From: a virus | Strand: one strand, 5' to 3' | Virus record (IMG/VR): IMGVR_UViG_3300028920_000057 | Location: 1 to 64,000 of that record | DNA length: 64,000 nucleotides | Part shown: piece by piece, positions 1 through 64,000 of the stretch | Position numbering within the stretch: position 1 is the first letter of the stretch | Layout of the letters: each line of letters starts with the position of its first letter | Notes under the pieces: generated by a model | Databases searched by the model: none | Seen by the model: only the letters and a program-made list of their open reading frames with translations | Told to the model about the DNA's origin: nothing | Program-made: the position numbers and the translations under genes

Positions 1-1352
1 ACATCACCATTACTTGTATCAAAATAAAGATCTCCAACTCTGCCAAAGGTATCGTCGGGAACACCATAATCGGTATACCAATATGTTCCATCAGCTCCAT
101 CAGCTCCATCAGCTCCATCAGCTCCAGACGATCCTGTGATACCTATTGGTCCTTGAGGTCCGGTTTCGCCCTGTATGCCTTGTGCTCCCGAAGAACCGGT
201 TAAACCGATAGGACCTTGCGGTCCCGTTGCTCCATCTGCGCCCGAAGATCCTGTTGGGCCTGTTTCTCCCTGTATTCCCTGAATCCCTTGTATGCCTTGT
301 GGCCCCTGAATGCCTTGGATACCTTGAGGGCCCTTGATGTTTCCAGAATAAATCCAAGCTCCAGGGTCGTCTCCTGCGCTAGATGAACTGGCTAGAATTC
401 TTTCATAGATATCACCAGTATCCCTGTCAAGGTACAAATCTTGGGCAATACCAATATCATCTGTAGGAGCACCCGTTCCCACATACCACAACGTACCTCG
501 CTGCCCGTCTGCTCCGTCAAGGCCATCTTGACCATCAGCGCCCGACGAACCAATGGGGCCGGTGGCGCCAGTTGGACCTATCGGGCCTTCCGGTCCTTGT
601 GCTCCCGAGGAGCCTGTTTCACCCTGTGGACCTTGAATCCCTTGTGGGCCCTGGATACCCTGCGGCCCCTGAACGCCTTGAGCTCCAGACGAGCCGACCG
701 GACCTGCTGGTCCTATAATATTTGTCTGATAGACCCATGAGTTTGACCCTCCCGAAGAAGAGGACATGGCCAATTTATAATAAACATCACCGGTAGAATT
801 GTCTAAATATAAGTCATAGATTTCGCCGACATCATCTGCTGGTTCTCCAGATCCTACATACCATTTGCTTGAGCCTTCAAATTCCAGATCGTCTATTCTA
901 AGATCGAGCGCATTTATCTGATTCTGAAGACTAACATCTGTAGATTGAAGATCTTCTATATCAGAAATGACTTCATCTAATGAGTCATTAAGAGCAGATA
1001 TGGCAGTTTGCAATGCGTCAATATCATTGCGCTCTGTTAATAGCATTATTACATTAGTCGCGCCATCGACAATATCGTCCGCAGTAATCGCCCCGTCATT
1101 TATGGCTTCTATGATAGTATCGTTAAGATTTGTGGTAAGTGCCAATAGCTTTGTCAGCGCATCAGTAAGGGCGGATTCAATAGCCTGAATGCGTGCATTC
1201 GTAATCGGCTCATCGTCTGTCACGTCTCCCGTATTCTGCACACCTCCTACCCGAGCAAGAGCATCAAGCATTTCCTGGGTAGTAGGCCTGTTTATGATCG
1301 CATCTTGAAGCTCAAGGACGCTTTGTTCAAGTTGTGAATTAGTCATTACCAT
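1..1352 (-). CDS. Collagen-like tail fibre protein, 3' end beyond window
   Basis: This reading frame is open from an ATG at 1352 to the left edge, so at least 450 residues are present and the C-terminus is missing. An N-terminal alpha-helical, coiled-coil-like segment (about residues 1-145) is followed by repeated modules. Each module has a WYVGxGxPxDDxG...DLYLDxxTGDVY domain, a short SSSS loop, a WVYxxNI strand and a long Gly-X-Y collagen stretch (coding about 490-720 and 115-335). A third module begins at the window edge. This architecture is known from phage and bacterial collagen-like fibres, in which the Gly-X-Y parts form trimeric rods. The start at 1352 is preferred over an ATG at 1346 because a GAGGA ribosome site lies 6-7 nt upstream. 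It is the only gene here with a convincing promoter of its own. The likely role is distal host recognition, which is inferred. Confidence 0.85.
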   Translation of the reverse strand, partial: MVMTNSQLEQSVLELQDAIINRPTTQEMLDALARVGGVQNTGDVTDDEPITNARIQAIESALTDALTKLLALTTNLNDTIIEAINDGAITADDIVDGATNVIMLLTERNDIDALQTAISALNDSLDEVISDIEDLQSTDVSLQNQINALDLRIDDLEFEGSSKWYVGSGEPADDVGEIYDLYLDNSTGDVYYKLAMSSSSGGSNSWVYQTNIIGPAGPVGSSGAQGVQGPQGIQGPQGIQGPQGETGSSGAQGPEGPIGPTGATGPIGSSGADGQDGLDGADGQRGTLWYVGTGAPTDDIGIAQDLYLDRDTGDIYERILASSSSAGDDPGAWIYSGNIKGPQGIQGIQGPQGIQGIQGIQGETGPTGSSGADGATGPQGPIGLTGSSGAQGIQGETGPQGPIGITGSSGADGADGADGADGTYWYTDYGVPDDTFGRVGDLYFDTSNGD

Positions 1353-1406
1353 GGGATTTCCTCGGTTGATTCACTGTGTGTAAATTATATCTCTAATACT
1401 CTTTCT

Positions 1407-1434
1407 ATTATATCGTTAAACTTGCTTTTGCCAA
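1407..1434 (-). promoter_or_regulatory. Sigma70-type promoter for the terminal collagen fibre gene
   Basis: On the minus strand, TTGGCA (1429-1434) is separated by 16 nt from a perfect TATAAT (1407-1412). This sits in the 96-nt gap between the 876-aa fibre gene and the collagen fibre gene starting at 1352. The element is one mismatch from the -35 consensus and perfect at -10. A second TATAAT (1385-1390) has no matching -35. The gap holds no terminator hairpin. Function is inferred from sequence and position. Confidence 0.5.
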
Positions 1435-1448
1435 TGGGTATGTTTCGC

Positions 1449-4079
1449 TTAACTAACCACACATCCGGCAACTTTAAATTCTTCTACTTCCCAATATATT
1501 GAATCACTCGTGATAATTCTCCAATATCTATGAGATCCTACATCGGGGGTGTCTGCCATAAATGCCTTTGTATGTCCTCCTGCCTGTTCGCAATAAAAAC
1601 ATTCCGGCACAAGTCCCGACTTAGCCGTACTCCAATCTATTGCATTGTCGCTATATTCTAAATCAATAGACGAGGTACTATTGCTTCCAGTGTCATATTC
1701 CTGAGCAATTGTAACACTCAATACCTTTTGAGCAGAACCAAGGTCTATTCCAATCCATGGATTAGTATCATCTAAGGCTCTCCAGAATGTACTGGTACTT
1801 CCATCTGTAGCATTAATGGGACCATGAGTCCTTGATCCAGAACTCGAAGAACTTGGAAGAGAATATTCGTCGAATCCGGTCCCATTGAAATAATCTTGAC
1901 AAATCCTAAAGGTTTCAGGACTACAATCACTTACATCAAGAGGTATAATCGACGTGTCTCCGCCACAATCTGTCCACGCAGTATCGCAATTATTTCCATA
2001 GATATTAAGCGCCTGTGGCGTCACTCCATCTGCAACAAGCTTGGTTGGACGAGGAGATACGTCGGGATCTGCCCACAAATAATCACAACATCCAATATAG
2101 TTCGGATAATAATAGGCACACGAAGCGAATCCCGCCCATGTTGGCTCATAATATTTCCAATAAATCCCACCAGAAAGATCCATAATAATAAAGGCACAAT
2201 CATCGGTATAATCGCTGACAAATATGGTGCAATAACGCCCCTGATCGGCAGACCAGTCATCCATAGGATCAAAGGCATAACCATATTCATCTTGATTGGT
2301 ATCAGATCCGGTGCTGTCTACTAGATCTGCTAAAACATAACCCTGATAATCTATATAGCTACTTCCTTCCAATTCGGTATCACATAATTTATCTTCGGCA
2401 CAATCGTCTACTTCGCCGCAATCATGTGTCGGCCCGTCTAATGTTGTTGTTTGTCCGGTATCACAATAATCCTCATTAAGGACCAGAGCGTCTATGTCTG
2501 CCTGAGTTTCTACGTCAGAAGCGCTTCCTCCCGGCATTGCATAGACAGACACGCCGGAACCATCTGGCTCAAAGTTTGTAAAGTATAGACAATCATGCTC
2601 CGAATCATACCAATACTTTTGAGTTGGTGGATATTCTTCATATTCAGACCCATTTTGTTCTGGACATGGATATTGATTACTGTTATAGCACTTTTTCCCG
2701 AGATCATCTTCAACCCAGCAGTCTTGATACCATGTACCATAGCCATATACTGTGGGAGGATAATCGTCAGCAAAAGAATCTCCATAAGAATAAGATAGAC
2801 TATAGCAATCTGTATTCTCAAAACGTTCAAGAGAATTATTATCATAATTCGTACTATTGAAATCTGTTACACATTGGGCGCACGCTTCTACAACACTACT
2901 GCTGGATTCTGAAGAACTAGATTCCGATGAACTGGATTCACTAGAGCTGGAAGATTCCGAACTAGAAGATTCAGACGAACTACTCGACTCCGAACTACTC
3001 GATTCTGAGGAGCTACTCGACTCTGAGCTTGATGACTCTGATGAGCTAGATTCAGAACTGCTTGATTCGCTTGAACTAGATTCTGAAGAAGACGACTCTG
3101 AGCTACCACTTGACTCAGAGCTGGATGAAGATTCAGAGCTTAAACTGGATTCTGAACTACTAGACTCTGACGAACTGCTGGATTCAGAACTAGAGCTTGA
3201 TTCACTGGAGCTGGACGATTCAGAGCTTGAGCTGGACTCCGAGCTAGATGATTCACTGGAGCTGGACGACTCAGAGCTTGAGCTGGACTCTGAGCTACTT
3301 GATTCACTGGAGCTGGATGACTCAGAGCTTGAGCTGGACTCTGAGCTACTTGATTCACTGGAGCTGGATGACTCAGAGCTTGAGCTGGACTCCGAGCTAG
3401 ATGATTCACTGGAGCTGGACGACTCAGAGCTTGAGCTGGACTCTGAGCTACTTGATTCACTGGAGCTGGACGACTCAGAGCTTGAGCTGGACTCTGAGCT
3501 ACTTGATTCACTGGAGCTGGACGATTCAGAGCTTGAGCTGGACTCCGAGCTAGATGATTCAGAAGATTCCGATTCACTACTTTCACTTGATTCTGAAGTT
3601 TCAGAAGTAGACAACGAACCAGAACCAGGCGCTGCACCAGACGAAGTTGGCTGATGCGCAGAAGAAGAGCAGGGCTCACATTCTGGACATGGCCATGGTT
3701 CTTGGAACGGACCTCTTTGTCCATCTTCTCCGGCTGGCCCCTGATTTCCGTCAGGCCCAGCAGGTGCCACATAAGTTTCTGGTTGAGGAGGACCCCAAAA
3801 AAGCACGGCAGAAATCACTCCATCGTTTCTCGTATCCTCAAATAAATCTATGATCTGATCGGGGGTGATGTTGTGCTTCTGGATATAATCTTCTACGGGA
3901 CTGAAGTTCGCTTTTGGAACATAATCCCACTTCTTAACTTTGATCAAAACCGGATTGGGAGGAGTCTCATAGAGAGGCGTATTCCAAACATGTCTCCCCT
4001 GTAATAGCTCTTTCAGCTCATCGATCTTAGCCTGTAAATCTAGGCAATTACATTCTTCAGAACTACTGGAACTTGTCAT
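1449..4079 (-). CDS. Ser/Glu-rich fibre protein with C-terminal discoidin-like domain
   Basis: An 876-aa mosaic protein. Residues about 1-105 are homologous to the neighbouring 132-aa protein (shared YIxKHNIT and DGV...WGP motifs). A short collagen-like stretch (GPDGNQGPAGEDGQRGP) and a CPECEPC cluster follow. Residues about 146-396 are an almost pure Ser/Glu tract (SSSSE and SSSSSE units). Residues about 400-740 form a Cys-, Tyr- and Asp-rich region resembling secreted adhesins. The last 130 residues look like an F5/8-type-C (discoidin) domain (STSTFWRAL, IGIDLG, HRYWRII), a fold that often binds carbohydrate. The Ser/Glu tract is probably an extended, possibly glycosylated stalk. It is co-transcribed with the upstream paralogue, overlapping it by 4 nt. 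A role as adhesin or receptor-binding fibre is inferred. Confidence 0.85.
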   Translation of the reverse strand: MTSSSSSEECNCLDLQAKIDELKELLQGRHVWNTPLYETPPNPVLIKVKKWDYVPKANFSPVEDYIQKHNITPDQIIDLFEDTRNDGVISAVLFWGPPQPETYVAPAGPDGNQGPAGEDGQRGPFQEPWPCPECEPCSSSAHQPTSSGAAPGSGSLSTSETSESSESSESESSESSSSESSSSSESSSSSESSSSESSSSSESSSSSESSSSESSSSSESSSSSESSSSESSSSSESSSSSESSSSESSSSSESSSSSESSSSESSSSSESSSSSESSSSESSSSSESSSSSESSSSSESSSSSESSSSESSLSSESSSSSESSGSSESSSSESSSSESSSSESSSSESSSSESSSSSESSSSESSSSSESSSSESSSSSESSSSESSSSESSSSVVEACAQCVTDFNSTNYDNNSLERFENTDCYSLSYSYGDSFADDYPPTVYGYGTWYQDCWVEDDLGKKCYNSNQYPCPEQNGSEYEEYPPTQKYWYDSEHDCLYFTNFEPDGSGVSVYAMPGGSASDVETQADIDALVLNEDYCDTGQTTTLDGPTHDCGEVDDCAEDKLCDTELEGSSYIDYQGYVLADLVDSTGSDTNQDEYGYAFDPMDDWSADQGRYCTIFVSDYTDDCAFIIMDLSGGIYWKYYEPTWAGFASCAYYYPNYIGCCDYLWADPDVSPRPTKLVADGVTPQALNIYGNNCDTAWTDCGGDTSIIPLDVSDCSPETFRICQDYFNGTGFDEYSLPSSSSSGSRTHGPINATDGSTSTFWRALDDTNPWIGIDLGSAQKVLSVTIAQEYDTGSNSTSSIDLEYSDNAIDWSTAKSGLVPECFYCEQAGGHTKAFMADTPDVGSHRYWRIITSDSIYWEVEEFKVAGCVVS
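3199..3555 (-). repeat. 51-bp tandem repeat (7 copies) encoding Ser/Glu units
   Basis: Seven contiguous near-identical 51-bp units begin at 3199, 3250, 3301, 3352, 3403, 3454 and 3505. Each encodes 17 residues with three Glu in a Ser background. Units 1, 4 and 7 carry one variant end (tccgagctagat on the plus strand), and units 2, 3, 5 and 6 carry another (tctgagctactt), giving a 153-bp higher-order period. More degenerate Ser/Glu coding extends on both sides (about 2890-3640). Confidence 0.9.
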
Positions 4080-4474
4080 TCACAATCCCTGCACCGAGGT
4101 TGCACACAAGGAGGACCTGGAGGACCGTCTCGTCCCGGAAGGCCGGCAGGGCCATCGGCGCCTGGAGGGCCTGCGATAAGAATAGGATTGGCTGGTCCCC
4201 ACATGAGAATAATCGTAAGAACCCCATCCGTACGACGCTCATGTGTCACTCCCACTACCATATCTCTGGTTATATTGTGTTTAGCAATATAATCATCAAT
4301 AGCAGACGTATTGCCTTTTGGTGTAATATCAAATTTCTTCGTCTGCACCAATGTAGGCTTCGTTTCTAGCTCTATATCTATCGGGGTTTGATATTCAATC
4401 TTCCCCTGTAGAGCATCAATTATCTGGTTTAATTGTTCTTGAATATCTGTGCATTCCATTATAGCTTCATACAT
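4076..4474 (-). CDS. Short collagen-tailed paralogue of the adjacent fibre protein
   Basis: A 132-aa protein. Its first about 95 residues match the N-terminal domain of the 876-aa neighbour (TPKGNTSAIDDYIAKHNIT against VPKANFSPVEDYIQKHNIT, both ending in WGP). It ends in a collagen-like stretch (GPPGADGPAGLPGRDGPPG) and a Cys-containing tail, CVQPRCRDC. An internal ATG at 4459 forms a TAATG junction with the upstream stop and may be the true start (MECTDIQ...). The drawn start at 4474 has no clear ribosome site. The pair looks like a tandem duplication in which one copy gained the Ser/Glu stalk and adhesin domains. The role is probably as a small fibre or an attachment adaptor. Confidence 0.8.
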   Translation of the reverse strand: MYEAIMECTDIQEQLNQIIDALQGKIEYQTPIDIELETKPTLVQTKKFDITPKGNTSAIDDYIAKHNITRDMVVGVTHERRTDGVLTIILMWGPANPILIAGPPGADGPAGLPGRDGPPGPPCVQPRCRDCE

Positions 4475-5229
4475 AAATCGGGTTTATAAATCCACGGAGT
4501 AACCGTTGCGCTGTCTGTTTTATCGAGACCATATTTCGTTACCAATGCTTTGGCAATAGGCTCTGAGGCTGCTCTCAACTTTATGGTATTTATCTGATGA
4601 TTATATGTTAAAAGATTGATAGCTCCATAGGAAAATCTTTGATCTATCTTAGGGCCTAGAATGGCGACGTTCATATCTAGAATCATAATATCCAGAAGAG
4701 CTTCCTGTACTGGCATCTGTATGTCATTTAATATTGCTATCCTTCTTGCTTTCTTTAGATGTTCAAGAGCACGGAGAGAGGCAGAAAACCATCGTTGATG
4801 ATCTTTAAGCATAGGCTCATGATCACAAGCAAACATAATTAGATAGCCGGAATACATTTCGTGCATGAATTCAATATCAGCAGTTATTTGCTTTTGTCTG
4901 CAGCATTCATAGGCAACATCAGACAATTGCGCGATAGCAGGAACAACTCCGAGCTTGAGAGGAATGGCAATATCAATAATAGAATACAGAATAAACAAAG
5001 CCGTATGAGGATGCCATTCTTTATAGCGAGTCTTTAGGTAGCTCTCTAGTTTAAGTTCTTTAATTCTGCACATTTCAAGTATGGCTAGAGCAAATACATG
5101 GCAATCAGAAAGCCCCAAGGCCTTTGCGCTAGCTCTCTTCTCGTAGATATTCAATATATTGAGATATGTTGCCTGAAGATTCTCTATCATAGGCATCACT
5201 TCTGGCAGGCATTTATTGTTGTCCTTCAT
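4459..5229 (-). CDS. Alpha-helical protein of unknown function in the fibre cluster
   Basis: A 256-aa protein predicted to be almost entirely helical, with several Cys and many aliphatic residues. No signal peptide, repeat or recognisable family signature is visible. Its ATG overlaps the stop of the 1397-aa gene (TAATG), and its stop overlaps a possible start of the next gene, so it is translationally coupled on both sides. Unlike its neighbours it has no beta-rich, collagen or poly-Ser segments. A fibre-assembly chaperone is one possibility by position and helical composition. This is a guess. Confidence 0.75.
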   Translation of the reverse strand: MKDNNKCLPEVMPMIENLQATYLNILNIYEKRASAKALGLSDCHVFALAILEMCRIKELKLESYLKTRYKEWHPHTALFILYSIIDIAIPLKLGVVPAIAQLSDVAYECCRQKQITADIEFMHEMYSGYLIMFACDHEPMLKDHQRWFSASLRALEHLKKARRIAILNDIQMPVQEALLDIMILDMNVAILGPKIDQRFSYGAINLLTYNHQINTIKLRAASEPIAKALVTKYGLDKTDSATVTPWIYKPDLCMKL

Positions 5230-8200
5230 TATTGATCAGCCTCTGCTTCTGTTGATTTTTCAAAAGACCTTTCCACAAAAATACTAAACGCTGTCTTGTG
5301 GATAAATTTAAACTCATGAGTATGGCTCTTAAGCCATTCTGCCCCTTTGTAGAGCTCATTAACATCTGATGCTAGAATACGGTCACCCTTTTCCAGGATA
5401 GTATTTAGTTCAGAGTCGCGTACCGTGCTTTTAACCTGACGCACATTATATGTATCTGCCGACGCACTTGTGCCTGAAGTAAACAAGGTCTTAATAGATT
5501 CACCGTCAACCGGTTTGTCGGTTTCGCCCGTTTCATGCTTAAGGTCTACGCCTGCGAACTGATAGATCGTGCCGCTCTTTTTCCCATGCTTTGAGAAGTC
5601 TTTCTCGATAGGAGTTAACGCCTCGACACGTTCTGATCTATTCATAAAATAAGAGACAGGAGAAGCCAGCCTAGATCCGGCCTTTTCGGTGTCCGAACTT
5701 CCTTCGTCCGTTCTTCTTAATGCCGCATTAAAAGATTCAGGAGTGCCGGGAACATCGCCTAGCGAGGCTCTTGTGTCTCTATCTACAAGTATTACGCTGT
5801 GATTCTTTAGAGTAAATCCATGAGCAAGATGATCTCTAACTTCTCGAGACTTACCTTCTATTACGATAGATTTAAAGTCAAAGCCACTGGCGTGAGAGAG
5901 TTCTGTTGTAGATTGAGGCGCCTCAGCTTCTTTGTATTTTCTAAAACCTTTATACGCATCAGTTTCTGCAACCTCCCACCACTCAGGCGTCTTCCCGTCT
6001 GTCAGGTCGTCTTCGAGAAAGATCTTAACTCCACGATATTTGGGACTTTCAGAATCTCCAAACGTATCTACACATACAACGTCATGATTCGTAGTGGTGC
6101 CATCCGTATAATGAACTGTAATTATTCTTGGTCCAATATAAACGTCGAGACTTCCTCTGGCCCCTATATAATCGTAAGGCACAGGCTCAAGCCCTCCTCC
6201 TGACGAGGAAGACGTCATCGCAGCAATACAACTCCCCTCCGGCTGAGCATTACCGCTCTCGGTAATCGGATATTTGCCCGTGATATCAAGCCACGAACTA
6301 TCTATCAAATAATCATCTTCGTCTTGGACGTTTTCATCTGTCAAATGCTTTTTGTATCTTAAGGGAGAGTCACCTCCTATAGCATCAAGAATGTCGTTGT
6401 CGGCATCCATATTTAAGGCCATGATAGGTAAACCAAGAGAGACAACGGCATCTCCAGTAACATATTGAGTTCCCTCATTAATATCAACCCTGTATTCACC
6501 AAAGCGCTGTGAATTAATACATTTAAATCTGTCTAAATAATCGGCATCTTCTCTGGTGGCTTTCAATTCGTCATCAAGTAGATCTAATCCGTCTTCTCTT
6601 ACTGTTTCGATTTGGCCCTTGGTTGCAGGAGCCGTATCTAATATATCCATAATAGTTTCATAGTTGTCTATTGCAGTTTCAATACCTACCTGCATGATAT
6701 AAGCTTCGTTCTCGCTCGCATCGAGCTGAGAGATGATAGCTGTGATACCATTCTCTTCATACTTGTATACAGTAGAAGCTATTGCAGAAGAAGGAGTTTC
6801 GTCGCTGACATCTTCTGCTACCTGAATAGCGTCAGATCCTACTACAGATTTAATTCTGTAAGGCTCATCTCCGTTGTACCCCGGAACCTTCAATAGTTGT
6901 CCAGGCGCCAATCCTTGGGTCGTACTGACTACCAGTGTATTGTTCGTTTCACTAAAACTTTGAACATTAACTGTAGATGTACCAACCAGCTTCAGTTCAG
7001 ATCTTCCGAATGCCAGATATGAAGACCCATTAAGATTTACGGAAAGCTCCACTTCGTGGAGGTCGTCTTCCTGGTCTGAAGAGATAACAACATCTCCGCA
7101 TAGATGAAGAATTAAGTTACCTTTTCTGTCTGAGACAGCAGCATGAACGGTCCACATGGAGTCCGTATCGGATAGTGCTCTGTCGTCAAATTCTCTATAC
7201 AAGCTCGGTTCTATCCAGATTTCAACCAAGTCTCTCATAGACTCTTTTAATATTTCTGTATTCCAGGATTCGTTTCCATCAGATTGTCCCAGGTCATCTA
7301 TTTGAAAGTTAACGTTTCTAAAATAATACCTACTGTAGTCTATGTCTGTCTGTATTGGTTCGTTATTTATCAGTCCCCGTCCATCATTGTCTCCACCTGT
7401 TCTTGCGATTCCTTTGGGTCCATCTGAATCATAATAACCTTTGCCATCACCAACGTCCCCAAACATTACCATTGGGGCTACAGAGTTGAATACTTCTCCA
7501 TCTATTCTGGCAAAAGTATTGAAGAACAGGGTCTCTTTCTTTGTTTTGCCACCCCAATCGTGTTCGAGATAGAAATTAGGTAGTTCAGAAAAGGCGTGGG
7601 GAGATAATGTGGTACACAAACACCCTGGTCGACCCATAGATAATACGTAGGCACGTCGACGATATTTATTTGCGGCAGAGTTAATATTGCTTAGCCCCTT
7701 GGGGATAAAGGATATACGCAGATATCCTTCATTTCCAAAGAGCCTCTCTTTAATGTCGTAGACTGCTGCTGGGTAATAAGCGTTTGGATTATAGACCGGA
7801 CCGATAGGATAGGAAGTAGGAGCATCATCGTCGTTATCAAGAATGTTATATACTTCACCATCAAATATCGTTTCGTCAAAATCATGGCTAGGATGGTCGA
7901 AGGGTACAAGCTTCATTTCTTGCGCCAAGACAGGAGTGTCTGCAAGGATCCTGGTTCTTCGAGAAACCTCCTGTCCTACGTACGATGTATTCGTAAGCTG
8001 AGTTCTGTATTCTTGAGCAGCATCATTGAACCAGGGATCTTCAGATAGCTTTGTCAAGTTTACCATGAGATCATGCTCTTCTGTAGCGGTAGGCGTCTCC
8101 GACATATAGGCTGGGTATCTCTCGTCTGTAAAGTCGAACGTTTCAAAGTCTTGATAGAAGACATAGTTATCCAGATCAGAAAAGCTCGAGCCATAGTACC

Positions 8201-9422
8201 AGGAGTGCTGAAGCAGAGGGGTCTCCAATCCAATAACATTCCCACCATACAGATAACCTGCATTACCAATAGTGCTTATCAGGTCTGAGACATAATATGC
8301 CGGCAATAGATCTTCATACTCAGGATCAATATCGAAAGCAGTTCCTTCTTCGCTGTCTTTCGCATTAGTTCCATCCAGACTCTTGAAGTCAATAGTTTGT
8401 AGAACCATATCGTGAGTATGATTTGCATAAGCCACCAGAGCTCGCCTTAATTCATTGATGTGTTCGGCTTGTACCGGGGTCGCCTCGGCGCCCGACGGCA
8501 TTGTTAAGCCCCAGTTATTCGAAAGGTTGGCGCGGAGCGCTGGTGTAAGATTTCCAATCCAGTTAGGGGTCATGTCAGGATAAACGCGCTTTATAAATGG
8601 TATAGTATATTTTGTCGCAGCGTTTTCGTTGGTGATTTTATATCCCGTAAACATATCTGGATTAAACGGTTTCTCTGTAGCCCACTTTGGAGGCTTGGTA
8701 TAATCTATAAAGTGCGATCCTCTAACTATCGTTGAATAGCCCTTAAATTCTTCTTCGGAAGTAATCGCTCCGATATACTGACGAGGATGTCTTTGACCTC
8801 CATCACCATATCTGTTGCGCCACTGAATAGTTTTATCATACCAATTATGACTACCTCTATGATTGTGTGCGCTATGTTTCTTTCTGTATGTTTCTTCTTC
8901 GTTCTTGCCCACGAAAGAATAGCCGGCCATATCCTGATATACAAAATGAATTTTATGAACATGACGATAATTCAATTCACAAATACGTCTTAATTCATTT
9001 ATTCTATTGGCAAGAACGAGATATTGTGCGGCTCGAGTTCTTTCTGCCGCAGTATCCATTGGAAGAGTATCGTTTAGAAGTGATTCCGGGCAGGACAATG
9101 CATAATCCCCCTCCGTCCCATATTGAAAAGTTTCCTGGACTAGAAGTTTAGGAGAAAATGTAGAATCGAATTCTTGATTCACCTTAAACAGATTCTCTGG
9201 AATAGAATAGTCCCACTTCCTGTCTTGAGGTATTACGGTCTCATCGTTAAGCATTTCCATTATGCCTTCTGTCGTCAAGGCTCTGGTATCTCCGAGTATG
9301 GCTCTCTGTGTTACTATCTGCAGGATAGCATTAGCTTGATCGTTGCTAGGGTATACTAATACCGGAGACTCGGTCCAGCCGATACCTTCGGTCTCTAAGT
9401 CTTGATAAGAAAGACTGGTCAT
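5229..9422 (-). CDS. Very large distal tail/fibre structural protein
   Basis: A 1397-aa protein rich in Asp, Tyr and aromatic beta segments, not confidently assigned to a family. A helix ending in His-x-His recurs three times: INELRRICELNYRHVH (coded near 8950-9010), INELRRALVAYANHTH (near 8400-8470) and VNELYKGAEWLKSHTH (near 5310-5370, close to the C-terminus). HxH helices and loops occur in phage fibre tips and tail proteins, where they may bind metal. An SSSSGGG loop is coded near 6192-6215. A central segment (about residues 810-880) has the look of small beta domains seen in the 1294-aa protein. Both ends are coupled to neighbours. The role as a large baseplate-attached or fibre protein is inferred from size and position. 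Confidence 0.8.
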   Translation of the reverse strand: MTSLSYQDLETEGIGWTESPVLVYPSNDQANAILQIVTQRAILGDTRALTTEGIMEMLNDETVIPQDRKWDYSIPENLFKVNQEFDSTFSPKLLVQETFQYGTEGDYALSCPESLLNDTLPMDTAAERTRAAQYLVLANRINELRRICELNYRHVHKIHFVYQDMAGYSFVGKNEEETYRKKHSAHNHRGSHNWYDKTIQWRNRYGDGGQRHPRQYIGAITSEEEFKGYSTIVRGSHFIDYTKPPKWATEKPFNPDMFTGYKITNENAATKYTIPFIKRVYPDMTPNWIGNLTPALRANLSNNWGLTMPSGAEATPVQAEHINELRRALVAYANHTHDMVLQTIDFKSLDGTNAKDSEEGTAFDIDPEYEDLLPAYYVSDLISTIGNAGYLYGGNVIGLETPLLQHSWYYGSSFSDLDNYVFYQDFETFDFTDERYPAYMSETPTATEEHDLMVNLTKLSEDPWFNDAAQEYRTQLTNTSYVGQEVSRRTRILADTPVLAQEMKLVPFDHPSHDFDETIFDGEVYNILDNDDDAPTSYPIGPVYNPNAYYPAAVYDIKERLFGNEGYLRISFIPKGLSNINSAANKYRRRAYVLSMGRPGCLCTTLSPHAFSELPNFYLEHDWGGKTKKETLFFNTFARIDGEVFNSVAPMVMFGDVGDGKGYYDSDGPKGIARTGGDNDGRGLINNEPIQTDIDYSRYYFRNVNFQIDDLGQSDGNESWNTEILKESMRDLVEIWIEPSLYREFDDRALSDTDSMWTVHAAVSDRKGNLILHLCGDVVISSDQEDDLHEVELSVNLNGSSYLAFGRSELKLVGTSTVNVQSFSETNNTLVVSTTQGLAPGQLLKVPGYNGDEPYRIKSVVGSDAIQVAEDVSDETPSSAIASTVYKYEENGITAIISQLDASENEAYIMQVGIETAIDNYETIMDILDTAPATKGQIETVREDGLDLLDDELKATREDADYLDRFKCINSQRFGEYRVDINEGTQYVTGDAVVSLGLPIMALNMDADNDILDAIGGDSPLRYKKHLTDENVQDEDDYLIDSSWLDITGKYPITESGNAQPEGSCIAAMTSSSSGGGLEPVPYDYIGARGSLDVYIGPRIITVHYTDGTTTNHDVVCVDTFGDSESPKYRGVKIFLEDDLTDGKTPEWWEVAETDAYKGFRKYKEAEAPQSTTELSHASGFDFKSIVIEGKSREVRDHLAHGFTLKNHSVILVDRDTRASLGDVPGTPESFNAALRRTDEGSSDTEKAGSRLASPVSYFMNRSERVEALTPIEKDFSKHGKKSGTIYQFAGVDLKHETGETDKPVDGESIKTLFTSGTSASADTYNVRQVKSTVRDSELNTILEKGDRILASDVNELYKGAEWLKSHTHEFKFIHKTAFSIFVERSFEKSTEAEADQ

Positions 9423-9424
9423 TA

Positions 9425-10630
9425 TTATGCCTCAGTAATTGAAGTGTCTATCACAATCCCTTTTAGATAATCAACTATCGAATCATTAACGAGGAAACAG
9501 GTTAGTCGAATCTCATTAACGCCGCTATCAAACGTAAGCGATGTTGATATAAGATCATCGGTTTCTATTTGAGCTCTCAAAAGATGAGTGCTTTGCGTAT
9601 CGACGACATCGTTTTTATATCCTTCTATATTGATACGTTCACATTCCCCATCAATCCTGATTGTATTCAACGCCGTGAAGTCTTTACCCTCTGGAGAAAA
9701 GAAGCTCAGAATGATATGATTATCATTTGTCGTATCTGGTGTAACGGAGATTGCGGTTTCATCCCATGCGACATACTGCAGATCAACTTCCTGAAAACCA
9801 ACATAGAATGTTTTCATGCCGTTCTCTTCTACGAAGTTCTTCTGAGTTATCTCAAACTTCAACTGTGTGGTCCCAGATATAATCGGGAAAGCAACGGGTC
9901 CCGCATTTTCTATCGCGCTATCATCTACAAGGTTGTCGGCATTGCCGTCATAAAGAGCGTCAATATCAAGCCCCATACCTGGAAACGGGATGGCAACAAG
10001 GAAGTTGGGATCGGTACCAAAAACAGATGGGACATCAATAGTTATAGTTAATGAAATAGAACTTATATCGTCTGATGGCGGAAAAGCGTATTTTCTATAC
10101 CAATAAGACTGATTGTTCCCGTTAAACATATTGGAAGTATCACTTGTGGTTTGGGTCGCTGCAGAATAATCTCCTCCTTCGGTAATAGTTACCGTCGGAT
10201 CTCGACTAACCACAACCTGGCTATCAAGCAAGCCTTTCTGATAGAAGTAGTTGAGAACATTATTGCGAGGAGGATATACCGTGCCAACCATTGGGAGATG
10301 GAATGCGTGACGTTCATTATCTCCTTCGAAAGCAATCCCGTCTGTACGATAAAATGAAAACGGCATAACCAATGTACTGGAACTAGAGATTTCATCTCGC
10401 AAGATTGTCTCTGCATTACTGGCAGCATTAGAATTACGAGAGAACGCATATTCTCTGGCAAAGATTGCTTCATGTACCGATTGGTTATTGTTAAGTTCAT
10501 TTATCGCGTCTGCCAACGCTGTAAGATCGTATGCTATTTCATCAAACGAATCTTTCTTATCCGCAGAACTGTTGGGCCCTCTGAATGGGAAAGGACGCTT
10601 TTTAAATCTGAGACTAACAGGGAAAGTCAT
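9425..10630 (-). CDS. Beta-rich tail/baseplate-associated structural protein
   Basis: A 401-aa protein. An N-terminal helix (FDEIAYDLTALADAINEL, about residues 29-46) precedes beta-rich domains with many Asn, Asp and Thr. The layout, an N-terminal helical oligomerisation segment followed by beta domains, matches the next three upstream genes, although no specific shared motif is clear. Its ATG overlaps the preceding stop (TAATG). It is probably a component of the tail fibre network or lower baseplate. The family is not recognised. Confidence 0.75.
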   Translation of the reverse strand: MTFPVSLRFKKRPFPFRGPNSSADKKDSFDEIAYDLTALADAINELNNNQSVHEAIFAREYAFSRNSNAASNAETILRDEISSSSTLVMPFSFYRTDGIAFEGDNERHAFHLPMVGTVYPPRNNVLNYFYQKGLLDSQVVVSRDPTVTITEGGDYSAATQTTSDTSNMFNGNNQSYWYRKYAFPPSDDISSISLTITIDVPSVFGTDPNFLVAIPFPGMGLDIDALYDGNADNLVDDSAIENAGPVAFPIISGTTQLKFEITQKNFVEENGMKTFYVGFQEVDLQYVAWDETAISVTPDTTNDNHIILSFFSPEGKDFTALNTIRIDGECERINIEGYKNDVVDTQSTHLLRAQIETDDLISTSLTFDSGVNEIRLTCFLVNDSIVDYLKGIVIDTSITEA

Positions 10631-13600
10631 TAGTATATCCTCAATGTAAAGTTGTTTAATACAGGCGTCAATGAGCTGTTATAATTTAAGCTCCGAGTTA
10701 GTGTTGCTTTAAGCTGTATCTCTGCATGTAATGAATTAATTACATTTGTATCATTATTGTTGTAGTCATATTCGATCTCGAATTCCTCTCTCTTTTCTTC
10801 GATTAACGACGGACTAGAAATAATGCTACCAGATAAAGCGGCAGATAAATCTTCATTCTTAAAGATATTATATAACCTATTATTAATAAATGCGTTATCA
10901 TTTGGATTGAATGGAACAATAACTCTTTCATCAATTATAGTAAAATGCTGATGGCCTGCAAGTCTTGATGATCTGTAAAGCCTCTCGTGATCAACATAAG
11001 ACAAAGGCTCGCGAATAGCCAGCATTCGATTAAAGATATCGCTCACATTAAAGATCCTTCGGCCATCGGTGTCGGTGGCTTCGATAAACTTTATAAGCCT
11101 ATCTATATCTTTTGCCTTTATTGATACTTCGTGCCATCCGGGCTTTATCGTAAGAACTGAACCAGTCCTGAGTTCGGATCCATCAAAAGCAACCGTTTCT
11201 CCGGCATTCTTGTCTGGCGCATATACAGAATCTCCAAAACTGGCGATCTTTATTTGGACCACCCTTTCCTGTGCAGTATATAGATAGGTCTTTACTGTAT
11301 GTAAACTCTGTTTCCTTTCTTGATATTTATAGACCACAAAAAGATCTTTGACAATATCTTCTTTTAAAGAATGGATGGCGCCGTTGATATACTTGAAGTC
11401 TACGCCCTCTCTGAAGGTGGCGCCGGTCTGACTATCTATAACTTTGATAGTTTCAGGCATAACATCTATTTTAGAACTTCCCGCAGAGACTCGATATTTG
11501 ACCTCAATGACGTCTCCATCTTTAATGGTAATAGAGTCTTTGAATTTTATCTTATCGCCCATAATATATTTGACTTCAGACGTTAAGTCTTGAGACAAGA
11601 TCTCCCACGATTTAACTTGATAGGACGTTGCCTTTGGAATTGTACTCCCAAGTTTAGTCGGATTTGTAATCACGAGGATGGGTCTCCGGGTTCCATCTGC
11701 ATCGTAATCTGAGACACGATCTACCTCATAGACCCCGCTAAATGTATCTGTCGTAATCCGTACCGGAAATGGTACAATTAAATCGTCGACATCATTAACT
11801 TTGAAGACGTCAGAGGCTTGAGCAACATGCTTCGGGTTTGGAATCAAATGAAAACTATCAGACTCATGTCCTTTATTCTCAGGCTGTTCTGTAACCTTTA
11901 GTGAATTGAATATAATTTGTGAGACAGCTTTTATAGGAATGGTTACATCTACCCTGCTGGTATTTGTTAAAGACTCAAGGACATCGTTATCGCCTTTAAT
12001 AAATACGTCTTCCATGCCCTGTGCCGACCAATCTGTAGTTGTCGGAACCAGAACTCCGGTTTCCTCTATTTCCACATCATTAAAAGTCAATTGCGATCGA
12101 AGCAAGAGATTGAAAGTTATAGATGTTCCATCGGAGAATAAGAAGATAATATCTTCTTCTGGCTTACAGTCTGCGAGATAAGAATCTTCAGATTGTCTCG
12201 CTACAATAGTGTATGCGTCTGTCGTGGAAACCGTAACCGTCTCTGTGACTCCGGCCGGTTGAAGTACTGGATATTCTGTAAAATCCTCGACAAAGAATTT
12301 GTTCCCACTACCTGCCGTTCCGAATCCAATTGGTTCTTCAAATGATTTTCTTATAATACTTGCTATAGCTGCCGTGGGATTTATTTCGTCATATTTTCTG
12401 ACGATCATTTCCTGGCCAGCCTCATTGAAATCTACTTGATGGCTTACTGCTATTGTATCGTCTGCGATATAGCGAGCGTTTTCAACTTTATAGAAAAACA
12501 TCTGTGCATCTTTATCCATCCTCAAATCTATGCGAGTCTCTGCTGTCTGAGTTACAATATTTTCTCCGTCTAAATATTCCCAGGCATTAATTCCTCTATA
12601 GAGTTTTGCGGTTCTCATAAGAATATCATGATTACTTTCTACTGGCCCGATATCATAGAACTGAACAAAATCTCTGGAGTTAACAAGTTCCGGTGTATCA
12701 TTCGGTATAGAATCCCAATAATGACTTGTTCCAGATATTTCAATCTTCGATGGGTTTTCTTTTGTAGCTCTTGATTTTGGAGTCAGGCTCATCCAGCCCG
12801 TCGTGGCTCCTCCTTCTTCTTTTGCTTTTATCTGATATTGTATATCACAACCATCTGGGATGTCTTCTTCTGCCATCAATTCAATGGCAGAAATAGTATT
12901 CTGTAAATCCGGTTCATAGTATTCGGTAGTCATGACTCCCGAATTATTATAAATATCATCAAAGAGAGCTATCATTCTAAAACCAAACACATAGTCACTA
13001 ATCCCCTGTCGGATATAGGGTGGTGAGGCTATGGTTGCTCTAATTTTGATCGTTTTGATTAATCTCTTTTCAAAACGCCATTGCAGCTCATTCCCTCGTG
13101 TTTGCTGGGCAATTAAAGGCTCATAAAATGAACCGTCTTCAGAAACCTCTGGCAATATCGTCATTGGGATATCTGAATTAGGCTGAATGACTAATCGCGA
13201 AACATGTTTTTGCTCAATAGGGAACATGAAGATAATTGTTACAGAGCCCGTATAATCTGCTGTAGATACTCTATGAATCCATATATCATCTATATCTGTA
13301 ACCACATTGGCGAATGCGGTTCCATAATGAGTCCCAGAAGAAAGAACCTGTTCAACTGTCGGTCCCTCAATATCGATATTTGGATTGTACGTTTTTAGAT
13401 TAGGCAACTTAACACGTCGACTTAGATATGGTTTTTTACTAAGAATTACCTGCCCATATCCAATATCTACATCCGCAGTAGTGTTGTCAAAATTGATATA
13501 CTCTGTATCTGTAAAAGATTCGCTGATATAATCCACAGCCTTATTTTCTGCTACAGCCGTAAGCTCTTGAAGCTGGGCTTTTATGTCGGTAACGTCCTTG

Positions 13601-13908
13601 ACCATTTTTTGCTGACGGGTTGTATTCTTTGTAAATTCTACTTTATTCTCTACATAATATTCTCGTAAAATCTCTCTGAGAACTTCTATATCAAAAACCA
13701 GATTGGTAAAGAAGTTATCGAGATCTTTTGCAGGCAATAGCTGCCGATCACGTACTGCGACCAATTGCGCCGTAGGTTCTCCTAACTGTGAAAGCATCGA
13801 CCTCGCAATTGCAGCGATCTCTCTAGGATCTGGTCGCTTACCTTCTTTCATTAAGTTGGCTGTAATATCTTTTATCTTTTCTTGGAATTGTACCAGCTTT
13901 ACATTCAT
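10630..13908 (-). CDS. Large baseplate/fibre structural protein with discoidin-like segment
   Basis: A 1092-aa protein. Residues about 1-130 are helical and probably coiled coil. A discoidin-like beta segment follows (about 205-320, containing TIIFMFPIEQKHVSRLVIQP and IKTIKIRATI). Long beta-rich stretches and a C-terminal LTPVLNNFTLRIY motif come after. The last motif resembles the ends of the next two upstream proteins (ITPVLRGYQLEV and VTPELKDITLLM), indicating a paralogous family. The start ATG overlaps the preceding TGA (ATGA). The likely location is the distal tail or baseplate periphery, and function beyond structure is not evident. Confidence 0.8.
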   Translation of the reverse strand: MNVKLVQFQEKIKDITANLMKEGKRPDPREIAAIARSMLSQLGEPTAQLVAVRDRQLLPAKDLDNFFTNLVFDIEVLREILREYYVENKVEFTKNTTRQQKMVKDVTDIKAQLQELTAVAENKAVDYISESFTDTEYINFDNTTADVDIGYGQVILSKKPYLSRRVKLPNLKTYNPNIDIEGPTVEQVLSSGTHYGTAFANVVTDIDDIWIHRVSTADYTGSVTIIFMFPIEQKHVSRLVIQPNSDIPMTILPEVSEDGSFYEPLIAQQTRGNELQWRFEKRLIKTIKIRATIASPPYIRQGISDYVFGFRMIALFDDIYNNSGVMTTEYYEPDLQNTISAIELMAEEDIPDGCDIQYQIKAKEEGGATTGWMSLTPKSRATKENPSKIEISGTSHYWDSIPNDTPELVNSRDFVQFYDIGPVESNHDILMRTAKLYRGINAWEYLDGENIVTQTAETRIDLRMDKDAQMFFYKVENARYIADDTIAVSHQVDFNEAGQEMIVRKYDEINPTAAIASIIRKSFEEPIGFGTAGSGNKFFVEDFTEYPVLQPAGVTETVTVSTTDAYTIVARQSEDSYLADCKPEEDIIFLFSDGTSITFNLLLRSQLTFNDVEIEETGVLVPTTTDWSAQGMEDVFIKGDNDVLESLTNTSRVDVTIPIKAVSQIIFNSLKVTEQPENKGHESDSFHLIPNPKHVAQASDVFKVNDVDDLIVPFPVRITTDTFSGVYEVDRVSDYDADGTRRPILVITNPTKLGSTIPKATSYQVKSWEILSQDLTSEVKYIMGDKIKFKDSITIKDGDVIEVKYRVSAGSSKIDVMPETIKVIDSQTGATFREGVDFKYINGAIHSLKEDIVKDLFVVYKYQERKQSLHTVKTYLYTAQERVVQIKIASFGDSVYAPDKNAGETVAFDGSELRTGSVLTIKPGWHEVSIKAKDIDRLIKFIEATDTDGRRIFNVSDIFNRMLAIREPLSYVDHERLYRSSRLAGHQHFTIIDERVIVPFNPNDNAFINNRLYNIFKNEDLSAALSGSIISSPSLIEEKREEFEIEYDYNNNDTNVINSLHAEIQLKATLTRSLNYNSSLTPVLNNFTLRIY

Positions 13909-15614
13909 GCTGTTTTAACCTCCAATTGATACCCTCTAAGAACCGGGGTTATATTGTCTCGATCAATTGGCCTTTTAAAAATGGCTTTAAATCTTATTTG
14001 CGAGACTTCTTCTTTGGGCGTTAATACCAATGGCTTATCGTTTACATCTCTCCCCGCCCCATATGCTGCTATGGGATAAAATGTATTCCCATCAAAGCTT
14101 AGTTCATAATCAATCCATGAGTCGTTTCCAAAAACGGAAGGGATGATTTCATCTACTCTTAGACGTACTTCTTCTACTTTTCCTTCTACTAGAAATGGGG
14201 CTGATATGAATTCTGAGATTTCATCATATACAACCCTGTTGACTACGAGCTCGGAGATACCTATCGCTTGATGCATGCGATCTTCTTGAACGGTACTCGC
14301 GAAATTGCTTGGCTTAACCGACCATTGTCCCCCAATGCCGGTAACAGCGCGGATAAGTTGTGCTGTCGGGATATTTATGTCCTCACGAGAAGATAGTGCC
14401 ATAGATTGCAGATAGTCAAGATTGACATATCTATTTTCAAAGCGACCGGTATCCGGGTTTTCTCTGCCAACAGTCATCTTTAACTTGGGATATGGAACTA
14501 TCGAAGAATGTGCCTGAGACAGACTGATCAATAAATATCTCATCTCAACAGGATCGAACGCTATATCAATAACAGAATTATAATTAGAATTTGTTGGGGC
14601 ACTTGTTGCGTCTGGCTGGTCTATGGTTTCCAACCTATCTGGCGTCAAAAGATTTCTATGAATTTGAATATTGGACAGCTCTCCAGCGTTGGTTCCCCCT
14701 TTAATTCCTATTACATCTACGACGTCTCCCTGATGGATCAGATAAGGCGTCAGAGACACATTGCTTATAGTCTGGGCTCCGCCTAGATCAAGCAGAATAT
14801 CCACGAGAAGTGGCTGTGTATCGTTTGAGGTGGAATTCTCAACGTATTCACAGACCCAAGCCGTATCAATGGCTCCGTCGAAGACTTTAAATCTGTTCGC
14901 AAGCTTTTCTGCTTCAGTCGCTTGTTCCATAACAAGCTTCGGTGGATTAGTCTTCAATTTAAGATTAAAGCCTTGCCCTTCTGGGATTACATTATCCGCA
15001 TAGCCATAATAAATCCCCTCATAAAAGAAGTTAACGGGAGTTTCATCGTTGACATCTCTGAGGTTTTCTCTGTTTGACTTTAAGACCTTAAAATTCGCAG
15101 GAACAATACGTTCTCCAATCCTACGATTGAGAGTAACTGCTCCTAACGTATTGTCAACAAAGGCGTTAGATGCATTTACAGGGAAATCTGGATCATATCT
15201 TTCGTTCGATGTAAAGTTATCAGATATAAATATGATATTTGAATAGCCACGTTTTTTGGTTGCACTTTCCAAAGAAGCAAGCATTGGCTGGATTTCATTG
15301 ATCTCAGTTTGTACCAAGTCCAACATAGTTGTCGTCGCATTGTATTCTCTAGTTACGATATCAGGAATATCTGAGATAGAATCTTTAGAAGCCTGCATAT
15401 CGTCCTGCAGCATATCTAGCTTTTCATTCATATTTTCTGTATCTGGATACTCTAACGTCTTGTGCTGACTTGACTTAACGTCGCTCAAGTCGTCAATAGC
15501 ATCTATAAGATCCTCGATAAGATTGGCTGAGGATTCCACTGTTTTACCAAGCGTATCCTCGAAATGCTTTCGTTTAAGTTCTTCGTGAGGATTGATTGTT
15601 AGAGGATTTGTCAT
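13905..15614 (-). CDS. Structural protein, discoidin-like, paralogue family member
   Basis: A 569-aa protein. The N-terminal about 130 residues are helical (LIDAIDDLSD, MNEKLDMLQDDMQASKD), suggesting an oligomerising coiled coil. The middle has a discoidin-like pattern (LLVDILLDLGGAQTISNVSL and later MRYLLISLSQ, about residues 265-385). The C-terminus carries the shared ITPVLRGYQLEVKTA motif. It lies in a run of similarly built genes, with ATGA or TAATG junctions on both sides. It is probably a subunit of the baseplate periphery or fibre connector. Confidence 0.8.
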   Translation of the reverse strand: MTNPLTINPHEELKRKHFEDTLGKTVESSANLIEDLIDAIDDLSDVKSSQHKTLEYPDTENMNEKLDMLQDDMQASKDSISDIPDIVTREYNATTTMLDLVQTEINEIQPMLASLESATKKRGYSNIIFISDNFTSNERYDPDFPVNASNAFVDNTLGAVTLNRRIGERIVPANFKVLKSNRENLRDVNDETPVNFFYEGIYYGYADNVIPEGQGFNLKLKTNPPKLVMEQATEAEKLANRFKVFDGAIDTAWVCEYVENSTSNDTQPLLVDILLDLGGAQTISNVSLTPYLIHQGDVVDVIGIKGGTNAGELSNIQIHRNLLTPDRLETIDQPDATSAPTNSNYNSVIDIAFDPVEMRYLLISLSQAHSSIVPYPKLKMTVGRENPDTGRFENRYVNLDYLQSMALSSREDINIPTAQLIRAVTGIGGQWSVKPSNFASTVQEDRMHQAIGISELVVNRVVYDEISEFISAPFLVEGKVEEVRLRVDEIIPSVFGNDSWIDYELSFDGNTFYPIAAYGAGRDVNDKPLVLTPKEEVSQIRFKAIFKRPIDRDNITPVLRGYQLEVKTA

Positions 15615-17776
15615 TAGATTGTCCTCGCCTTCATAAGCAATGTAATATCTTTCAACTCAGGAGTCACAGTTAAATTTGCCGTTGTGGTTCGCCTCAAAGT
15701 AACGATAGGTCGAATATATTCAGCCATTACATTATACTGTACTTTAATTTCTTTACCAGCTATCCTTGTTCCAAAAATCAATTCATTGCCTTCATGGATA
15801 TATTCGTAGACCGTTCCTCCAAAAGGATTTCTGGAAAGAGTTTTATTCTTTCCAGCCACATAATCTGTGACATTTATTGCGGGAATTCTATCTACAGTAA
15901 CTTTAATTGGCTCATAGAATTTATTTACATTCTCAGCATTTCCATAAGCCAGTCCATCTAAATATAGAACCTTTGTAGTACTATTTAAAGAATTGATATT
16001 AAGCTTGACTCTGGTGTCAATATCGTTTACACGAGCTCCGAGAACCGTATTGATCTCGCCTGCATAGAAGAATTTTCCTTCGAACTGATAGAAGTTAACA
16101 AGGTCATTTACTATGCTGTATTCTACATGAGGAAATGTCTTGAGCGACAAGCGTCCTGTTGGAGTTGTTTCCGTAAATATTTCAGGCTCTATTAGTGGTA
16201 TCGATAACAGGTCGTCATGGATATAGACGGGAGTGCCGCCAGAACTTACTGTATAAGATGCCGTATAGATATTCGATAGGTCAGGAGTGAACCCTGAAAT
16301 ATTCGTGAAGAGAGTAATCGAAGAAGTTGTAGCATAATAATAATTATGAGGCAACTCTTCTCCGTTTTCATATACAATAACTTGTTTGGTATTATCTATG
16401 GCGAATCTCGTAATTCCAGTATATGATCTACCAGAGAACTGCAATACTTCAGATTCAACAAGCCCTTCAGTTGCTCTGGGTAAAATTGGGATGCGCCTAT
16501 CATTTCCAATTTCTATATTGTACTCAACTGTAACGTCGCTCTTGGTTTGCTCTGTGATATCCAGCTCTATGCTGAAAGTGTTTTTATTGTTAACAAACTT
16601 AGGGCCGGCATATTGACTTTCAATATTGTACTCTATGTGATATAAGCTTATATCTGAAATACCAAAAAGATATTCATAACCTTCTAAGGATAAGAGTCTG
16701 TCAGGATCAGCACGAACTGCTCCCACAATAGCATTGAACAAGTCTTTTTTTATACTGTCACTCCGTAGGTCTGGCTGAGAATAATCTACGGTTTCGACTG
16801 CATGTTTTATATTTTCTCTGATTGTATCTACGGTAACCTCTTCATAGTTTGATGGAAGTAAACGATTTCTATCTATTGCATTATACTGTCTAAGCGTTAT
16901 TCTGATGTACTTCGCAGATATCTCAGAGAAAAGAATAGGGACATAATCCGTATTCTGTGTTGCCAAAGAAGCAGAGAATGAAGGTACTGTAGAATAGTTC
17001 GTTCCGTCCGTACTATATTCCAGGTTCTGAACTTTGAGAGGATAAGAAGCAAACGGTAAAATATATACCGCAGACATGTTTTGCGCCGAACCAAGCCTCA
17101 ACGTAATTGTACCATCCATATATCCCGCATTAGTCTTAGCCATAACCATTGCCTGCCAGAATGTTTCTGGATCGGGATCGACCATATTTTGAATATTCCC
17201 AACAGTAAATACATCATCACCATCAAATGTCACTGTTGGAGTTATGGTTGTTTGAGAGATTATATTGGTAGCTTTCTTTGGTCTCAATGTCAAACGACCA
17301 GATCTCGAATCAATTATCGCAGTATCTTCTGCTGCAGAATTGTTCCTCCTATCGGAAAAAGTAATCTTACGAATGTCGTCATATTCTGGATTGCTGTAAA
17401 CAGCAAGATGACTTTTAGCATCAGACTTCAATTTCAAGAAAGAATTCCTTACCGCATTAAACTTCTGAGTGGCCTTATATTTTTTAAAAGAAACCGCCTG
17501 CTCTGCGTTAAGCAGAGACCGATATAGGGAGTAAATATCGACGTACAGGCGGTCAATTATGTCGTTGAAATGGTCCGCCGAGAGTTTCTCTAAGGGGATA
17601 AAATTCCGCACGGTGTTTGCCAGGCCGGCAGCTTTTATCGACAAGGCCAATTCTCCGAATCGCTGTTCCCTCAGTTCGGGACGTAACGTTCCATTTGCGG
17701 TCCTTTTATCGAGCAACTTTTGCACAGCTTCTGATTGTGCTGGTTTAAATATAACATCTGGTTTCTTATCAAGCAT
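15614..17776 (-). CDS. Structural protein, discoidin-like, paralogue family member
   Basis: A 720-aa protein. It has a helical N-terminal region (about 1-140, with ADHFNDIIDRLYVDIYSLYR), then a clear discoidin-like beta sandwich (about residues 185-320: PETFWQAMV, ITLRLGSAQNMSAVYI, AKYIRITLRQY). Further beta domains follow, and the C-terminus carries VTPELKDITLLMKARTI, matching the two downstream paralogues. It is coupled to the downstream gene by a TAATG junction. A structural role in the distal tail is inferred, and carbohydrate binding by the discoidin-like domain is possible but unproven. Confidence 0.8.
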   Translation of the reverse strand: MLDKKPDVIFKPAQSEAVQKLLDKRTANGTLRPELREQRFGELALSIKAAGLANTVRNFIPLEKLSADHFNDIIDRLYVDIYSLYRSLLNAEQAVSFKKYKATQKFNAVRNSFLKLKSDAKSHLAVYSNPEYDDIRKITFSDRRNNSAAEDTAIIDSRSGRLTLRPKKATNIISQTTITPTVTFDGDDVFTVGNIQNMVDPDPETFWQAMVMAKTNAGYMDGTITLRLGSAQNMSAVYILPFASYPLKVQNLEYSTDGTNYSTVPSFSASLATQNTDYVPILFSEISAKYIRITLRQYNAIDRNRLLPSNYEEVTVDTIRENIKHAVETVDYSQPDLRSDSIKKDLFNAIVGAVRADPDRLLSLEGYEYLFGISDISLYHIEYNIESQYAGPKFVNNKNTFSIELDITEQTKSDVTVEYNIEIGNDRRIPILPRATEGLVESEVLQFSGRSYTGITRFAIDNTKQVIVYENGEELPHNYYYATTSSITLFTNISGFTPDLSNIYTASYTVSSGGTPVYIHDDLLSIPLIEPEIFTETTPTGRLSLKTFPHVEYSIVNDLVNFYQFEGKFFYAGEINTVLGARVNDIDTRVKLNINSLNSTTKVLYLDGLAYGNAENVNKFYEPIKVTVDRIPAINVTDYVAGKNKTLSRNPFGGTVYEYIHEGNELIFGTRIAGKEIKVQYNVMAEYIRPIVTLRRTTTANLTVTPELKDITLLMKARTI

Positions 17777-17784
17777 TACCTATC

Positions 17785-20244
17785 CTATGAAGAAGATGAA
17801 GATGAATTCGAACTCGAGCTAGAACTAGAGCTTGAAGAACTTGCTTCAAATGGTTCCTCGAATTTCTGATATATCTTTGTGCCTATTGCCACATGCTTTC
17901 CTATGACGTCAGAGATTTCACGTTCAGTAAATTGTTCTCTAACCTCATCTTCCATGGCTACTTCAACAAATACATGGGGAATATTTTTCCCATCATTATA
18001 CCCTATATCGTTGAAACCTACAACGTTTGGATTCTCCTTATAAGCCTCATCAAAATTCTTGTTCTCAATAACTCCTCCGCCTCGCTTTCTGACATCGGTA
18101 ATTTCAATATCAGACGCTGGAATACCCTCTGTGATATAATACGTACCAACAAGCATATAGATCTTATTGTCGTATCCAATCAACTCATCCGTTTCATCAA
18201 AGATCATAACTTCGCCCGTTGGACTTAAATAAATACTGATGGATGATCCGAGATAACTTTTCAAATCAAGATTGGCAACAATATGATTCTTTTGAACATA
18301 ATGATATTTAATATATTTGTCGGCATCAAATTTAATCTTACGACTGAAGATCAAAATCCCATTCTCAGTATCAAAATCTATTAAACTACTCGTGATATCC
18401 TCTGTCAATTTGTTCCCGACTTTCATCGTGAAGACAGGCTCCTCTGTAGTAGGATTGATATAAAGAGGTTTTCTACTTAGTCTAAACATATTTTCTGCAA
18501 TTTGAATGGGCGTTTCCCCATGTTCTTTGATGGGATATGCGTTTGCCTCATTTAAATAATACGTTTGAGTCGAAGCATAAGGGATACCATCAAGAAGCAG
18601 ATAGGACGCCTGGATATCTGTGACTGGTTCATAAACACCAGTCTCAACCACTTTAACTTGAGATATGCTTAATGGTCGGCTCATAAATCCAGGCTTTATA
18701 ACCGCTCTCCATTCTCCGTTAACATCTTCGAATGCCGGCTCTAGTCCTATAAGATGATCGTCCACATATTTAATATAGAGCGCCGCCGTCCTGAACGTAA
18801 CTCGCCTGTCACAATTATTCGGGACAACAGGAGTCTCGATAGTTAAAGAAGCCTCGGGAAACCCCTCGTCTGCGGCAGTCGCAGTTAGATATTCTGTATA
18901 AAGCCCTCCTTGCGGCATTGTTACCGACGTGATTACTCGTCCTTGATAATGCGTACTGATATTAATAGTGGCAACCAACTCGCCCGTTGTTTTCTTGCCA
19001 GTTGGTCCATATATAATTTCCGTACCCCCTATCTGAACCTTAGATACTGTTGGGAAAGTTACAACAGCCGGCCCGGTAAAAGCCTCGTGATTATCAAATA
19101 GATAAAGGAAATATCTATTAAGTTGAGTAACAGAATCTATATCGGTGAATAGAACTGGATAATCATCTGAATCCAATACACTCAACACCGTATTCAATAC
19201 AGATGTCAAGGCCTGGTCATATGTATATCCCTGATAAATAATCATATCGCTTGGCAATAAAGATATTCTGCTATAACGACAAAGACGAATGTTTGAAGCG
19301 TAGCCTTCTCCGGTATAAGATATATTATAGACCCCATATTCGTCCGACGGTCTCATCTCTACCCAAAATGTTTGTAGAGTTAATTCCTTATCAATAGTTC
19401 CGCTGGAAGAGTTTAAGCTCGATGAAGACTGCATGATATCTGCTTCTGCCACAGTGGTCAAAGGAAATTCTACCCATCCTGCAGTTTCTGGAATATCGGA
19501 GTGTTCTACGCTTGAAATTGCAAGCCTCTTATGCACTGCCCCATTATAATCTTGGTGAATGATTATATCAAATGTTCCACCAACATTACTGGCTTTACCC
19601 ATGTGAATATAAATCTTATCAAACATTCTTATCTCGTCTGTCTGCACCTTCATCAGATAAGTATAACCGTTTGTAATTTGTAACGATTCTCCGTTGGCTA
19701 CCAGAGGGCTTGATTCAATATTGTCAATCATCGGAATTGTAGATAACCCGCTATCAACATAAGTATATTGAGCAAGGTCATCAATCTGCTGATCAAAGTC
19801 CAGAATATATGGAATCATTTGAACTTCATCTGCGAAGTATTCGTCTGCCCATACAGACAGTCTGGGTCCATCATAATAGATGTCTAGAATAGGCATGCCA
19901 TAGTTTGTACGAGGAGATTCTGGGCGCCGACTTGCGTTCAACGCATTATTCAGCACAATAGCCTGTATGGGTGTTGTAAAATCTTCGATTGATACCGCGA
20001 TAGTTGTGTCTGGCTGACCGGTAAAAGATACCTCGTAGTATTCCATTGTTGGCAATTGAATATCTGTATCTGTAAAAGAATTACCCACCATTGTCATTGG
20101 AGTTCCATCAGACCTCACAACAGACGCTATGGTTCCATCGTCTGGATTTTGCAGCGTGGCTTCAATATCGTAAACGCCCGCCTGTAGAGACCCCGCTCTA
20201 ACATCGGTTACTTCTATATTGAATTGTGGATATACTGCTGTCAT
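17785..20244 (-). CDS. Beta-rich tail protein with poly-Ser C-terminus
   Basis: An 819-aa protein of unrecognised family, largely beta-strand with many Tyr, Thr and Asp residues. Two Ser-rich loops lie near the middle (SSSSLNSSSG, coded about 19390-19435). The chain ends in a run of about 19 residues that is all Ser except one Asn (coded 17788-17845). The terminal run alternates AGT, TCT, TCA, AGC and TCG codons, so it is kept at protein level rather than by slippage of one codon. It belongs to the fibre and baseplate periphery block by position. Confidence 0.75.
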   Translation of the reverse strand: MTAVYPQFNIEVTDVRAGSLQAGVYDIEATLQNPDDGTIASVVRSDGTPMTMVGNSFTDTDIQLPTMEYYEVSFTGQPDTTIAVSIEDFTTPIQAIVLNNALNASRRPESPRTNYGMPILDIYYDGPRLSVWADEYFADEVQMIPYILDFDQQIDDLAQYTYVDSGLSTIPMIDNIESSPLVANGESLQITNGYTYLMKVQTDEIRMFDKIYIHMGKASNVGGTFDIIIHQDYNGAVHKRLAISSVEHSDIPETAGWVEFPLTTVAEADIMQSSSSLNSSSGTIDKELTLQTFWVEMRPSDEYGVYNISYTGEGYASNIRLCRYSRISLLPSDMIIYQGYTYDQALTSVLNTVLSVLDSDDYPVLFTDIDSVTQLNRYFLYLFDNHEAFTGPAVVTFPTVSKVQIGGTEIIYGPTGKKTTGELVATINISTHYQGRVITSVTMPQGGLYTEYLTATAADEGFPEASLTIETPVVPNNCDRRVTFRTAALYIKYVDDHLIGLEPAFEDVNGEWRAVIKPGFMSRPLSISQVKVVETGVYEPVTDIQASYLLLDGIPYASTQTYYLNEANAYPIKEHGETPIQIAENMFRLSRKPLYINPTTEEPVFTMKVGNKLTEDITSSLIDFDTENGILIFSRKIKFDADKYIKYHYVQKNHIVANLDLKSYLGSSISIYLSPTGEVMIFDETDELIGYDNKIYMLVGTYYITEGIPASDIEITDVRKRGGGVIENKNFDEAYKENPNVVGFNDIGYNDGKNIPHVFVEVAMEDEVREQFTEREISDVIGKHVAIGTKIYQKFEEPFEASSSSSSSSSSSNSSSSSS

Positions 20245-20247
20245 GCT

Positions 20248-22224
20248 CTACACCTGATAAAATACATTGCCCTGATCCCAGTATCTTCTTTCTAGGACAG
20301 ATGTTGTGTTAATCAATTTCTTATAGGATGAATTTCCGCTACGATATACGATAAACCTTCCGTCTTCTTCCTGAGATCCTTTTTCAAGATATACCGTAAT
20401 ATTATAATATCCACCACTAATGTTATACTCATAAGAGATATTGAACTTTAATTCCAGAGTTTGTCCGTTTAAGTCTGTAAATGATATACGACTTAAAATT
20501 GTGTCATGGATTACTTTCTCCATAGCGGCAAGTGTAATCTTTTGTTCGATAGTTCTCGACGATTCTACGGTGCCTAAAATTGTGGCATAATCTGTTTCGT
20601 TTACAGGAGATATCATCTCTATTTCTTCCAGCTCTATCTTATAGAACATAGGAATAGGAGCGCCGAATATTGGATCGCTGGCTATGTTGGTTGCTACGCT
20701 TGTATTTGATTCAAGCTGAGTATAACCAATACCCAGAGCCACACCAGGATTTAATACGCTACTGGAAGAAGCCGTCTCTGTTTCTCCTATGATTAGATTT
20801 GATAATAGATTAAAGGAATAATGATATAAGAAAGGATCTCGTGGCAACTTCTTATTATTCAAACCATACGCCATACTCACGTTTTCGAGATACGCTGGTA
20901 CTTCACCATCAAAATGACATAGTGGTACGCCGTATCTGAACAACCTGTCTCTGACTTCAAACGCAAAGATTGTCTCACTTTCCGCTCCAGATGAAGTTGA
21001 TATAGATTCCGGCTCTTCAACGGCCGAACTGCTTGAGCTTGCCTCTTCAACAATAGAGCTCGAGCTAGATTCTTCTTCTGAAGATTCGGACGAAAGAGAG
21101 GACTCAGAAGATTCAGAACTTGATTCCGATGATTCAGAACTTGATTCAGAAGACTCACTGGATTCTGACGATTCGGAGCTTGACTCTGAAGACTCTGAGC
21201 TTGACTCTGATGATTCACTAGACTCCGAAGACTCCGATAAGATACTAGAACTTGAAGAAGATTCTTCGAGACCATATTGGTCGGCGCCGATATCCCACGA
21301 TCCCTCGCCTGTCCTATCTCCGTTATCTATGTCTTCTGGATATCCGAGGGCAGTCAAATCAGTACCAGCCCCAATGGCATCTGCTCCTGATTTTAAGTGC
21401 AGGTCTTCAGCTCCTCTCGTGTTACTGACATATTGGTTTGCAGAAGTTTTGTTAGTTAAACTGCCAGATCCAGGAGCGGAAGCGTCCGAACTCAGGTTCG
21501 TTGCATAATCAGCATTTGTATATACCGAATCAAAATCTTGAGAATCATTCTTACCAGCCGTGTCGGTTATGATGTTATTTTTTATGATGTCATTGGAATC
21601 GTTATTGGTATTTTCAATACCATACGAGGTATAAACGACATTACCTCTTATGTCGTGTACGGTGTTGTTTATAAAAATTAGCTTTTCAATAGTATTATTT
21701 GTAATAAACCCTTTAGATCTTTCTATAAGCGACTCAAAATCAAAGATGAAGTTATTAGCAAAAATAACAGTTCCTTTTCGCGCTCTCCACCCAAGGCCGA
21801 TGCCAGAAGCACGAGTGCCATCATAGATCAAACAATTAAGAACCTCAACGGTTGTTGAGGAGGTTTGTCCGTCATTACCATTTTCACCGCCAAAGTCGCG
21901 CATTTCCAGCCATTCAAATTTGGTATTTACTTCAGTGGCAATATAGTGATTATTGGCGCTATCAAAAATGGCCCCGGTACCAGCTGTTCCATCGTGTCGG
22001 CTGGACTCATCGACGGTAAGAGTAATAGAACCCAAAGGGATTCCTTCTCCAGCCGCGCCTGCGACTACCGCCCTGTCGTAAGCAGACCCCAAGTCATACA
22101 CAACACCTACAGCGTCATCTCCGCTGTTATAAATGACACCGCTATCCAGGTCGGACTCCCACGCAGCGACCGTTGTATAATCGCCTGAGCCGTCTGATTT
22201 AATTGTTTTTGTTACAGTAGCCAT
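20248..22224 (-). CDS. Beta-helix-like tail spike/fibre protein with Ser/Glu linker
   Basis: A 658-aa two-part protein. Residues about 1-320 resemble a right-handed parallel beta-helix (pectate-lyase-like): they contain repeated N-rich turns such as FANNFIF, FITNNTIEKLIFINNTVHD and IIKNNIIT, and end in GSWDIGADQYG. This pattern is common in surface and spike proteins that bind or cleave polysaccharide. Residues about 320-408 are a Ser/Glu linker (ESSESSESS units). Residues about 410-658 form a separate beta-rich domain, perhaps the virion-attachment part. No catalytic residues can be assigned. The modular order is opposite to a classical spike, where the attachment domain is N-terminal. Confidence 0.75.
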   Translation of the reverse strand: MATVTKTIKSDGSGDYTTVAAWESDLDSGVIYNSGDDAVGVVYDLGSAYDRAVVAGAAGEGIPLGSITLTVDESSRHDGTAGTGAIFDSANNHYIATEVNTKFEWLEMRDFGGENGNDGQTSSTTVEVLNCLIYDGTRASGIGLGWRARKGTVIFANNFIFDFESLIERSKGFITNNTIEKLIFINNTVHDIRGNVVYTSYGIENTNNDSNDIIKNNIITDTAGKNDSQDFDSVYTNADYATNLSSDASAPGSGSLTNKTSANQYVSNTRGAEDLHLKSGADAIGAGTDLTALGYPEDIDNGDRTGEGSWDIGADQYGLEESSSSSSILSESSESSESSESSSESSESSSESSESSESSESSSESSESSSESSESSLSSESSEEESSSSSIVEEASSSSSAVEEPESISTSSGAESETIFAFEVRDRLFRYGVPLCHFDGEVPAYLENVSMAYGLNNKKLPRDPFLYHYSFNLLSNLIIGETETASSSSVLNPGVALGIGYTQLESNTSVATNIASDPIFGAPIPMFYKIELEEIEMISPVNETDYATILGTVESSRTIEQKITLAAMEKVIHDTILSRISFTDLNGQTLELKFNISYEYNISGGYYNITVYLEKGSQEEDGRFIVYRSGNSSYKKLINTTSVLERRYWDQGNVFYQV

Positions 22225-22769
22225 TAAACATCCTTGCGTTTAGTTTCTAAGCGCCAGTAAATAATCAAGCCCTTTTCACGATAAGGTACGGCATCAACTA
22301 TGTTGTACTTATGCATGATATAATTTCGATTAGAAGGATTACCATATATATCTGTCTTATTTCCATCGGCATCCAAATAGATCTCCATAATACGGCTCAG
22401 CTCAGACTGTTCTCTCGCTTTTAGTGAGTCGTGTGCAACAAAGAAATATATTGCGTCAGATCTAAATTTCTGAGGACTACCAAGAATTTCTGGGCCATCC
22501 TCATATGATTTAAAAGATAATACTTCTCTATCATTATATAAGAATCCAAGTTGATCGCAAATCTTACAATTAGGATCCGGCTCATTATGTCTATCGTCTC
22601 TGAGAGAAATGCACTTGCAACGCTTTGTTCTATCTACAATACGAAGAACATGTGGAGATCCAATATCGTTAAGAAGTTGCTGAAATTCAATGCGGAAATT
22701 AACCGCATCGGCATTCTCGTCATACGTATTAAGAAATCGACTGATATTATCGTATTTATCAAAAGCCAT
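22224..22769 (-). CDS. Small tail-module protein with CxC-x14-CxxC zinc-knuckle-like motif
   Basis: A 181-aa protein. Four cysteines, C51, C53, C68 and C71, flank a short Asp/Asn/Pro-rich loop (CKCISLRDDRHNEPDPNC), an arrangement that suggests a small structural metal site. The rest is mixed alpha/beta (FRIEFQQLLNDIGSPHVLRI, SDAIYFFVAHDSLK). Phage virion proteins with a similar Cys pair next to a PDP turn are known, but no exact family is assigned. It overlaps its neighbours by about one base on each side, so it is expressed with the tail genes. It is probably a small baseplate or tail accessory protein. Confidence 0.75.
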   Translation of the reverse strand: MAFDKYDNISRFLNTYDENADAVNFRIEFQQLLNDIGSPHVLRIVDRTKRCKCISLRDDRHNEPDPNCKICDQLGFLYNDREVLSFKSYEDGPEILGSPQKFRSDAIYFFVAHDSLKAREQSELSRIMEIYLDADGNKTDIYGNPSNRNYIMHKYNIVDAVPYREKGLIIYWRLETKRKDV

Positions 22770-23623
22770 TATATCTTTGCCTTTCTTAACGCTTTATGAT
22801 TATGAGCCTCGGCCTTCCCGTAATGGTCGTGACCATCCCGTACCTCTTCAACGAACTTGGAATTTGACGTAGCCTTCTTCACTTCGTCTTCGACTATATC
22901 CCATAGTTTGCGGCCCGTATTGTCTACTTGTTGTTGGAAAACAGGGTTCTCCTTAACTTTCTGCAGACCTTTGAGCATTTCTTTAAGAGAATCATAAGAT
23001 TGTTTTCCTAGAATATGAAATGTCTTGAAAGCCCCTGTCCAAAAACGCTTTACTATCATTGCACCACCAGGAACGAAAGCTGCAACCAAAACAGATACAC
23101 CAATAGCAATAAGCAGCCAGAGTTTAAGAGTTCCGATAATTCCTCGTTGTTCTTTAACCTTTGCTTTAAGATCTGAGATGGATATTTCATAGTCGCGCAT
23201 CCTTTGCTGATACGTATAGTTGTTCTTCTGAAATTCCAGGATCTTACTTCGCAATTCCTGTATCATTTTAGTCTGTTTCTTAAAACTTAATTTATCAACA
23301 TCCATAGCTGAAGTTCCCACGGAACTCTGAAGAACTTTAACCTTCTCTTTCGCTGCGTTTAAATTACGATCAATATCAGTACGGGTCAGCGCTTCTCTGG
23401 CCGAATCGATATCCTTCTCCACCATAGACAAGACATCCTGCTCGCCTTTGACAATATCCCATGGCTTGATTGGTGGTTTGACTTCGCCCTTAATCTTCTG
23501 AGCTTGTTTTTCAGCTTTTTCCAGAGCACGTTCTTCCTTACTCTTCCAAAACTTCAGCTTCGGGAAACACCCTCCCAGGGGCAACACTAGGAGAAATGCG
23601 ATTACCAACATTCTTAATTTCAT
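22769..23623 (-). CDS. Lipoprotein with coiled coil and transmembrane helix (u-spanin-like topology)
   Basis: A 284-aa protein. Residues 1-19 form a lipoprotein signal peptide with lipobox LGGC (Cys19 would be lipidated). Residues about 27-165 are charged and helical, probably coiled coil. Residues about 166-190 form a transmembrane helix (LWLLIAIGVSVLVAAFVPGG), followed by about 95 mostly basic and polar residues. A lipid anchor plus a later membrane helix joined by a periplasmic coiled coil is the topology of unimolecular spanins. Those usually end soon after the transmembrane helix, so the long tail is atypical. A superinfection-exclusion protein or envelope-interacting tail protein is an alternative. 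The ATG has a good GAGG site but lies 86 nt inside the end of the upstream gene. Confidence 0.75.
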   Translation of the reverse strand: MKLRMLVIAFLLVLPLGGCFPKLKFWKSKEERALEKAEKQAQKIKGEVKPPIKPWDIVKGEQDVLSMVEKDIDSAREALTRTDIDRNLNAAKEKVKVLQSSVGTSAMDVDKLSFKKQTKMIQELRSKILEFQKNNYTYQQRMRDYEISISDLKAKVKEQRGIIGTLKLWLLIAIGVSVLVAAFVPGGAMIVKRFWTGAFKTFHILGKQSYDSLKEMLKGLQKVKENPVFQQQVDNTGRKLWDIVEDEVKKATSNSKFVEEVRDGHDHYGKAEAHNHKALRKAKI

Positions 23624-24053
23624 TACTTAACCTCACTAAGGCTTTTGTTATTTGATCTAATGCTTCAGAGACAGTTGAAACTTGCTGAATGCCCAGTTCG
23701 GGAGCAAGCTCAAGAAGCTCCTCGTTAAACTGATAGCCAGCTTGGCCTATCAATCCAGAGAGAGCATCCCATACTGTCCTGGTTTTATCAAATTTAATAT
23801 CCTTCGCATTTACTTGACCATAGAGGAACCGATGAAGATCCTCCAAAGCCTGCTTCAAAGTCATATTCTTAAACATAGGAGACATAACCTTGATTGATTC
23901 TGCAGTAATTGGCGGCTGTTTTCTAGACTCCGTCTTCTGCATTGGCTTATTTTCAAGCCTTACGATTCGCTCTATTATGTCGGTCAATACTTTATTTAAC
24001 GGTATGCCTCCGTACTGAAATACGTCGACCCCTATTTTCTTCTGTTTATTCAT
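23538..24053 (-). CDS. Hypothetical tail-module protein
   Basis: A 171-aa mostly helical protein with no signal peptide, transmembrane segment or recognised motif. Short amphipathic helices occur (LTDIIERIVRLE, LKQALEDLHRFL, VSEALDQITKALVRLSNEI). It starts within the end of the 1294-aa gene (8-nt overlap), and its last 86 nt overlap the lipoprotein gene in another frame. The position next to a membrane-anchored protein could mean a functional pair, but no direct evidence is visible. Confidence 0.7.
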   Translation of the reverse strand: MNKQKKIGVDVFQYGGIPLNKVLTDIIERIVRLENKPMQKTESRKQPPITAESIKVMSPMFKNMTLKQALEDLHRFLYGQVNAKDIKFDKTRTVWDALSGLIGQAGYQFNEELLELAPELGIQQVSTVSEALDQITKALVRLSNEIKNVGNRISPSVAPGRVFPEAEVLEE

Positions 24054-27000
24054 AGATCAAATATGTACCTTCTGTTCCGCTTACTCTGTGCGGATTCTGG
24101 AATCTATTTATATGACTATACAGTCCGCTGGTTTGAGCCAGGGGCTGACTTCCGTTCCACTCACGGATAGAGCGGTATGTATTACCAAGTTCGGGAGCGA
24201 CATAATCTTCTATATCGATTGTATCGGCATCTGCCGTAGCTGGGATTTGTCGATATACATAGAACGGAATAATAACTCCCTCATAATTAACATTGAATAA
24301 ATGACGATATTGCAGCGTCCCGCTTTGGTAATCGCTTATTATCTGCTCAATAGCAGCTTGCGAAAACTGAGCAGTACCGGCGGAATATGTCATTTCGTAT
24401 GGGCCAACACTACCATTATAAATATGGGCCAGGCCGATGTCTCCATCGAACATATCTAAGGCCTGTCCTATCGTAAGCAATCTATTGCCCGTAGCCCCGA
24501 TAAAGTCTGTCAAATTAACCTCGACATAACCAGATATTAAACCTTCCCTATCTCCCAAGACAATATAATATGGATTGTCAACATTGTTGTCTTCCATAAT
24601 GTCTCTGAAGGAATTATCGCTATTATACTTTAGAACTACATCTGCCTGATATTGAATCTTATACATAAAGGCAGGCAGTAAACAAATCGGCATTAGTTCT
24701 GCATCACCTTCGTCTAGATAGAACAATACAATATCTATTGTTTTAATAAGAACGCCCTGATCTTCTGCGGCCTCATCAAAGAAATCAGAAGGAATGTCTT
24801 CTGGATCAAAAGTAATATCGCCCTGTAGCCGTTTATCTGTCGAAGTCCATCTATATCGATTAGAGCCATTAGCTCCTGAATATGTAACACCTTCCGTCGT
24901 CCTGTCTTGTTCGTCCCAAAAGCTCAGGTCGTCAGATAATGCAGACGTGACGTCTCTATACTTGCCCTTATAATGAGTATATAATTTGAATACTATTTTA
25001 TTATCAAAATCAAGATCCAATCCAGTCTTGAAATTAAGTGCTTCAAGTCCGAAATCAAAACTTACTGTGTTAGTAATGTTTGAGTCTCCGTAAATATAAG
25101 GAGTAGGAACAGGCTGATCGTAAGTGACCGTTACGTTATAATTAGGAATAGCCTCAATCGTATGTAGTCTCTGGTAGAATGAGCCGGTTGTGATCTTATT
25201 ATCTGCGATAGTAAAATATGGTTGTTTTGTCTCGTCAGTATATTCCTCCACGGTAGGAGTAAGTGCAAGCTCCGTGTTTTTAACAGTTGGGATGATGTTG
25301 TACTTAACGGCGAGCTTTCCTGTAGATGCGAGATTGCTGTAAGATTGTCCCAACGTAGGTGCTTCTCGAGTAATTTTCACGCTCTGAGGATTAACCTTAA
25401 TCATCGGACCTATCAATCTAACTGTCCAGAACTCGCTATTATATGCATCAATAAGCGTATTTATATTGCCTGCGGCTTTTGGAATAATATCGTAGTATGC
25501 ATTTTTAATGACCCCATGTGGACTATCGAGCGTAATTGGCGATAGATCTGGATCTGGATCTGCGAAGTTGTTTTCTAGAGTGCTGGTTTCAGGGCCGGCA
25601 CTTGAAGAAGATCCTTCATTAACATTCAAAATGTCAGAAATGGATACGAGCGAACTTTCAGACAATTCGACTTCTTCCGCAATCCGTTCTTCAAATCCCG
25701 CAAAAGCGCGTTCCATATTGGTTTCAATTTCTCCAAGAGCTTCTTCCATTCTTTGAACGATATCAAAGTATCCAGTATTTCCATATCTGACAATAGTCTC
25801 TGTTTGTTGGAGGCGTTTATCTTCTTCATATTGCAGGGCTCTATTAACGGTATCTATCATTAAAGCTGTGCCGTTATACAGGTCGCCGGCAAAAGTATAT
25901 GGAGCATTCAACTTGATGGTATCAGCGTCTTCATCAAAAGTCTCTGGAGTATAATCTGTGTCAATTATAATGGCCGTCGCACTAACGGCAGTAATAGTGT
26001 GTTTGCCGTCGTAAGAATCTGTATTCTCAATTGTAACGATATCATCCACTCTAAAGGAATGTTGTACCGTATTCTCAAGCTTAATTTCCAAACGGGTCAA
26101 ACCATCTCCGGCACTTTGAGCAGATCCCGTTAGATAGCCATCTATCCTGCGTATTATAGACTCGGGAATCGTTACGTCACGATGTCCAAAATAGTCTGCA
26201 TAATAATCCAGCTGTTCATCCAGCCTGATCCAGCTATCTGTAAAGTATCGATCATATCCGCCAAATTCAGCAAGATCAAGCATAGTGGCATTCTTAAACA
26301 GATTGATCTGACGATATGTCGGGAATCCTTCAAGCTGCGAAATAGCATAAACACATCCCGAACTACTTGAAGATGAAGATCCTTCTTCTGAATCTGTGGG
26401 GCATGTAAATTCCCTGATTACTTCGTCGATATAAATCTTATAATAATAATTGCCAAAGACATTCAGTCCAGGACAGAACTCGTATGGCCCCGCTGAACTC
26501 GAAGGAATCTCGCAGCTTGACGACAAGGCGCTACTTGAAGAAGACAGAGATGATGAGGAAACCTCTTCTGCAGAAGAAGATGAGGCCGCTCTATTGTCGA
26601 TACCACAGACATCCAAGGTGATATCTTCAAAAGCGGTGCGGAATATCGTGTACTTCTTGGGGTTGCTATATAGCCAGGCTGTTGCGTCCAACAAAGTTAA
26701 CATTGCATCTGTGCCGAATGTTTCGCTCACAAACGTACGTCTAAGTATAATCATATTTGCACTTGGTGCGTCTGATACGACGTATGTGCCATTGTAATTA
26801 TCTGTCCCGCGAATAGTAACAGATGAGCCTAAAGTAATTCTGTGATCAGGTATATAGAGGCCGAATTTTGTAGAATCTCCGACACTTATTGCGTGTCCGC
26901 CGCTAAGAGAAAACTCTAATTGAGGAAGAGGATATATCGTATAAAAGGATTGCCCGCTCCTATTGTCGTAGCCGCTTCCTCCTCCGCCAAAGATTGTATT

Positions 27001-27930
27001 CCACAAATCATCAAAATCCACTGCTGCCAACCCCAATCCCTCTTCTTCGATAATTGAGCTGGAACATGAAGATGACGAAAGCAGTGCTTGCTCTTGTGAG
27101 CTGCTGCAACTGCTGCTGCCACCGCTACTGCAACTGCTGCTGCTTGCTGCCTCTTCCTCAATTTCTGAGAAAGGATCATAATTAATTACGAACTCCGGCG
27201 CCATAATAAGCCATTGATGCTTTGTTCTACCGTACAAGTCCTGCGGAGCCCACCTTGGAGAATAGCCATATGTAAGCTGGTATGGCACATATTGCGGTAC
27301 AATAAATCTGTCTTCACCAGGAGTTTTATATTTACAATAATCGGTTCCCGTAGAGAAATTGCAGGTAGGAGAATTGGGATCCAGATCTCTCAAGTATCTA
27401 TAGGATTTCACGTTCTTAAAGAAATCAAAGCCCTCGTTTTGTACTTTAGAGAACTTAGGCTGATTCAGATTTAATTCAGACTGACTGCTTCCCTCATACC
27501 AGAATACGTTGATATGGTAGTCAAGCAATTCCTGTTCATCTTCTACATCAAGAGGATCTTTTACATGTTGAAGCGCGTACTTCGCAAGTCCGATAAAAGA
27601 CAGCGGCAAATCGGTTCTGTACTCTGTGTCCGTCAGATTCTTGGGAGGATATACGTTGACCATCACCCATGCATTAAACAGGGCCAGGTTGTCGATGAAG
27701 TTTTCTGCCGGATCACTACAATATAAATCTTGCGATATAGAGCTATACTCAATTAATGTAGCCGTGCTTAATCCGATAGAATCCCAAGGAATACTCAAAA
27801 GAGATGCAGGTATATTGAAATCATCCGCGCCTATCCCGGCCCAATTTGCTTCACCACCAAGCAGGTTTGATTCAAAATCATACTTGATGGCGTCGGCCAT
27901 CTGGAAATCTTTATTGATTGCTAATGGCAT
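24046..27930 (-). CDS. Large multidomain distal tail/fibre protein with Ser and Cys-Ser linkers
   Basis: A 1294-aa protein. Four Ser-rich linkers split it into domains, at residues about 264-300 (SSSSCSSGGSSSCSSS type), 440-475, 515-525 and 770-780. Two related beta domains are visible (GTDNYNGTYVV...FVSETFGTDA near 370-410, and NTDSYDGKHTI...YTPETFDEDA near 640-680). The C-terminus carries HINRFQNPHRVSG, a version of the NPHxV motif found in many phage tail fibres and shared with the next gene upstream. Cys inside otherwise pure Ser tracts is unusual. It is probably a fibre or baseplate-fibre connector. Confidence 0.8.
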   Translation of the reverse strand: MPLAINKDFQMADAIKYDFESNLLGGEANWAGIGADDFNIPASLLSIPWDSIGLSTATLIEYSSISQDLYCSDPAENFIDNLALFNAWVMVNVYPPKNLTDTEYRTDLPLSFIGLAKYALQHVKDPLDVEDEQELLDYHINVFWYEGSSQSELNLNQPKFSKVQNEGFDFFKNVKSYRYLRDLDPNSPTCNFSTGTDYCKYKTPGEDRFIVPQYVPYQLTYGYSPRWAPQDLYGRTKHQWLIMAPEFVINYDPFSEIEEEAASSSSCSSGGSSSCSSSQEQALLSSSSCSSSIIEEEGLGLAAVDFDDLWNTIFGGGGSGYDNRSGQSFYTIYPLPQLEFSLSGGHAISVGDSTKFGLYIPDHRITLGSSVTIRGTDNYNGTYVVSDAPSANMIILRRTFVSETFGTDAMLTLLDATAWLYSNPKKYTIFRTAFEDITLDVCGIDNRAASSSSAEEVSSSSLSSSSSALSSSCEIPSSSAGPYEFCPGLNVFGNYYYKIYIDEVIREFTCPTDSEEGSSSSSSSGCVYAISQLEGFPTYRQINLFKNATMLDLAEFGGYDRYFTDSWIRLDEQLDYYADYFGHRDVTIPESIIRRIDGYLTGSAQSAGDGLTRLEIKLENTVQHSFRVDDIVTIENTDSYDGKHTITAVSATAIIIDTDYTPETFDEDADTIKLNAPYTFAGDLYNGTALMIDTVNRALQYEEDKRLQQTETIVRYGNTGYFDIVQRMEEALGEIETNMERAFAGFEERIAEEVELSESSLVSISDILNVNEGSSSSAGPETSTLENNFADPDPDLSPITLDSPHGVIKNAYYDIIPKAAGNINTLIDAYNSEFWTVRLIGPMIKVNPQSVKITREAPTLGQSYSNLASTGKLAVKYNIIPTVKNTELALTPTVEEYTDETKQPYFTIADNKITTGSFYQRLHTIEAIPNYNVTVTYDQPVPTPYIYGDSNITNTVSFDFGLEALNFKTGLDLDFDNKIVFKLYTHYKGKYRDVTSALSDDLSFWDEQDRTTEGVTYSGANGSNRYRWTSTDKRLQGDITFDPEDIPSDFFDEAAEDQGVLIKTIDIVLFYLDEGDAELMPICLLPAFMYKIQYQADVVLKYNSDNSFRDIMEDNNVDNPYYIVLGDREGLISGYVEVNLTDFIGATGNRLLTIGQALDMFDGDIGLAHIYNGSVGPYEMTYSAGTAQFSQAAIEQIISDYQSGTLQYRHLFNVNYEGVIIPFYVYRQIPATADADTIDIEDYVAPELGNTYRSIREWNGSQPLAQTSGLYSHINRFQNPHRVSGTEGTYLIYE

Positions 27931-27943
27931 TTATCTCTCCGTA

Positions 27944-28684
27944 TTAAGCGCCAGAAGAATCGGAAGAAGAATCAGAAGACGATGAAGATTCTTCTTCAGA
28001 ACTACTGGACTCTGATGATGATGAAGACGATTCGCCGGAAATCGGCGCTGTCGCATCTAAGCCCCTTGGATCTGGCTGATAAACAACATTTCTATCCGTA
28101 AGCTGCGAAGCTGTAACTTTATGTGGATTGTTATAGTCCGCTATATGTTCGTCCAAAGTTTGCTGCGATACCTGGAGTCTGTTTAAGATATCGCTTTTTG
28201 CTGCCGCAGTAGTATTGGCTGCATTATCTATTTGGGTTTCAAGCCTGTCGGTATTTGTTTCCAGCTTGTTCGTAAGTGTTTCAAACTTGGTTTGAACCGT
28301 AGTGAGCAAACTTGAAAGAGTCGTATTGATAGTCTGAATAGACGTAAGCTCGTCTTTGGTGGTCTCAATAAACTGTTCGATTGCTGTATCTAATTTGGCG
28401 TCGATATAGCTTTTCAATTCCCCGATAGACTCCTCTCTGGCAGTGGAAAGGGCCTGGGTATATTCCTGTACGACTTCGTTCATCTTCTCCCGAAGCTGAA
28501 CAAATCTGCGAGCTACTGCAAGTTCAACTTCCTTTGCCGCATCCTCGACCTCATATTTAAATGCGTCGATGGATTCTGCCAGGACCTGCATATTTTTATT
28601 GATAGCATGCCCCCAGTTGTTGTCTCCTGGATTGAAATAAACTATCTGTTGGCCTGTTAAGCCAGGTAAACTTGTTATTGACAT
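27944..28684 (-). CDS. Coiled-coil tail fibre-type protein with NPHxV motif and Ser-rich tail
   Basis: A 246-aa protein. Residues about 35-190 are a long heptad-like helix (VQTKFETLTNKLETNTDRLE), followed by the fibre motif HIADYNNPHKVTASQL, and ending in a Ser/Glu/Asp tail (about residues 219-244). The helix suggests a trimeric rod. The NPHxVT motif is widespread in phage tail fibre and collar proteins. It lies directly downstream of the 1072-aa baseplate protein, the usual position for a fibre or fibre-attachment protein. Confidence 0.8.
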   Translation of the reverse strand: MSITSLPGLTGQQIVYFNPGDNNWGHAINKNMQVLAESIDAFKYEVEDAAKEVELAVARRFVQLREKMNEVVQEYTQALSTAREESIGELKSYIDAKLDTAIEQFIETTKDELTSIQTINTTLSSLLTTVQTKFETLTNKLETNTDRLETQIDNAANTTAAAKSDILNRLQVSQQTLDEHIADYNNPHKVTASQLTDRNVVYQPDPRGLDATAPISGESSSSSSESSSSEEESSSSSDSSSDSSGA

Positions 28685-28697
28685 TTATAGACTCCTA

Positions 28698-31600
28698 TTA
28701 ATTACCAAAGTCTTCATCCCACTGATATCCCCATCCATCTTTATCTCCATCATAATAATTATCATTACTCGTATATGCCGGAGCAGATGGCGCGCTGAAT
28801 ACAGTAAAATCGGTTTCTATCTTAATGGGCGGATTATAATTAATGCCTTGGCTCGATGTTTCGTCTGGGTCATAGATTATTCTATGTCTACCCTTGCCTT
28901 GACCGTTATAAAGAGCGAAGTCTGTATCGACTATTAAAGCTTCGCTGAATTCTCCGGTTAATTTGATATAGAAAAATCCCCGCTTATAGCGAATATCATA
29001 ATCGATCTCGGTATATTCGCTCGTCAGATCTGTTTCGTATTCAATATATAGTTCTGCCGTATAGACATCGTCGCTTAGCAGTGTAAGCTTATCGTTTTCA
29101 TCTATAGAGAACTGAACCTCTTGAAGTTCAACGCTATGATCTGTCATAATAATAGGAGCTTGAGGATTATGCTCTTGAGATAGAAAATAATGCTCGTCCG
29201 GCAAAACTGTAACGTAGTGATTTTCATCTACAATTGTTCCATCTATATCTACGATCTTCAAAGATAGATTATATATAGACGCAGAGCTCGACAGAGAAGA
29301 AGATGAGCTGGTAGGAGATTGTTCTTTGATGTAGAGTTCTTGATCGGCTCTGCAATATACTATATTGTTAATATCTCTCAGCTCTCTACCATCAAGCGCT
29401 TCCGATAAAGAATCTGGATCAAGCTTATAGTAAACAAGATCGGTTAACAGCTCTCGTCTTTTATCTATGTATAGATAGAACTGCATCTCTCCGATATAGA
29501 AGAATCCCGGCTTGACCTGTGGATTATAATTGTCTGCGACACCAACAACCTCTAAGTCTTTAAAGATCTCGAAGTCCTCCAATGTTGCATTGACGCCACT
29601 CTGTATATCAGTAAGCTTTGTCCCATTTACATGATATGTTTCCGATTCTTCCGCGTCAACCCTCCCAAGCAATTGGCCGTTTGCATCAAGAAGCCAAGAG
29701 AAAAATCCGTCGTTATATGCCCTTAGAGTTCCTCCTCCGACCAGGTTTTGGGATATCATGTCCCATCTATCTCGGCCTGCAATTTGTCTGTCCCAGGTAT
29801 CGTGAATCAAATTGCGAAGCTCTATAGCTCTATTGTGAGTTCTGTTCAGTTCTTGTGCCGTAATACTTAAGTCTTGAAAAGCCGCAAACGCATCTTCATC
29901 AAAAGTATCTATCCTTACAGGAAGATAATCCATTGAAATATTAACCGTATCGCCATCCACGTCTCTCAGATTGATTGCCCTCAAAGTATCCATCGTCGTC
30001 AAGCCTATTTCACTATCTATCGTGAAGCCTTCGGCCTGTAATTGACGAACCAGATCTCCTATTGATAAACTCGTTAAATCAATCTCGTATTCATAATATC
30101 GATACTGCACTTCTACGCTTGTCGTTTTAGCTGGATCAGCATAATGATTAAACTGCAAGATAGTAGAGAATTCGTCGTGAGAATATAATGCAGCAGGATA
30201 TATTTTGTCGTCAACCTTTACGCTTATGATATTACGGATAGGATATGATAATGTAACATAAGCATAATTTGTGTCAGGCTGAACTGTCTCGGTTATTACG
30301 GCATCTGGCTGAGAAATATAAAGCATTTCCTTGCGTTTTATCAGAGCCATATTATCTCTGATAGATATGATGCTGGAGATTATTTCTCTGCCGAGCCTTA
30401 GAGTAATGGCATTCAAGATGTCTCGATTGTTACAGCCCGTAGCATAATTTGTACTATAATCGATCATCCTGTTTTTATATCTGTAATTTGATTCTCCTTC
30501 AAGACGAGGAAAATCCCGTATCAAACCATGTTCATCAAGCAGATTAAAATACGGAGCATAAGCAATATCATAGCTAGACAATCCTGTAAGCGTTGCATAT
30601 TCTTCTCTAAAGACAATATCGTTTGTGTCGTCGTCTATAAAATAATAGTCATATTTTAATTCGATCTCCCGCGTAACAACGACGTCCGTAGTTGAAGAAA
30701 CAAAGATCTTGTATGGATCTTCAAAAGTCCCGATAAGAGATATGGTGCCGGTTTCCAGGAAGTCAGAGTTAGACAAAGCAACACGTTTTGTAACCGTCAG
30801 GATGTTATCTTCTTCTTCCGGGGCGTCAGGCGTAATCCATAATAGACTATATGTATATTCTGAAGCCCCACTTGAGCTCGACGAGGAAGACGAGGATGAC
30901 GCTTCCTCACCATCTCGAACAAGAGCTACTATGTTTTCATCTTGTAAATATATGTCGATTATTTCTGATGTCGCTTCATCCAGAACACCATTTGGCATTA
31001 ATTCTTCAAGAGTATATCTGTATACAACCGAGCCATCAATAGTTTTAATAATCTGTCCATTATCAACAGAGAACTCTTGAGGATATAGAGTACCAAAGAA
31101 TTCTACTTTGAAATCAAAGAACGATTTACCAGTTGTAAACGGTTCGTCAATCGCCGCTTCTGTATCGGAAATACGAGCATACGTCGCAGGAGTTCTGCGA
31201 TACATGTCGTTTATACTATTCGTATAGTAAACTCTTCTACCATCGCCCATCAAATAATAAGGATCTGTTTCATTGGTAAGTAACCAATATGGAGTTTCGT
31301 CTGCCTTTCTTGACCATCCGTGATGCTCATAGTCGAGCCATAAGGCGATCTTTGCTCCGGCCGGATCTCCCTCTATAGTTATTTGTGTCAACTCTCTGGC
31401 GTCGGAATCCTTTAAATCAATCACAGAGCTAAAATCCGAGACCTCATAGCTATAATCGGCTCCAGTAGTAATGTTGGCGCCCTCGAGTGTAATTTTGCTT
31501 ATAGAGCCTCCTGAGACGCTTAGATAGAATGGTCGATTCCTTGCTATTTGTACGGATAGATATTGGGTGTATCCATCCGCCGTTTCTATCCAGTTAAGAT

Positions 31601-31916
31601 AGCCGTCTTTAACGTCCATAGAAAAGTCGGAATTACTAATTAGATTAACTGGATCATTGAGATAATCGTCATCAGAAACATGCGGCGTGACATAAAGTGC
31701 GCTTGGCATGTTGAGGATCGTAGTAGATAAATGCTGGCCGGTAGATATGGCAGATTGATATTCCAGAACATCGGTCAAGATTTCCCCCATAACAGGGCTC
31801 ATCAATCTACGCCAATTAGAATTTACCTTCCCACGAAAAGGATGCCATTCAGGAAAACGATTCGCAAACCGCGTAGTTTGCTCATTGTAACCTTCAAGTC
31901 TTATTTTTGTCTGCAT
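28698..31916 (-). CDS. Large baseplate protein downstream of baseplate J (gpI position)
   Basis: A 1072-aa protein. The first about 90 residues (WHPFRGKVNSNWRRLMSPVMGE) include a helical segment typical of proteins that seat on the baseplate ring. Long beta domains follow. Two poly-Ser linkers occur (about residue 340, ten Ser after GEEA, and about residue 872). In P2-like tails the gene after J encodes tail protein I, and position alone suggests a similar wedge or fibre-attachment role. Sequence identity to gpI is not evident. A 63-nt gap before its ATG holds an AGGA site but no clear promoter or terminator. Confidence 0.75.
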   Translation of the reverse strand: MQTKIRLEGYNEQTTRFANRFPEWHPFRGKVNSNWRRLMSPVMGEILTDVLEYQSAISTGQHLSTTILNMPSALYVTPHVSDDDYLNDPVNLISNSDFSMDVKDGYLNWIETADGYTQYLSVQIARNRPFYLSVSGGSISKITLEGANITTGADYSYEVSDFSSVIDLKDSDARELTQITIEGDPAGAKIALWLDYEHHGWSRKADETPYWLLTNETDPYYLMGDGRRVYYTNSINDMYRRTPATYARISDTEAAIDEPFTTGKSFFDFKVEFFGTLYPQEFSVDNGQIIKTIDGSVVYRYTLEELMPNGVLDEATSEIIDIYLQDENIVALVRDGEEASSSSSSSSSSGASEYTYSLLWITPDAPEEEDNILTVTKRVALSNSDFLETGTISLIGTFEDPYKIFVSSTTDVVVTREIELKYDYYFIDDDTNDIVFREEYATLTGLSSYDIAYAPYFNLLDEHGLIRDFPRLEGESNYRYKNRMIDYSTNYATGCNNRDILNAITLRLGREIISSIISIRDNMALIKRKEMLYISQPDAVITETVQPDTNYAYVTLSYPIRNIISVKVDDKIYPAALYSHDEFSTILQFNHYADPAKTTSVEVQYRYYEYEIDLTSLSIGDLVRQLQAEGFTIDSEIGLTTMDTLRAINLRDVDGDTVNISMDYLPVRIDTFDEDAFAAFQDLSITAQELNRTHNRAIELRNLIHDTWDRQIAGRDRWDMISQNLVGGGTLRAYNDGFFSWLLDANGQLLGRVDAEESETYHVNGTKLTDIQSGVNATLEDFEIFKDLEVVGVADNYNPQVKPGFFYIGEMQFYLYIDKRRELLTDLVYYKLDPDSLSEALDGRELRDINNIVYCRADQELYIKEQSPTSSSSSLSSSASIYNLSLKIVDIDGTIVDENHYVTVLPDEHYFLSQEHNPQAPIIMTDHSVELQEVQFSIDENDKLTLLSDDVYTAELYIEYETDLTSEYTEIDYDIRYKRGFFYIKLTGEFSEALIVDTDFALYNGQGKGRHRIIYDPDETSSQGINYNPPIKIETDFTVFSAPSAPAYTSNDNYYDGDKDGWGYQWDEDFGN

Positions 31917-31979
31917 AATTATATCCTAAATGGTGTACTTCCGATTGGTTTACTAAAAAGTATATCCTATCTAGTATAA

Positions 31980-33125
31980 TTAGAAATAAACCCGGACAGG
32001 CTCAGTTACAGTAATGTCAAAGAGAGCCAATTCGTCATCCTTGAGTGTATATGTCTTATCCTGCTGAACGATCCCGTCAATACACAGCTTCAATACTCTG
32101 CCAGTTACACCAGGATTCGCGGCAAATACGGGGTCTAAAGCCTCTGATGGATTTATTAAATCTCCAACACTGGCTGTCGATAAGACCGTACCAAATTCTC
32201 TCTTAAGATTATTTTGAATTGTAAGCTGTTGTGTTTCAGAGAGTTGAAGTCCACTGAATTGATATTCAACGTAGACAGAAACATATTTTGGACCTTCAAC
32301 AATAACCGTAGAACCAGCAGGTGCAACCGCTAAGACATTACCTCTAACACGATCGACCGTAGATGGGCTAACGGTATTGCCCTCGGGAATAACAAGAATA
32401 TAGATAACGCCGGGACCGAACTGGTCTGTATTAATGATAATGTCGCTAACTCCCGTCACAGATAATGCCGCGAGCCTTACTGCGGTTTCATTGCCTGTTT
32501 CTGACGCAAGATGTGCCTGAGAGATTCTATATCGGTAATTGTTATCTGTCTCAACTTCCTGTCCATTCGCTATTGCTCCCAAGTTTGTAACGCTTAATCC
32601 TTCAATATCAATACTTGTCAACGCTCCAGCAGAAACATTATAGACCTCACCTACTTCAAGTCCTATTACGGGGACAAAAACAGAAGATGCAAAATCGTCT
32701 TCAAGATAAGTATCGGCCGAGACCTGATATGAAATCTCTCCAGTAGTGTCCGTAATGACTGTGCCTTCCGGGACTTTATAGCCGATACCATTATCAAATG
32801 GTAAATAATCTGCGAGAACTCCTGTTGTCGTACTGATAAGAACGTTTTGATCTTGAGCAGAAACATTGGCTGGGACCGCTTCTAATCGGCTAAGACCAAA
32901 CAGATCTTCTCCAATCAAATCCAGATATCCAGCTTCAGCAGATCGTAAAAATGCAGAAGAAGTTACAAATCTAATGTCCCTCAGAATATCTATTCTTTCA
33001 TCCAAAAAGGCGTCTACAATGGCCCTAACTACACTCCCTGTAGAGAAAGCATTTAAGCCCTGAACGCTTAATCTGGAAAAAACACGGTCTGCAATTGTGG
33101 AGGGTGCGGTTTGTTCTATAAACAT
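31980..33125 (-). CDS. Baseplate J-like wedge protein
   Basis: A 381-aa protein with the classic Baseplate_J layout. The N-terminal helical segment includes DLIGEDLFGLSRLEA. A beta segment follows with VPEGTVITDTTGEISYQV and a VxxAGxL pattern (YNVSAGALTSI). The middle reads NNYRYRISQAHLASETGNETAVRLAALSV, and the C-terminal half carries GVIYILVIPEG and VGDLINPSEALD. The length is normal for the family. The J protein, equivalent to T4 gp6, forms the inner wedge ring that transmits the sheath contraction signal. It follows the gp25/W-like gene, the canonical order in contractile tails. Confidence 0.93.
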   Translation of the reverse strand: MFIEQTAPSTIADRVFSRLSVQGLNAFSTGSVVRAIVDAFLDERIDILRDIRFVTSSAFLRSAEAGYLDLIGEDLFGLSRLEAVPANVSAQDQNVLISTTTGVLADYLPFDNGIGYKVPEGTVITDTTGEISYQVSADTYLEDDFASSVFVPVIGLEVGEVYNVSAGALTSIDIEGLSVTNLGAIANGQEVETDNNYRYRISQAHLASETGNETAVRLAALSVTGVSDIIINTDQFGPGVIYILVIPEGNTVSPSTVDRVRGNVLAVAPAGSTVIVEGPKYVSVYVEYQFSGLQLSETQQLTIQNNLKREFGTVLSTASVGDLINPSEALDPVFAANPGVTGRVLKLCIDGIVQQDKTYTLKDDELALFDITVTEPVRVYF

Positions 33126-33136
33126 CTGTTATCTCC

Positions 33137-33589
33137 CTATTGGCTATCTATATATGATAACTTACCTGTGCTAAGATGCAACCTGAAGGATATCGTCGCC
33201 TCTTCGCCTGTATGATATTCTTCGTTTTGATCTACATATTCTATGTTCTTTATTCTCAAGGTTATAGAAATCTGATCAGGAAATTCAGTATGAGGATATA
33301 TTATAACATCATAATCCGCAGGCGCCAGCAAGAATTCTTTGGCCAGTGCCCGCTGGATGTCGTTCTTGATTCGGTTATATGTTTCCTCGTTATTTGGAGA
33401 CCCCGCATGCCGTTCAAGGCCCGCCATGGCCCCGGAATCTGGACGCCATTCCAGAGGGCTGGTAAGAACTCTGAAAATAGCAGACTGGACGAGAGCCAAA
33501 GGTTCATCTGCTATCTTTAAGTCCCCATTTTCTATAACGAGGTCCATGTCCTCGTCTAACAAGATGTCTTTTATATTAAATACGGCCAT
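33137..33589 (-). CDS. Baseplate wedge protein, gp25/W-like
   Basis: A 150-aa protein with the features of the gp25/GPW lysozyme-like wedge family: an N-terminal strand pair (DMDLVIENGDLKIADE), then a helix (LALVQSAIFRVLTSPLEWRP), a GLERHAGSPNNEE turn, a second helix (IKNDIQRALAKEF) and C-terminal strands (DQISITLRIKNIEY). The length is typical. The family caps the inner baseplate wedge and nucleates the sheath. Its gene is coupled to the 486-aa gene (TAATG-type junction), and J follows, as expected. Confidence 0.88.
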   Translation of the reverse strand: MAVFNIKDILLDEDMDLVIENGDLKIADEPLALVQSAIFRVLTSPLEWRPDSGAMAGLERHAGSPNNEETYNRIKNDIQRALAKEFLLAPADYDVIIYPHTEFPDQISITLRIKNIEYVDQNEEYHTGEEATISFRLHLSTGKLSYIDSQ

Positions 33590-35049
33590 TAGTTTCTCCG
33601 AATAAATTCATCTATATCAGATTTTGTGTTTTGTCCCGTAGATTTATCAAAGATATTTACTGCACTATCGATGACGTTGTTAGAATCTAATCCGCCCCGA
33701 GCTATCTGAGATTTTGGTAATCCCTTTTCATTGTTTTGCTCTCTGGCTTCTTTCGCATATTCTTCTAATCTTTCCTCTATACCAGATTTCTCTAGTGTAT
33801 ATTCAAACCCTTTAAGCAGCGCCGCCATGCCCGCAACCATAATAGCCTTATCCCCTAATTGGCCCAAGGCTCTGTTCCACGTTTTTACGCCAGTAACATT
33901 ATTACTATCAAACCATTTACCTAGAATATTCGGTTTCCATCCTTTGAATTCGAATGAGAACGGCTGAGGTTTGTACCATACTTTCTGACTAAGGTTCTTG
34001 TAAAACTTGTTCATCTTTAATGCGGCCAGCCCTACCTTGGTTTCGAGAAACTGACTGCCGGCCTTCTTCTTTTTGTTCTTATTCTTATTAGAACTTTCCC
34101 CTCTGGTTTTATCTCCGAGCTCGAGAGATGCCTCTCCTGCAAAGATTCCTTTTGCCTTATTCTTCATCAAGCTCTCTACCTTTTTATAGGCCTTAGACTT
34201 CTTTATTTTAGACTTAAAGGTATTCTTGATTTCATCAATGGTCTTATTTATAACTTGCTCGTCAGAGAAATCTTTCTCATCTTTCGTGACTCCTTTATTG
34301 CCCACTGCGGCGGCTTCTGTATCCAAGATGGTTTTTCTAAAGTTCTCATCATAGTTAACCAGTTTGGGATTAGCACTTTCAGGAGGGACTCCAACGGTTA
34401 CTTCAAGCGCTGTTTTCTCTGGATCAATATAAAAATCATAAACCTCAGCTCCGTTATAATTGATTGTGAATGTCTCAACTTTATCTCGTATAACAAGTTC
34501 AGCTTTCTTTTCTATCTCTTTAGTGAAAATAGAATCTCCGAATATTCTACGGGCAACACGACGTCCTTTTGCAGACCCGCCAGCGGCTCGCGCCTTTGAT
34601 AAAACCGTAGTTACTCTCTGGATCGCACCTCTATAAACTTCAAAAGGAACGGCTCGAACTTCCAGTGTTATAATAGCGCTGGTAGGGGGAATACAATTCT
34701 TGTATTCATTTTGAAAATCGTGAGCATCCTTTTTGACGCCTTCCACGTCCCGAAAGGCCTGCTGAGTTACGCTAGTTGCAACTACATTTTTCTGCCCCAA
34801 AGTAACGTCTTTTCTATTCACCGCCTCTATTCCTGCTACTGCTTGTGTTTTTATCTCATTTGCAGTATCAAGCGCTTGCTGTTTAATCTCTTCGGAAGCG
34901 GCTTCATATGTATCGTAGTTCTTTTTAATCTCTACCTTTTTGGGCTTCCAGCTCATAATGCGATAAAGAGTCCTCTTATTACGCGCAACCTGGTTAAAGG
35001 TTTTTGAACTATCAAGCGTCTGAGTAGTTTGCACATTAGGCGGAGGCAT
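33589..35049 (-). CDS. Baseplate-associated protein of unknown family
   Basis: A 486-aa protein. The N-terminal third is helical and charged (about residues 40-115). A beta-containing segment follows (about 125-230), then a long Lys-rich region (KSKIKKSKAYKKVESLMKNK, NKNKNKKKKAG) and a C-terminal helical part with one hydrophobic stretch (AIMVAGMAALLKGF). It has no poly-Ser linkers, unlike many neighbours. Position between the giant hub and the gp25-like gene suggests a hub, spike or wedge component. No spike motif is recognisable. Confidence 0.7.
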   Translation of the reverse strand: MPPPNVQTTQTLDSSKTFNQVARNKRTLYRIMSWKPKKVEIKKNYDTYEAASEEIKQQALDTANEIKTQAVAGIEAVNRKDVTLGQKNVVATSVTQQAFRDVEGVKKDAHDFQNEYKNCIPPTSAIITLEVRAVPFEVYRGAIQRVTTVLSKARAAGGSAKGRRVARRIFGDSIFTKEIEKKAELVIRDKVETFTINYNGAEVYDFYIDPEKTALEVTVGVPPESANPKLVNYDENFRKTILDTEAAAVGNKGVTKDEKDFSDEQVINKTIDEIKNTFKSKIKKSKAYKKVESLMKNKAKGIFAGEASLELGDKTRGESSNKNKNKKKKAGSQFLETKVGLAALKMNKFYKNLSQKVWYKPQPFSFEFKGWKPNILGKWFDSNNVTGVKTWNRALGQLGDKAIMVAGMAALLKGFEYTLEKSGIEERLEEYAKEAREQNNEKGLPKSQIARGGLDSNNVIDSAVNIFDKSTGQNTKSDIDEFIRRN

Positions 35050-35058
35050 TTTGATCTC

Positions 35059-38000
35059 CTATAAGTTTGTTGTTATTTGTTCTCTTGCTTCTTCAATTGC
35101 ACGGGCAGTCTCTTCGGTACGCTTAATGAATCTAACGGTACCACGCCGCAGTGATAGCCAGAAATTACTAAAACCGAGCTTAAAGTCACGCTTTAATATA
35201 TCGTCAGCCTGTTGATTTGTCCAGTCGTTCTTTTCCCAGCCATCCAATCCGGCAACAAGAGGCTCTCCTTTATATCTCATAGGATGAATCCTGCAAGGAT
35301 TTCGTCGAGACAGCCCCTTGCTATCAATCCCGGCCCATCCAAACGCAGTCGACGTATGCCCCACGGCCGATATTGTAGGAAATGGGATTCCCAAAAACGA
35401 AGAGGTCGTACCCCCACGAGCCTTGGCGGACGCATATTGTGTCGCAGAAATCGTGGCTCCCGCAGCGATCATGGCAAAACCTAGTCCATACAGCGTAAAT
35501 AAACCTGGGGATGCCAATACCGCAATAGCTCCGACGCCCCACCATGCAAGTTCTGCTACCGATTGCTCAATCACCCTTTGCGATTCCATATCTTCATTGG
35601 CAAAAGATATTAAGTGAGGAGTGATCGTTGTCGTAAACCCTGTCTGATTATTATATAAATGGACAACCCTCTTTACCTCAAAGTTTCCTCTAAGGTCCCG
35701 CACGCTATCTTCTAAAGTCACAATATCATAGGGATTTACCTCGGGCTTACCCAGGGTAGTAACGTTGCCCTGATACATCTCTCTGAGATAATCTGCTAGA
35801 TATCCATGTCCAACCTGTGCAACCTTAGCTTCAAACCATGCTGATTCAGCCGCATTTCTGTCAAAAGCCGTAACAGGGATATCGTCTTGCAGTAAAGGAG
35901 AAAACGCAACAACGTGACGAACCATGTCTCCTGCACCCAGAGAGCTTTCTGGGCTTGCGGCCGCACTCCCAGTATTGGGAGTCCATAGAGTAACACTGTT
36001 TGCCATATGGGCCTTACTCGCTATGATATCGTCGGATATAATATCCATGTCCGTTATAATGTGAGTGTCTCTGAATGGCTTGCGGTTTGGAGGAATTCTT
36101 AAAACAGATTTGTCGATACCGACACTCATCTGCTCTCCTCTTGTAGGCATGTTTTTATTACGTATCTTTGTAGCACTCCTGGCTAAGACAGAAAGGTAGG
36201 TCTTTATAAAATCGTCCCCCAAAGCTATTTTTCTTGGTGCATAGATCGGCTGACTTGCCATAGGGTCTGAATCGTCATAGCCCACCTGTTCGCTTAGAAA
36301 ACTAAACGCATAAAACTTCTTTGCTGTTTCCTGAAGTTTTGCCTTTATTCCGCCCCTGCCGAGACCAACTATTAAAGACCTAAGACTTATATAGCCTACA
36401 TATTCAATTTTATCTGTTGCAAGAAATGCAAAATATAAGATTGGAAAATCTAAGCCCGCAGGAACAAGTTTTTCTACATGCGGTAATGTAGAAACTTTAC
36501 TGATAAGGCTTTCGAATATCTGTGAAACAAGGAATCCTGTACCTGCAGTTACTTTTAATACTTTAGATATATTTACACCTATTTCTTCTGCCGTATAATT
36601 AAATCTGCCTCCAGGGATCTTCACGTTCTCAGGTTTAGACAGAAAGTTTATAAGCGCGGAACTGAATGGAAGATTTCTTTCCTGTATGCTTTGTACAAAA
36701 TCGTTGTAGTCAACCGATGAGATTATCTGAACCCCTGTTGCTTCGGAGTTCGGGATGTCTATCCAATTACCGCTAGAAGGTTTTTTGAGTTTGACAAAAG
36801 CCCTTAGTGCTTCCAGATAATCGGCATTCCATATGTTTTTATGTTTTTGAAGCTTGTCTAATGCTGTAAAAATAGTTTGCCCATACTCTGACTCTCGGTC
36901 AACATCTTTTAGATCTACGTTAATTAGCTCAACCAAATTCGAGTTTCGAATCTCTTTCATGTCTGCAGAGATGGCGGCTTCTCTATAGAATACATCGTTA
37001 AACACTTTATGTACACCTGTATTTTTAAGTACGGTTATAATTTCATCTGTATTTCTTATATCGCTGTATTCCAGAAAACCTCCTGGCAAATAACTTGGGT
37101 AGTCACCATACTCATCGTCGCTAATCGTATGTACATACCGTGTCTTAAAACTAATAAGGTCTCCACGGGCAAACATGCGCCATAAACGAAGGAAGCAACG
37201 AGAGATATCTATCGGACTAAGATCTGTGGCTCCATTATAAACTAAATCGTTAGAACGGGCGATTTTTTCTCTTGTTGTATATGCGAATTTTATCTCTGTC
37301 TTTGTGCCGCTGATATCGTTATCTTCCGGCTTGCCGTCAAACGCAGGCAATCCTCGTCCCGGATAATAGTAGGTATCTCGTGCAATAATATTGCTTTCGC
37401 TAGGATTGTATTGTATATTATTGAGCCGATTATACATAACCATGTCTTGCGTCACATTGGATGTACAGATATAAACACCATCTTTAGGACCGAAATATAG
37501 AGTAGCCCTCTCATCATAGGGCTTAATCGCGATGGCATAGCCTGGAATATATCTTCTCATACTATAGATATTATCAAGGATAGGGCCGTTACAATACCAT
37601 TTTGATCCTTGTACAAGATTGAATGGATTCAATAGATTAGGAGAAGTGCCATGGTTTGGAAGGTTGTATAAATTATCGTTACATGTATCATTCATACCAA
37701 GCCATTCTTCAGCTCGGAACCACCCCTTGGCAGTCACGTAATCGGGAGATTTACTTTTGGACTTCTCATGAGCATCAGCTGTTGTCCAATTTGCAGAATA
37801 TTGATAGGGCTCCCACTTACCAAGATGTTCGGCATAATGAAGCATGTCCGTAATAATTGTGGGAAATGCGTTAAATGCGCCAGTCCAACTTTCTTCAAGA
37901 TGACGCATAAGCTGATAATCATAGCCCTGAGCAACAAGTCGAATTATCTTACCAGGCTGAACTTCCGCTACTTGCCCCGTAAATATAATCGGGTTCTCAT

Positions 38001-41000
38001 CATCAACAGAAGAATACCCCGCACGAATTTGAATCCTTACTCCCGGCTTCAATCTAAAGGAAACGATATCTCCAATAGCGGTTTCGGATAATTCTCCAGA
38101 TTCTATCACCCGCCCTTTTTGGCCAAGCCTGTACTTGCCTTTGGAAACTAGGGTTGTCGTAACCTCTTCTCCTTCAATAACGTCTCTTGGATCTATCTTT
38201 AATTTGCGATAATCTGGCTGATTCGTTAAAACGCCAGAGAAGTTAGTCAGTTCAACCGTGGCCCCAGAAACAGATTCTTTCTCGTGCATAACTGCTACAG
38301 AGATGATTGAATCATAATTATAAAGCTTGGACCAGTTTTGGAATACAGCCTGATTTTCCTGCAGGAAGTATAATTGAACAGTAGGAAAAGCCTTGCGTAT
38401 ATCGTATACACGATTACTTTTATTCATCTGTCTTAGACGAACTATGTCTGGCGTATATGTGCTGTTAAACACATCTACTAAATTTCTTCCTTTGTCCTTT
38501 TTAGGGTTAATAATTTTCTCTACTTCTTTTTGTCCTTTGTCTTTATCTTCTTTAGACTTAATTCCGATACTATGGTTTTGTAAATCGGGATCTTCCTTTA
38601 TTAAATTGCGAACTTCCTTTTGCCTTTTCTTTCTATATTCCGCTATTGTCTCTGCAGATTTAACAGCTTGCTTTTTAGTTATCTTGTCTACCTTAATAGA
38701 TCTTTCCTTATTAGCATCTCTCTTTGTGCTTATAAAAATGCCATGTTGCGGGATTTCTTTTGCATCATGCCTTGAGTTTTCGTAGTTCTCCCGAAAAAGT
38801 TGCACTGGCATAACCGGCTTATTATGATTGACTTTTTTACTCGGCTTTATAGATATATCGGGCTTCTGTTTCCCCGCCACGCCATACGGGACATAGTATT
38901 GCCAGCCCGGTTCAACAAGATTGTTGCCACTACGTGCTACCCCCTCTTTGTTTCTAACACCAAATTTGTTTATAGGAGGCATAACTCCAAGCTGTGCATA
39001 TGTAGGTAAATTCTCAATCTCTGTAAAGATATTCTTACGATTAATGCGGGGTATTTCCCCAAATTCTTCTAGAGAAGAGGCAAGCGCTTCGCTGGCTGCA
39101 GTTATATTGTCAAGCCTTTTCTGAGCCCTGGTTCTTTTATCTCCTGTAAAAACCTTATTGTTCGCAAGCTCATCATTGAGAACCTCTACTCTCTTATCTA
39201 TATTGTTGATTGAACTTTTGATATTCCGTATAATGTCATCTCTATTTTTATGGATGAGGCTAATAAAGGCTGCAGATTCATCTCCCAACCTTAAAACAGA
39301 ACGCAGTTTATTTGATTCGGATGTTAATATAGAATCTCCAATCCTTAACGAAGCAGTATATAACGCCTGTGCTTCAGTCAGCATATTCAGAACATTAACT
39401 CCTGGATGCCCCAATTGGCCATAAACATCGTTATAAGTCGGAAGATTAAGATCTGCATGAGCAGTTTGACGCAACTTGACTTTCTTATACAGCTCTTGGA
39501 TAATAGGATCGTCCGGGGCTGTTACGGCAAATATCGCAGATAAAAGCTCTTTATATGCATCTATCCTCAACGCGCTTTCGATCATAGTACGCACGGCCTT
39601 CTGCACATTTGCGTCTTCCCTATTCTTATACAGTAAACCAGAAAGCTCATAAATACAATATGCGAGGAAATTACCAGAGGTGAAGCGCTGGCGAGATCTT
39701 GCCTGCTTAATTTGTGCGGCTCGGAATAGAGATCCGAAGACTCTTGTGACTAACCATCCTGTCGGAAACGATACGTCTTCTTCATTATAAAACGCTATGC
39801 GATCATTAATGAACAGCGACTCCAATCCTTCTGTTCGATATCTTCCCATAAGCCCCATCTGTTTACGAGATATGTTCGGATTTAGATCGGTTTTCTTAAT
39901 AAGGTCATTTAAAGAATCTTGAGTAAGAGAAATGAAGTTGATACCTTGGGCAACCCACAAAGAACCTTTTTTTTCTATAATTCTGAATATAGTAGCATAA
40001 CCATGAGGGTCTACGCTAAACCATTTCTTTGCATTGGAAGGGACAGAACTCGGTGAGACCTGAATAATCCCGGCGAATTGCATCGCCCTCATATATGCAT
40101 TCCATGCAACACGATCTTCATTCGATGAAAAAACATTGAATTCATTAATTATCTTGAATATAGGACAGTTCTCTTTAATAGCAAATTTATACGGATATCT
40201 TCTTCGATTAGTGTCGGTTAAACTTGGATCATCCAAATTGTCAAACTTGGCCAGAATATCATGCCCTTTACCCACTGCGACATTAGTACTCTTCTTATAT
40301 GCTCTTTCAAAGAACGGAGTATATGCAATTTTATCTGGTACGTTCCTATTGGCTATCAGAAACTCATCGTCTTCATCCGGGTTTGTATATTGCAATAGAA
40401 TAGGAATTTCTTTAATCTTGTCTGCGTCTTCTGCTTCTGTGAAGAATTTGTTGGGGCCTATCAACATACGCCATATACGAGTAGACACTGCCGTATGTTG
40501 TATTTTCCTATTAAACAAAACCTCCATTAGAGTATCTACTATATCATCTTGTTCCTGTTCGCTTGCCTCAAATACATTGGGTAGTGCAACCAAATCAAGA
40601 TTTTCATTATGAGAATCCATATAACCAGATTCTATCATGTCAAATGTAACAAGAAACCATCCTGGACTACCTTGCTTGTCTGCTATTTTGATAGACTGCA
40701 AAATAAATTGTTTGTTCCCAAAGATATTCGTAACGGGACTTATAACCTGGACCTTTGTAGGAAATATTTCATGAAAGGTAGATCTTGCAACCTCTTGCAT
40801 AAGCTTGTCTACTTTACGAATCTCTGTTATTGAATCCAGATTGTTTGTACTTAAAGTGATAGATGCAAATGAGTTTCCCTTGCCCGCATATTGACAAGTT
40901 GGTATCTCGGACGCTTGCAGAGGTATTGTTTGTATATTGTTTGCTATGCTATAATTAATTGATTCGACATGTACGTTATATATGTTATCGAGATTTGTGT

Positions 41001-43464
41001 CGTTGCCCCTTGAATAAGGATACATTTTCAGCTGTATATTTTGTGTTGTTTTAGTATAAGAAAGGTTTTCTATATCCTTTTGTGTCAGATAAGCAAGGAT
41101 CGGATAGGTATACGAGAATATGAGAGGCGCGTCCTTTTCTCCCAAGGCATTGTATGGTGCAATCCTCTCTCTGATGTTCGCAGATTCATCTAAATACGTT
41201 TTGTCTATCCAATCTGTTACAACGGGAGTTCTGGCTAAATCTGATTCATATATATCATATTGTTTGTTAAGACCCGCAACTCCATAGCCCTCCTGAAATG
41301 CTCCCTCTATGGTTGCGATATACCCAAAGTTCGGAGCATACGGCATATAGTTGAAGAAAGAGAATCTCATTGTGGCATGTAAAGCTTCGGGGGCATTGGG
41401 AACTGTAGATATACTTAATCCCTTAAATACCATCGGGACCCAGTTATCTATAAACTTTTTAGCAAGAACTTCAGTATGAGCTTTTGAAGTATATTTGAAT
41501 GAATCCTGAAAATCAGCTTCATCCTTACGATCCTTTTCTGTCCTGTAAGATGCGAGGATGCTACGAATCTTTTCGAATTGTTGATCGTCATGAAATCCCT
41601 TGGGGCTTGAAAGTCCTATTGTGGTTTCAATCGTTTCTAATCTACGCTTCATCTCTGCGAGAGTGACAGCGGATGCATGTACTGACTGAGAAGGGACGGC
41701 GTCTATTCCTCGTACTACAGGAGACCACGAATCAGAACCTCCAAAATCGTTGAACTCAATAATGTTACGCCCTTTTGGGATCGTACTGAATGGGGCATAT
41801 ATATAAATTGTATCATGGGGTTCTGTCCCGAACTTGGTAAAATCACTTGGACCCATCATGGCATTGAATTCATGTGCATATCCTGTCGTTTTACTTCTCG
41901 TAAGAGTATCAAAAGAAGCAAAACTGCTTGCAGATATATGTCGGGTCATAAAATAAAAGTGCTTGTTTACCATCTCATTAAAGCTTGCAGGCCTTACAAT
42001 CCTTAACTTTATAGTAAATATGTCGTCCTGATTTGCTATGCGGAATTTGTTTTCCAATTCGTAATACGGATACTGATTGGCTAACGCAGGATTGTGAGAA
42101 GTTTTACCTGCCCATCCCGCTAGACTTGCAGCATCCATTTTGTAGATTTCAAATGCCGACGTCTTTTTGATAGATCTAAATGCATTAGGGGGTAGAACAA
42201 GATTGTCATCTCCTTGAGGGGTCGTTAACGCAACGCCGGTTTTGGGGTTAAAACCATTTGCATAAATATCGGGAAGAGCTTTGGCTGAGTTCCAAACACC
42301 CGTTCCTGAAGCACTTGACGTTTTACCCGCTTCCAGATAAGGTTTATCTTTAATCCCCGCATTACCTGCGTTTGCAAGAGACATGGGAAACGCGAGGCCT
42401 TGCTGTGCCAATACTGCGTTTTGATTCTTTCCGTTAGCATATATCTCTGTCAAGGTTCGACCATATACTCCTTCGTCTCCCTTTTTAAGAGTGACAGCAT
42501 CGTAGGGATCCCAGAAGTTTTTAGCCTGTATAGCATGGGTTTCCTCATAGGTAGTCGCACTCCTGTCGTACCATTCCTGTCCTGGCAAATTGTCGTGAGC
42601 AGTTTCGTAACAATCAATACCTACGATCCTTAGTTCTTCTCGGTTAGGAAGCCGGATGCTGTCTCCGTCTTTTATATCTGTTCCCGCAGCTTTGAGACTT
42701 ATCCCCTCTATTGCTGTCAAGCCTTTTCGAGACGCATCAAGTACCGTATCCGATATCCCATCACCATAAGATCCAATATCGTTGACGGCACATTTAACAA
42801 ACTGATCTACAAGCTTATCAACGGTAGGAGCTTCGTTTGGGCAATGCTTACCTGATAAGAAATTATATTTGTCTATAGCGATTTTATAGTATCTTTTGAC
42901 TTCACTTATAACTTGTCTTGCGGCATATACGGGGTCCTTATCAATAAGCTCGTCTATGTATTGCCTTCCTGTCTTATCGACAGTCTTAGTAATAACTTCG
43001 AGAACCGCTTGTAAACAAATATCTCTTGTTGCGGCATATACAAATTCTGGATAGAACAATTTGTCAACAATAGTCGATGTTAATAACAGGCCTGTCTGCC
43101 CCCTATTGACACCCAGGGCTTCCTTCCTTGTCTTTTCATATTGATCTTGTTCTGCCTGAAGTTGTGCGAGTTGTTCTTTGTTAAATAATGATTCAATATA
43201 GATAGATGCGAGAAGATCGCTTTGAACATTAATAAATGGCATAGAATTATGTAGAGCAATAAGCGGCCTGAGTTTTGTGTTGATATCCCTTTCGTTAGGA
43301 AACACTACGCTGAATTGAATCTCAAACGCAGAAGATCCAGAAGGAATGGCCTGTGGCATTCCTCCCCGTATAGCCGGAATGATTGCATTCTTTTTAATAT
43401 CCGCAATTACCAGTGAATCTGGATCGACCGTAAGCTCTACATGCCCTATTCTTATATTTGCCAT
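35059..43464 (-). CDS. Giant baseplate hub-like protein with embedded SNase-type nuclease domain
   Basis: At 2801 aa this is the largest gene in the window. Residues about 1-100 form a tail-protein-like beta domain (PSGSSAFEIQFSVVFPNERD). Residues about 262-396 match staphylococcal nuclease (see the separate entry). A duplicated-looking series of beta domains follows (LVTFDMIESGY near 940). After a Lys-rich linker (about 1560-1680) a hub-type domain appears (about 1690-1870: ATVELTNFSGVLTNQ, GVRIQIRAGYSS, FTGQVAEVQPGKIIRLVAQG), like gpD or gp27 family hubs. A hydrophobic segment lies near residues 2640-2680 (ELAWWGVGAIAVLASPGLF). It directly follows the tape-measure-like genes and precedes baseplate genes, as expected for a hub. 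It appears to combine functions usually split among several proteins. The stop is followed within 10 nt by the next start. Confidence 0.85.
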   Translation of the reverse strand: MANIRIGHVELTVDPDSLVIADIKKNAIIPAIRGGMPQAIPSGSSAFEIQFSVVFPNERDINTKLRPLIALHNSMPFINVQSDLLASIYIESLFNKEQLAQLQAEQDQYEKTRKEALGVNRGQTGLLLTSTIVDKLFYPEFVYAATRDICLQAVLEVITKTVDKTGRQYIDELIDKDPVYAARQVISEVKRYYKIAIDKYNFLSGKHCPNEAPTVDKLVDQFVKCAVNDIGSYGDGISDTVLDASRKGLTAIEGISLKAAGTDIKDGDSIRLPNREELRIVGIDCYETAHDNLPGQEWYDRSATTYEETHAIQAKNFWDPYDAVTLKKGDEGVYGRTLTEIYANGKNQNAVLAQQGLAFPMSLANAGNAGIKDKPYLEAGKTSSASGTGVWNSAKALPDIYANGFNPKTGVALTTPQGDDNLVLPPNAFRSIKKTSAFEIYKMDAASLAGWAGKTSHNPALANQYPYYELENKFRIANQDDIFTIKLRIVRPASFNEMVNKHFYFMTRHISASSFASFDTLTRSKTTGYAHEFNAMMGPSDFTKFGTEPHDTIYIYAPFSTIPKGRNIIEFNDFGGSDSWSPVVRGIDAVPSQSVHASAVTLAEMKRRLETIETTIGLSSPKGFHDDQQFEKIRSILASYRTEKDRKDEADFQDSFKYTSKAHTEVLAKKFIDNWVPMVFKGLSISTVPNAPEALHATMRFSFFNYMPYAPNFGYIATIEGAFQEGYGVAGLNKQYDIYESDLARTPVVTDWIDKTYLDESANIRERIAPYNALGEKDAPLIFSYTYPILAYLTQKDIENLSYTKTTQNIQLKMYPYSRGNDTNLDNIYNVHVESINYSIANNIQTIPLQASEIPTCQYAGKGNSFASITLSTNNLDSITEIRKVDKLMQEVARSTFHEIFPTKVQVISPVTNIFGNKQFILQSIKIADKQGSPGWFLVTFDMIESGYMDSHNENLDLVALPNVFEASEQEQDDIVDTLMEVLFNRKIQHTAVSTRIWRMLIGPNKFFTEAEDADKIKEIPILLQYTNPDEDDEFLIANRNVPDKIAYTPFFERAYKKSTNVAVGKGHDILAKFDNLDDPSLTDTNRRRYPYKFAIKENCPIFKIINEFNVFSSNEDRVAWNAYMRAMQFAGIIQVSPSSVPSNAKKWFSVDPHGYATIFRIIEKKGSLWVAQGINFISLTQDSLNDLIKKTDLNPNISRKQMGLMGRYRTEGLESLFINDRIAFYNEEDVSFPTGWLVTRVFGSLFRAAQIKQARSRQRFTSGNFLAYCIYELSGLLYKNREDANVQKAVRTMIESALRIDAYKELLSAIFAVTAPDDPIIQELYKKVKLRQTAHADLNLPTYNDVYGQLGHPGVNVLNMLTEAQALYTASLRIGDSILTSESNKLRSVLRLGDESAAFISLIHKNRDDIIRNIKSSINNIDKRVEVLNDELANNKVFTGDKRTRAQKRLDNITAASEALASSLEEFGEIPRINRKNIFTEIENLPTYAQLGVMPPINKFGVRNKEGVARSGNNLVEPGWQYYVPYGVAGKQKPDISIKPSKKVNHNKPVMPVQLFRENYENSRHDAKEIPQHGIFISTKRDANKERSIKVDKITKKQAVKSAETIAEYRKKRQKEVRNLIKEDPDLQNHSIGIKSKEDKDKGQKEVEKIINPKKDKGRNLVDVFNSTYTPDIVRLRQMNKSNRVYDIRKAFPTVQLYFLQENQAVFQNWSKLYNYDSIISVAVMHEKESVSGATVELTNFSGVLTNQPDYRKLKIDPRDVIEGEEVTTTLVSKGKYRLGQKGRVIESGELSETAIGDIVSFRLKPGVRIQIRAGYSSVDDENPIIFTGQVAEVQPGKIIRLVAQGYDYQLMRHLEESWTGAFNAFPTIITDMLHYAEHLGKWEPYQYSANWTTADAHEKSKSKSPDYVTAKGWFRAEEWLGMNDTCNDNLYNLPNHGTSPNLLNPFNLVQGSKWYCNGPILDNIYSMRRYIPGYAIAIKPYDERATLYFGPKDGVYICTSNVTQDMVMYNRLNNIQYNPSESNIIARDTYYYPGRGLPAFDGKPEDNDISGTKTEIKFAYTTREKIARSNDLVYNGATDLSPIDISRCFLRLWRMFARGDLISFKTRYVHTISDDEYGDYPSYLPGGFLEYSDIRNTDEIITVLKNTGVHKVFNDVFYREAAISADMKEIRNSNLVELINVDLKDVDRESEYGQTIFTALDKLQKHKNIWNADYLEALRAFVKLKKPSSGNWIDIPNSEATGVQIISSVDYNDFVQSIQERNLPFSSALINFLSKPENVKIPGGRFNYTAEEIGVNISKVLKVTAGTGFLVSQIFESLISKVSTLPHVEKLVPAGLDFPILYFAFLATDKIEYVGYISLRSLIVGLGRGGIKAKLQETAKKFYAFSFLSEQVGYDDSDPMASQPIYAPRKIALGDDFIKTYLSVLARSATKIRNKNMPTRGEQMSVGIDKSVLRIPPNRKPFRDTHIITDMDIISDDIIASKAHMANSVTLWTPNTGSAAASPESSLGAGDMVRHVVAFSPLLQDDIPVTAFDRNAAESAWFEAKVAQVGHGYLADYLREMYQGNVTTLGKPEVNPYDIVTLEDSVRDLRGNFEVKRVVHLYNNQTGFTTTITPHLISFANEDMESQRVIEQSVAELAWWGVGAIAVLASPGLFTLYGLGFAMIAAGATISATQYASAKARGGTTSSFLGIPFPTISAVGHTSTAFGWAGIDSKGLSRRNPCRIHPMRYKGEPLVAGLDGWEKNDWTNQQADDILKRDFKLGFSNFWLSLRRGTVRFIKRTEETARAIEEAREQITTNL
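42277..42681 (-). other. SNase/thermonuclease-like domain within the hub protein
   Basis: Residues about 262-396 align along their length with staphylococcal nuclease. DGDS (266-269) corresponds to DGDT, LRIVGIDCYE (278-287) to FRLLLVDTPE, and YGR (334-336) to the catalytic YGR. IYANGKNQNAVLAQQGLA corresponds to IYADGKMVNEALVRQGLA, and GVWNS to the closing IW motif. The catalytic R35, E43 and R87 equivalents (R279, E287, R336) and calcium ligands D21 and D40 (D268, D284) are all present. The T41 equivalent is Cys285, a ligand through its backbone in the enzyme. The spacing R279 to E287 (8) is identical to the enzyme. An insertion of about 12 residues follows the E287 strand. Activity is inferred. 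Confidence 0.85.
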
Positions 43465-46400
43465 TAGAATCTTCCTGTATTCCTTTGATGATGACTATAC
43501 ATAAAGTTAATATCGTTTGTCATATTGTCGTTGACGTTAACGCTTCCTGTCATGCCTGCCGTGTTCATCATATTTACTACGCCAGGAACATCCGACGAGT
43601 AGCCATTAGCCACCATTCTGCTTCCTATTGCGCTCTGCTGATGCAGATAAGCGGGAGGAGCGGTTATGGCTCGCTGGGTCACTGAGGGATCTACTTCTTG
43701 GACGGGAGTTGGAGGCAGTAGTTCTCCTGTGTCTCCAAACATTCCTGCCATAGCAACCCCTCCAGCAAAAGCAACCAGTCCTGCAATAGCCCCCCGGCCT
43801 TCAGGGATTAGAGACCTAGATAGGATTGTGTTGATCAATTTACCTTCTTTTGCCTTACCGGCAGCTCTTGTTGTTGCCTCTAGAATCTTCTCTTGAGCAT
43901 CTTTAGACGCTCTTCCCGACTCAACAGCCTTCTTCATAGAATCTCTGAACGCACTACGAGCCATATCGGGATCGGCCACTCCCACTCCTACGGCGGCCTG
44001 AACCGCATGCAATAGAGGAATACCTGCTTCTGGAGCTAAGTCGTCAAGCTTATGCTTAGCCAAATATTCTTGGGTTCTGTAGAATAATTCCGATACATAC
44101 TCAGCACTTTCGCCTTTGGCCTGTTTGCTTGTAAGAACTCGCATGGTTTTAGCAAGAAGATCGGCACCAGATTCTATTTCTTTTAACTTGCCAGGAGTGT
44201 CTGCAGTTCTCTTTGCCAACACCTCTCTCAGTATATCGGCCATACCTCCAAAACGCTCGTCGTCCAGAAGGTACATATGTTCTTTACCTTTTGAGACCTT
44301 TTCGGTTAATGACAAGAAAGCTTCGTTTGGCAAAGCCTGGTCTCCAATATCGAGCATAAACTTACCTTTATGCTCACTAAGAAGTTTTCCTAAATGAGTA
44401 TTGACTCCTGCTAATTTAATGTCTTCATCAGTAATTCGACGCCCCAAAGAAGCTTTAAAGCTATCAATAAAATCTGTACGCTCTTGAGCTCCTAGAGTAT
44501 GTCCTCTTTCCATCTTTTGCAGCAAAGCATACATACCCTTGGCACGCAAAGCGTTGTTTATAGCTTTGGTGTCCTTGAACTCACGAATCCTTGCCTCACT
44601 AAGCGTAAAGCTTAGAGCGTCATACAGACCGGGTAGCAATTCCTTCTTTTTTATACCGGTTTCAGTAACCCATCCGGCCGCTTCTCCGAAGAGAGCTCCT
44701 TGCTCCAGCGCTTCTCCGCTAACTGCGGCTAGGACTCTGGCTGATAAGTTGGACACCTTTCCGGTTTCCAGCCCATACTCCAGCTGTCCTTTAATAATGC
44801 GCTCCCACTTATTATCTAAAGCGCCGAACTGTCTTCTATATGCCTGTTTGATTTTATGTAGTTGAGCATCTACTTTGGTCTTTGCCTTAATATTCTCTGG
44901 CCGCATTGGTTCGCCAGACTGTCTCATCTGCGCTCGAATCCTGTCTTCTTCAGCACTAACTCTATTTATGATTCTGGCCAGCTCATCTCTTTCAACATCG
45001 GCGCTCAGTTCTCTTACTGCTTTCAATGTCTGATAGCCTGTTGCATAATACTGAAGTTCTCCCAGCATCTCTTGCTGAGTGGCCTGAAACCCCTTGTCTA
45101 CCAACCTTCTCATCGCGTTAGAAGCTGTGCGGCCTGTTGGGAGAAATGTCAAAGAGCCCATATCAAAGTCGAAGTCCCCTTTTGCCAGCTCGATAAGTAG
45201 TCCGCCTACAGCCGCCTTGCCCCTAGCTACTTGTGGATCCGATATAAGTCGTACTACCTGTTGGTTGGTTGTGCTTAGATCGGGCCACCTGCGATAGATA
45301 CCAAAGGCTTTGTCGGTATCTTTCATGCCGGTACCACGCATGAACTCCTTCATGTCGTCAGGATTAATAAAGACGGTTGCCAAGTCTTCTGCAATTTGCC
45401 TCGCGCCCTTACTGCTCTTAAGCAGCTGTCGTAAATCTCCAGTATATTGTCCTGTTCTAAATTCATGAGCGATTTTATTAGCCAGCCTAAAAGCTCGAGT
45501 TCCCTTTTTGTGAACCGCTCCTATCTGCATAGGATGAACTATCGCGCCTTCCTCTTCAATCCAGAATGCCTTGGCGATTGATCCTCCTTTACCTCGCATG
45601 GCGTTTCCCATGGTGGATTTGAATTCGTTTTCAATAGTCTCAGTAAGAACCTGGGCATGGGCGATTCTCTCATCAAGAGACAAAGACTTGTCGGCCAGGC
45701 TTTCTGCAAACTCGACTGCCGCATTATATATCTTAGCTCTTGTCTTTAGAGCTGGCATACCAAAAGCTTTCTCATCAAGATTTCTCATAAGCTCTTCGTT
45801 GCTCGCAAAACCTATTCCTCTTTCAAACACCTGCTTTAATATCATCGCCCGTCGACCTGTCCAGAATTCGCTTCGGGTCATGATTGTGTCAAGAAACTCA
45901 TCAGTGAAATCAGCTCTATTTGAGAACTTCATTCTAAAGCCCATTGTTGCTGCATCTGTATCTTTAGGACGTCTGTGCCCTAATCTTTTGGAGGCGTCTT
46001 TGAACAACTCTCTCAGTGTTTCTGGAGAATCTTGATCTAAGGGATTTGACTTGACCTCGAAGAATTTAGATAACATGCGCGCCCCTCGCATCGTTTCATC
46101 CGAGGCCGCACCGACATCTATGTCTATAACTCTCCCCGCCTTTCTCATCACGTCTAAGTAGTCTCCCTGGAAGAACGGTAGCGCAGTATCAACCTGCATC
46201 ATTGCACCACGTAGATACTTAGCGTTTGACCCTTTAATAATAGCCTCTCTAAGCTGGCTTTGGCGATAAACATATGCGGCCATACCACCTTCGCTGCCAA
46301 AAGCTCTCCCGGTAATCATAAGCTGATCTCGAAAGGTGGTTTTCATTGGACTAAAGGTTCCCATTGTAGCCTGTTCGCTCATCTCTGTCTGCCATAAATT

Positions 46401-49037
46401 AAATGCAGTCAGCAATTCTCGTTTTACTTTCCTGGGTATGTTTCTTTGGCGAGCCATTCTTAATATAGCCCTCTCGGGAGATTTGCCTTTATACGTCTCT
46501 AAGAATTGTTCTGCCGTTTTAGGAAATTCACCTTTAAGTTTATCTCCTCCGAAATGCCTCCCGTACAACTCAACAAAAGCATCTCGGCCTGTCTTGTATC
46601 TTCCTCGGACCTTTAATTTTCTAGTCTGAGTTTGAGCAACAGAACGAGCATGTATCCGAGCATCTCTTCGGGGAGTACTTGCGCGATACAAAGGAGCGCC
46701 TCCAACTCCGCCAGCCTGCTCGGCAGTAGCTCTTGTCTTAGTCAATACAATGCCTTCTGCTTCGTTTATCAGCTTTTCGTCTACCGCATGAACTGCTGCG
46801 ACGGGAATCCTTCTCCTCCCCTTTATATCTCTTTGAGCATAGAAACCTTCTGGATCACCATAGATTTCTTCGAAAAAGCCTACATTACCTTTCAACTTTT
46901 CTTTGGGGCCTACTCTGTTCTGTTCAGCAGTAGCCTTGATTTCATCAATGACGACTGCGGGAGACTCTGTCAAGTCTTCACCATAGGTCCATGTCGCCCT
47001 AACTTCCTCAGACAAAGATCCCTGTGTATGCTTTAGTGAAACAAGTCCAGTATGAAGGGCTCGAATTTCTTTTGCTACATACTCTTCTGTTTCACCTGCT
47101 ACTTGTCTGGTCTCAATAATCTGAGCTAACAAAGCCCCTTTCTTGGCAAAGACGTCTCGATCAAGAGCTTCTTTTCTTAGAACTCTAAGGGTCTGCGTCT
47201 GAGGATCGATACCCCAACGATTAAAAGTCTCTGTTGTCTTTGTTAGTATTGAAGGATCTAAATAAGGGTTGACCTGAAACATTCCTGACGCTTTATTGGC
47301 TACAGTCGGAGACCCAATAGCTCCTAAAGAAAACTCTGGTACCAACAGGGGGAAATCAGCAGCTTGAGCTCGAGCCCATTTATTGTACTGACTCGTATAC
47401 TCTGCTACAGACATCTTCCCAAAAACAATGTCGCGACCCATCTCTTTGAAGCCCCAAGCGCGTCCTTGTTCTGTAATTGTTTTTCCTTTTCTTGCCAAGC
47501 CAACTAAATAGTCAACAAACTCCTCTTGATAAGCACCGTGTACAAAGGCAACACCAGCTTGCATGTGAGGAGTCGCTTTGTAACCAACGTTACGAGACAA
47601 TGCGCTAACCAATTTTCCGTACAAACCTCCCGCTTTCTTTGGAGAGGCTACAGATATATCTATTCCCATCTTTCTGGCCGCACGCAGTTTAAGTCCTGCT
47701 TGACCCGTTAGATTCCATGATGTCGTGTTAGCCAGGGCTTTGGCTGGGCCTTCTCGCTGATAAGTCCTCTCTGATAGACCGAAAAACTCATGAATGGACA
47801 TCTGATTCTCAAATAGAATAGAAGATGTAGTTCCGCTAAACAGTTTTTGCATCCTGCTACCAACCGCTCGATTCCACATATCTATCGCTTCACTAGTCGC
47901 TCCGACCATAGTCTTATCTTTTAAAATATAACCACTCTTGCTTTTTTGTAAAACCTGACCATATGTACTGATTTCATCTCTTGTAAACGCAGGCAGTATC
48001 CGATGGATGTCTGAAGTCGGGTCAGACATCTGCTCGCCAAGCACATTAAATGCCTTCTCTGCGTTTAGAACAACCTCGCCTTTTTTGTTCACGTCTTGAA
48101 GATCTTCGAACACGATTCGAGCGGAATGCAAGACCTGTTCTATAGCTCCCAGCTTATCGCTGACTTGTCTCTGTCGTGGTCTGGATGGCTCGTAGAACTT
48201 CTGAAATCTATCTACTAGCGATCCTTTTAATCGCTTAAACTTCCCTGCGGCTGAAGAAGCATCTCTCCATTCATCAGAATTGATCGCCTTAAATACCTGA
48301 GCCAAGACGGCTTCATTGTATGGCATCAGCACAGCACTTTTACCAGCCTGGGTGGCAGACAATCCAAACCCCTCAAGGCCTTCGGTAGCCACAAAGCCCG
48401 CAATCGGAGCCACGTTCATACCCCTACCATAAGAGCCGAAAACTCCTGTAATAAACGGTAAGCGAGTTTCGCCAATAGTTCTATCTCCTATAGAGGCTCG
48501 TAGCGACATAGAGAAAGTAGCGCCAGCTAAAGCATCTTCTTTCCCAGATCTTGCTAAGGTATTAATGGCTCTTTTGCTTAGGCTTGAATCAAGAACAAAC
48601 TCAAATTGTACACCAGTGTCTTTTTGTATCTGGGCAAATTGTTTCTGCACATTCTCCAGCTGTCTTACGTAGTTCTTGGCATGTTCAGACCCCGTTCTGA
48701 GTCCTTTGACATCTATGAAATCGATAAGATCTTTATTTTGATCGACCGTATATTCTGCTATCTGCTGTTGGATCCTGGCAATTTCTTTAACGTCTGTAAT
48801 AGAGACTCCTCCGACGGGTCTGGCTTCTATATCTGGACGCAACTCGATGTCTCGAGTATATTTACTGGGTTGCCTGACAACACTAGTTACACCTTTGATA
48901 GGCCTGGACGCGGCTCGAGATGCAAGCATAGACTTCTGCTCCCGACCAATGGCTTTACCAGTGATCAGAGTGTCGGCCTCCTTTGCTGCTTGGACCATCT
49001 CTTCAAACATATCTATCTTAAAACGCGCTTTGGCCAT
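43464..49037 (-). CDS. Tape-measure-like giant tail protein (second of two)
   Basis: An 1857-aa protein, largely helical and basic with many Ala, Arg and Lys (for example EIARIQQQIAEYTVDQNKDLIDF). A hydrophobic glycine-rich segment lies near the C-terminus (AIAGLVAFAGGVAMAGMFG, about residue 1740). It ends in NDINFMYSHHQRNTGRF, similar to the end of the upstream 1372-aa protein. Position after the chaperone-like genes and before the hub is where tape measure proteins sit. Length and helical content fit a tape measure, which spans the tube lumen and sets tail length. Whether this or the 1372-aa protein, or both, does so is not decidable here. No lysozyme or peptidase motif was seen. Confidence 0.75.
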   Translation of the reverse strand: MAKARFKIDMFEEMVQAAKEADTLITGKAIGREQKSMLASRAASRPIKGVTSVVRQPSKYTRDIELRPDIEARPVGGVSITDVKEIARIQQQIAEYTVDQNKDLIDFIDVKGLRTGSEHAKNYVRQLENVQKQFAQIQKDTGVQFEFVLDSSLSKRAINTLARSGKEDALAGATFSMSLRASIGDRTIGETRLPFITGVFGSYGRGMNVAPIAGFVATEGLEGFGLSATQAGKSAVLMPYNEAVLAQVFKAINSDEWRDASSAAGKFKRLKGSLVDRFQKFYEPSRPRQRQVSDKLGAIEQVLHSARIVFEDLQDVNKKGEVVLNAEKAFNVLGEQMSDPTSDIHRILPAFTRDEISTYGQVLQKSKSGYILKDKTMVGATSEAIDMWNRAVGSRMQKLFSGTTSSILFENQMSIHEFFGLSERTYQREGPAKALANTTSWNLTGQAGLKLRAARKMGIDISVASPKKAGGLYGKLVSALSRNVGYKATPHMQAGVAFVHGAYQEEFVDYLVGLARKGKTITEQGRAWGFKEMGRDIVFGKMSVAEYTSQYNKWARAQAADFPLLVPEFSLGAIGSPTVANKASGMFQVNPYLDPSILTKTTETFNRWGIDPQTQTLRVLRKEALDRDVFAKKGALLAQIIETRQVAGETEEYVAKEIRALHTGLVSLKHTQGSLSEEVRATWTYGEDLTESPAVVIDEIKATAEQNRVGPKEKLKGNVGFFEEIYGDPEGFYAQRDIKGRRRIPVAAVHAVDEKLINEAEGIVLTKTRATAEQAGGVGGAPLYRASTPRRDARIHARSVAQTQTRKLKVRGRYKTGRDAFVELYGRHFGGDKLKGEFPKTAEQFLETYKGKSPERAILRMARQRNIPRKVKRELLTAFNLWQTEMSEQATMGTFSPMKTTFRDQLMITGRAFGSEGGMAAYVYRQSQLREAIIKGSNAKYLRGAMMQVDTALPFFQGDYLDVMRKAGRVIDIDVGAASDETMRGARMLSKFFEVKSNPLDQDSPETLRELFKDASKRLGHRRPKDTDAATMGFRMKFSNRADFTDEFLDTIMTRSEFWTGRRAMILKQVFERGIGFASNEELMRNLDEKAFGMPALKTRAKIYNAAVEFAESLADKSLSLDERIAHAQVLTETIENEFKSTMGNAMRGKGGSIAKAFWIEEEGAIVHPMQIGAVHKKGTRAFRLANKIAHEFRTGQYTGDLRQLLKSSKGARQIAEDLATVFINPDDMKEFMRGTGMKDTDKAFGIYRRWPDLSTTNQQVVRLISDPQVARGKAAVGGLLIELAKGDFDFDMGSLTFLPTGRTASNAMRRLVDKGFQATQQEMLGELQYYATGYQTLKAVRELSADVERDELARIINRVSAEEDRIRAQMRQSGEPMRPENIKAKTKVDAQLHKIKQAYRRQFGALDNKWERIIKGQLEYGLETGKVSNLSARVLAAVSGEALEQGALFGEAAGWVTETGIKKKELLPGLYDALSFTLSEARIREFKDTKAINNALRAKGMYALLQKMERGHTLGAQERTDFIDSFKASLGRRITDEDIKLAGVNTHLGKLLSEHKGKFMLDIGDQALPNEAFLSLTEKVSKGKEHMYLLDDERFGGMADILREVLAKRTADTPGKLKEIESGADLLAKTMRVLTSKQAKGESAEYVSELFYRTQEYLAKHKLDDLAPEAGIPLLHAVQAAVGVGVADPDMARSAFRDSMKKAVESGRASKDAQEKILEATTRAAGKAKEGKLINTILSRSLIPEGRGAIAGLVAFAGGVAMAGMFGDTGELLPPTPVQEVDPSVTQRAITAPPAYLHQQSAIGSRMVANGYSSDVPGVVNMMNTAGMTGSVNVNDNMTNDINFMYSHHQRNTGRF

Positions 49038-52000
49038 TAAAATCTCCCTGAGTACCTATACTTATAAGCGTCAAAAGTTGACCTGCGATCATACATTATA
49101 TCAATATTGGCGTGATTGTCACCTACGGCTCCCACGGTTGGCATGGAGCTTATTTGCATATTGTTAATAGGCATGGAATATGATGCTGCAATCATTTCGT
49201 CACCAATCGTAGCCATATTTGGCAATGTGATTAGGTTTTTTATGTAAGGTCGCGATCTATCTAAGTCTCGCTCGTCGGCTCCCCAGAATCCATAATCATG
49301 GACATCTCTGCCGTCGAACTGGACAGACGCCAGTTTAATATCATCAAGAGAGACATCTGGTCTCCATCCGGCCCAGCCTGGCCCAGGCATAGGAGTTCCC
49401 GCAACAGACGCCTGCGATTGCTGAAGAGCCTGCATATTTGCTCCCAGACTGCCACCCCTGGCTTGCCATATCTTTTGAAGCATTGGAGCCATATAATCTG
49501 GAACTTCCCTTAGAATGTCCTCGTGATACTCAGAGGGAGCGTGAGAGAAGTCCAGAAGAAAACGGCGATCCGCCTTCGGTAAAGCGAGATATGCATTTTC
49601 TATAAATTCTTGATTTGCACTTCCGTAATCCAGTCCTCTCATGGTTCGACCATGTATTTTGTCCAAACGAGCCACAACATCATTCCTGCCCGCTCTCTGA
49701 GCTATATCAGATAGAACTTCGACCTTTTGAGCCTTCATGCTGTCAAAATATGTTTCTATTTCACGACGGCGCTGTTCTTTCTCCCAGTGGTCTCCGGTGT
49801 TAAGTAGATTAGAAACGACGCCTGCTCCCATACCTCCTATTCCTAAAACCATTGCGCTATACGGGTCTCGACCCAAAACAGCAAAAGCAGCACCAGAAGT
49901 AGCTGAATCAATCACATCTCGAGAAGCCATCTGTCTCATATATGGAATCAGCATGGAATCTATCGGCTGAGTCCAATCGTAGAAATCATCACCCACAGTT
50001 ATTCTGTCTCTATAGAGGTCTAGAGGAGTCTGTCTCTGATAGAGTTTAGAAAAAGCATAAGGAATATGAGGTAAGGATGGCTTGAGTCCCATCGTCCAGC
50101 TGGTCGAGGGATTTACAGAGAAGGCCGCAGAATGGTCTGTCTTAATTAATGTGCTGGGCTGCCCTTGGCCTCCCATAAATGGAGATCCCGGAAATACCTG
50201 AAAGCCACCTGAAGCGTTGTATCCGTTATGAAAGTTAGATACCATTGGGTTTATTTCATCGCGAGTTCTCATTCCAGGTAGAAAACGGCGAAGCAACTCT
50301 GTTGAACCTATAGCTCCTCCCAGATCCATATCATAATAAGCCCTACTTGTAGAATAAAGGTCTGTCGCATTTTGCCAACGCCGACCTTCAGCAAAAAAGT
50401 CCGACGTACCCGTTAGCTGCTTCTTAGCAAAGCCAATAATAAACCCGCGCATCCCCCAAAAGGTCTTAATTCGATCAAGAGTCTGTCCTGCAGCATCTAA
50501 AAGGCTGGGAACTCTAGGTACTGTAAAACCAGGATTGATAGTCTCATATCCAAGCTCGCTCGCTATTTGCTGAAGTTCGTCTTTTTTACCTCTCTTCTGA
50601 ATAAAGTCTCGAATAGCATGACCATGCATTATCTTTGTAGGTTTTAGTCCCTCACCTATAGTCGCCCCAAGTAGAGGACCAATTATAGGTACGTCCGTAA
50701 AGAGCTGGCCCGTAAGAGGGTACGGCTGATTATAATAATTTCTGCGCTCTGTATAGTACGGATCGGTTCCCGGAAGTCCTGTCCAAGAGGTTAGAGGAGT
50801 TCTCAAAGGAAGGGTTAAGGGAGATACATTGAGAAAATATGCGCCTTTGCCCCCATAGATATCATATGGCTGATCTTCCATCTGCCTGGCAATGTAATGC
50901 TTACGCATTCTAGTTATATCACCACCAGCATAATCTTGAGGGCCAAGACCCCACCACCTGTTCTCTCGTATGGGAACCAGCTTCTCTCCCATATACTCAG
51001 CCCGCAGATCTCTCCAATCCTTCATTGTAGCAGAGGTTCCTAAAGCCAAACCTCCTACAACGGCACCAACCATCCCACCTCGAGTTTTAGCTGTAGCTTG
51101 CCCGATATCGCTTAGAATTCCTCTGTTTGCGGCGCGCTTTGAAGCCAGCCTCTTACCTATGGCGCCTCCAACAGCAATGCCGGCAAGGCCTCTAAACGCA
51201 TATCCAAGGAATGAATCTGGCAAACCTGGGAAAACAGCGTCTACGCCTTCGGCTACTGGCGTCATAGTATAGTTGGTAATTGCTTGCTGGCCGACCTTAA
51301 GAGTCCCGTAGGTGGCTAATGCAGATTTCTTCAGTCCTACATCACCAAATGGATTCGCTTTTTCTACCAGATAATCAAAGAAGTGAAGACCTTCCCATGC
51401 GAGATATGCCCCAACTCCTGTTAACGCTGCCGCTCCCAAGAATTGCATTGGCCCCATAGGCTTAACACCTAAGCCGGTAAGAGCTTCGATTAACCTTACT
51501 GTGGTTTGAGATCCTTGTGCAGCCTTAATCTTCAGGCTGTTCATAAAGCCGCCTTCGTAGGCCATGTACTGAGCTGAAACAGGACTACTCGGCTTCAGTC
51601 CTCGGAACGCATTTTGTCTACGCTGCTTAGGGCTCGGGTCTACCTTTCCAAAAGGACTGGCTTCACGCCCAGACTGCACTCTCCTGAGCCTGCGCAGTCT
51701 TTCCATACTAATTCTACCCTTCTGAGTCCGGGCAAGAATTAGCTCTTCTTCCGTTAAGTGCGCGTATTGGCTTGTCTCAATCCCAAGCTTATTCGCAATT
51801 CTTTCGAATAAGTCTAGCTGGTCTTCTCCTTTTACAAAGCCTCGCTTGGGATGCCAGACTATTCCTTCCGCACCAGAGTATTTTGGATGTGGCGTGGTTT
51901 TCCCGAAGCGTTTGAACCAGTCAAATATTTTACCGTATACAGTCTTAGGTTCTACTGCGTGTCTTGAGGAATAGACATCTAATCCCTTGCTGGTCAGCCA

Positions 52001-53155
52001 TTCGTCAACAGAGGCGGTAAGAGGAGTAGCTCCGGTGTCTGCATTATATACAAAATTTAGTCTACGCCCTGTCGCTCCCTCGATCAACTCATTTAAAGAG
52101 GGTCCTCCTCCTATTTTTTTATTAAAGATAGCTTCGAGTATTGGGTGGTCATAGAACCCTTTTTCAATAAGACCTTTTCTAGTCCTGCCGGTTGCAGCGT
52201 CTTTATATCCTCTTAAAGGCTTTGTGGAAGCATACCGCTCGTCCATAGAAGCGATGCCGCGTGCAGCAGAAGAATCTGTAGCATATATCTTATAGCCACT
52301 GCCGAGCTTCTGTAGCTCACCCTCTCTAATAGAGAACAGTTCGTCGTCAATAATAAAGCCTTGCTCTGGCTCAAACCCGAGCATCGCCATATTCTTCGCA
52401 CTAAGACGTGCAGTAAGAGGTCCTTCTCCTGAAAAGATAAAATCTAAAGGATTGCCAACAAAGGGATAGCGGAGTCTTTCAGTTAAAGCCTTTTGAATAC
52501 TTCCCGCAGTAAAGGCTTCCGTTATAACTCCTTCTTTTCTATTAAGAAATACTCCTCGGTCTATGATCTCTTCGCCAGTCAGCAGAGGATCTGCTTTGCG
52601 ACGCATTTGCTTCATTGCTATAAGATCTAGCTCGTCCATCTCCCTGCCAAAGATGGTAACGGTCTCCCTGCCGCCTCCGATAGGCTTGGCTGCTCCTGCT
52701 CCGACTCTCTCGTATTCCGATACAACGTGCTCTACGTTTAGGTACTCATATCCCTCTGGCAAGTTCGTATGTAAGCCCTCGGGTCTGGAGAATCTTCTCT
52801 TGATGGCTTTTTTGAGATTCCTCTGAAGCTGTTGTCTTACAGAGTCTGGAGTAGACATAAATTGTGTGTATTGCCTACTTATCTCTGGTAGTAAGCCCCG
52901 AGAAAATGTCCTAGTAGAACTAAGAGAGGAAAGAGATTCACGAAAGTTGTGACCCAGTCGGCCCAGCTTCATAGACAGAGGCTCTAACATATACCTTGCA
53001 TCGGCAAATGCTCCTGCCGTAGACTGTCTTAGAGCTCTGTAAGCTCCAATACCCAGGCCTACCCCAATCAGAGTGGCTCCAATCTTTAATGCCGCACCCA
53101 CCCCATCGGGCTGTTGAGGTCTTTCAGGATATGCTGTTGGATCATAAGGAGGCAT
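49037..53155 (-). CDS. Tape-measure-like giant tail protein with membrane segments (first of two)
   Basis: A 1372-aa protein with several glycine-rich hydrophobic segments: IGATLIGVGLGIGAY (about 26-40), FLGAAALTGVGAYLAW, FRGLAGIAVGGAIG, GGMVGAVVGGLALG, and MVLGIGGMGAGVVSNLL near residue 1110. Such segments are typical of tape measure proteins and of ejected proteins that open a channel in the inner membrane. It ends in NIDIMYDRRS...YRYSGRF, resembling the end of the 1857-aa partner. Pro- and Tyr-rich mid regions are less typical of a tape measure, so it may instead be an internal tail or pilot protein. It follows the two chaperone-like genes directly. Confidence 0.75.
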   Translation of the reverse strand: MPPYDPTAYPERPQQPDGVGAALKIGATLIGVGLGIGAYRALRQSTAGAFADARYMLEPLSMKLGRLGHNFRESLSSLSSTRTFSRGLLPEISRQYTQFMSTPDSVRQQLQRNLKKAIKRRFSRPEGLHTNLPEGYEYLNVEHVVSEYERVGAGAAKPIGGGRETVTIFGREMDELDLIAMKQMRRKADPLLTGEEIIDRGVFLNRKEGVITEAFTAGSIQKALTERLRYPFVGNPLDFIFSGEGPLTARLSAKNMAMLGFEPEQGFIIDDELFSIREGELQKLGSGYKIYATDSSAARGIASMDERYASTKPLRGYKDAATGRTRKGLIEKGFYDHPILEAIFNKKIGGGPSLNELIEGATGRRLNFVYNADTGATPLTASVDEWLTSKGLDVYSSRHAVEPKTVYGKIFDWFKRFGKTTPHPKYSGAEGIVWHPKRGFVKGEDQLDLFERIANKLGIETSQYAHLTEEELILARTQKGRISMERLRRLRRVQSGREASPFGKVDPSPKQRRQNAFRGLKPSSPVSAQYMAYEGGFMNSLKIKAAQGSQTTVRLIEALTGLGVKPMGPMQFLGAAALTGVGAYLAWEGLHFFDYLVEKANPFGDVGLKKSALATYGTLKVGQQAITNYTMTPVAEGVDAVFPGLPDSFLGYAFRGLAGIAVGGAIGKRLASKRAANRGILSDIGQATAKTRGGMVGAVVGGLALGTSATMKDWRDLRAEYMGEKLVPIRENRWWGLGPQDYAGGDITRMRKHYIARQMEDQPYDIYGGKGAYFLNVSPLTLPLRTPLTSWTGLPGTDPYYTERRNYYNQPYPLTGQLFTDVPIIGPLLGATIGEGLKPTKIMHGHAIRDFIQKRGKKDELQQIASELGYETINPGFTVPRVPSLLDAAGQTLDRIKTFWGMRGFIIGFAKKQLTGTSDFFAEGRRWQNATDLYSTSRAYYDMDLGGAIGSTELLRRFLPGMRTRDEINPMVSNFHNGYNASGGFQVFPGSPFMGGQGQPSTLIKTDHSAAFSVNPSTSWTMGLKPSLPHIPYAFSKLYQRQTPLDLYRDRITVGDDFYDWTQPIDSMLIPYMRQMASRDVIDSATSGAAFAVLGRDPYSAMVLGIGGMGAGVVSNLLNTGDHWEKEQRRREIETYFDSMKAQKVEVLSDIAQRAGRNDVVARLDKIHGRTMRGLDYGSANQEFIENAYLALPKADRRFLLDFSHAPSEYHEDILREVPDYMAPMLQKIWQARGGSLGANMQALQQSQASVAGTPMPGPGWAGWRPDVSLDDIKLASVQFDGRDVHDYGFWGADERDLDRSRPYIKNLITLPNMATIGDEMIAASYSMPINNMQISSMPTVGAVGDNHANIDIMYDRRSTFDAYKYRYSGRF

Positions 53156-53166
53156 AGATATTCTCC

Positions 53167-53808
53167 CTATTTAGTCTTCGAGGGATCGGCTGTCTTAATG
53201 TCAAAGGAGGCTTGTGACTCTCGGTTGATAAACTCTATACCAGAGATCAGCTCCATGATCTCAAAACAATTGAGATCATCAAGACTCGAAAGAGATAGGG
53301 CTGGCAGCCATTTACGTATAAACCAGTCCATACCCTTTTCAACGTCCCCTCTCTCGAGAGTCTCGCGAGCCATATTCTTAACTTCGCAGATAGCCTCGAT
53401 AGAGTGGAAGCCACTGCTTTCAAGAAGGATTTGTTTAATTTTACTGTCTATCCCCGCCTTGAGATTATTTGAAAACTCCGGGTCGTCAAATATTTCTCTG
53501 GTAGGATAGAAGATGTTGTCGCTGAATACATCGTAGATATCATATGCCGGGCCGACCATTCTTTCTACTGTCTCATAGATTTTAAATTGTCTTCTTGTTA
53601 GAGGACTGTAAATTAAATCTATATCATTGACCTTACAGTAAAAAACATAGCTATGTTTCTTTCTGGCTTCTACGATATATTTTGTGAGATAAGAAGGGAC
53701 AGTTCCATTGTTCGACTGTCCCATAATGTCGACTATAGAATGAGAGAGAGCGTCGTCAGTTGCGTCGCCCCCCGTCATGAATTCTTGTATCAAAGATTCT
53801 TGATTCAC
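53167..53808 (-). CDS. Probable tail assembly chaperone (second)
   Basis: A 213-aa protein encoded between the tube block and the tape-measure-like genes, the usual place for tail assembly chaperones that bind the tape measure. A segment IYSPLTRRQFKIYE (about residues 65-78) resembles IYRPIMRPEHRKIV in the preceding protein and the LTRxEF pattern of several tail chaperone families. The rest is helical and acidic. The start drawn is GTG at 53808, 2 nt after the preceding stop. An ATG at 53778 (residue 11) is possible. No programmed frameshift joins it to the upstream gene: a TAA closes the -1 frame just before the upstream stop. Confidence 0.7.
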   Translation of the reverse strand: MNQESLIQEFMTGGDATDDALSHSIVDIMGQSNNGTVPSYLTKYIVEARKKHSYVFYCKVNDIDLIYSPLTRRQFKIYETVERMVGPAYDIYDVFSDNIFYPTREIFDDPEFSNNLKAGIDSKIKQILLESSGFHSIEAICEVKNMARETLERGDVEKGMDWFIRKWLPALSLSSLDDLNCFEIMELISGIEFINRESQASFDIKTADPSKTK

Positions 53809-53810
53809 GT

Positions 53811-54410
53811 CTACAGCTTAATAGGTTGAACATCCACATGACCAAAATCACTAGAACTTAGGATAGTGTTACATAACGTAGAGCTTGTACCAGCTCGCGT
53901 CCCTCGGCCACCGTCGCGGAGATCAAATGGCGTAAGTCTTGGAAATAGAGTGCACGAGCAGACAATCTTCTCTTCAATTTGCTCACGATTGATACCTTCT
54001 GTGTTCACGATCTTTCTATGCTCTGGCCTCATAATGGGGCGATAGATATATATACCGCTTGGCAGCTCTACAAAATAGATATCTTGATATTGCTCTTTCA
54101 GCTGCAGAATTAGCTCTGGAGGACAATCATCTGGCAGATAAGGTAAAAGCTCTAAGAGCCATTGGGGATACTCGATTCTACTGTCTTCTTGAGGTGCAAG
54201 AGGATCGATGGGTTCCTGTTGTTGCATCTGGGCTGAAGGTTGGGGAGTCTGAAGAAGAACATTCTCTCCCGATCCCATTTCTGAGGATAGTGCCTGCATA
54301 TCTGCATTAAGATCTGCTTTTCCGTGATCCGCAGTCAAATCAACCGGGGGTGCTTCCGGTACTACCGGAGTTTCGCTCTTCTGAGCTCTTTTTGGTGGGT
54401 TAAGTTTCAT
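53811..54410 (-). CDS. Probable tail assembly chaperone (first)
   Basis: A 199-aa protein. The first about 75 residues are Pro-, Gln- and Ala-rich and probably disordered. The C-terminal part is folded (IEYPQWLLELLPYLPDDCPP, IYIYRPIMRPEHRKIV, EKIVCSCTLFP). The YRP...R.EHRKI segment parallels the next protein, suggesting a related pair. The two genes fill the position of the G and GT chaperones of lambda, or their myovirus equivalents, though here they are two full separate genes. Role inferred from position and the shared motif. Confidence 0.65.
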   Translation of the reverse strand: MKLNPPKRAQKSETPVVPEAPPVDLTADHGKADLNADMQALSSEMGSGENVLLQTPQPSAQMQQQEPIDPLAPQEDSRIEYPQWLLELLPYLPDDCPPELILQLKEQYQDIYFVELPSGIYIYRPIMRPEHRKIVNTEGINREQIEEKIVCSCTLFPRLTPFDLRDGGRGTRAGTSSTLCNTILSSSDFGHVDVQPIKL

Positions 54411-54422
54411 GCTGTGTCTCCC

Positions 54423-55424
54423 TTAAACAATAGTTTTAGCAAAAAATGAGTAGGCTTCTTTAATGTTTTCTCGGTCGCCTACATGAACCGATGTCGCCTC
54501 TGTATTGAAGTAACAATCCCTAAGTACCTTACGGTGCTTTCCGTCTGCACCGAATTCAATTTCGATATCTATTTTATGACCATTATTATACATGTCATCA
54601 AAAAACGAGCTCCCTACTAAAGATTTCTTGTATTTTTCAATCGTGACAGGCGATTCGGGAGGCTTAACGGCTTTCTCGTTAATTCCATTATTGATAATAT
54701 TGGAATTAGTTTTATTCTCTTCAATCCGATATTCTATATCGTTTGCGATACTGGCGAGGTTATTGTAATTATCTTTTAGATCCTGATCTGCCGGAGTCGA
54801 ATCGGTATTCTCCAGGATGTCGATTCTGTCGCTAATCTCGTTGATCGCATTACTAAAATCCTCTCGCAAATAGTTGACGATCCGAACGGAAGAATCATAC
54901 TCATTGCCTCCTTGCTCTGAATCTAGATAGGCTTGAGTATTCGAGAGATACAGAGTATTCTCTTGCTGAAGAGACGTCAACACAACCCTCAACGTAGGCA
55001 CGCTCCAGAGAGGACCAATCAATCTGCTACTCCCTCTGCCTAACACTTTTTGTAGGGCAGACAAAAAGACTAAGCCACTTCTGTGGTTTGCGCTATTTGC
55101 ACCGTAAGTGTCTTCCAGTAACGCCTGCTCTTCTCTAGACAGGCCTTCTTCTAGAACTTCGGGTGCTCCGAGACTATACAATAGAACGGCGGCTATAGAA
55201 TCCTTATAATTCTTATTGACCATCAGCATTCCGCTAACCAATTCTCTTCCAGAAGTAACTGCGGCGAATTGCTTATCTCTATACCCATAGAGGGGGATCT
55301 TCTGGTTTGATGCCTCATAAGTTATGCCGCAAGCATCGTCCATTAATATCGAAGGACGGCCCTGTACGCGGATATAGATAGCTATATCTGGCACCATAAA
55401 ATAAGGAGTTTTAGCTTTACTCAT
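54423..55424 (-). CDS. Tail tube-like protein, third paralogue with central insertion
   Basis: A 333-aa protein. The N-terminal part (KIPLYGYRDKQFAAVTSGRE) and the C-terminal part (IDIEIEFG, VLRDCYFNTEATSVHVGD, EAYSFFAKTIV) follow the same order as the tail tube protein and its other paralogue (P-x-Y-x-GY; GVELMNNGAGISIDD; CSFLAREIV). A central insertion of about 160 residues (about 95-255) includes a helical stretch (ENTDSTPADQDLKDNYNNLA). It overlaps the neighbouring tube-like gene by 8 nt. A tube-tip or tube-to-baseplate adaptor (equivalent to T4 gp54 or gp48) or a terminal tube protein is plausible. Confidence 0.7.
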   Translation of the reverse strand: MSKAKTPYFMVPDIAIYIRVQGRPSILMDDACGITYEASNQKIPLYGYRDKQFAAVTSGRELVSGMLMVNKNYKDSIAAVLLYSLGAPEVLEEGLSREEQALLEDTYGANSANHRSGLVFLSALQKVLGRGSSRLIGPLWSVPTLRVVLTSLQQENTLYLSNTQAYLDSEQGGNEYDSSVRIVNYLREDFSNAINEISDRIDILENTDSTPADQDLKDNYNNLASIANDIEYRIEENKTNSNIINNGINEKAVKPPESPVTIEKYKKSLVGSSFFDDMYNNGHKIDIEIEFGADGKHRKVLRDCYFNTEATSVHVGDRENIKEAYSFFAKTIV

Positions 55425-56043
55425 TGGTTATTTTCTCGTATAGCCCATTAACAGTATTCACGCCTATGCGTACGTCATTTATAAGCTGTGTCGCATCCAT
55501 TCCGAAGTCCAGATATTCTCTTGCAACATAGCTGTAGGTCTGTTCTGTGTATATATCATTTATAGATACGACAGTTCCGCTATCCATTAGGCTCACACCT
55601 ATCAGATATGCGGACGAAGTATCTACTCCGTACTCGTTAGATTGTGATAATTGAACATTAAACGGCAGGGTTCTATCGAACGATCTGAAGCCGCGAACAT
55701 CCAAATGTGCAGATTCAACATAGTTCTTAAAAAGATCCTGAATCTTATCTTTATGTATCTTTACAAAAACTATTGTTCCGCTGACAGTACGTGTTCCTTT
55801 TTTGTATGTCTTCGGAGAGTCGTATCCAATAGCTCTTACAGGAGCCAAATCTCTATGTGCAGAGATAGATATAGTCTGCAGATTTCCTATTGTATAGTAC
55901 GCACCGAGGACTGCATTCTCGCCATCAGCAGGGATTACATCTAGGGGGTTGACAGAAATTGAGGCAACAATGTCGGTACCGGAAAAGGAGTTGTAGTGGG
56001 CTGCTTTATTGATATTATTATCATCTGTAGTATTAACCGTCAT
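55417..56043 (-). CDS. Tail tube-like protein, second paralogue
   Basis: About 208 aa with the tail tube pattern. It has NSFSGTDIVASISV at the start, then LAPVRAIGYDSPKTYKKGTR (equivalent to KVPIYTMGYANPRTFSRGKR in the main tube protein), LPFNVQLSQSNEYGV, LIGVSLMDSGTVVSINDI and YSYVAREYLDF. An ATG at 56043 is preferred (AGGGAG lies 5-6 nt upstream), with an overlapping GTG at 56046. It lies directly downstream of a strong terminator, so lower expression than the main tube is expected. This suggests a minor tube-end or baseplate tube-initiator role. Confidence 0.8.
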   Translation of the reverse strand: MTVNTTDDNNINKAAHYNSFSGTDIVASISVNPLDVIPADGENAVLGAYYTIGNLQTISISAHRDLAPVRAIGYDSPKTYKKGTRTVSGTIVFVKIHKDKIQDLFKNYVESAHLDVRGFRSFDRTLPFNVQLSQSNEYGVDTSSAYLIGVSLMDSGTVVSINDIYTEQTYSYVAREYLDFGMDATQLINDVRIGVNTVNGLYEKITNE

Positions 56044-56058
56044 CACTACTCCCTAAGT

Positions 56059-56093
56059 AAAAAAAACAGCCGGCCTATAAGAGACCGGCTGTT
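56059..56093 (-). terminator. Intrinsic terminator after the tail tube gene
   Basis: Read on the minus strand, a 9-bp perfect stem (AACAGCCGG with CCGGCTGTT, 56085-56093 and 56065-56073) with an 11-nt loop is followed by a run of eight T (56059-56066, overlapping the stem end). It lies between the tube stop (56102) and the next start (56043), so it should reduce transcription into the downstream genes. Confidence 0.92.
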
Positions 56094-56101
56094 CGTATCT
56101 G

Positions 56102-56749
56102 TTATTGAGGAAGATTCGCGTTTCCTGCAGAACTTGCCGAAGAATACTCGTCGGCAGTTTTGCCTTGAGGATTCCAATGGACAATTTCACGAGCCAGGAA
56201 GCTACACGTTTCATCCGTCGTGATGTCGTCAATTGAGATACCCGCACCATTATTCATCAGTTCAACGCCACGGATTTCCATCCCTGTCCTGACGCCATAT
56301 TCATTGGCGGCAGAAATTACGACGTTAAACGGCAGAATCTGATCGAAATACCAGTTAGGAACCTGTCTAGTTACAAGCCGCTGATCAAAGCTGCCTGAAT
56401 TTAACTGACCCGGATCTTTCTTCCAGTATTTATATCCAACAGTGCTAGCATTGAGCTCGCCAGTTTGAGCAAGCGGATTTACGTTGCCGCCAGTCAAAGT
56501 ATTGAGTTCATGCAACAGGGCGGATCTATCGAACACAGCGAACACAAGTGCGCCTGCGATCCCTCGCTTGCCGCGAGAGAATGTCCGGGGATTAGCATAT
56601 CCCATTGTGTAAATGGGGACCTTTTCCCTTGTCACAGAGTATGACAATCCCTGAAGTTCGCCAACCCATTTGCCGGCGAACGTCACGACCATGTCTACAC
56701 CCGAGAACCCGTTATAGGTCCTGTTGAAGTTTACATTATTATCAGCCAT
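56102..56749 (-). CDS. Major tail tube protein
   Basis: A 215-aa protein directly downstream of the sheath gene, the canonical tube position. Visible features are TYNGFSGVDMVVTFAG, KVPIYTMGYANPRTFSRGKRGIAGALVFAVF, LPFNVVISAANEYGV, GVELMNNGAGISIDDI and CSFLAREIVHW, consistent with the beta-barrel tube fold of contractile tails. The gene has an exceptionally strong ribosome site (see separate entry) and is followed by a strong terminator, fitting a protein made in large amounts. Two paralogues follow. It would stack as hexameric rings inside the sheath and conduct DNA. Confidence 0.88.
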   Translation of the reverse strand: MADNNVNFNRTYNGFSGVDMVVTFAGKWVGELQGLSYSVTREKVPIYTMGYANPRTFSRGKRGIAGALVFAVFDRSALLHELNTLTGGNVNPLAQTGELNASTVGYKYWKKDPGQLNSGSFDQRLVTRQVPNWYFDQILPFNVVISAANEYGVRTGMEIRGVELMNNGAGISIDDITTDETCSFLAREIVHWNPQGKTADEYSSASSAGNANLPQ

Positions 56750-56752
56750 GGT

Positions 56753-56762
56753 TCACCTCCTT
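56753..56762 (-). promoter_or_regulatory. Consensus Shine-Dalgarno site for the tail tube gene
   Basis: AAGGAGGTGA on the minus strand, a 10-nt perfect complement to the usual 16S rRNA 3' end, lies 3 nt upstream of the tube ATG (from the end of the full match; 6-7 nt from the GGAGG core). It overlaps the sheath stop codon. It is the strongest ribosome site seen in this window. Confidence 0.85.
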
Positions 56763-58608
56763 ATGATTTACTTAAATCAAGTTCAACTAGAACCTTGACG
56801 ATTTCGAAAGCAGGTACGATGACTGCTTTTACGCTGACTTGGCCAAGCACGGCCTGATCCTCGGTTTGTTCAAGCGAGAATTCATACCGATTAATAAAGC
56901 CATTGCCATCATCAACCAACTGTCTAAACATGTCGTCCAGATCGGCTCGCATACCATTGAGGCGGGCAGAATTGCCAGCTTCGCCAATATACGGATCGGC
57001 AACGCGCCGTATCAAATCCATAACCTTGGCCGTAATACGGACGGTGGTTAGGTTTGTATAGTCGCTCCGACGATACTGATCGATATTGTAGGCGGACGTA
57101 ATCCCTCTTGCCACAACGTATCCCCGACCAGGCTTTCTGATGGTGATAACGTAGCGTGCTGCAACAAGGTCGTCTGCGTCTGAACGCTTAATGTCTCTGA
57201 TTGACTGGAAGCCATCAATAGACTTATTGGTTGTAGAGCTGTTTTCAGGCAGCCTTAGAACCAGCGCCAGGTACTCACCCACGCCATTAGACACGTACGT
57301 GCGTTCACTCGGAGCCCCAATCAGGCGCAACGTCTGATCGCCATATGTGTTGCTGGAAACACCTTCCATGGCGCCAAGGCTAACCCATCGACCGAGGTCG
57401 ACTTTGTTGCCATGAGCATCCACGATGTCGCCAGTAGAACCTCCGGGATTTGCACTTGCACCCCCGGTGGCCTTCCACATACGATAAGTCGTAGGAACCA
57501 GATCGGATTCGCCAGCCGTATGGCCATCGAGTCCAGAGCTATTAGTGAAGTCCTTCGCATCGTCAATAAAATCGTTCCATTCGGCAAGAGTAATGCCGAA
57601 GGAATCCGTAGTTGAGGGATTATAACCTCTGAACGCTCGCCGGAAAGCGGTTTGCATCAGTCCTCTAACGGTATTGAATTCTGTTTCAGTACCATCAAAG
57701 ACTTCTACAGCGCCCAAAAGCTCAGTTCCCTCTATAGGCGTTTCTGTCACAGTTATGATGGCGGCATCGTCATCATAGCTTGCGACATAATAATCTCTAC
57801 TACCTGTGGAGTAATAGACGGTTATTTTAGCGCCTACATATGGAATACCCTCGCCCTCGAAATCTCCCGAAGATGAAGATGAGTTCGCAAGCAACGTAGA
57901 ATCAATTACGATCTGCTTGGTAGCAGCGTCAATAGAATCAATGTTGACCTGAGCAATGCTAAGCTTATTAAAATAAGACGTAGCAAATGCGTCACGGAAT
58001 TGCTTGAATCTGATAGGAAGTCGGCCAATGGCTGAAATGACAGCGTCATTTTCCAGGCTGGCATCTTCACAGAAGTTAGCAAGCTGATATGCGAAATCAC
58101 CCGAATCACCATCGTAGGTGCGAGTGGTATTATCTGAATCGTATACCTGAGTCAGGTCTGCCCGAAGATCAGCATAAACACCTGGGATATAAACAATATC
58201 CAAGGTATGATTAAGCAGATTCTCAAACGTTTCCTGAAGAGCAGTGTATCTTTCAGTTTCGGTCACAATGTGACCGTTGAAATTGGAGTTGCCGCAGTAA
58301 AGAAAACCTTCCTCACCCCAACCATGAGCGATCTTGACAAACTCTACCGTAACACCCTTTGAGACCTCCGCAATAGCTTTTGTAAGCTCGCTCGGCTTAG
58401 TGCCGAAGTCGTCGTTGATCGCAGGGTGAAACGTGGAATATCTGTCAGCGCTCGAATCCGTTAGGAGCACTGGGTCATTAAGGGGTATGTCTGCAGTCGT
58501 TACGCCCAATACCGTAATTTTGGTACCGGGAGCAGGACGTTCAACACGAAGATTCCCGTCATTCAGCGACACCACAGTTCCTGGTAAATTAGGGAATTGT
58601 GAAGTCAT
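56761..58608 (-). CDS. Tail sheath protein
   Basis: A 615-aa protein. The N-terminus (LPGTVVSLNDGNLRVERPAPG) and the C-terminal domain (GRGYVVARGITSAYN, TTVRITAKVMDLIRRVADPYIGE, NARLNGMRADLDDMFRQLVD, FSLEQTEDQAVLGQVSVKAV) are typical of contractile sheath proteins, whose terminal arms interlock between subunits. The length fits the family with an extra inserted domain. A poly-Ser loop (SSSSSGDFEGEG, about residue 243) lies in the middle, presumably in an outward-facing inserted domain. AAGGAG precedes the ATG. It is followed directly by the tube gene. Confidence 0.93.
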   Translation of the reverse strand: MTSQFPNLPGTVVSLNDGNLRVERPAPGTKITVLGVTTADIPLNDPVLLTDSSADRYSTFHPAINDDFGTKPSELTKAIAEVSKGVTVEFVKIAHGWGEEGFLYCGNSNFNGHIVTETERYTALQETFENLLNHTLDIVYIPGVYADLRADLTQVYDSDNTTRTYDGDSGDFAYQLANFCEDASLENDAVISAIGRLPIRFKQFRDAFATSYFNKLSIAQVNIDSIDAATKQIVIDSTLLANSSSSSGDFEGEGIPYVGAKITVYYSTGSRDYYVASYDDDAAIITVTETPIEGTELLGAVEVFDGTETEFNTVRGLMQTAFRRAFRGYNPSTTDSFGITLAEWNDFIDDAKDFTNSSGLDGHTAGESDLVPTTYRMWKATGGASANPGGSTGDIVDAHGNKVDLGRWVSLGAMEGVSSNTYGDQTLRLIGAPSERTYVSNGVGEYLALVLRLPENSSTTNKSIDGFQSIRDIKRSDADDLVAARYVITIRKPGRGYVVARGITSAYNIDQYRRSDYTNLTTVRITAKVMDLIRRVADPYIGEAGNSARLNGMRADLDDMFRQLVDDGNGFINRYEFSLEQTEDQAVLGQVSVKAVIVPAFEIVKVLVELDLSKS

Positions 58609-58619
58609 TTATTTTCTCC

Positions 58620-59654
58620 TTACTGAATATCCACTTTTTTGTTGTTATGGGCAAAGAGCACTTGCTCGTAATTCCCATTTCCTTGCATAAATGCAATCTT
58701 CAGTTCTTTTAGTAGAACATCTTCAGTCGAGTATAACTCTTCTGTTCTTACGCCATAAACACAGGTAGTTCCAACAATGTCATTGCGCCAGCGAGTGACA
58801 TTATATTCTGGTCCCTGCTGTAGAAACAATACGTCAACAACGCCATTCTCTTTGAAGATATTTCTATAACGCCTCATGAACGTGCGGAACCAGCGTGCCA
58901 GCCGTGATGTCGCCTCGTTCGTAGGTGTCCAGCATTGAAAATATACTTCAGAATCAAAATGTTGACCAAATACTGTTTCCATCTTATTTGTTAACGGATT
59001 CGCTCTTTCTTCTCTTCTCTGGGGCACGAGTTGTTTAACGCCACTTCTAAAAAACTCTCGGCCTCCAGGCGAGTAATCGTGAACCTTATAACAAATATGA
59101 TCCATAAAAGCTTCGGTAGCGTTCCGCTGTATTTCTTCTTCAGTATAATATCTATTGATATCATCAGAAGCCGGATATGCATGTAAAAACTTTACATGCT
59201 TCGCATTATCGAAGTCTAAGCGTAATACATCTGTTCCATGTACCGGCGCCGTCGCACCACTGTGAGCCTCGAGTGTCACAGAATGCTCATCTACATCGGA
59301 ATGAACCTGGCCAATAGTATAAACCGCATTGGTTGTCAGATTCAATACTTTATCTCCCTCTTCCAGATAGCGAGCAAAGGGAAATCTAATCATAAAGCGA
59401 TTTGATTCGCTTATTGATTGCCAGTAAGATTGATATCCCTTTAATCCCAAGTCTACCATATCGAGGAAATCCTCGATTACGCAGTCCCGTCGTGCCAGCG
59501 ATCGCTCTTCTGCGCTGGGAGGTAACATTTCCAAGTCTGGATGGAGCAAATAAGCACTATTCTCATAGTTGTTCCGGTGTTGAACAGGCTTAAGTCCCGG
59601 AAGTTTTTCCTTATGCTCTCCAAACGTTCTTTTATCTACTTTCGCTTTACTCAT
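58620..59654 (-). CDS. Probable tail-completion/head-tail joining protein
   Basis: A 344-aa protein between the head-connector region and the sheath. It is mixed alpha/beta, with FMIRFPFARYLEEGDKVLNL, a helical middle (EEIQRNATEAFMDHICYKV) and a C-terminal part (DVLFLQQGPEYNVTRWRNDI and TCVYGVRTEELYSTEDVLL). The last third resembles the general layout of small tail terminator proteins, but identity is not certain. Position is the main argument. It overlaps the upstream gene by 8 nt (ATGAGTAA). Confidence 0.65.
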   Translation of the reverse strand: MSKAKVDKRTFGEHKEKLPGLKPVQHRNNYENSAYLLHPDLEMLPPSAEERSLARRDCVIEDFLDMVDLGLKGYQSYWQSISESNRFMIRFPFARYLEEGDKVLNLTTNAVYTIGQVHSDVDEHSVTLEAHSGATAPVHGTDVLRLDFDNAKHVKFLHAYPASDDINRYYTEEEIQRNATEAFMDHICYKVHDYSPGGREFFRSGVKQLVPQRREERANPLTNKMETVFGQHFDSEVYFQCWTPTNEATSRLARWFRTFMRRYRNIFKENGVVDVLFLQQGPEYNVTRWRNDIVGTTCVYGVRTEELYSTEDVLLKELKIAFMQGNGNYEQVLFAHNNKKVDIQ

Positions 59655-59928
59655 TTAGCAAATTCTTAGTAGCGTTTGTTATGATTGACCTAATATCCTT
59701 AATTGTATCCGCATAGTGTCTAGCGTCAACCTTGAGGTTATTGGCCAGGTATTTGAGCTCTATTTCTCTATAGTCTTTATAGGAAAAGACAAAAACGACG
59801 CGAACTCCTCTTGGATTAGCATCCTTCGGAGGCGTCTTTTCTATTCTGAGAGGCTCAAGTCCGCTCGTGATACATGCGGCGACTTTTTCAATATCGCCAA
59901 CCCTGATTTCTCCCTTGTTCTTGGCCAT
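59647..59928 (-). CDS. Small neck/tail-completion candidate
   Basis: A 93-aa protein with a beta segment (RVVFVFSYKDYREIEL) between two helices. The first is EKVAACITSG, and the C-terminal one is VDARHYADTIKDIRSIITNATKNLL. The size and alpha-beta-alpha pattern are compatible with a head-tail joining or tail-terminator component, but nothing specific is recognised. The start codon touches the stop of the 675-aa gene, and the stop overlaps the next start by 8 nt, so it is tightly coupled. Confidence 0.65.
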   Translation of the reverse strand: MAKNKGEIRVGDIEKVAACITSGLEPLRIEKTPPKDANPRGVRVVFVFSYKDYREIELKYLANNLKVDARHYADTIKDIRSIITNATKNLLNE

Positions 59929-61955
59929 TAGCTAAAATATTCCGTATATTGTGGTAATTGATAATATCGGCTGGCTCCCTTAATTGTCGGGAACTGCCAT
60001 CCCTGTTTTGTTGATAGATATGTATAGGTACGAGTCCTGAAATTGGGCTTTGTCGTTCTGTGCATACTTCCTTTGATTGCAACCACAAATTGTACCCCTG
60101 TACCGCATAGTACCTTAAGTGCCCGTCGTGCACTTGCGACTTCATCGACAATGCCGTCTTCTTTAGGATTGCGCTTAGTGTTCGAGGCCCTGGCTCCTAC
60201 TCTGACGTTATAATCTCCAAGTCGTTTCGAAACCCCTCTCGAGACCGCCGTATCAATATAGGTCAAATCATAGAAATCAAGCAAGGTTTTCTTATATGCA
60301 TATGTGATAGCATCTTCCGGCGGTTCACATAGGTCATATGACATACAGGCTAATTTCCAGGCTTCTATAGAATTCTTCAGAATCATCCTGAGAATCTTCT
60401 CGTCAGAATGTTTATAATTCAGCCCTTCAAGTTCAAGGCGGATAAGATCAATATCAGAATAGATAGGGAACAAACCGGTCATAAACCATTTATGAAGTTC
60501 ATTATCCGTAGTCCAGACCATAACGGCGCCATTATCGTCCGCCTGTGACCTCAAGCCAGATTTGATGTAGATGTTAACATCTGTATTCAACGTAGGACCT
60601 TCATATGTGACAGTAATGCTCGACGAACTCGACACTTCTGGTTCTGAAGATTCACTATCGCTCGAACTTGAAGACTCAGGAGTAGGAGTCTCTCCGTCTT
60701 CTGCGGAGGAAGAAGTATCTTCAGTAGACGAAGTAGATATAGACGACGTTGACTCAGAGCTGGAGGAAGATTCTTCTTCAGCCTCTTCTTCTCTTGGATC
60801 TGTGTTGGAAATATAATATCCCCATGCCGTGCCTTGAACCTCTTGTGTGTCATCGCACCCAGCGATAATGGTTACAGAAAAGTTCTGGTTTGGCGTAATG
60901 GCTATTTCTTCGACTACATAATTGTCATTCGTACTAATACAACCACTATCAAATAAGGTTTGGCCAAGTTGATGAACGATAAATTGATCTTTCACCTTGA
61001 ACGAACGATACTTCAAATAGGCAGTTTCAGAAGCTCCAAAGTTGTATTCTCTTGTTTCTTCTCCTACAACGCCTTCTCTGTAGATGTTGTATTCAGTAAC
61101 TGTCGTAGTTTCGGTAGGGCCAGAAGGTAAAGAGGATGAAGATGAAGACGAACTGGATGCCTCTTCATATTGCTGGGCCTCCCAGTCTGCGAGCGTCCCC
61201 GGATAAGTAATAAGGACGTCATTCCCTTGAATATAATAATTAACATCAGGAAATAACTTGTCGTTTCTATTATCCAGACAAAATGCCGACGTTCCTTCTG
61301 CTGCATAAGAATCTTCAAAGTCTTCTACATCATAGACCATTGCCCTGATATCTACCATAGGCTTATGCTCTAATATGATATATTCTCTGGCAGAAGCCAG
61401 ATCTACTGGACGATTGAAGGTTAATCGAATACCATTCTCGGCTATAAACGCAGGAGAAACAAGCATCTCGCCATGCGCAGGTTCCATATCTACAAATTCT
61501 AAAGGAATCGTCTCTACTGCGATAGGTTGGTCGTCAATGACAACATAGACAGTCTCTGTCTCTTGAGGCGCATTTTCTCTAGGACTTGACGCAACAACCG
61601 CAGAAGGAGCCCTGACACCAGTAGTAAATAAAATAGTTTGTGTTTGTAGAACGGAATTGCCGTCTGTGTCTTTAACCTCTCCTACAAACTGGCTGAGATC
61701 TTTACCTGAAATAATGATCTTATAACCTGTTTGTTCATTGAGAGATAATGCAGGAAGAACCTTTACCACGTTGCCAGAAGTAACATAGCTTGCACGAACT
61801 GGTGTAGAAGTATCACGATTCAATAGCGCTATAGTGCCGCTATTAACAGAGGCTGAATCAATATCCTTATTAAAAGTTAGCGTAATAGTGTTTTCTATCT
61901 GAAAGTTGTTGTCTCCACTCGTAGGGGAACTTCTAACAAGAATAGGAGTTGACAT
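59928..61955 (-). CDS. Ig-domain neck/head protein with poly-Ser linkers
   Basis: A 675-aa protein. Residues about 1-115 form an SbsA-type Ig-like (Big_5) domain (SSPTSGDNNFQIENTITLTF, NKDIDSASVNSGTIALLN). A second, more diverged copy lies near 148-235 (MEPAHGEMLVSP, LTFNRPVDLASA). Poly-Ser linkers at about 265-275 and about 392-448 separate an outer beta domain and a C-terminal domain (about 455-675) with helices (DLIRLELEGL, EKILRMILKNSIEAWKLACM, VASARRALKVLCG). The helical part may be the head-tail connector or adaptor and the Ig domains a surface decoration. This division is inference from position just after the capsid gene. Confidence 0.7.
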   Translation of the reverse strand: MSTPILVRSSPTSGDNNFQIENTITLTFNKDIDSASVNSGTIALLNRDTSTPVRASYVTSGNVVKVLPALSLNEQTGYKIIISGKDLSQFVGEVKDTDGNSVLQTQTILFTTGVRAPSAVVASSPRENAPQETETVYVVIDDQPIAVETIPLEFVDMEPAHGEMLVSPAFIAENGIRLTFNRPVDLASAREYIILEHKPMVDIRAMVYDVEDFEDSYAAEGTSAFCLDNRNDKLFPDVNYYIQGNDVLITYPGTLADWEAQQYEEASSSSSSSSSLPSGPTETTTVTEYNIYREGVVGEETREYNFGASETAYLKYRSFKVKDQFIVHQLGQTLFDSGCISTNDNYVVEEIAITPNQNFSVTIIAGCDDTQEVQGTAWGYYISNTDPREEEAEEESSSSSESTSSISTSSTEDTSSSAEDGETPTPESSSSSDSESSEPEVSSSSSITVTYEGPTLNTDVNIYIKSGLRSQADDNGAVMVWTTDNELHKWFMTGLFPIYSDIDLIRLELEGLNYKHSDEKILRMILKNSIEAWKLACMSYDLCEPPEDAITYAYKKTLLDFYDLTYIDTAVSRGVSKRLGDYNVRVGARASNTKRNPKEDGIVDEVASARRALKVLCGTGVQFVVAIKGSMHRTTKPNFRTRTYTYLSTKQGWQFPTIKGASRYYQLPQYTEYFS

Positions 61956-62221
61956 TAAAGTGCCTCCATAATTTCTTTCTTCTCTGCTTCTGTTCTGTTG
62001 TCTCGTTCTTCCATCGCCCTTTGACGCCTTGCTACCTCTTCTTCATCTGTTATCTCGATCTTTACAATGCCATCTTTATTGGTGACTTCAACATGAGCTT
62101 CTTCAGATTCTGTGATAGGCGAGATTGAGCCCCAATTGCGTCTCGGGTCATTCTTTGGCACTTCTTCTTGAGGTTGTGGGCTGCGGTGGTCACTAAGATT
62201 AATAACATTTGTCGGTTGCAT
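61955..62221 (-). CDS. Small charged protein of unknown function
   Basis: An 88-aa hydrophilic, acidic protein (ITDEEEVARRQRAMEERD, ending in KKEIMEAL) with a Pro/Gln-rich start. It is probably largely disordered with a C-terminal helix. It starts 20 nt after the capsid terminator, with GAGGGG before the ATG, and its stop overlaps the next start. It may be a small head protein or assembly factor. No family is recognised. Confidence 0.7.
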   Translation of the reverse strand: MQPTNVINLSDHRSPQPQEEVPKNDPRRNWGSISPITESEEAHVEVTNKDGIVKIEITDEEEVARRQRAMEERDNRTEAEKKEIMEAL

Positions 62222-62240
62222 AATATGCCCCTCTTTATAT

Positions 62241-62269
62241 GAAAAAACCCCTGGCCGAAACCAGGGGTT
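62241..62269 (-). terminator. Intrinsic terminator after the major capsid gene
   Basis: On the minus strand, AACCCCTGG (62261-62269) pairs perfectly with CCAGGGGTT (62246-62254) around a 6-nt TTTCGG loop, followed by a T-rich run (62242-62247). It sits 25 nt after the capsid stop codon and 20 nt before the next start codon. Confidence 0.93.
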
Positions 62270-62293
62270 CTTAATATCGCACTACATAGTGGA

Positions 62294-63688
62294 TTAGGTA
62301 GCGCTGGAACTGGAGCTGTCTTCAATTCCCGCAGAAATTGTCGGCAGTTCACCGTTTGAGATGTCCCAGGTAACCTTATCTTCCATGAAGTAGGCTTGGT
62401 CGATTGCGATGTTCTTAAGAACACGCGCAGCTTTACCCTGGTTAACGTTAATCATGGAGTACCGTTCCCGGAACTTCATTTTATAAACGTCAACCCGAGG
62501 ATCGTTCCAGTCTTCAGTGTAGAGGTCTTCGTCGACGACGAGCAAACCTGCCTGATCGGCCTGAAGCAGAACGATGTCGGTGACCCACTTGCTCAGAGTG
62601 GTGTTCCAGGTTACAGGAGCATAAGGCGTAACAACAATGTTGAAGCCTAAGCCACCATAGCCAGGTACCTGGAATGCGAACGTTGCATTGGCGGCTCCGC
62701 CAACTGAAGTACCGGAAGTGGCACCCAGTGCGACAGATTGACCAACGTTCTGTCCGTAAGGTACGTTAACACCAAGCTGAGGAGCATAGACGGATCCACC
62801 CGTAGGAGGAGTCCAGAATGCGCCACCTTGACCACGGAAGAACTGTTCCCGAAGGATCGGATCTTTCGCGAAGATTGTCCATGCAAGCGGATGACAGACA
62901 AGCGTGTTGAGGTGCCAGCCTTCTTGCAGGGCGTCAATGTAAGCGTCAACCAGATCGTCAACGATAAGGGTCCAGTTACCATTACCATTGATATCACGAC
63001 CTTTGGACCGGCGAGCGCCGGAGGCAATGTTGTCGATATAGGTAGAACCCAGGTTGAAGATAAGGTCGGAAGCTTTCTTTTCTTTATGACGAATCAGAGC
63101 CTGACGCGCCTGACGGGCATGCAGGTTAACGACGTCAAATGCGGAATAACGGATAGCTTCTTCAGTGAAGTTTACCGCGATACCGACTTTCCCGATCGTG
63201 GCGGTTACTGAACCGCTGTAATCGAGAGCCAGTTCGGGGTATTCTTCGCCTTCTGCCATATCGAGCTCGAGGTTACCGGCTGCGCCTACGGCGGGGAAGG
63301 TGATTGAAGTACCGTTTTGGAATCTTACTTGCGTAAGCATCCGAGTAAGCGGGTTGTCCTGCGGAAGAGGTTCCCGAACCACGTTGGCGACAACGTGAGG
63401 AATCAGGTTCCGGTATTCAGCAGATGTGACAGCATCGCTCGTTTTGCTGGCTAATTCGACTGATTTGTCAATCAGATCTGGAAGCTCAACATGCTTGTCA
63501 AGCTCACGGTGGTAACCGTTATCTTTCCAGATTTGAGTCCACAGAGCAAGGCGGTCCCGAACTTCCTGTTTTTCAGTCTTCGGTTTAGCTTTGTCGTCTG
63601 CTTTTTCGATCTGGCCTTTGACAACAGCGTGCAGTTCTTCCATAACCTTATCAACTACAGCCATAGCATCTTTTTTTACATTATCCAT
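62294..63688 (-). CDS. Major capsid protein, HK97 fold
   Basis: A 464-aa protein. The N-terminal about 95 residues are helical and charged and could be a scaffold-like or delta domain. The E-loop and spine region follows (MLTQVRFQNGTSITFPAVG, residues 117-135; IGKVGIAVNFTEEAIRYSAF). The P-domain contains VDDLVDAYIDALQEG and LVCHPLAWTIFAKDP. The C-terminal part contains TDIVLLQADQAGLLVVDEDL. This is the layout of HK97-type major capsid proteins. The chain ends in EDSSSSSAT, a short poly-Ser tail. A GGAGGT ribosome site lies 6 nt before the ATG (63695-63700), and a strong terminator follows the gene. No protease is visible here, and a mature cleavage site cannot be placed. Confidence 0.93.
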   Translation of the reverse strand: MDNVKKDAMAVVDKVMEELHAVVKGQIEKADDKAKPKTEKQEVRDRLALWTQIWKDNGYHRELDKHVELPDLIDKSVELASKTSDAVTSAEYRNLIPHVVANVVREPLPQDNPLTRMLTQVRFQNGTSITFPAVGAAGNLELDMAEGEEYPELALDYSGSVTATIGKVGIAVNFTEEAIRYSAFDVVNLHARQARQALIRHKEKKASDLIFNLGSTYIDNIASGARRSKGRDINGNGNWTLIVDDLVDAYIDALQEGWHLNTLVCHPLAWTIFAKDPILREQFFRGQGGAFWTPPTGGSVYAPQLGVNVPYGQNVGQSVALGATSGTSVGGAANATFAFQVPGYGGLGFNIVVTPYAPVTWNTTLSKWVTDIVLLQADQAGLLVVDEDLYTEDWNDPRVDVYKMKFRERYSMINVNQGKAARVLKNIAIDQAYFMEDKVTWDISNGELPTISAGIEDSSSSSAT

Positions 63689-63702
63689 GTTTAGACCTCC
63701 GT

Positions 63703-64000
63703 TTACACGTTAACGTTGATAAGGACTCGCCATTTCGAAGACTCATTACCCGCAGCGGTATTAGACGCATGCGTTTGGGTAGTGGCGCCAAGGAAATGGG
63801 CCGGCAGACCTGCGCCTGCTGGAGAGTCGATTGTGCCATACAGATTCAGACCAGGGGCTCCCTGAATCCGATCCATACCATCAAGACCGTCGGTAATCTT
63901 GCCAACTTTGTAGCATTTACCGAAAGTGTTTTCCATGGTGATTTTGATTGACGCAACGTCAGCAAAGTCGGCAGCTACGGCCGGTCTCCAATAACCAGGA
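63703..64000 (-). CDS. Unidentified head-region protein, 5' end beyond window
   Basis: The frame is open from the right edge of the window down to a stop at 63703, giving at least 99 residues. An internal ATG at 63936 exists, but the frame continues upstream without a stop (GYWRPAVAADFADVASIKIT), so the gene very probably begins outside the window. The visible part is Gly- and Ala-rich with short strands (WRVLINVNV at the end). Position directly before the capsid gene suggests a head decoration, scaffold or fibre protein. No family is recognised. Confidence 0.65.
   Translation of the reverse strand, partial: PGYWRPAVAADFADVASIKITMENTFGKCYKVGKITDGLDGMDRIQGAPGLNLYGTIDSPAGAGLPAHFLGATTQTHASNTAAGNESSKWRVLINVNV

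Follow-up and report, generated by a model that had tools for sequence, protein, structure and literature searches.

Polyserine runs with mixed codons in the structural proteins of a contractile-tailed phage

The structural module and its serine runs

The window analysed here corresponds to bases 1 to 64,000 of the 88,896-base IMG/VR virus record IMGVR_UViG_3300028920_000057, the remainder of the record being referred to as L002, and its source is a contractile-tailed phage. The long ORFs of the window make up a single leftward structural module that includes the major capsid protein, the sheath, tail proteins, a baseplate-J-like protein (matching phrog_6 of PHROGs, E = 1e-34), and a series of large proteins with no assigned function. 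The capsid protein shares 26–29% identity with its counterparts in Moorella phage MTATph1, Acinetobacter phage ME3, and Bacillus phage KLEB27-3 (four of 50,697 records matched, ME3 twice), and the sheath matches those of MTATph1 and KLEB27-3; the annotation of ME3 cites Bacillus phage 0305phi8-36. No tRNA was found either in the window or in the rest of the record. The proteins and Ser-rich regions considered below are the following:

1449..4079, minus strand: 876-aa protein, with a short collagen-like stretch (by eye), a Ser/Glu array, and a C-terminal F5/8 type C (discoidin-like) domain
2895..3608, minus strand: Ser/Glu array of the 876-aa protein, residues 158–395
3196..3561, minus strand: 51-bp DNA tandem repeat inside the array, 17 codons per unit
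17785..20244, minus strand: ORF of the 819-aa protein of the structural module
17788..17841, minus strand: C-terminal tract of the 819-aa protein as read from the sequence, residues 802–819 (11 Ser, Asn, 6 Ser)
21101..21261, minus strand: 658-aa protein, region of Ser/Glu tandem repeats together with the first pure Ser run
26359..26379, minus strand: 1294-aa protein, 7-Ser run (the protein has seven runs of at least four Ser)
27974..28030, minus strand: C-terminal Ser/Glu region of the 246-aa protein, with three runs
30870..30899, minus strand: 10-Ser run of the 1072-aa protein
57868..57882, minus strand: 5-Ser run of the tail sheath protein, residues 243–247
60591..61178, minus strand: insert of about 196 aa in the 675-aa protein, with all four of its Ser runs
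61131..61157, minus strand: 9-Ser run opening the 675-aa insert, residues 267–275
60618..60770, minus strand: Ser/Glu linker closing the 675-aa insert, residues 396–446, with three 5-Ser runs
62303..62317, minus strand: major capsid protein, residues 458–462, a 5-Ser tail past the conserved end

Ser runs of at least four residues were found in 11 of the 31 genes of the window, and runs of at least five in nine of them. Outside the 876-aa gene, 27 runs of at least four and 17 of at least five residues (the latter in eight genes) were counted, compared with 1.06 and 0.12, respectively, expected when each protein was shuffled. Glu accounted for 25 of the 68 residues just upstream of runs of at least five Ser, against 4.6 expected. 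Runs of this length were confined to the structural module, as no ORF in the rest of the record had one, and only two ORFs there had a run of four, one of them antisense-looking. The Pfam domains scoring above the curated cut-off in the tract carriers scanned were limited to F5/8 type C and Big_5, neither of which is catalytic. An incomplete gene at positions 1–1370 (minus strand) adds two SSSS runs; it presents long collagen-like Gly-X-Y stretches with repeated GSSGA motifs and looks like a tail fibre.

Codon order within the runs

The C-terminal tract of the 819-aa protein had been described in the earlier note as a 19-residue Ser run with alternating AGY and TCN codons. The protein does end in a Ser tract that mixes AGT, TCT, TCA, AGC, and TCG, its length being 18 residues; the figure of 19 is reached only if Ala-801 is counted, and an Asn interrupts the run. 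Alternation holds for the 11-Ser part (AGT TCT TCA AGC TCT AGT TCT AGC TCG AGT TCG), with nine AGY/TCN switches among ten neighbours (4.4 expected, P = 0.006), and not for the final six Ser codons, all of them TCN, so that both parts together give 9 switches of 15 (6.6 expected, P = 0.18). The other two runs of at least nine Ser in the window, outside the 876-aa gene, showed three of nine and two of eight switches. As neither the remaining tract nor these two long runs alternate, the post hoc P value of the 11-Ser run was set aside. At the DNA level, repeats in the 819-aa tract were limited to 2.2 copies of a 12-bp unit and 2.5 copies of a 6-bp unit.

In order to judge codon order across the runs, neighbour pairs in Ser runs of at least four residues were compared with draws from the Ser codons outside runs, on 41 genes, of which 31 lie in the window and 10 in L002. 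With the 876-aa gene included, 154 switches were counted against 115.2 ± 8.8 expected. Without it, 28 runs with 121 pairs showed 50 switches against 52.9 ± 5.9 expected (P ≥ 0.72), and Ser codon usage did not differ between tracts and elsewhere (chi-square P = 0.18). When the incomplete first gene was added and only window genes were considered, again without the 876-aa gene, the result was 50 switches in 124 pairs from 29 runs (53.4 ± 6.0 expected) and 21 identical neighbours (26.1 ± 4.8 expected). Shuffling within tracts, one of the three null models used, gave a weak excess of switches in some settings: 69 against 58.7 for runs of at least three without the 876-aa gene (P = 0.005), and 50 against 43.9 when the 658-aa gene, which bears a tandem repeat, was also removed (P = 0.049).

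The claim that AGY and TCN codons alternate was one that, by its own terms, would fall if codon order could not be told from random draws at genomic Ser codon frequencies. Outside the 876-aa gene, it could not be told from them, and alternation beyond chance in the window is rejected; the Ser runs and their mixed codons are real, and alternation beyond chance has no support there. The accompanying statement that single-codon slippage does not account for the runs agrees with our counts, since identical neighbours were not in excess (20 of 121 pairs against 25.0 ± 4.7 expected, without the 876-aa gene). The window runs do not consist of a repeated identical codon, as a trinucleotide microsatellite (homocodon run) does.

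The array of the 876-aa protein, which had been said to mix AGY and TCN codons in the same way and does so, has a different organization. Within it lies a DNA-level tandem array with a multi-codon unit, i.e., a coding minisatellite: 7.2 copies of the 51-bp unit with 94% match, and a higher period of 153 bp at 97%. As the units carry a copied codon order, the switch excess obtained with this gene is largely the replication of one unit. The array outside the repeat showed 42 switches in 72 pairs against 31.5 expected at the genome AGY fraction, a comparison that carries no P value, and some excess of switches may persist there; identical neighbours in the same part were 12 against 11.4 expected. 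Comparison of the seven full units showed variation at 5 of the 17 codon columns, in 11 cells, all of it synonymous, including AGT/TCT, with no nonsynonymous difference. The absence of amino acid changes supports selection at the level of the residues and, together with the excess of runs of at least five Ser over shuffled proteins, the view that poly-Ser is held at the protein level. The further proposal, that codon mixing is selected to keep the DNA stable, found no such backing, as codon order cannot be told from random draws outside the 876-aa gene and the 876-aa array expanded although its codons are mixed; thus, mixing did not prevent repeat expansion there. The C-terminal F5/8 type C domain of this protein (E = 7e-14) might bind sugars as a tip carried on a long Ser/Glu stalk. 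On the opposite strand, a 265-aa ORF rich in Leu, Asp, Glu, and Ser (positions 2857–3654, plus strand) is merely the complement of the Ser/Glu array and was rejected as evidence of a gene.

Relatives, models, and polyserine linkers

The presence of Ser runs was followed in 83 loci, comprising 80 viral loci with a shared capsid protein and the three named phage stretches, and 14 of them had a run of at least five. None of the 36 sheath homologues had a Ser run longer than three residues, and none of the 14 homologues of the 675-aa protein had one longer than four. The insert of about 196 aa in the latter was absent from all 12 aligned relatives (two incomplete homologues were omitted from the alignment), and the 5-Ser tail of the capsid protein was missing from the four relatives aligned. 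MTATph1, KLEB27-3, and ME3, all large phages, share capsid similarity with the phage described here (MTATph1 and KLEB27-3 also sheath similarity), but lack Ser runs of at least five in the stretches examined (L004–L006). In one related contig (L001:1530), a portal-like protein, recognized by eye, has six consecutive Ser within a stretch rich in Ser, Ala, and Lys. No relatives of the 819-aa protein were found by tblastn in phage records, by a degenerate-pattern search in viral contigs, or in PHROGs; the 1072-aa protein had no match in phage records, and the search with the baseplate-J-like protein found no related viral contig. Therefore, the conservation of the tracts of these proteins was not traceable in these searches.

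In the AlphaFold model of the 675-aa protein (mean pLDDT 61.5), the Ser runs fall in segments with pLDDT below 50, with strands between them and a partly folded middle. The Foldseek matches of this model, with query-normalised TM-scores of 0.10–0.16 among the 50 matches listed, gave nothing useful outside the Ig-like N-terminal domain. In the sheath model (mean pLDDT 68.6), the Ser run lies inside segment 236–261, also with pLDDT below 50. These low values suggest that the runs may be flexible or disordered, low pLDDT being a proxy of disorder and not a proof of it.

The Ser runs are probably polyserine linkers, serving as flexible linkers or tails of virion proteins, in which the amino acid is selected and the codon mix is a by-product. 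As such, they would be short, disordered, and hydrophilic spacers or tails, often placed after Glu, which separate or extend folded modules of virion proteins; this spacer function is one that we infer. Selection would act on the amino acid, the codons of each run would drift to the usual Ser mix of the genome, and AGY/TCN mixing in the short runs would follow without being selected itself. The linker of the 876-aa protein would have grown by duplication of the 51-bp multi-codon unit followed by synonymous drift. Against the linker reading, the 819-aa tract is a C-terminal tail and not an inter-domain linker, no relative of its protein was found in the searches above, and both structure models are of low to middling confidence.

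Polyserine linkers are a known kind of element, encountered here in virion proteins. In bacterial carbohydrases of Saccharophagus and Cellvibrio, they separate modules and are probably flexible spacers, and more than a quarter of over 180 depolymerases of Saccharophagus carry them (PMC2386152, which cites Howard et al. 2004). The runs of the phage resemble them in being runs of Ser residues; a placement between folded modules would fit the 675-aa protein and, weakly, the sheath, but neither the C-terminal run of the 819-aa protein nor the capsid tail. They differ in that those of the virion proteins mostly have 4–11 Ser, often beside Glu, some of them as C-terminal tails, whereas lengths of 25–58 residues are given for the bacterial ones (PMC2386152), and in that the bacterial linkers belong to secreted carbohydrate-active enzymes, whereas the carriers here include sheath and capsid proteins. 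The 876-aa array recalls the staphylococcal SD repeats, both being Ser-rich and acidic and encoded by multi-codon DNA repeats in which TCN and AGY codons are mixed, although the unit of the array is of 51 bp (17 codons), codes for Ser/Glu, and lies in a phage protein, and the SD unit is of 18 bp, codes for Ser-Asp, and belongs to a bacterial surface adhesin. Likewise, the fungal homopeptides of low codon purity, which are set apart from homocodons, consist of a single repeated residue encoded by different codons (PMC8113271), though that survey covers fungi and the present runs are Ser runs of a phage. A survey of low-complexity regions in phage proteomes reports Ala, Gly, and Pro as the most enriched residues (PMC6821194). 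Our literature search, in which few subscription journals were covered, found no paper on polyserine linkers of phage virions.

Longer runs in other phages and alternative explanations

Codon order in longer Ser runs was analysed with two codon-ordered seeds, which recovered 120 and 110 viral loci. Because the seeds fix the class of the codon and not its third base, codons were only exchanged with others of their class in the same gene, and the shuffle was applied to distinct runs of at least nine Ser with at least one AGY codon. In the first set, identical neighbours numbered 384 against 586 expected (44 genes, 35 below expectation and 7 above), and 125 against 153 without the 10 largest genes. 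The depletion was strongest at distance 1, with smaller deviations at others (e.g., z of −3.3 at distance 4 and of 4.4 at distance 5). The second set, a replicate whose test was fixed before its output, except for the clustering by shared 9-codon strings, which was added afterwards, gave 370 against 453 expected (62 genes, 44 below and 18 above), with the other distances within a z of 2. In runs of two to three Ser from the same loci, identical neighbours were near expectation (463 against 467 and 377 against 396). The pooled counts (1951 switches against 1594; 355 identical neighbours against 830) were discarded, since the seed is codon-ordered and a few giant arrays dominate. Genes without the seed showed 340 switches against 304 (16 of 28 genes above expectation, Wilcoxon P = 0.07), and an all-TCN seed recovered almost no long mixed Ser runs. 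In unselected loci, i.e., the window and the major-capsid relatives, identical TCN-TCN neighbours were 5 against 7.5 expected in the few runs of 9–14 Ser, and 8 against 6.0 expected in runs of 6–8 Ser. Giant Ser-rich proteins, maybe open-ended ORFs, were observed in phage contigs at L190:7739-13030 (minus strand, 1764 aa), L181:951-5057 (minus strand, 1369 aa), and L166:3866-10534 (plus strand, 2223 aa), with dozens of long Ser runs, some of them between other sequence; Pfam gave no family for them, and identical neighbouring Ser codons were scarce in that of L190 (42 against 148 expected).

This depletion at distance 1 in runs of at least nine Ser is what would be expected if slippage of pure trinucleotide repeats led to selection for codon mixing, or to its maintenance as unstable alleles are lost. 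As an explanation of the runs in the window, we find this unlikely: identical neighbours are not depleted there (20 against 22.0 ± 3.8 outside the 876-aa gene, in the class-preserving shuffle) nor in the 876-aa gene outside its repeat, the 876-aa tract cited in favour of the idea is itself an expanded tandem repeat, and the staphylococcal SD repeats, despite their mixture of TCN and AGY codons, are reported to be very unstable in high-copy-number plasmids (PMC3324548). Moreover, the codon pairs of the other loci (L086–L205 and L444 upward) resemble a general codon-context preference, as TCT-TCT is barely depleted (observed/expected of 0.92), in contrast to TCC-TCC (0.31) and TCG-TCG (0.44), and non-identical pairs are skewed too (TCC-TCT 0.51, TCT-TCG 2.01, TCG-TCA 1.65). 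Therefore, a nearest-neighbour codon preference is at least part of the depletion, and codon-context bias may explain it. For phage Ser runs of at least nine residues, selection at the DNA level or mutational purging of identical adjacent codons is conceivable, if rather doubtful, with the runs of the window being too short to show it; the stability idea has no more than partial support, from runs outside the window that are much longer.

Two other explanations concern the origin and the role of the runs. Copies of one DNA linker cassette, recombined among genes, would agree with the Glu-rich contexts that recur upstream of the runs and with the finding that runs of different genes share, on average, slightly more DNA than redrawn codons do (7.75 against 7.15 ± 0.19), but the longest shared DNA, 16 nt, lies within the 11–17 of the redraws; this comparison mostly refutes copying between genes, unless divergence erased the homology, and makes the cassette very improbable. 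It also seems quite improbable that the runs are sites of modification (glycosylation or phosphorylation) of the virion proteins: their context is Ser/Glu-rich, and a gene of the NAD-dependent epimerase family lies further along the record (L002:14585-15574, minus strand), but no glycosyltransferase or kinase was shown, and the epimerase-like gene may serve another role. Beside the latter, a short ORF within L002:14585-15906 (minus strand) resembles, by eye, the end of a nucleotide-sugar dehydrogenase.

In conclusion, the reading of the runs as polyserine linkers separates two claims, namely, the retention of Ser runs as features of the protein, which has support, and the tuning of their codon order for DNA stability, which is unsupported here. 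It points to a testable bias of neighbouring codons in very long Ser runs, and to phage virions in which many of the structural proteins would be equipped with polyserine linkers.
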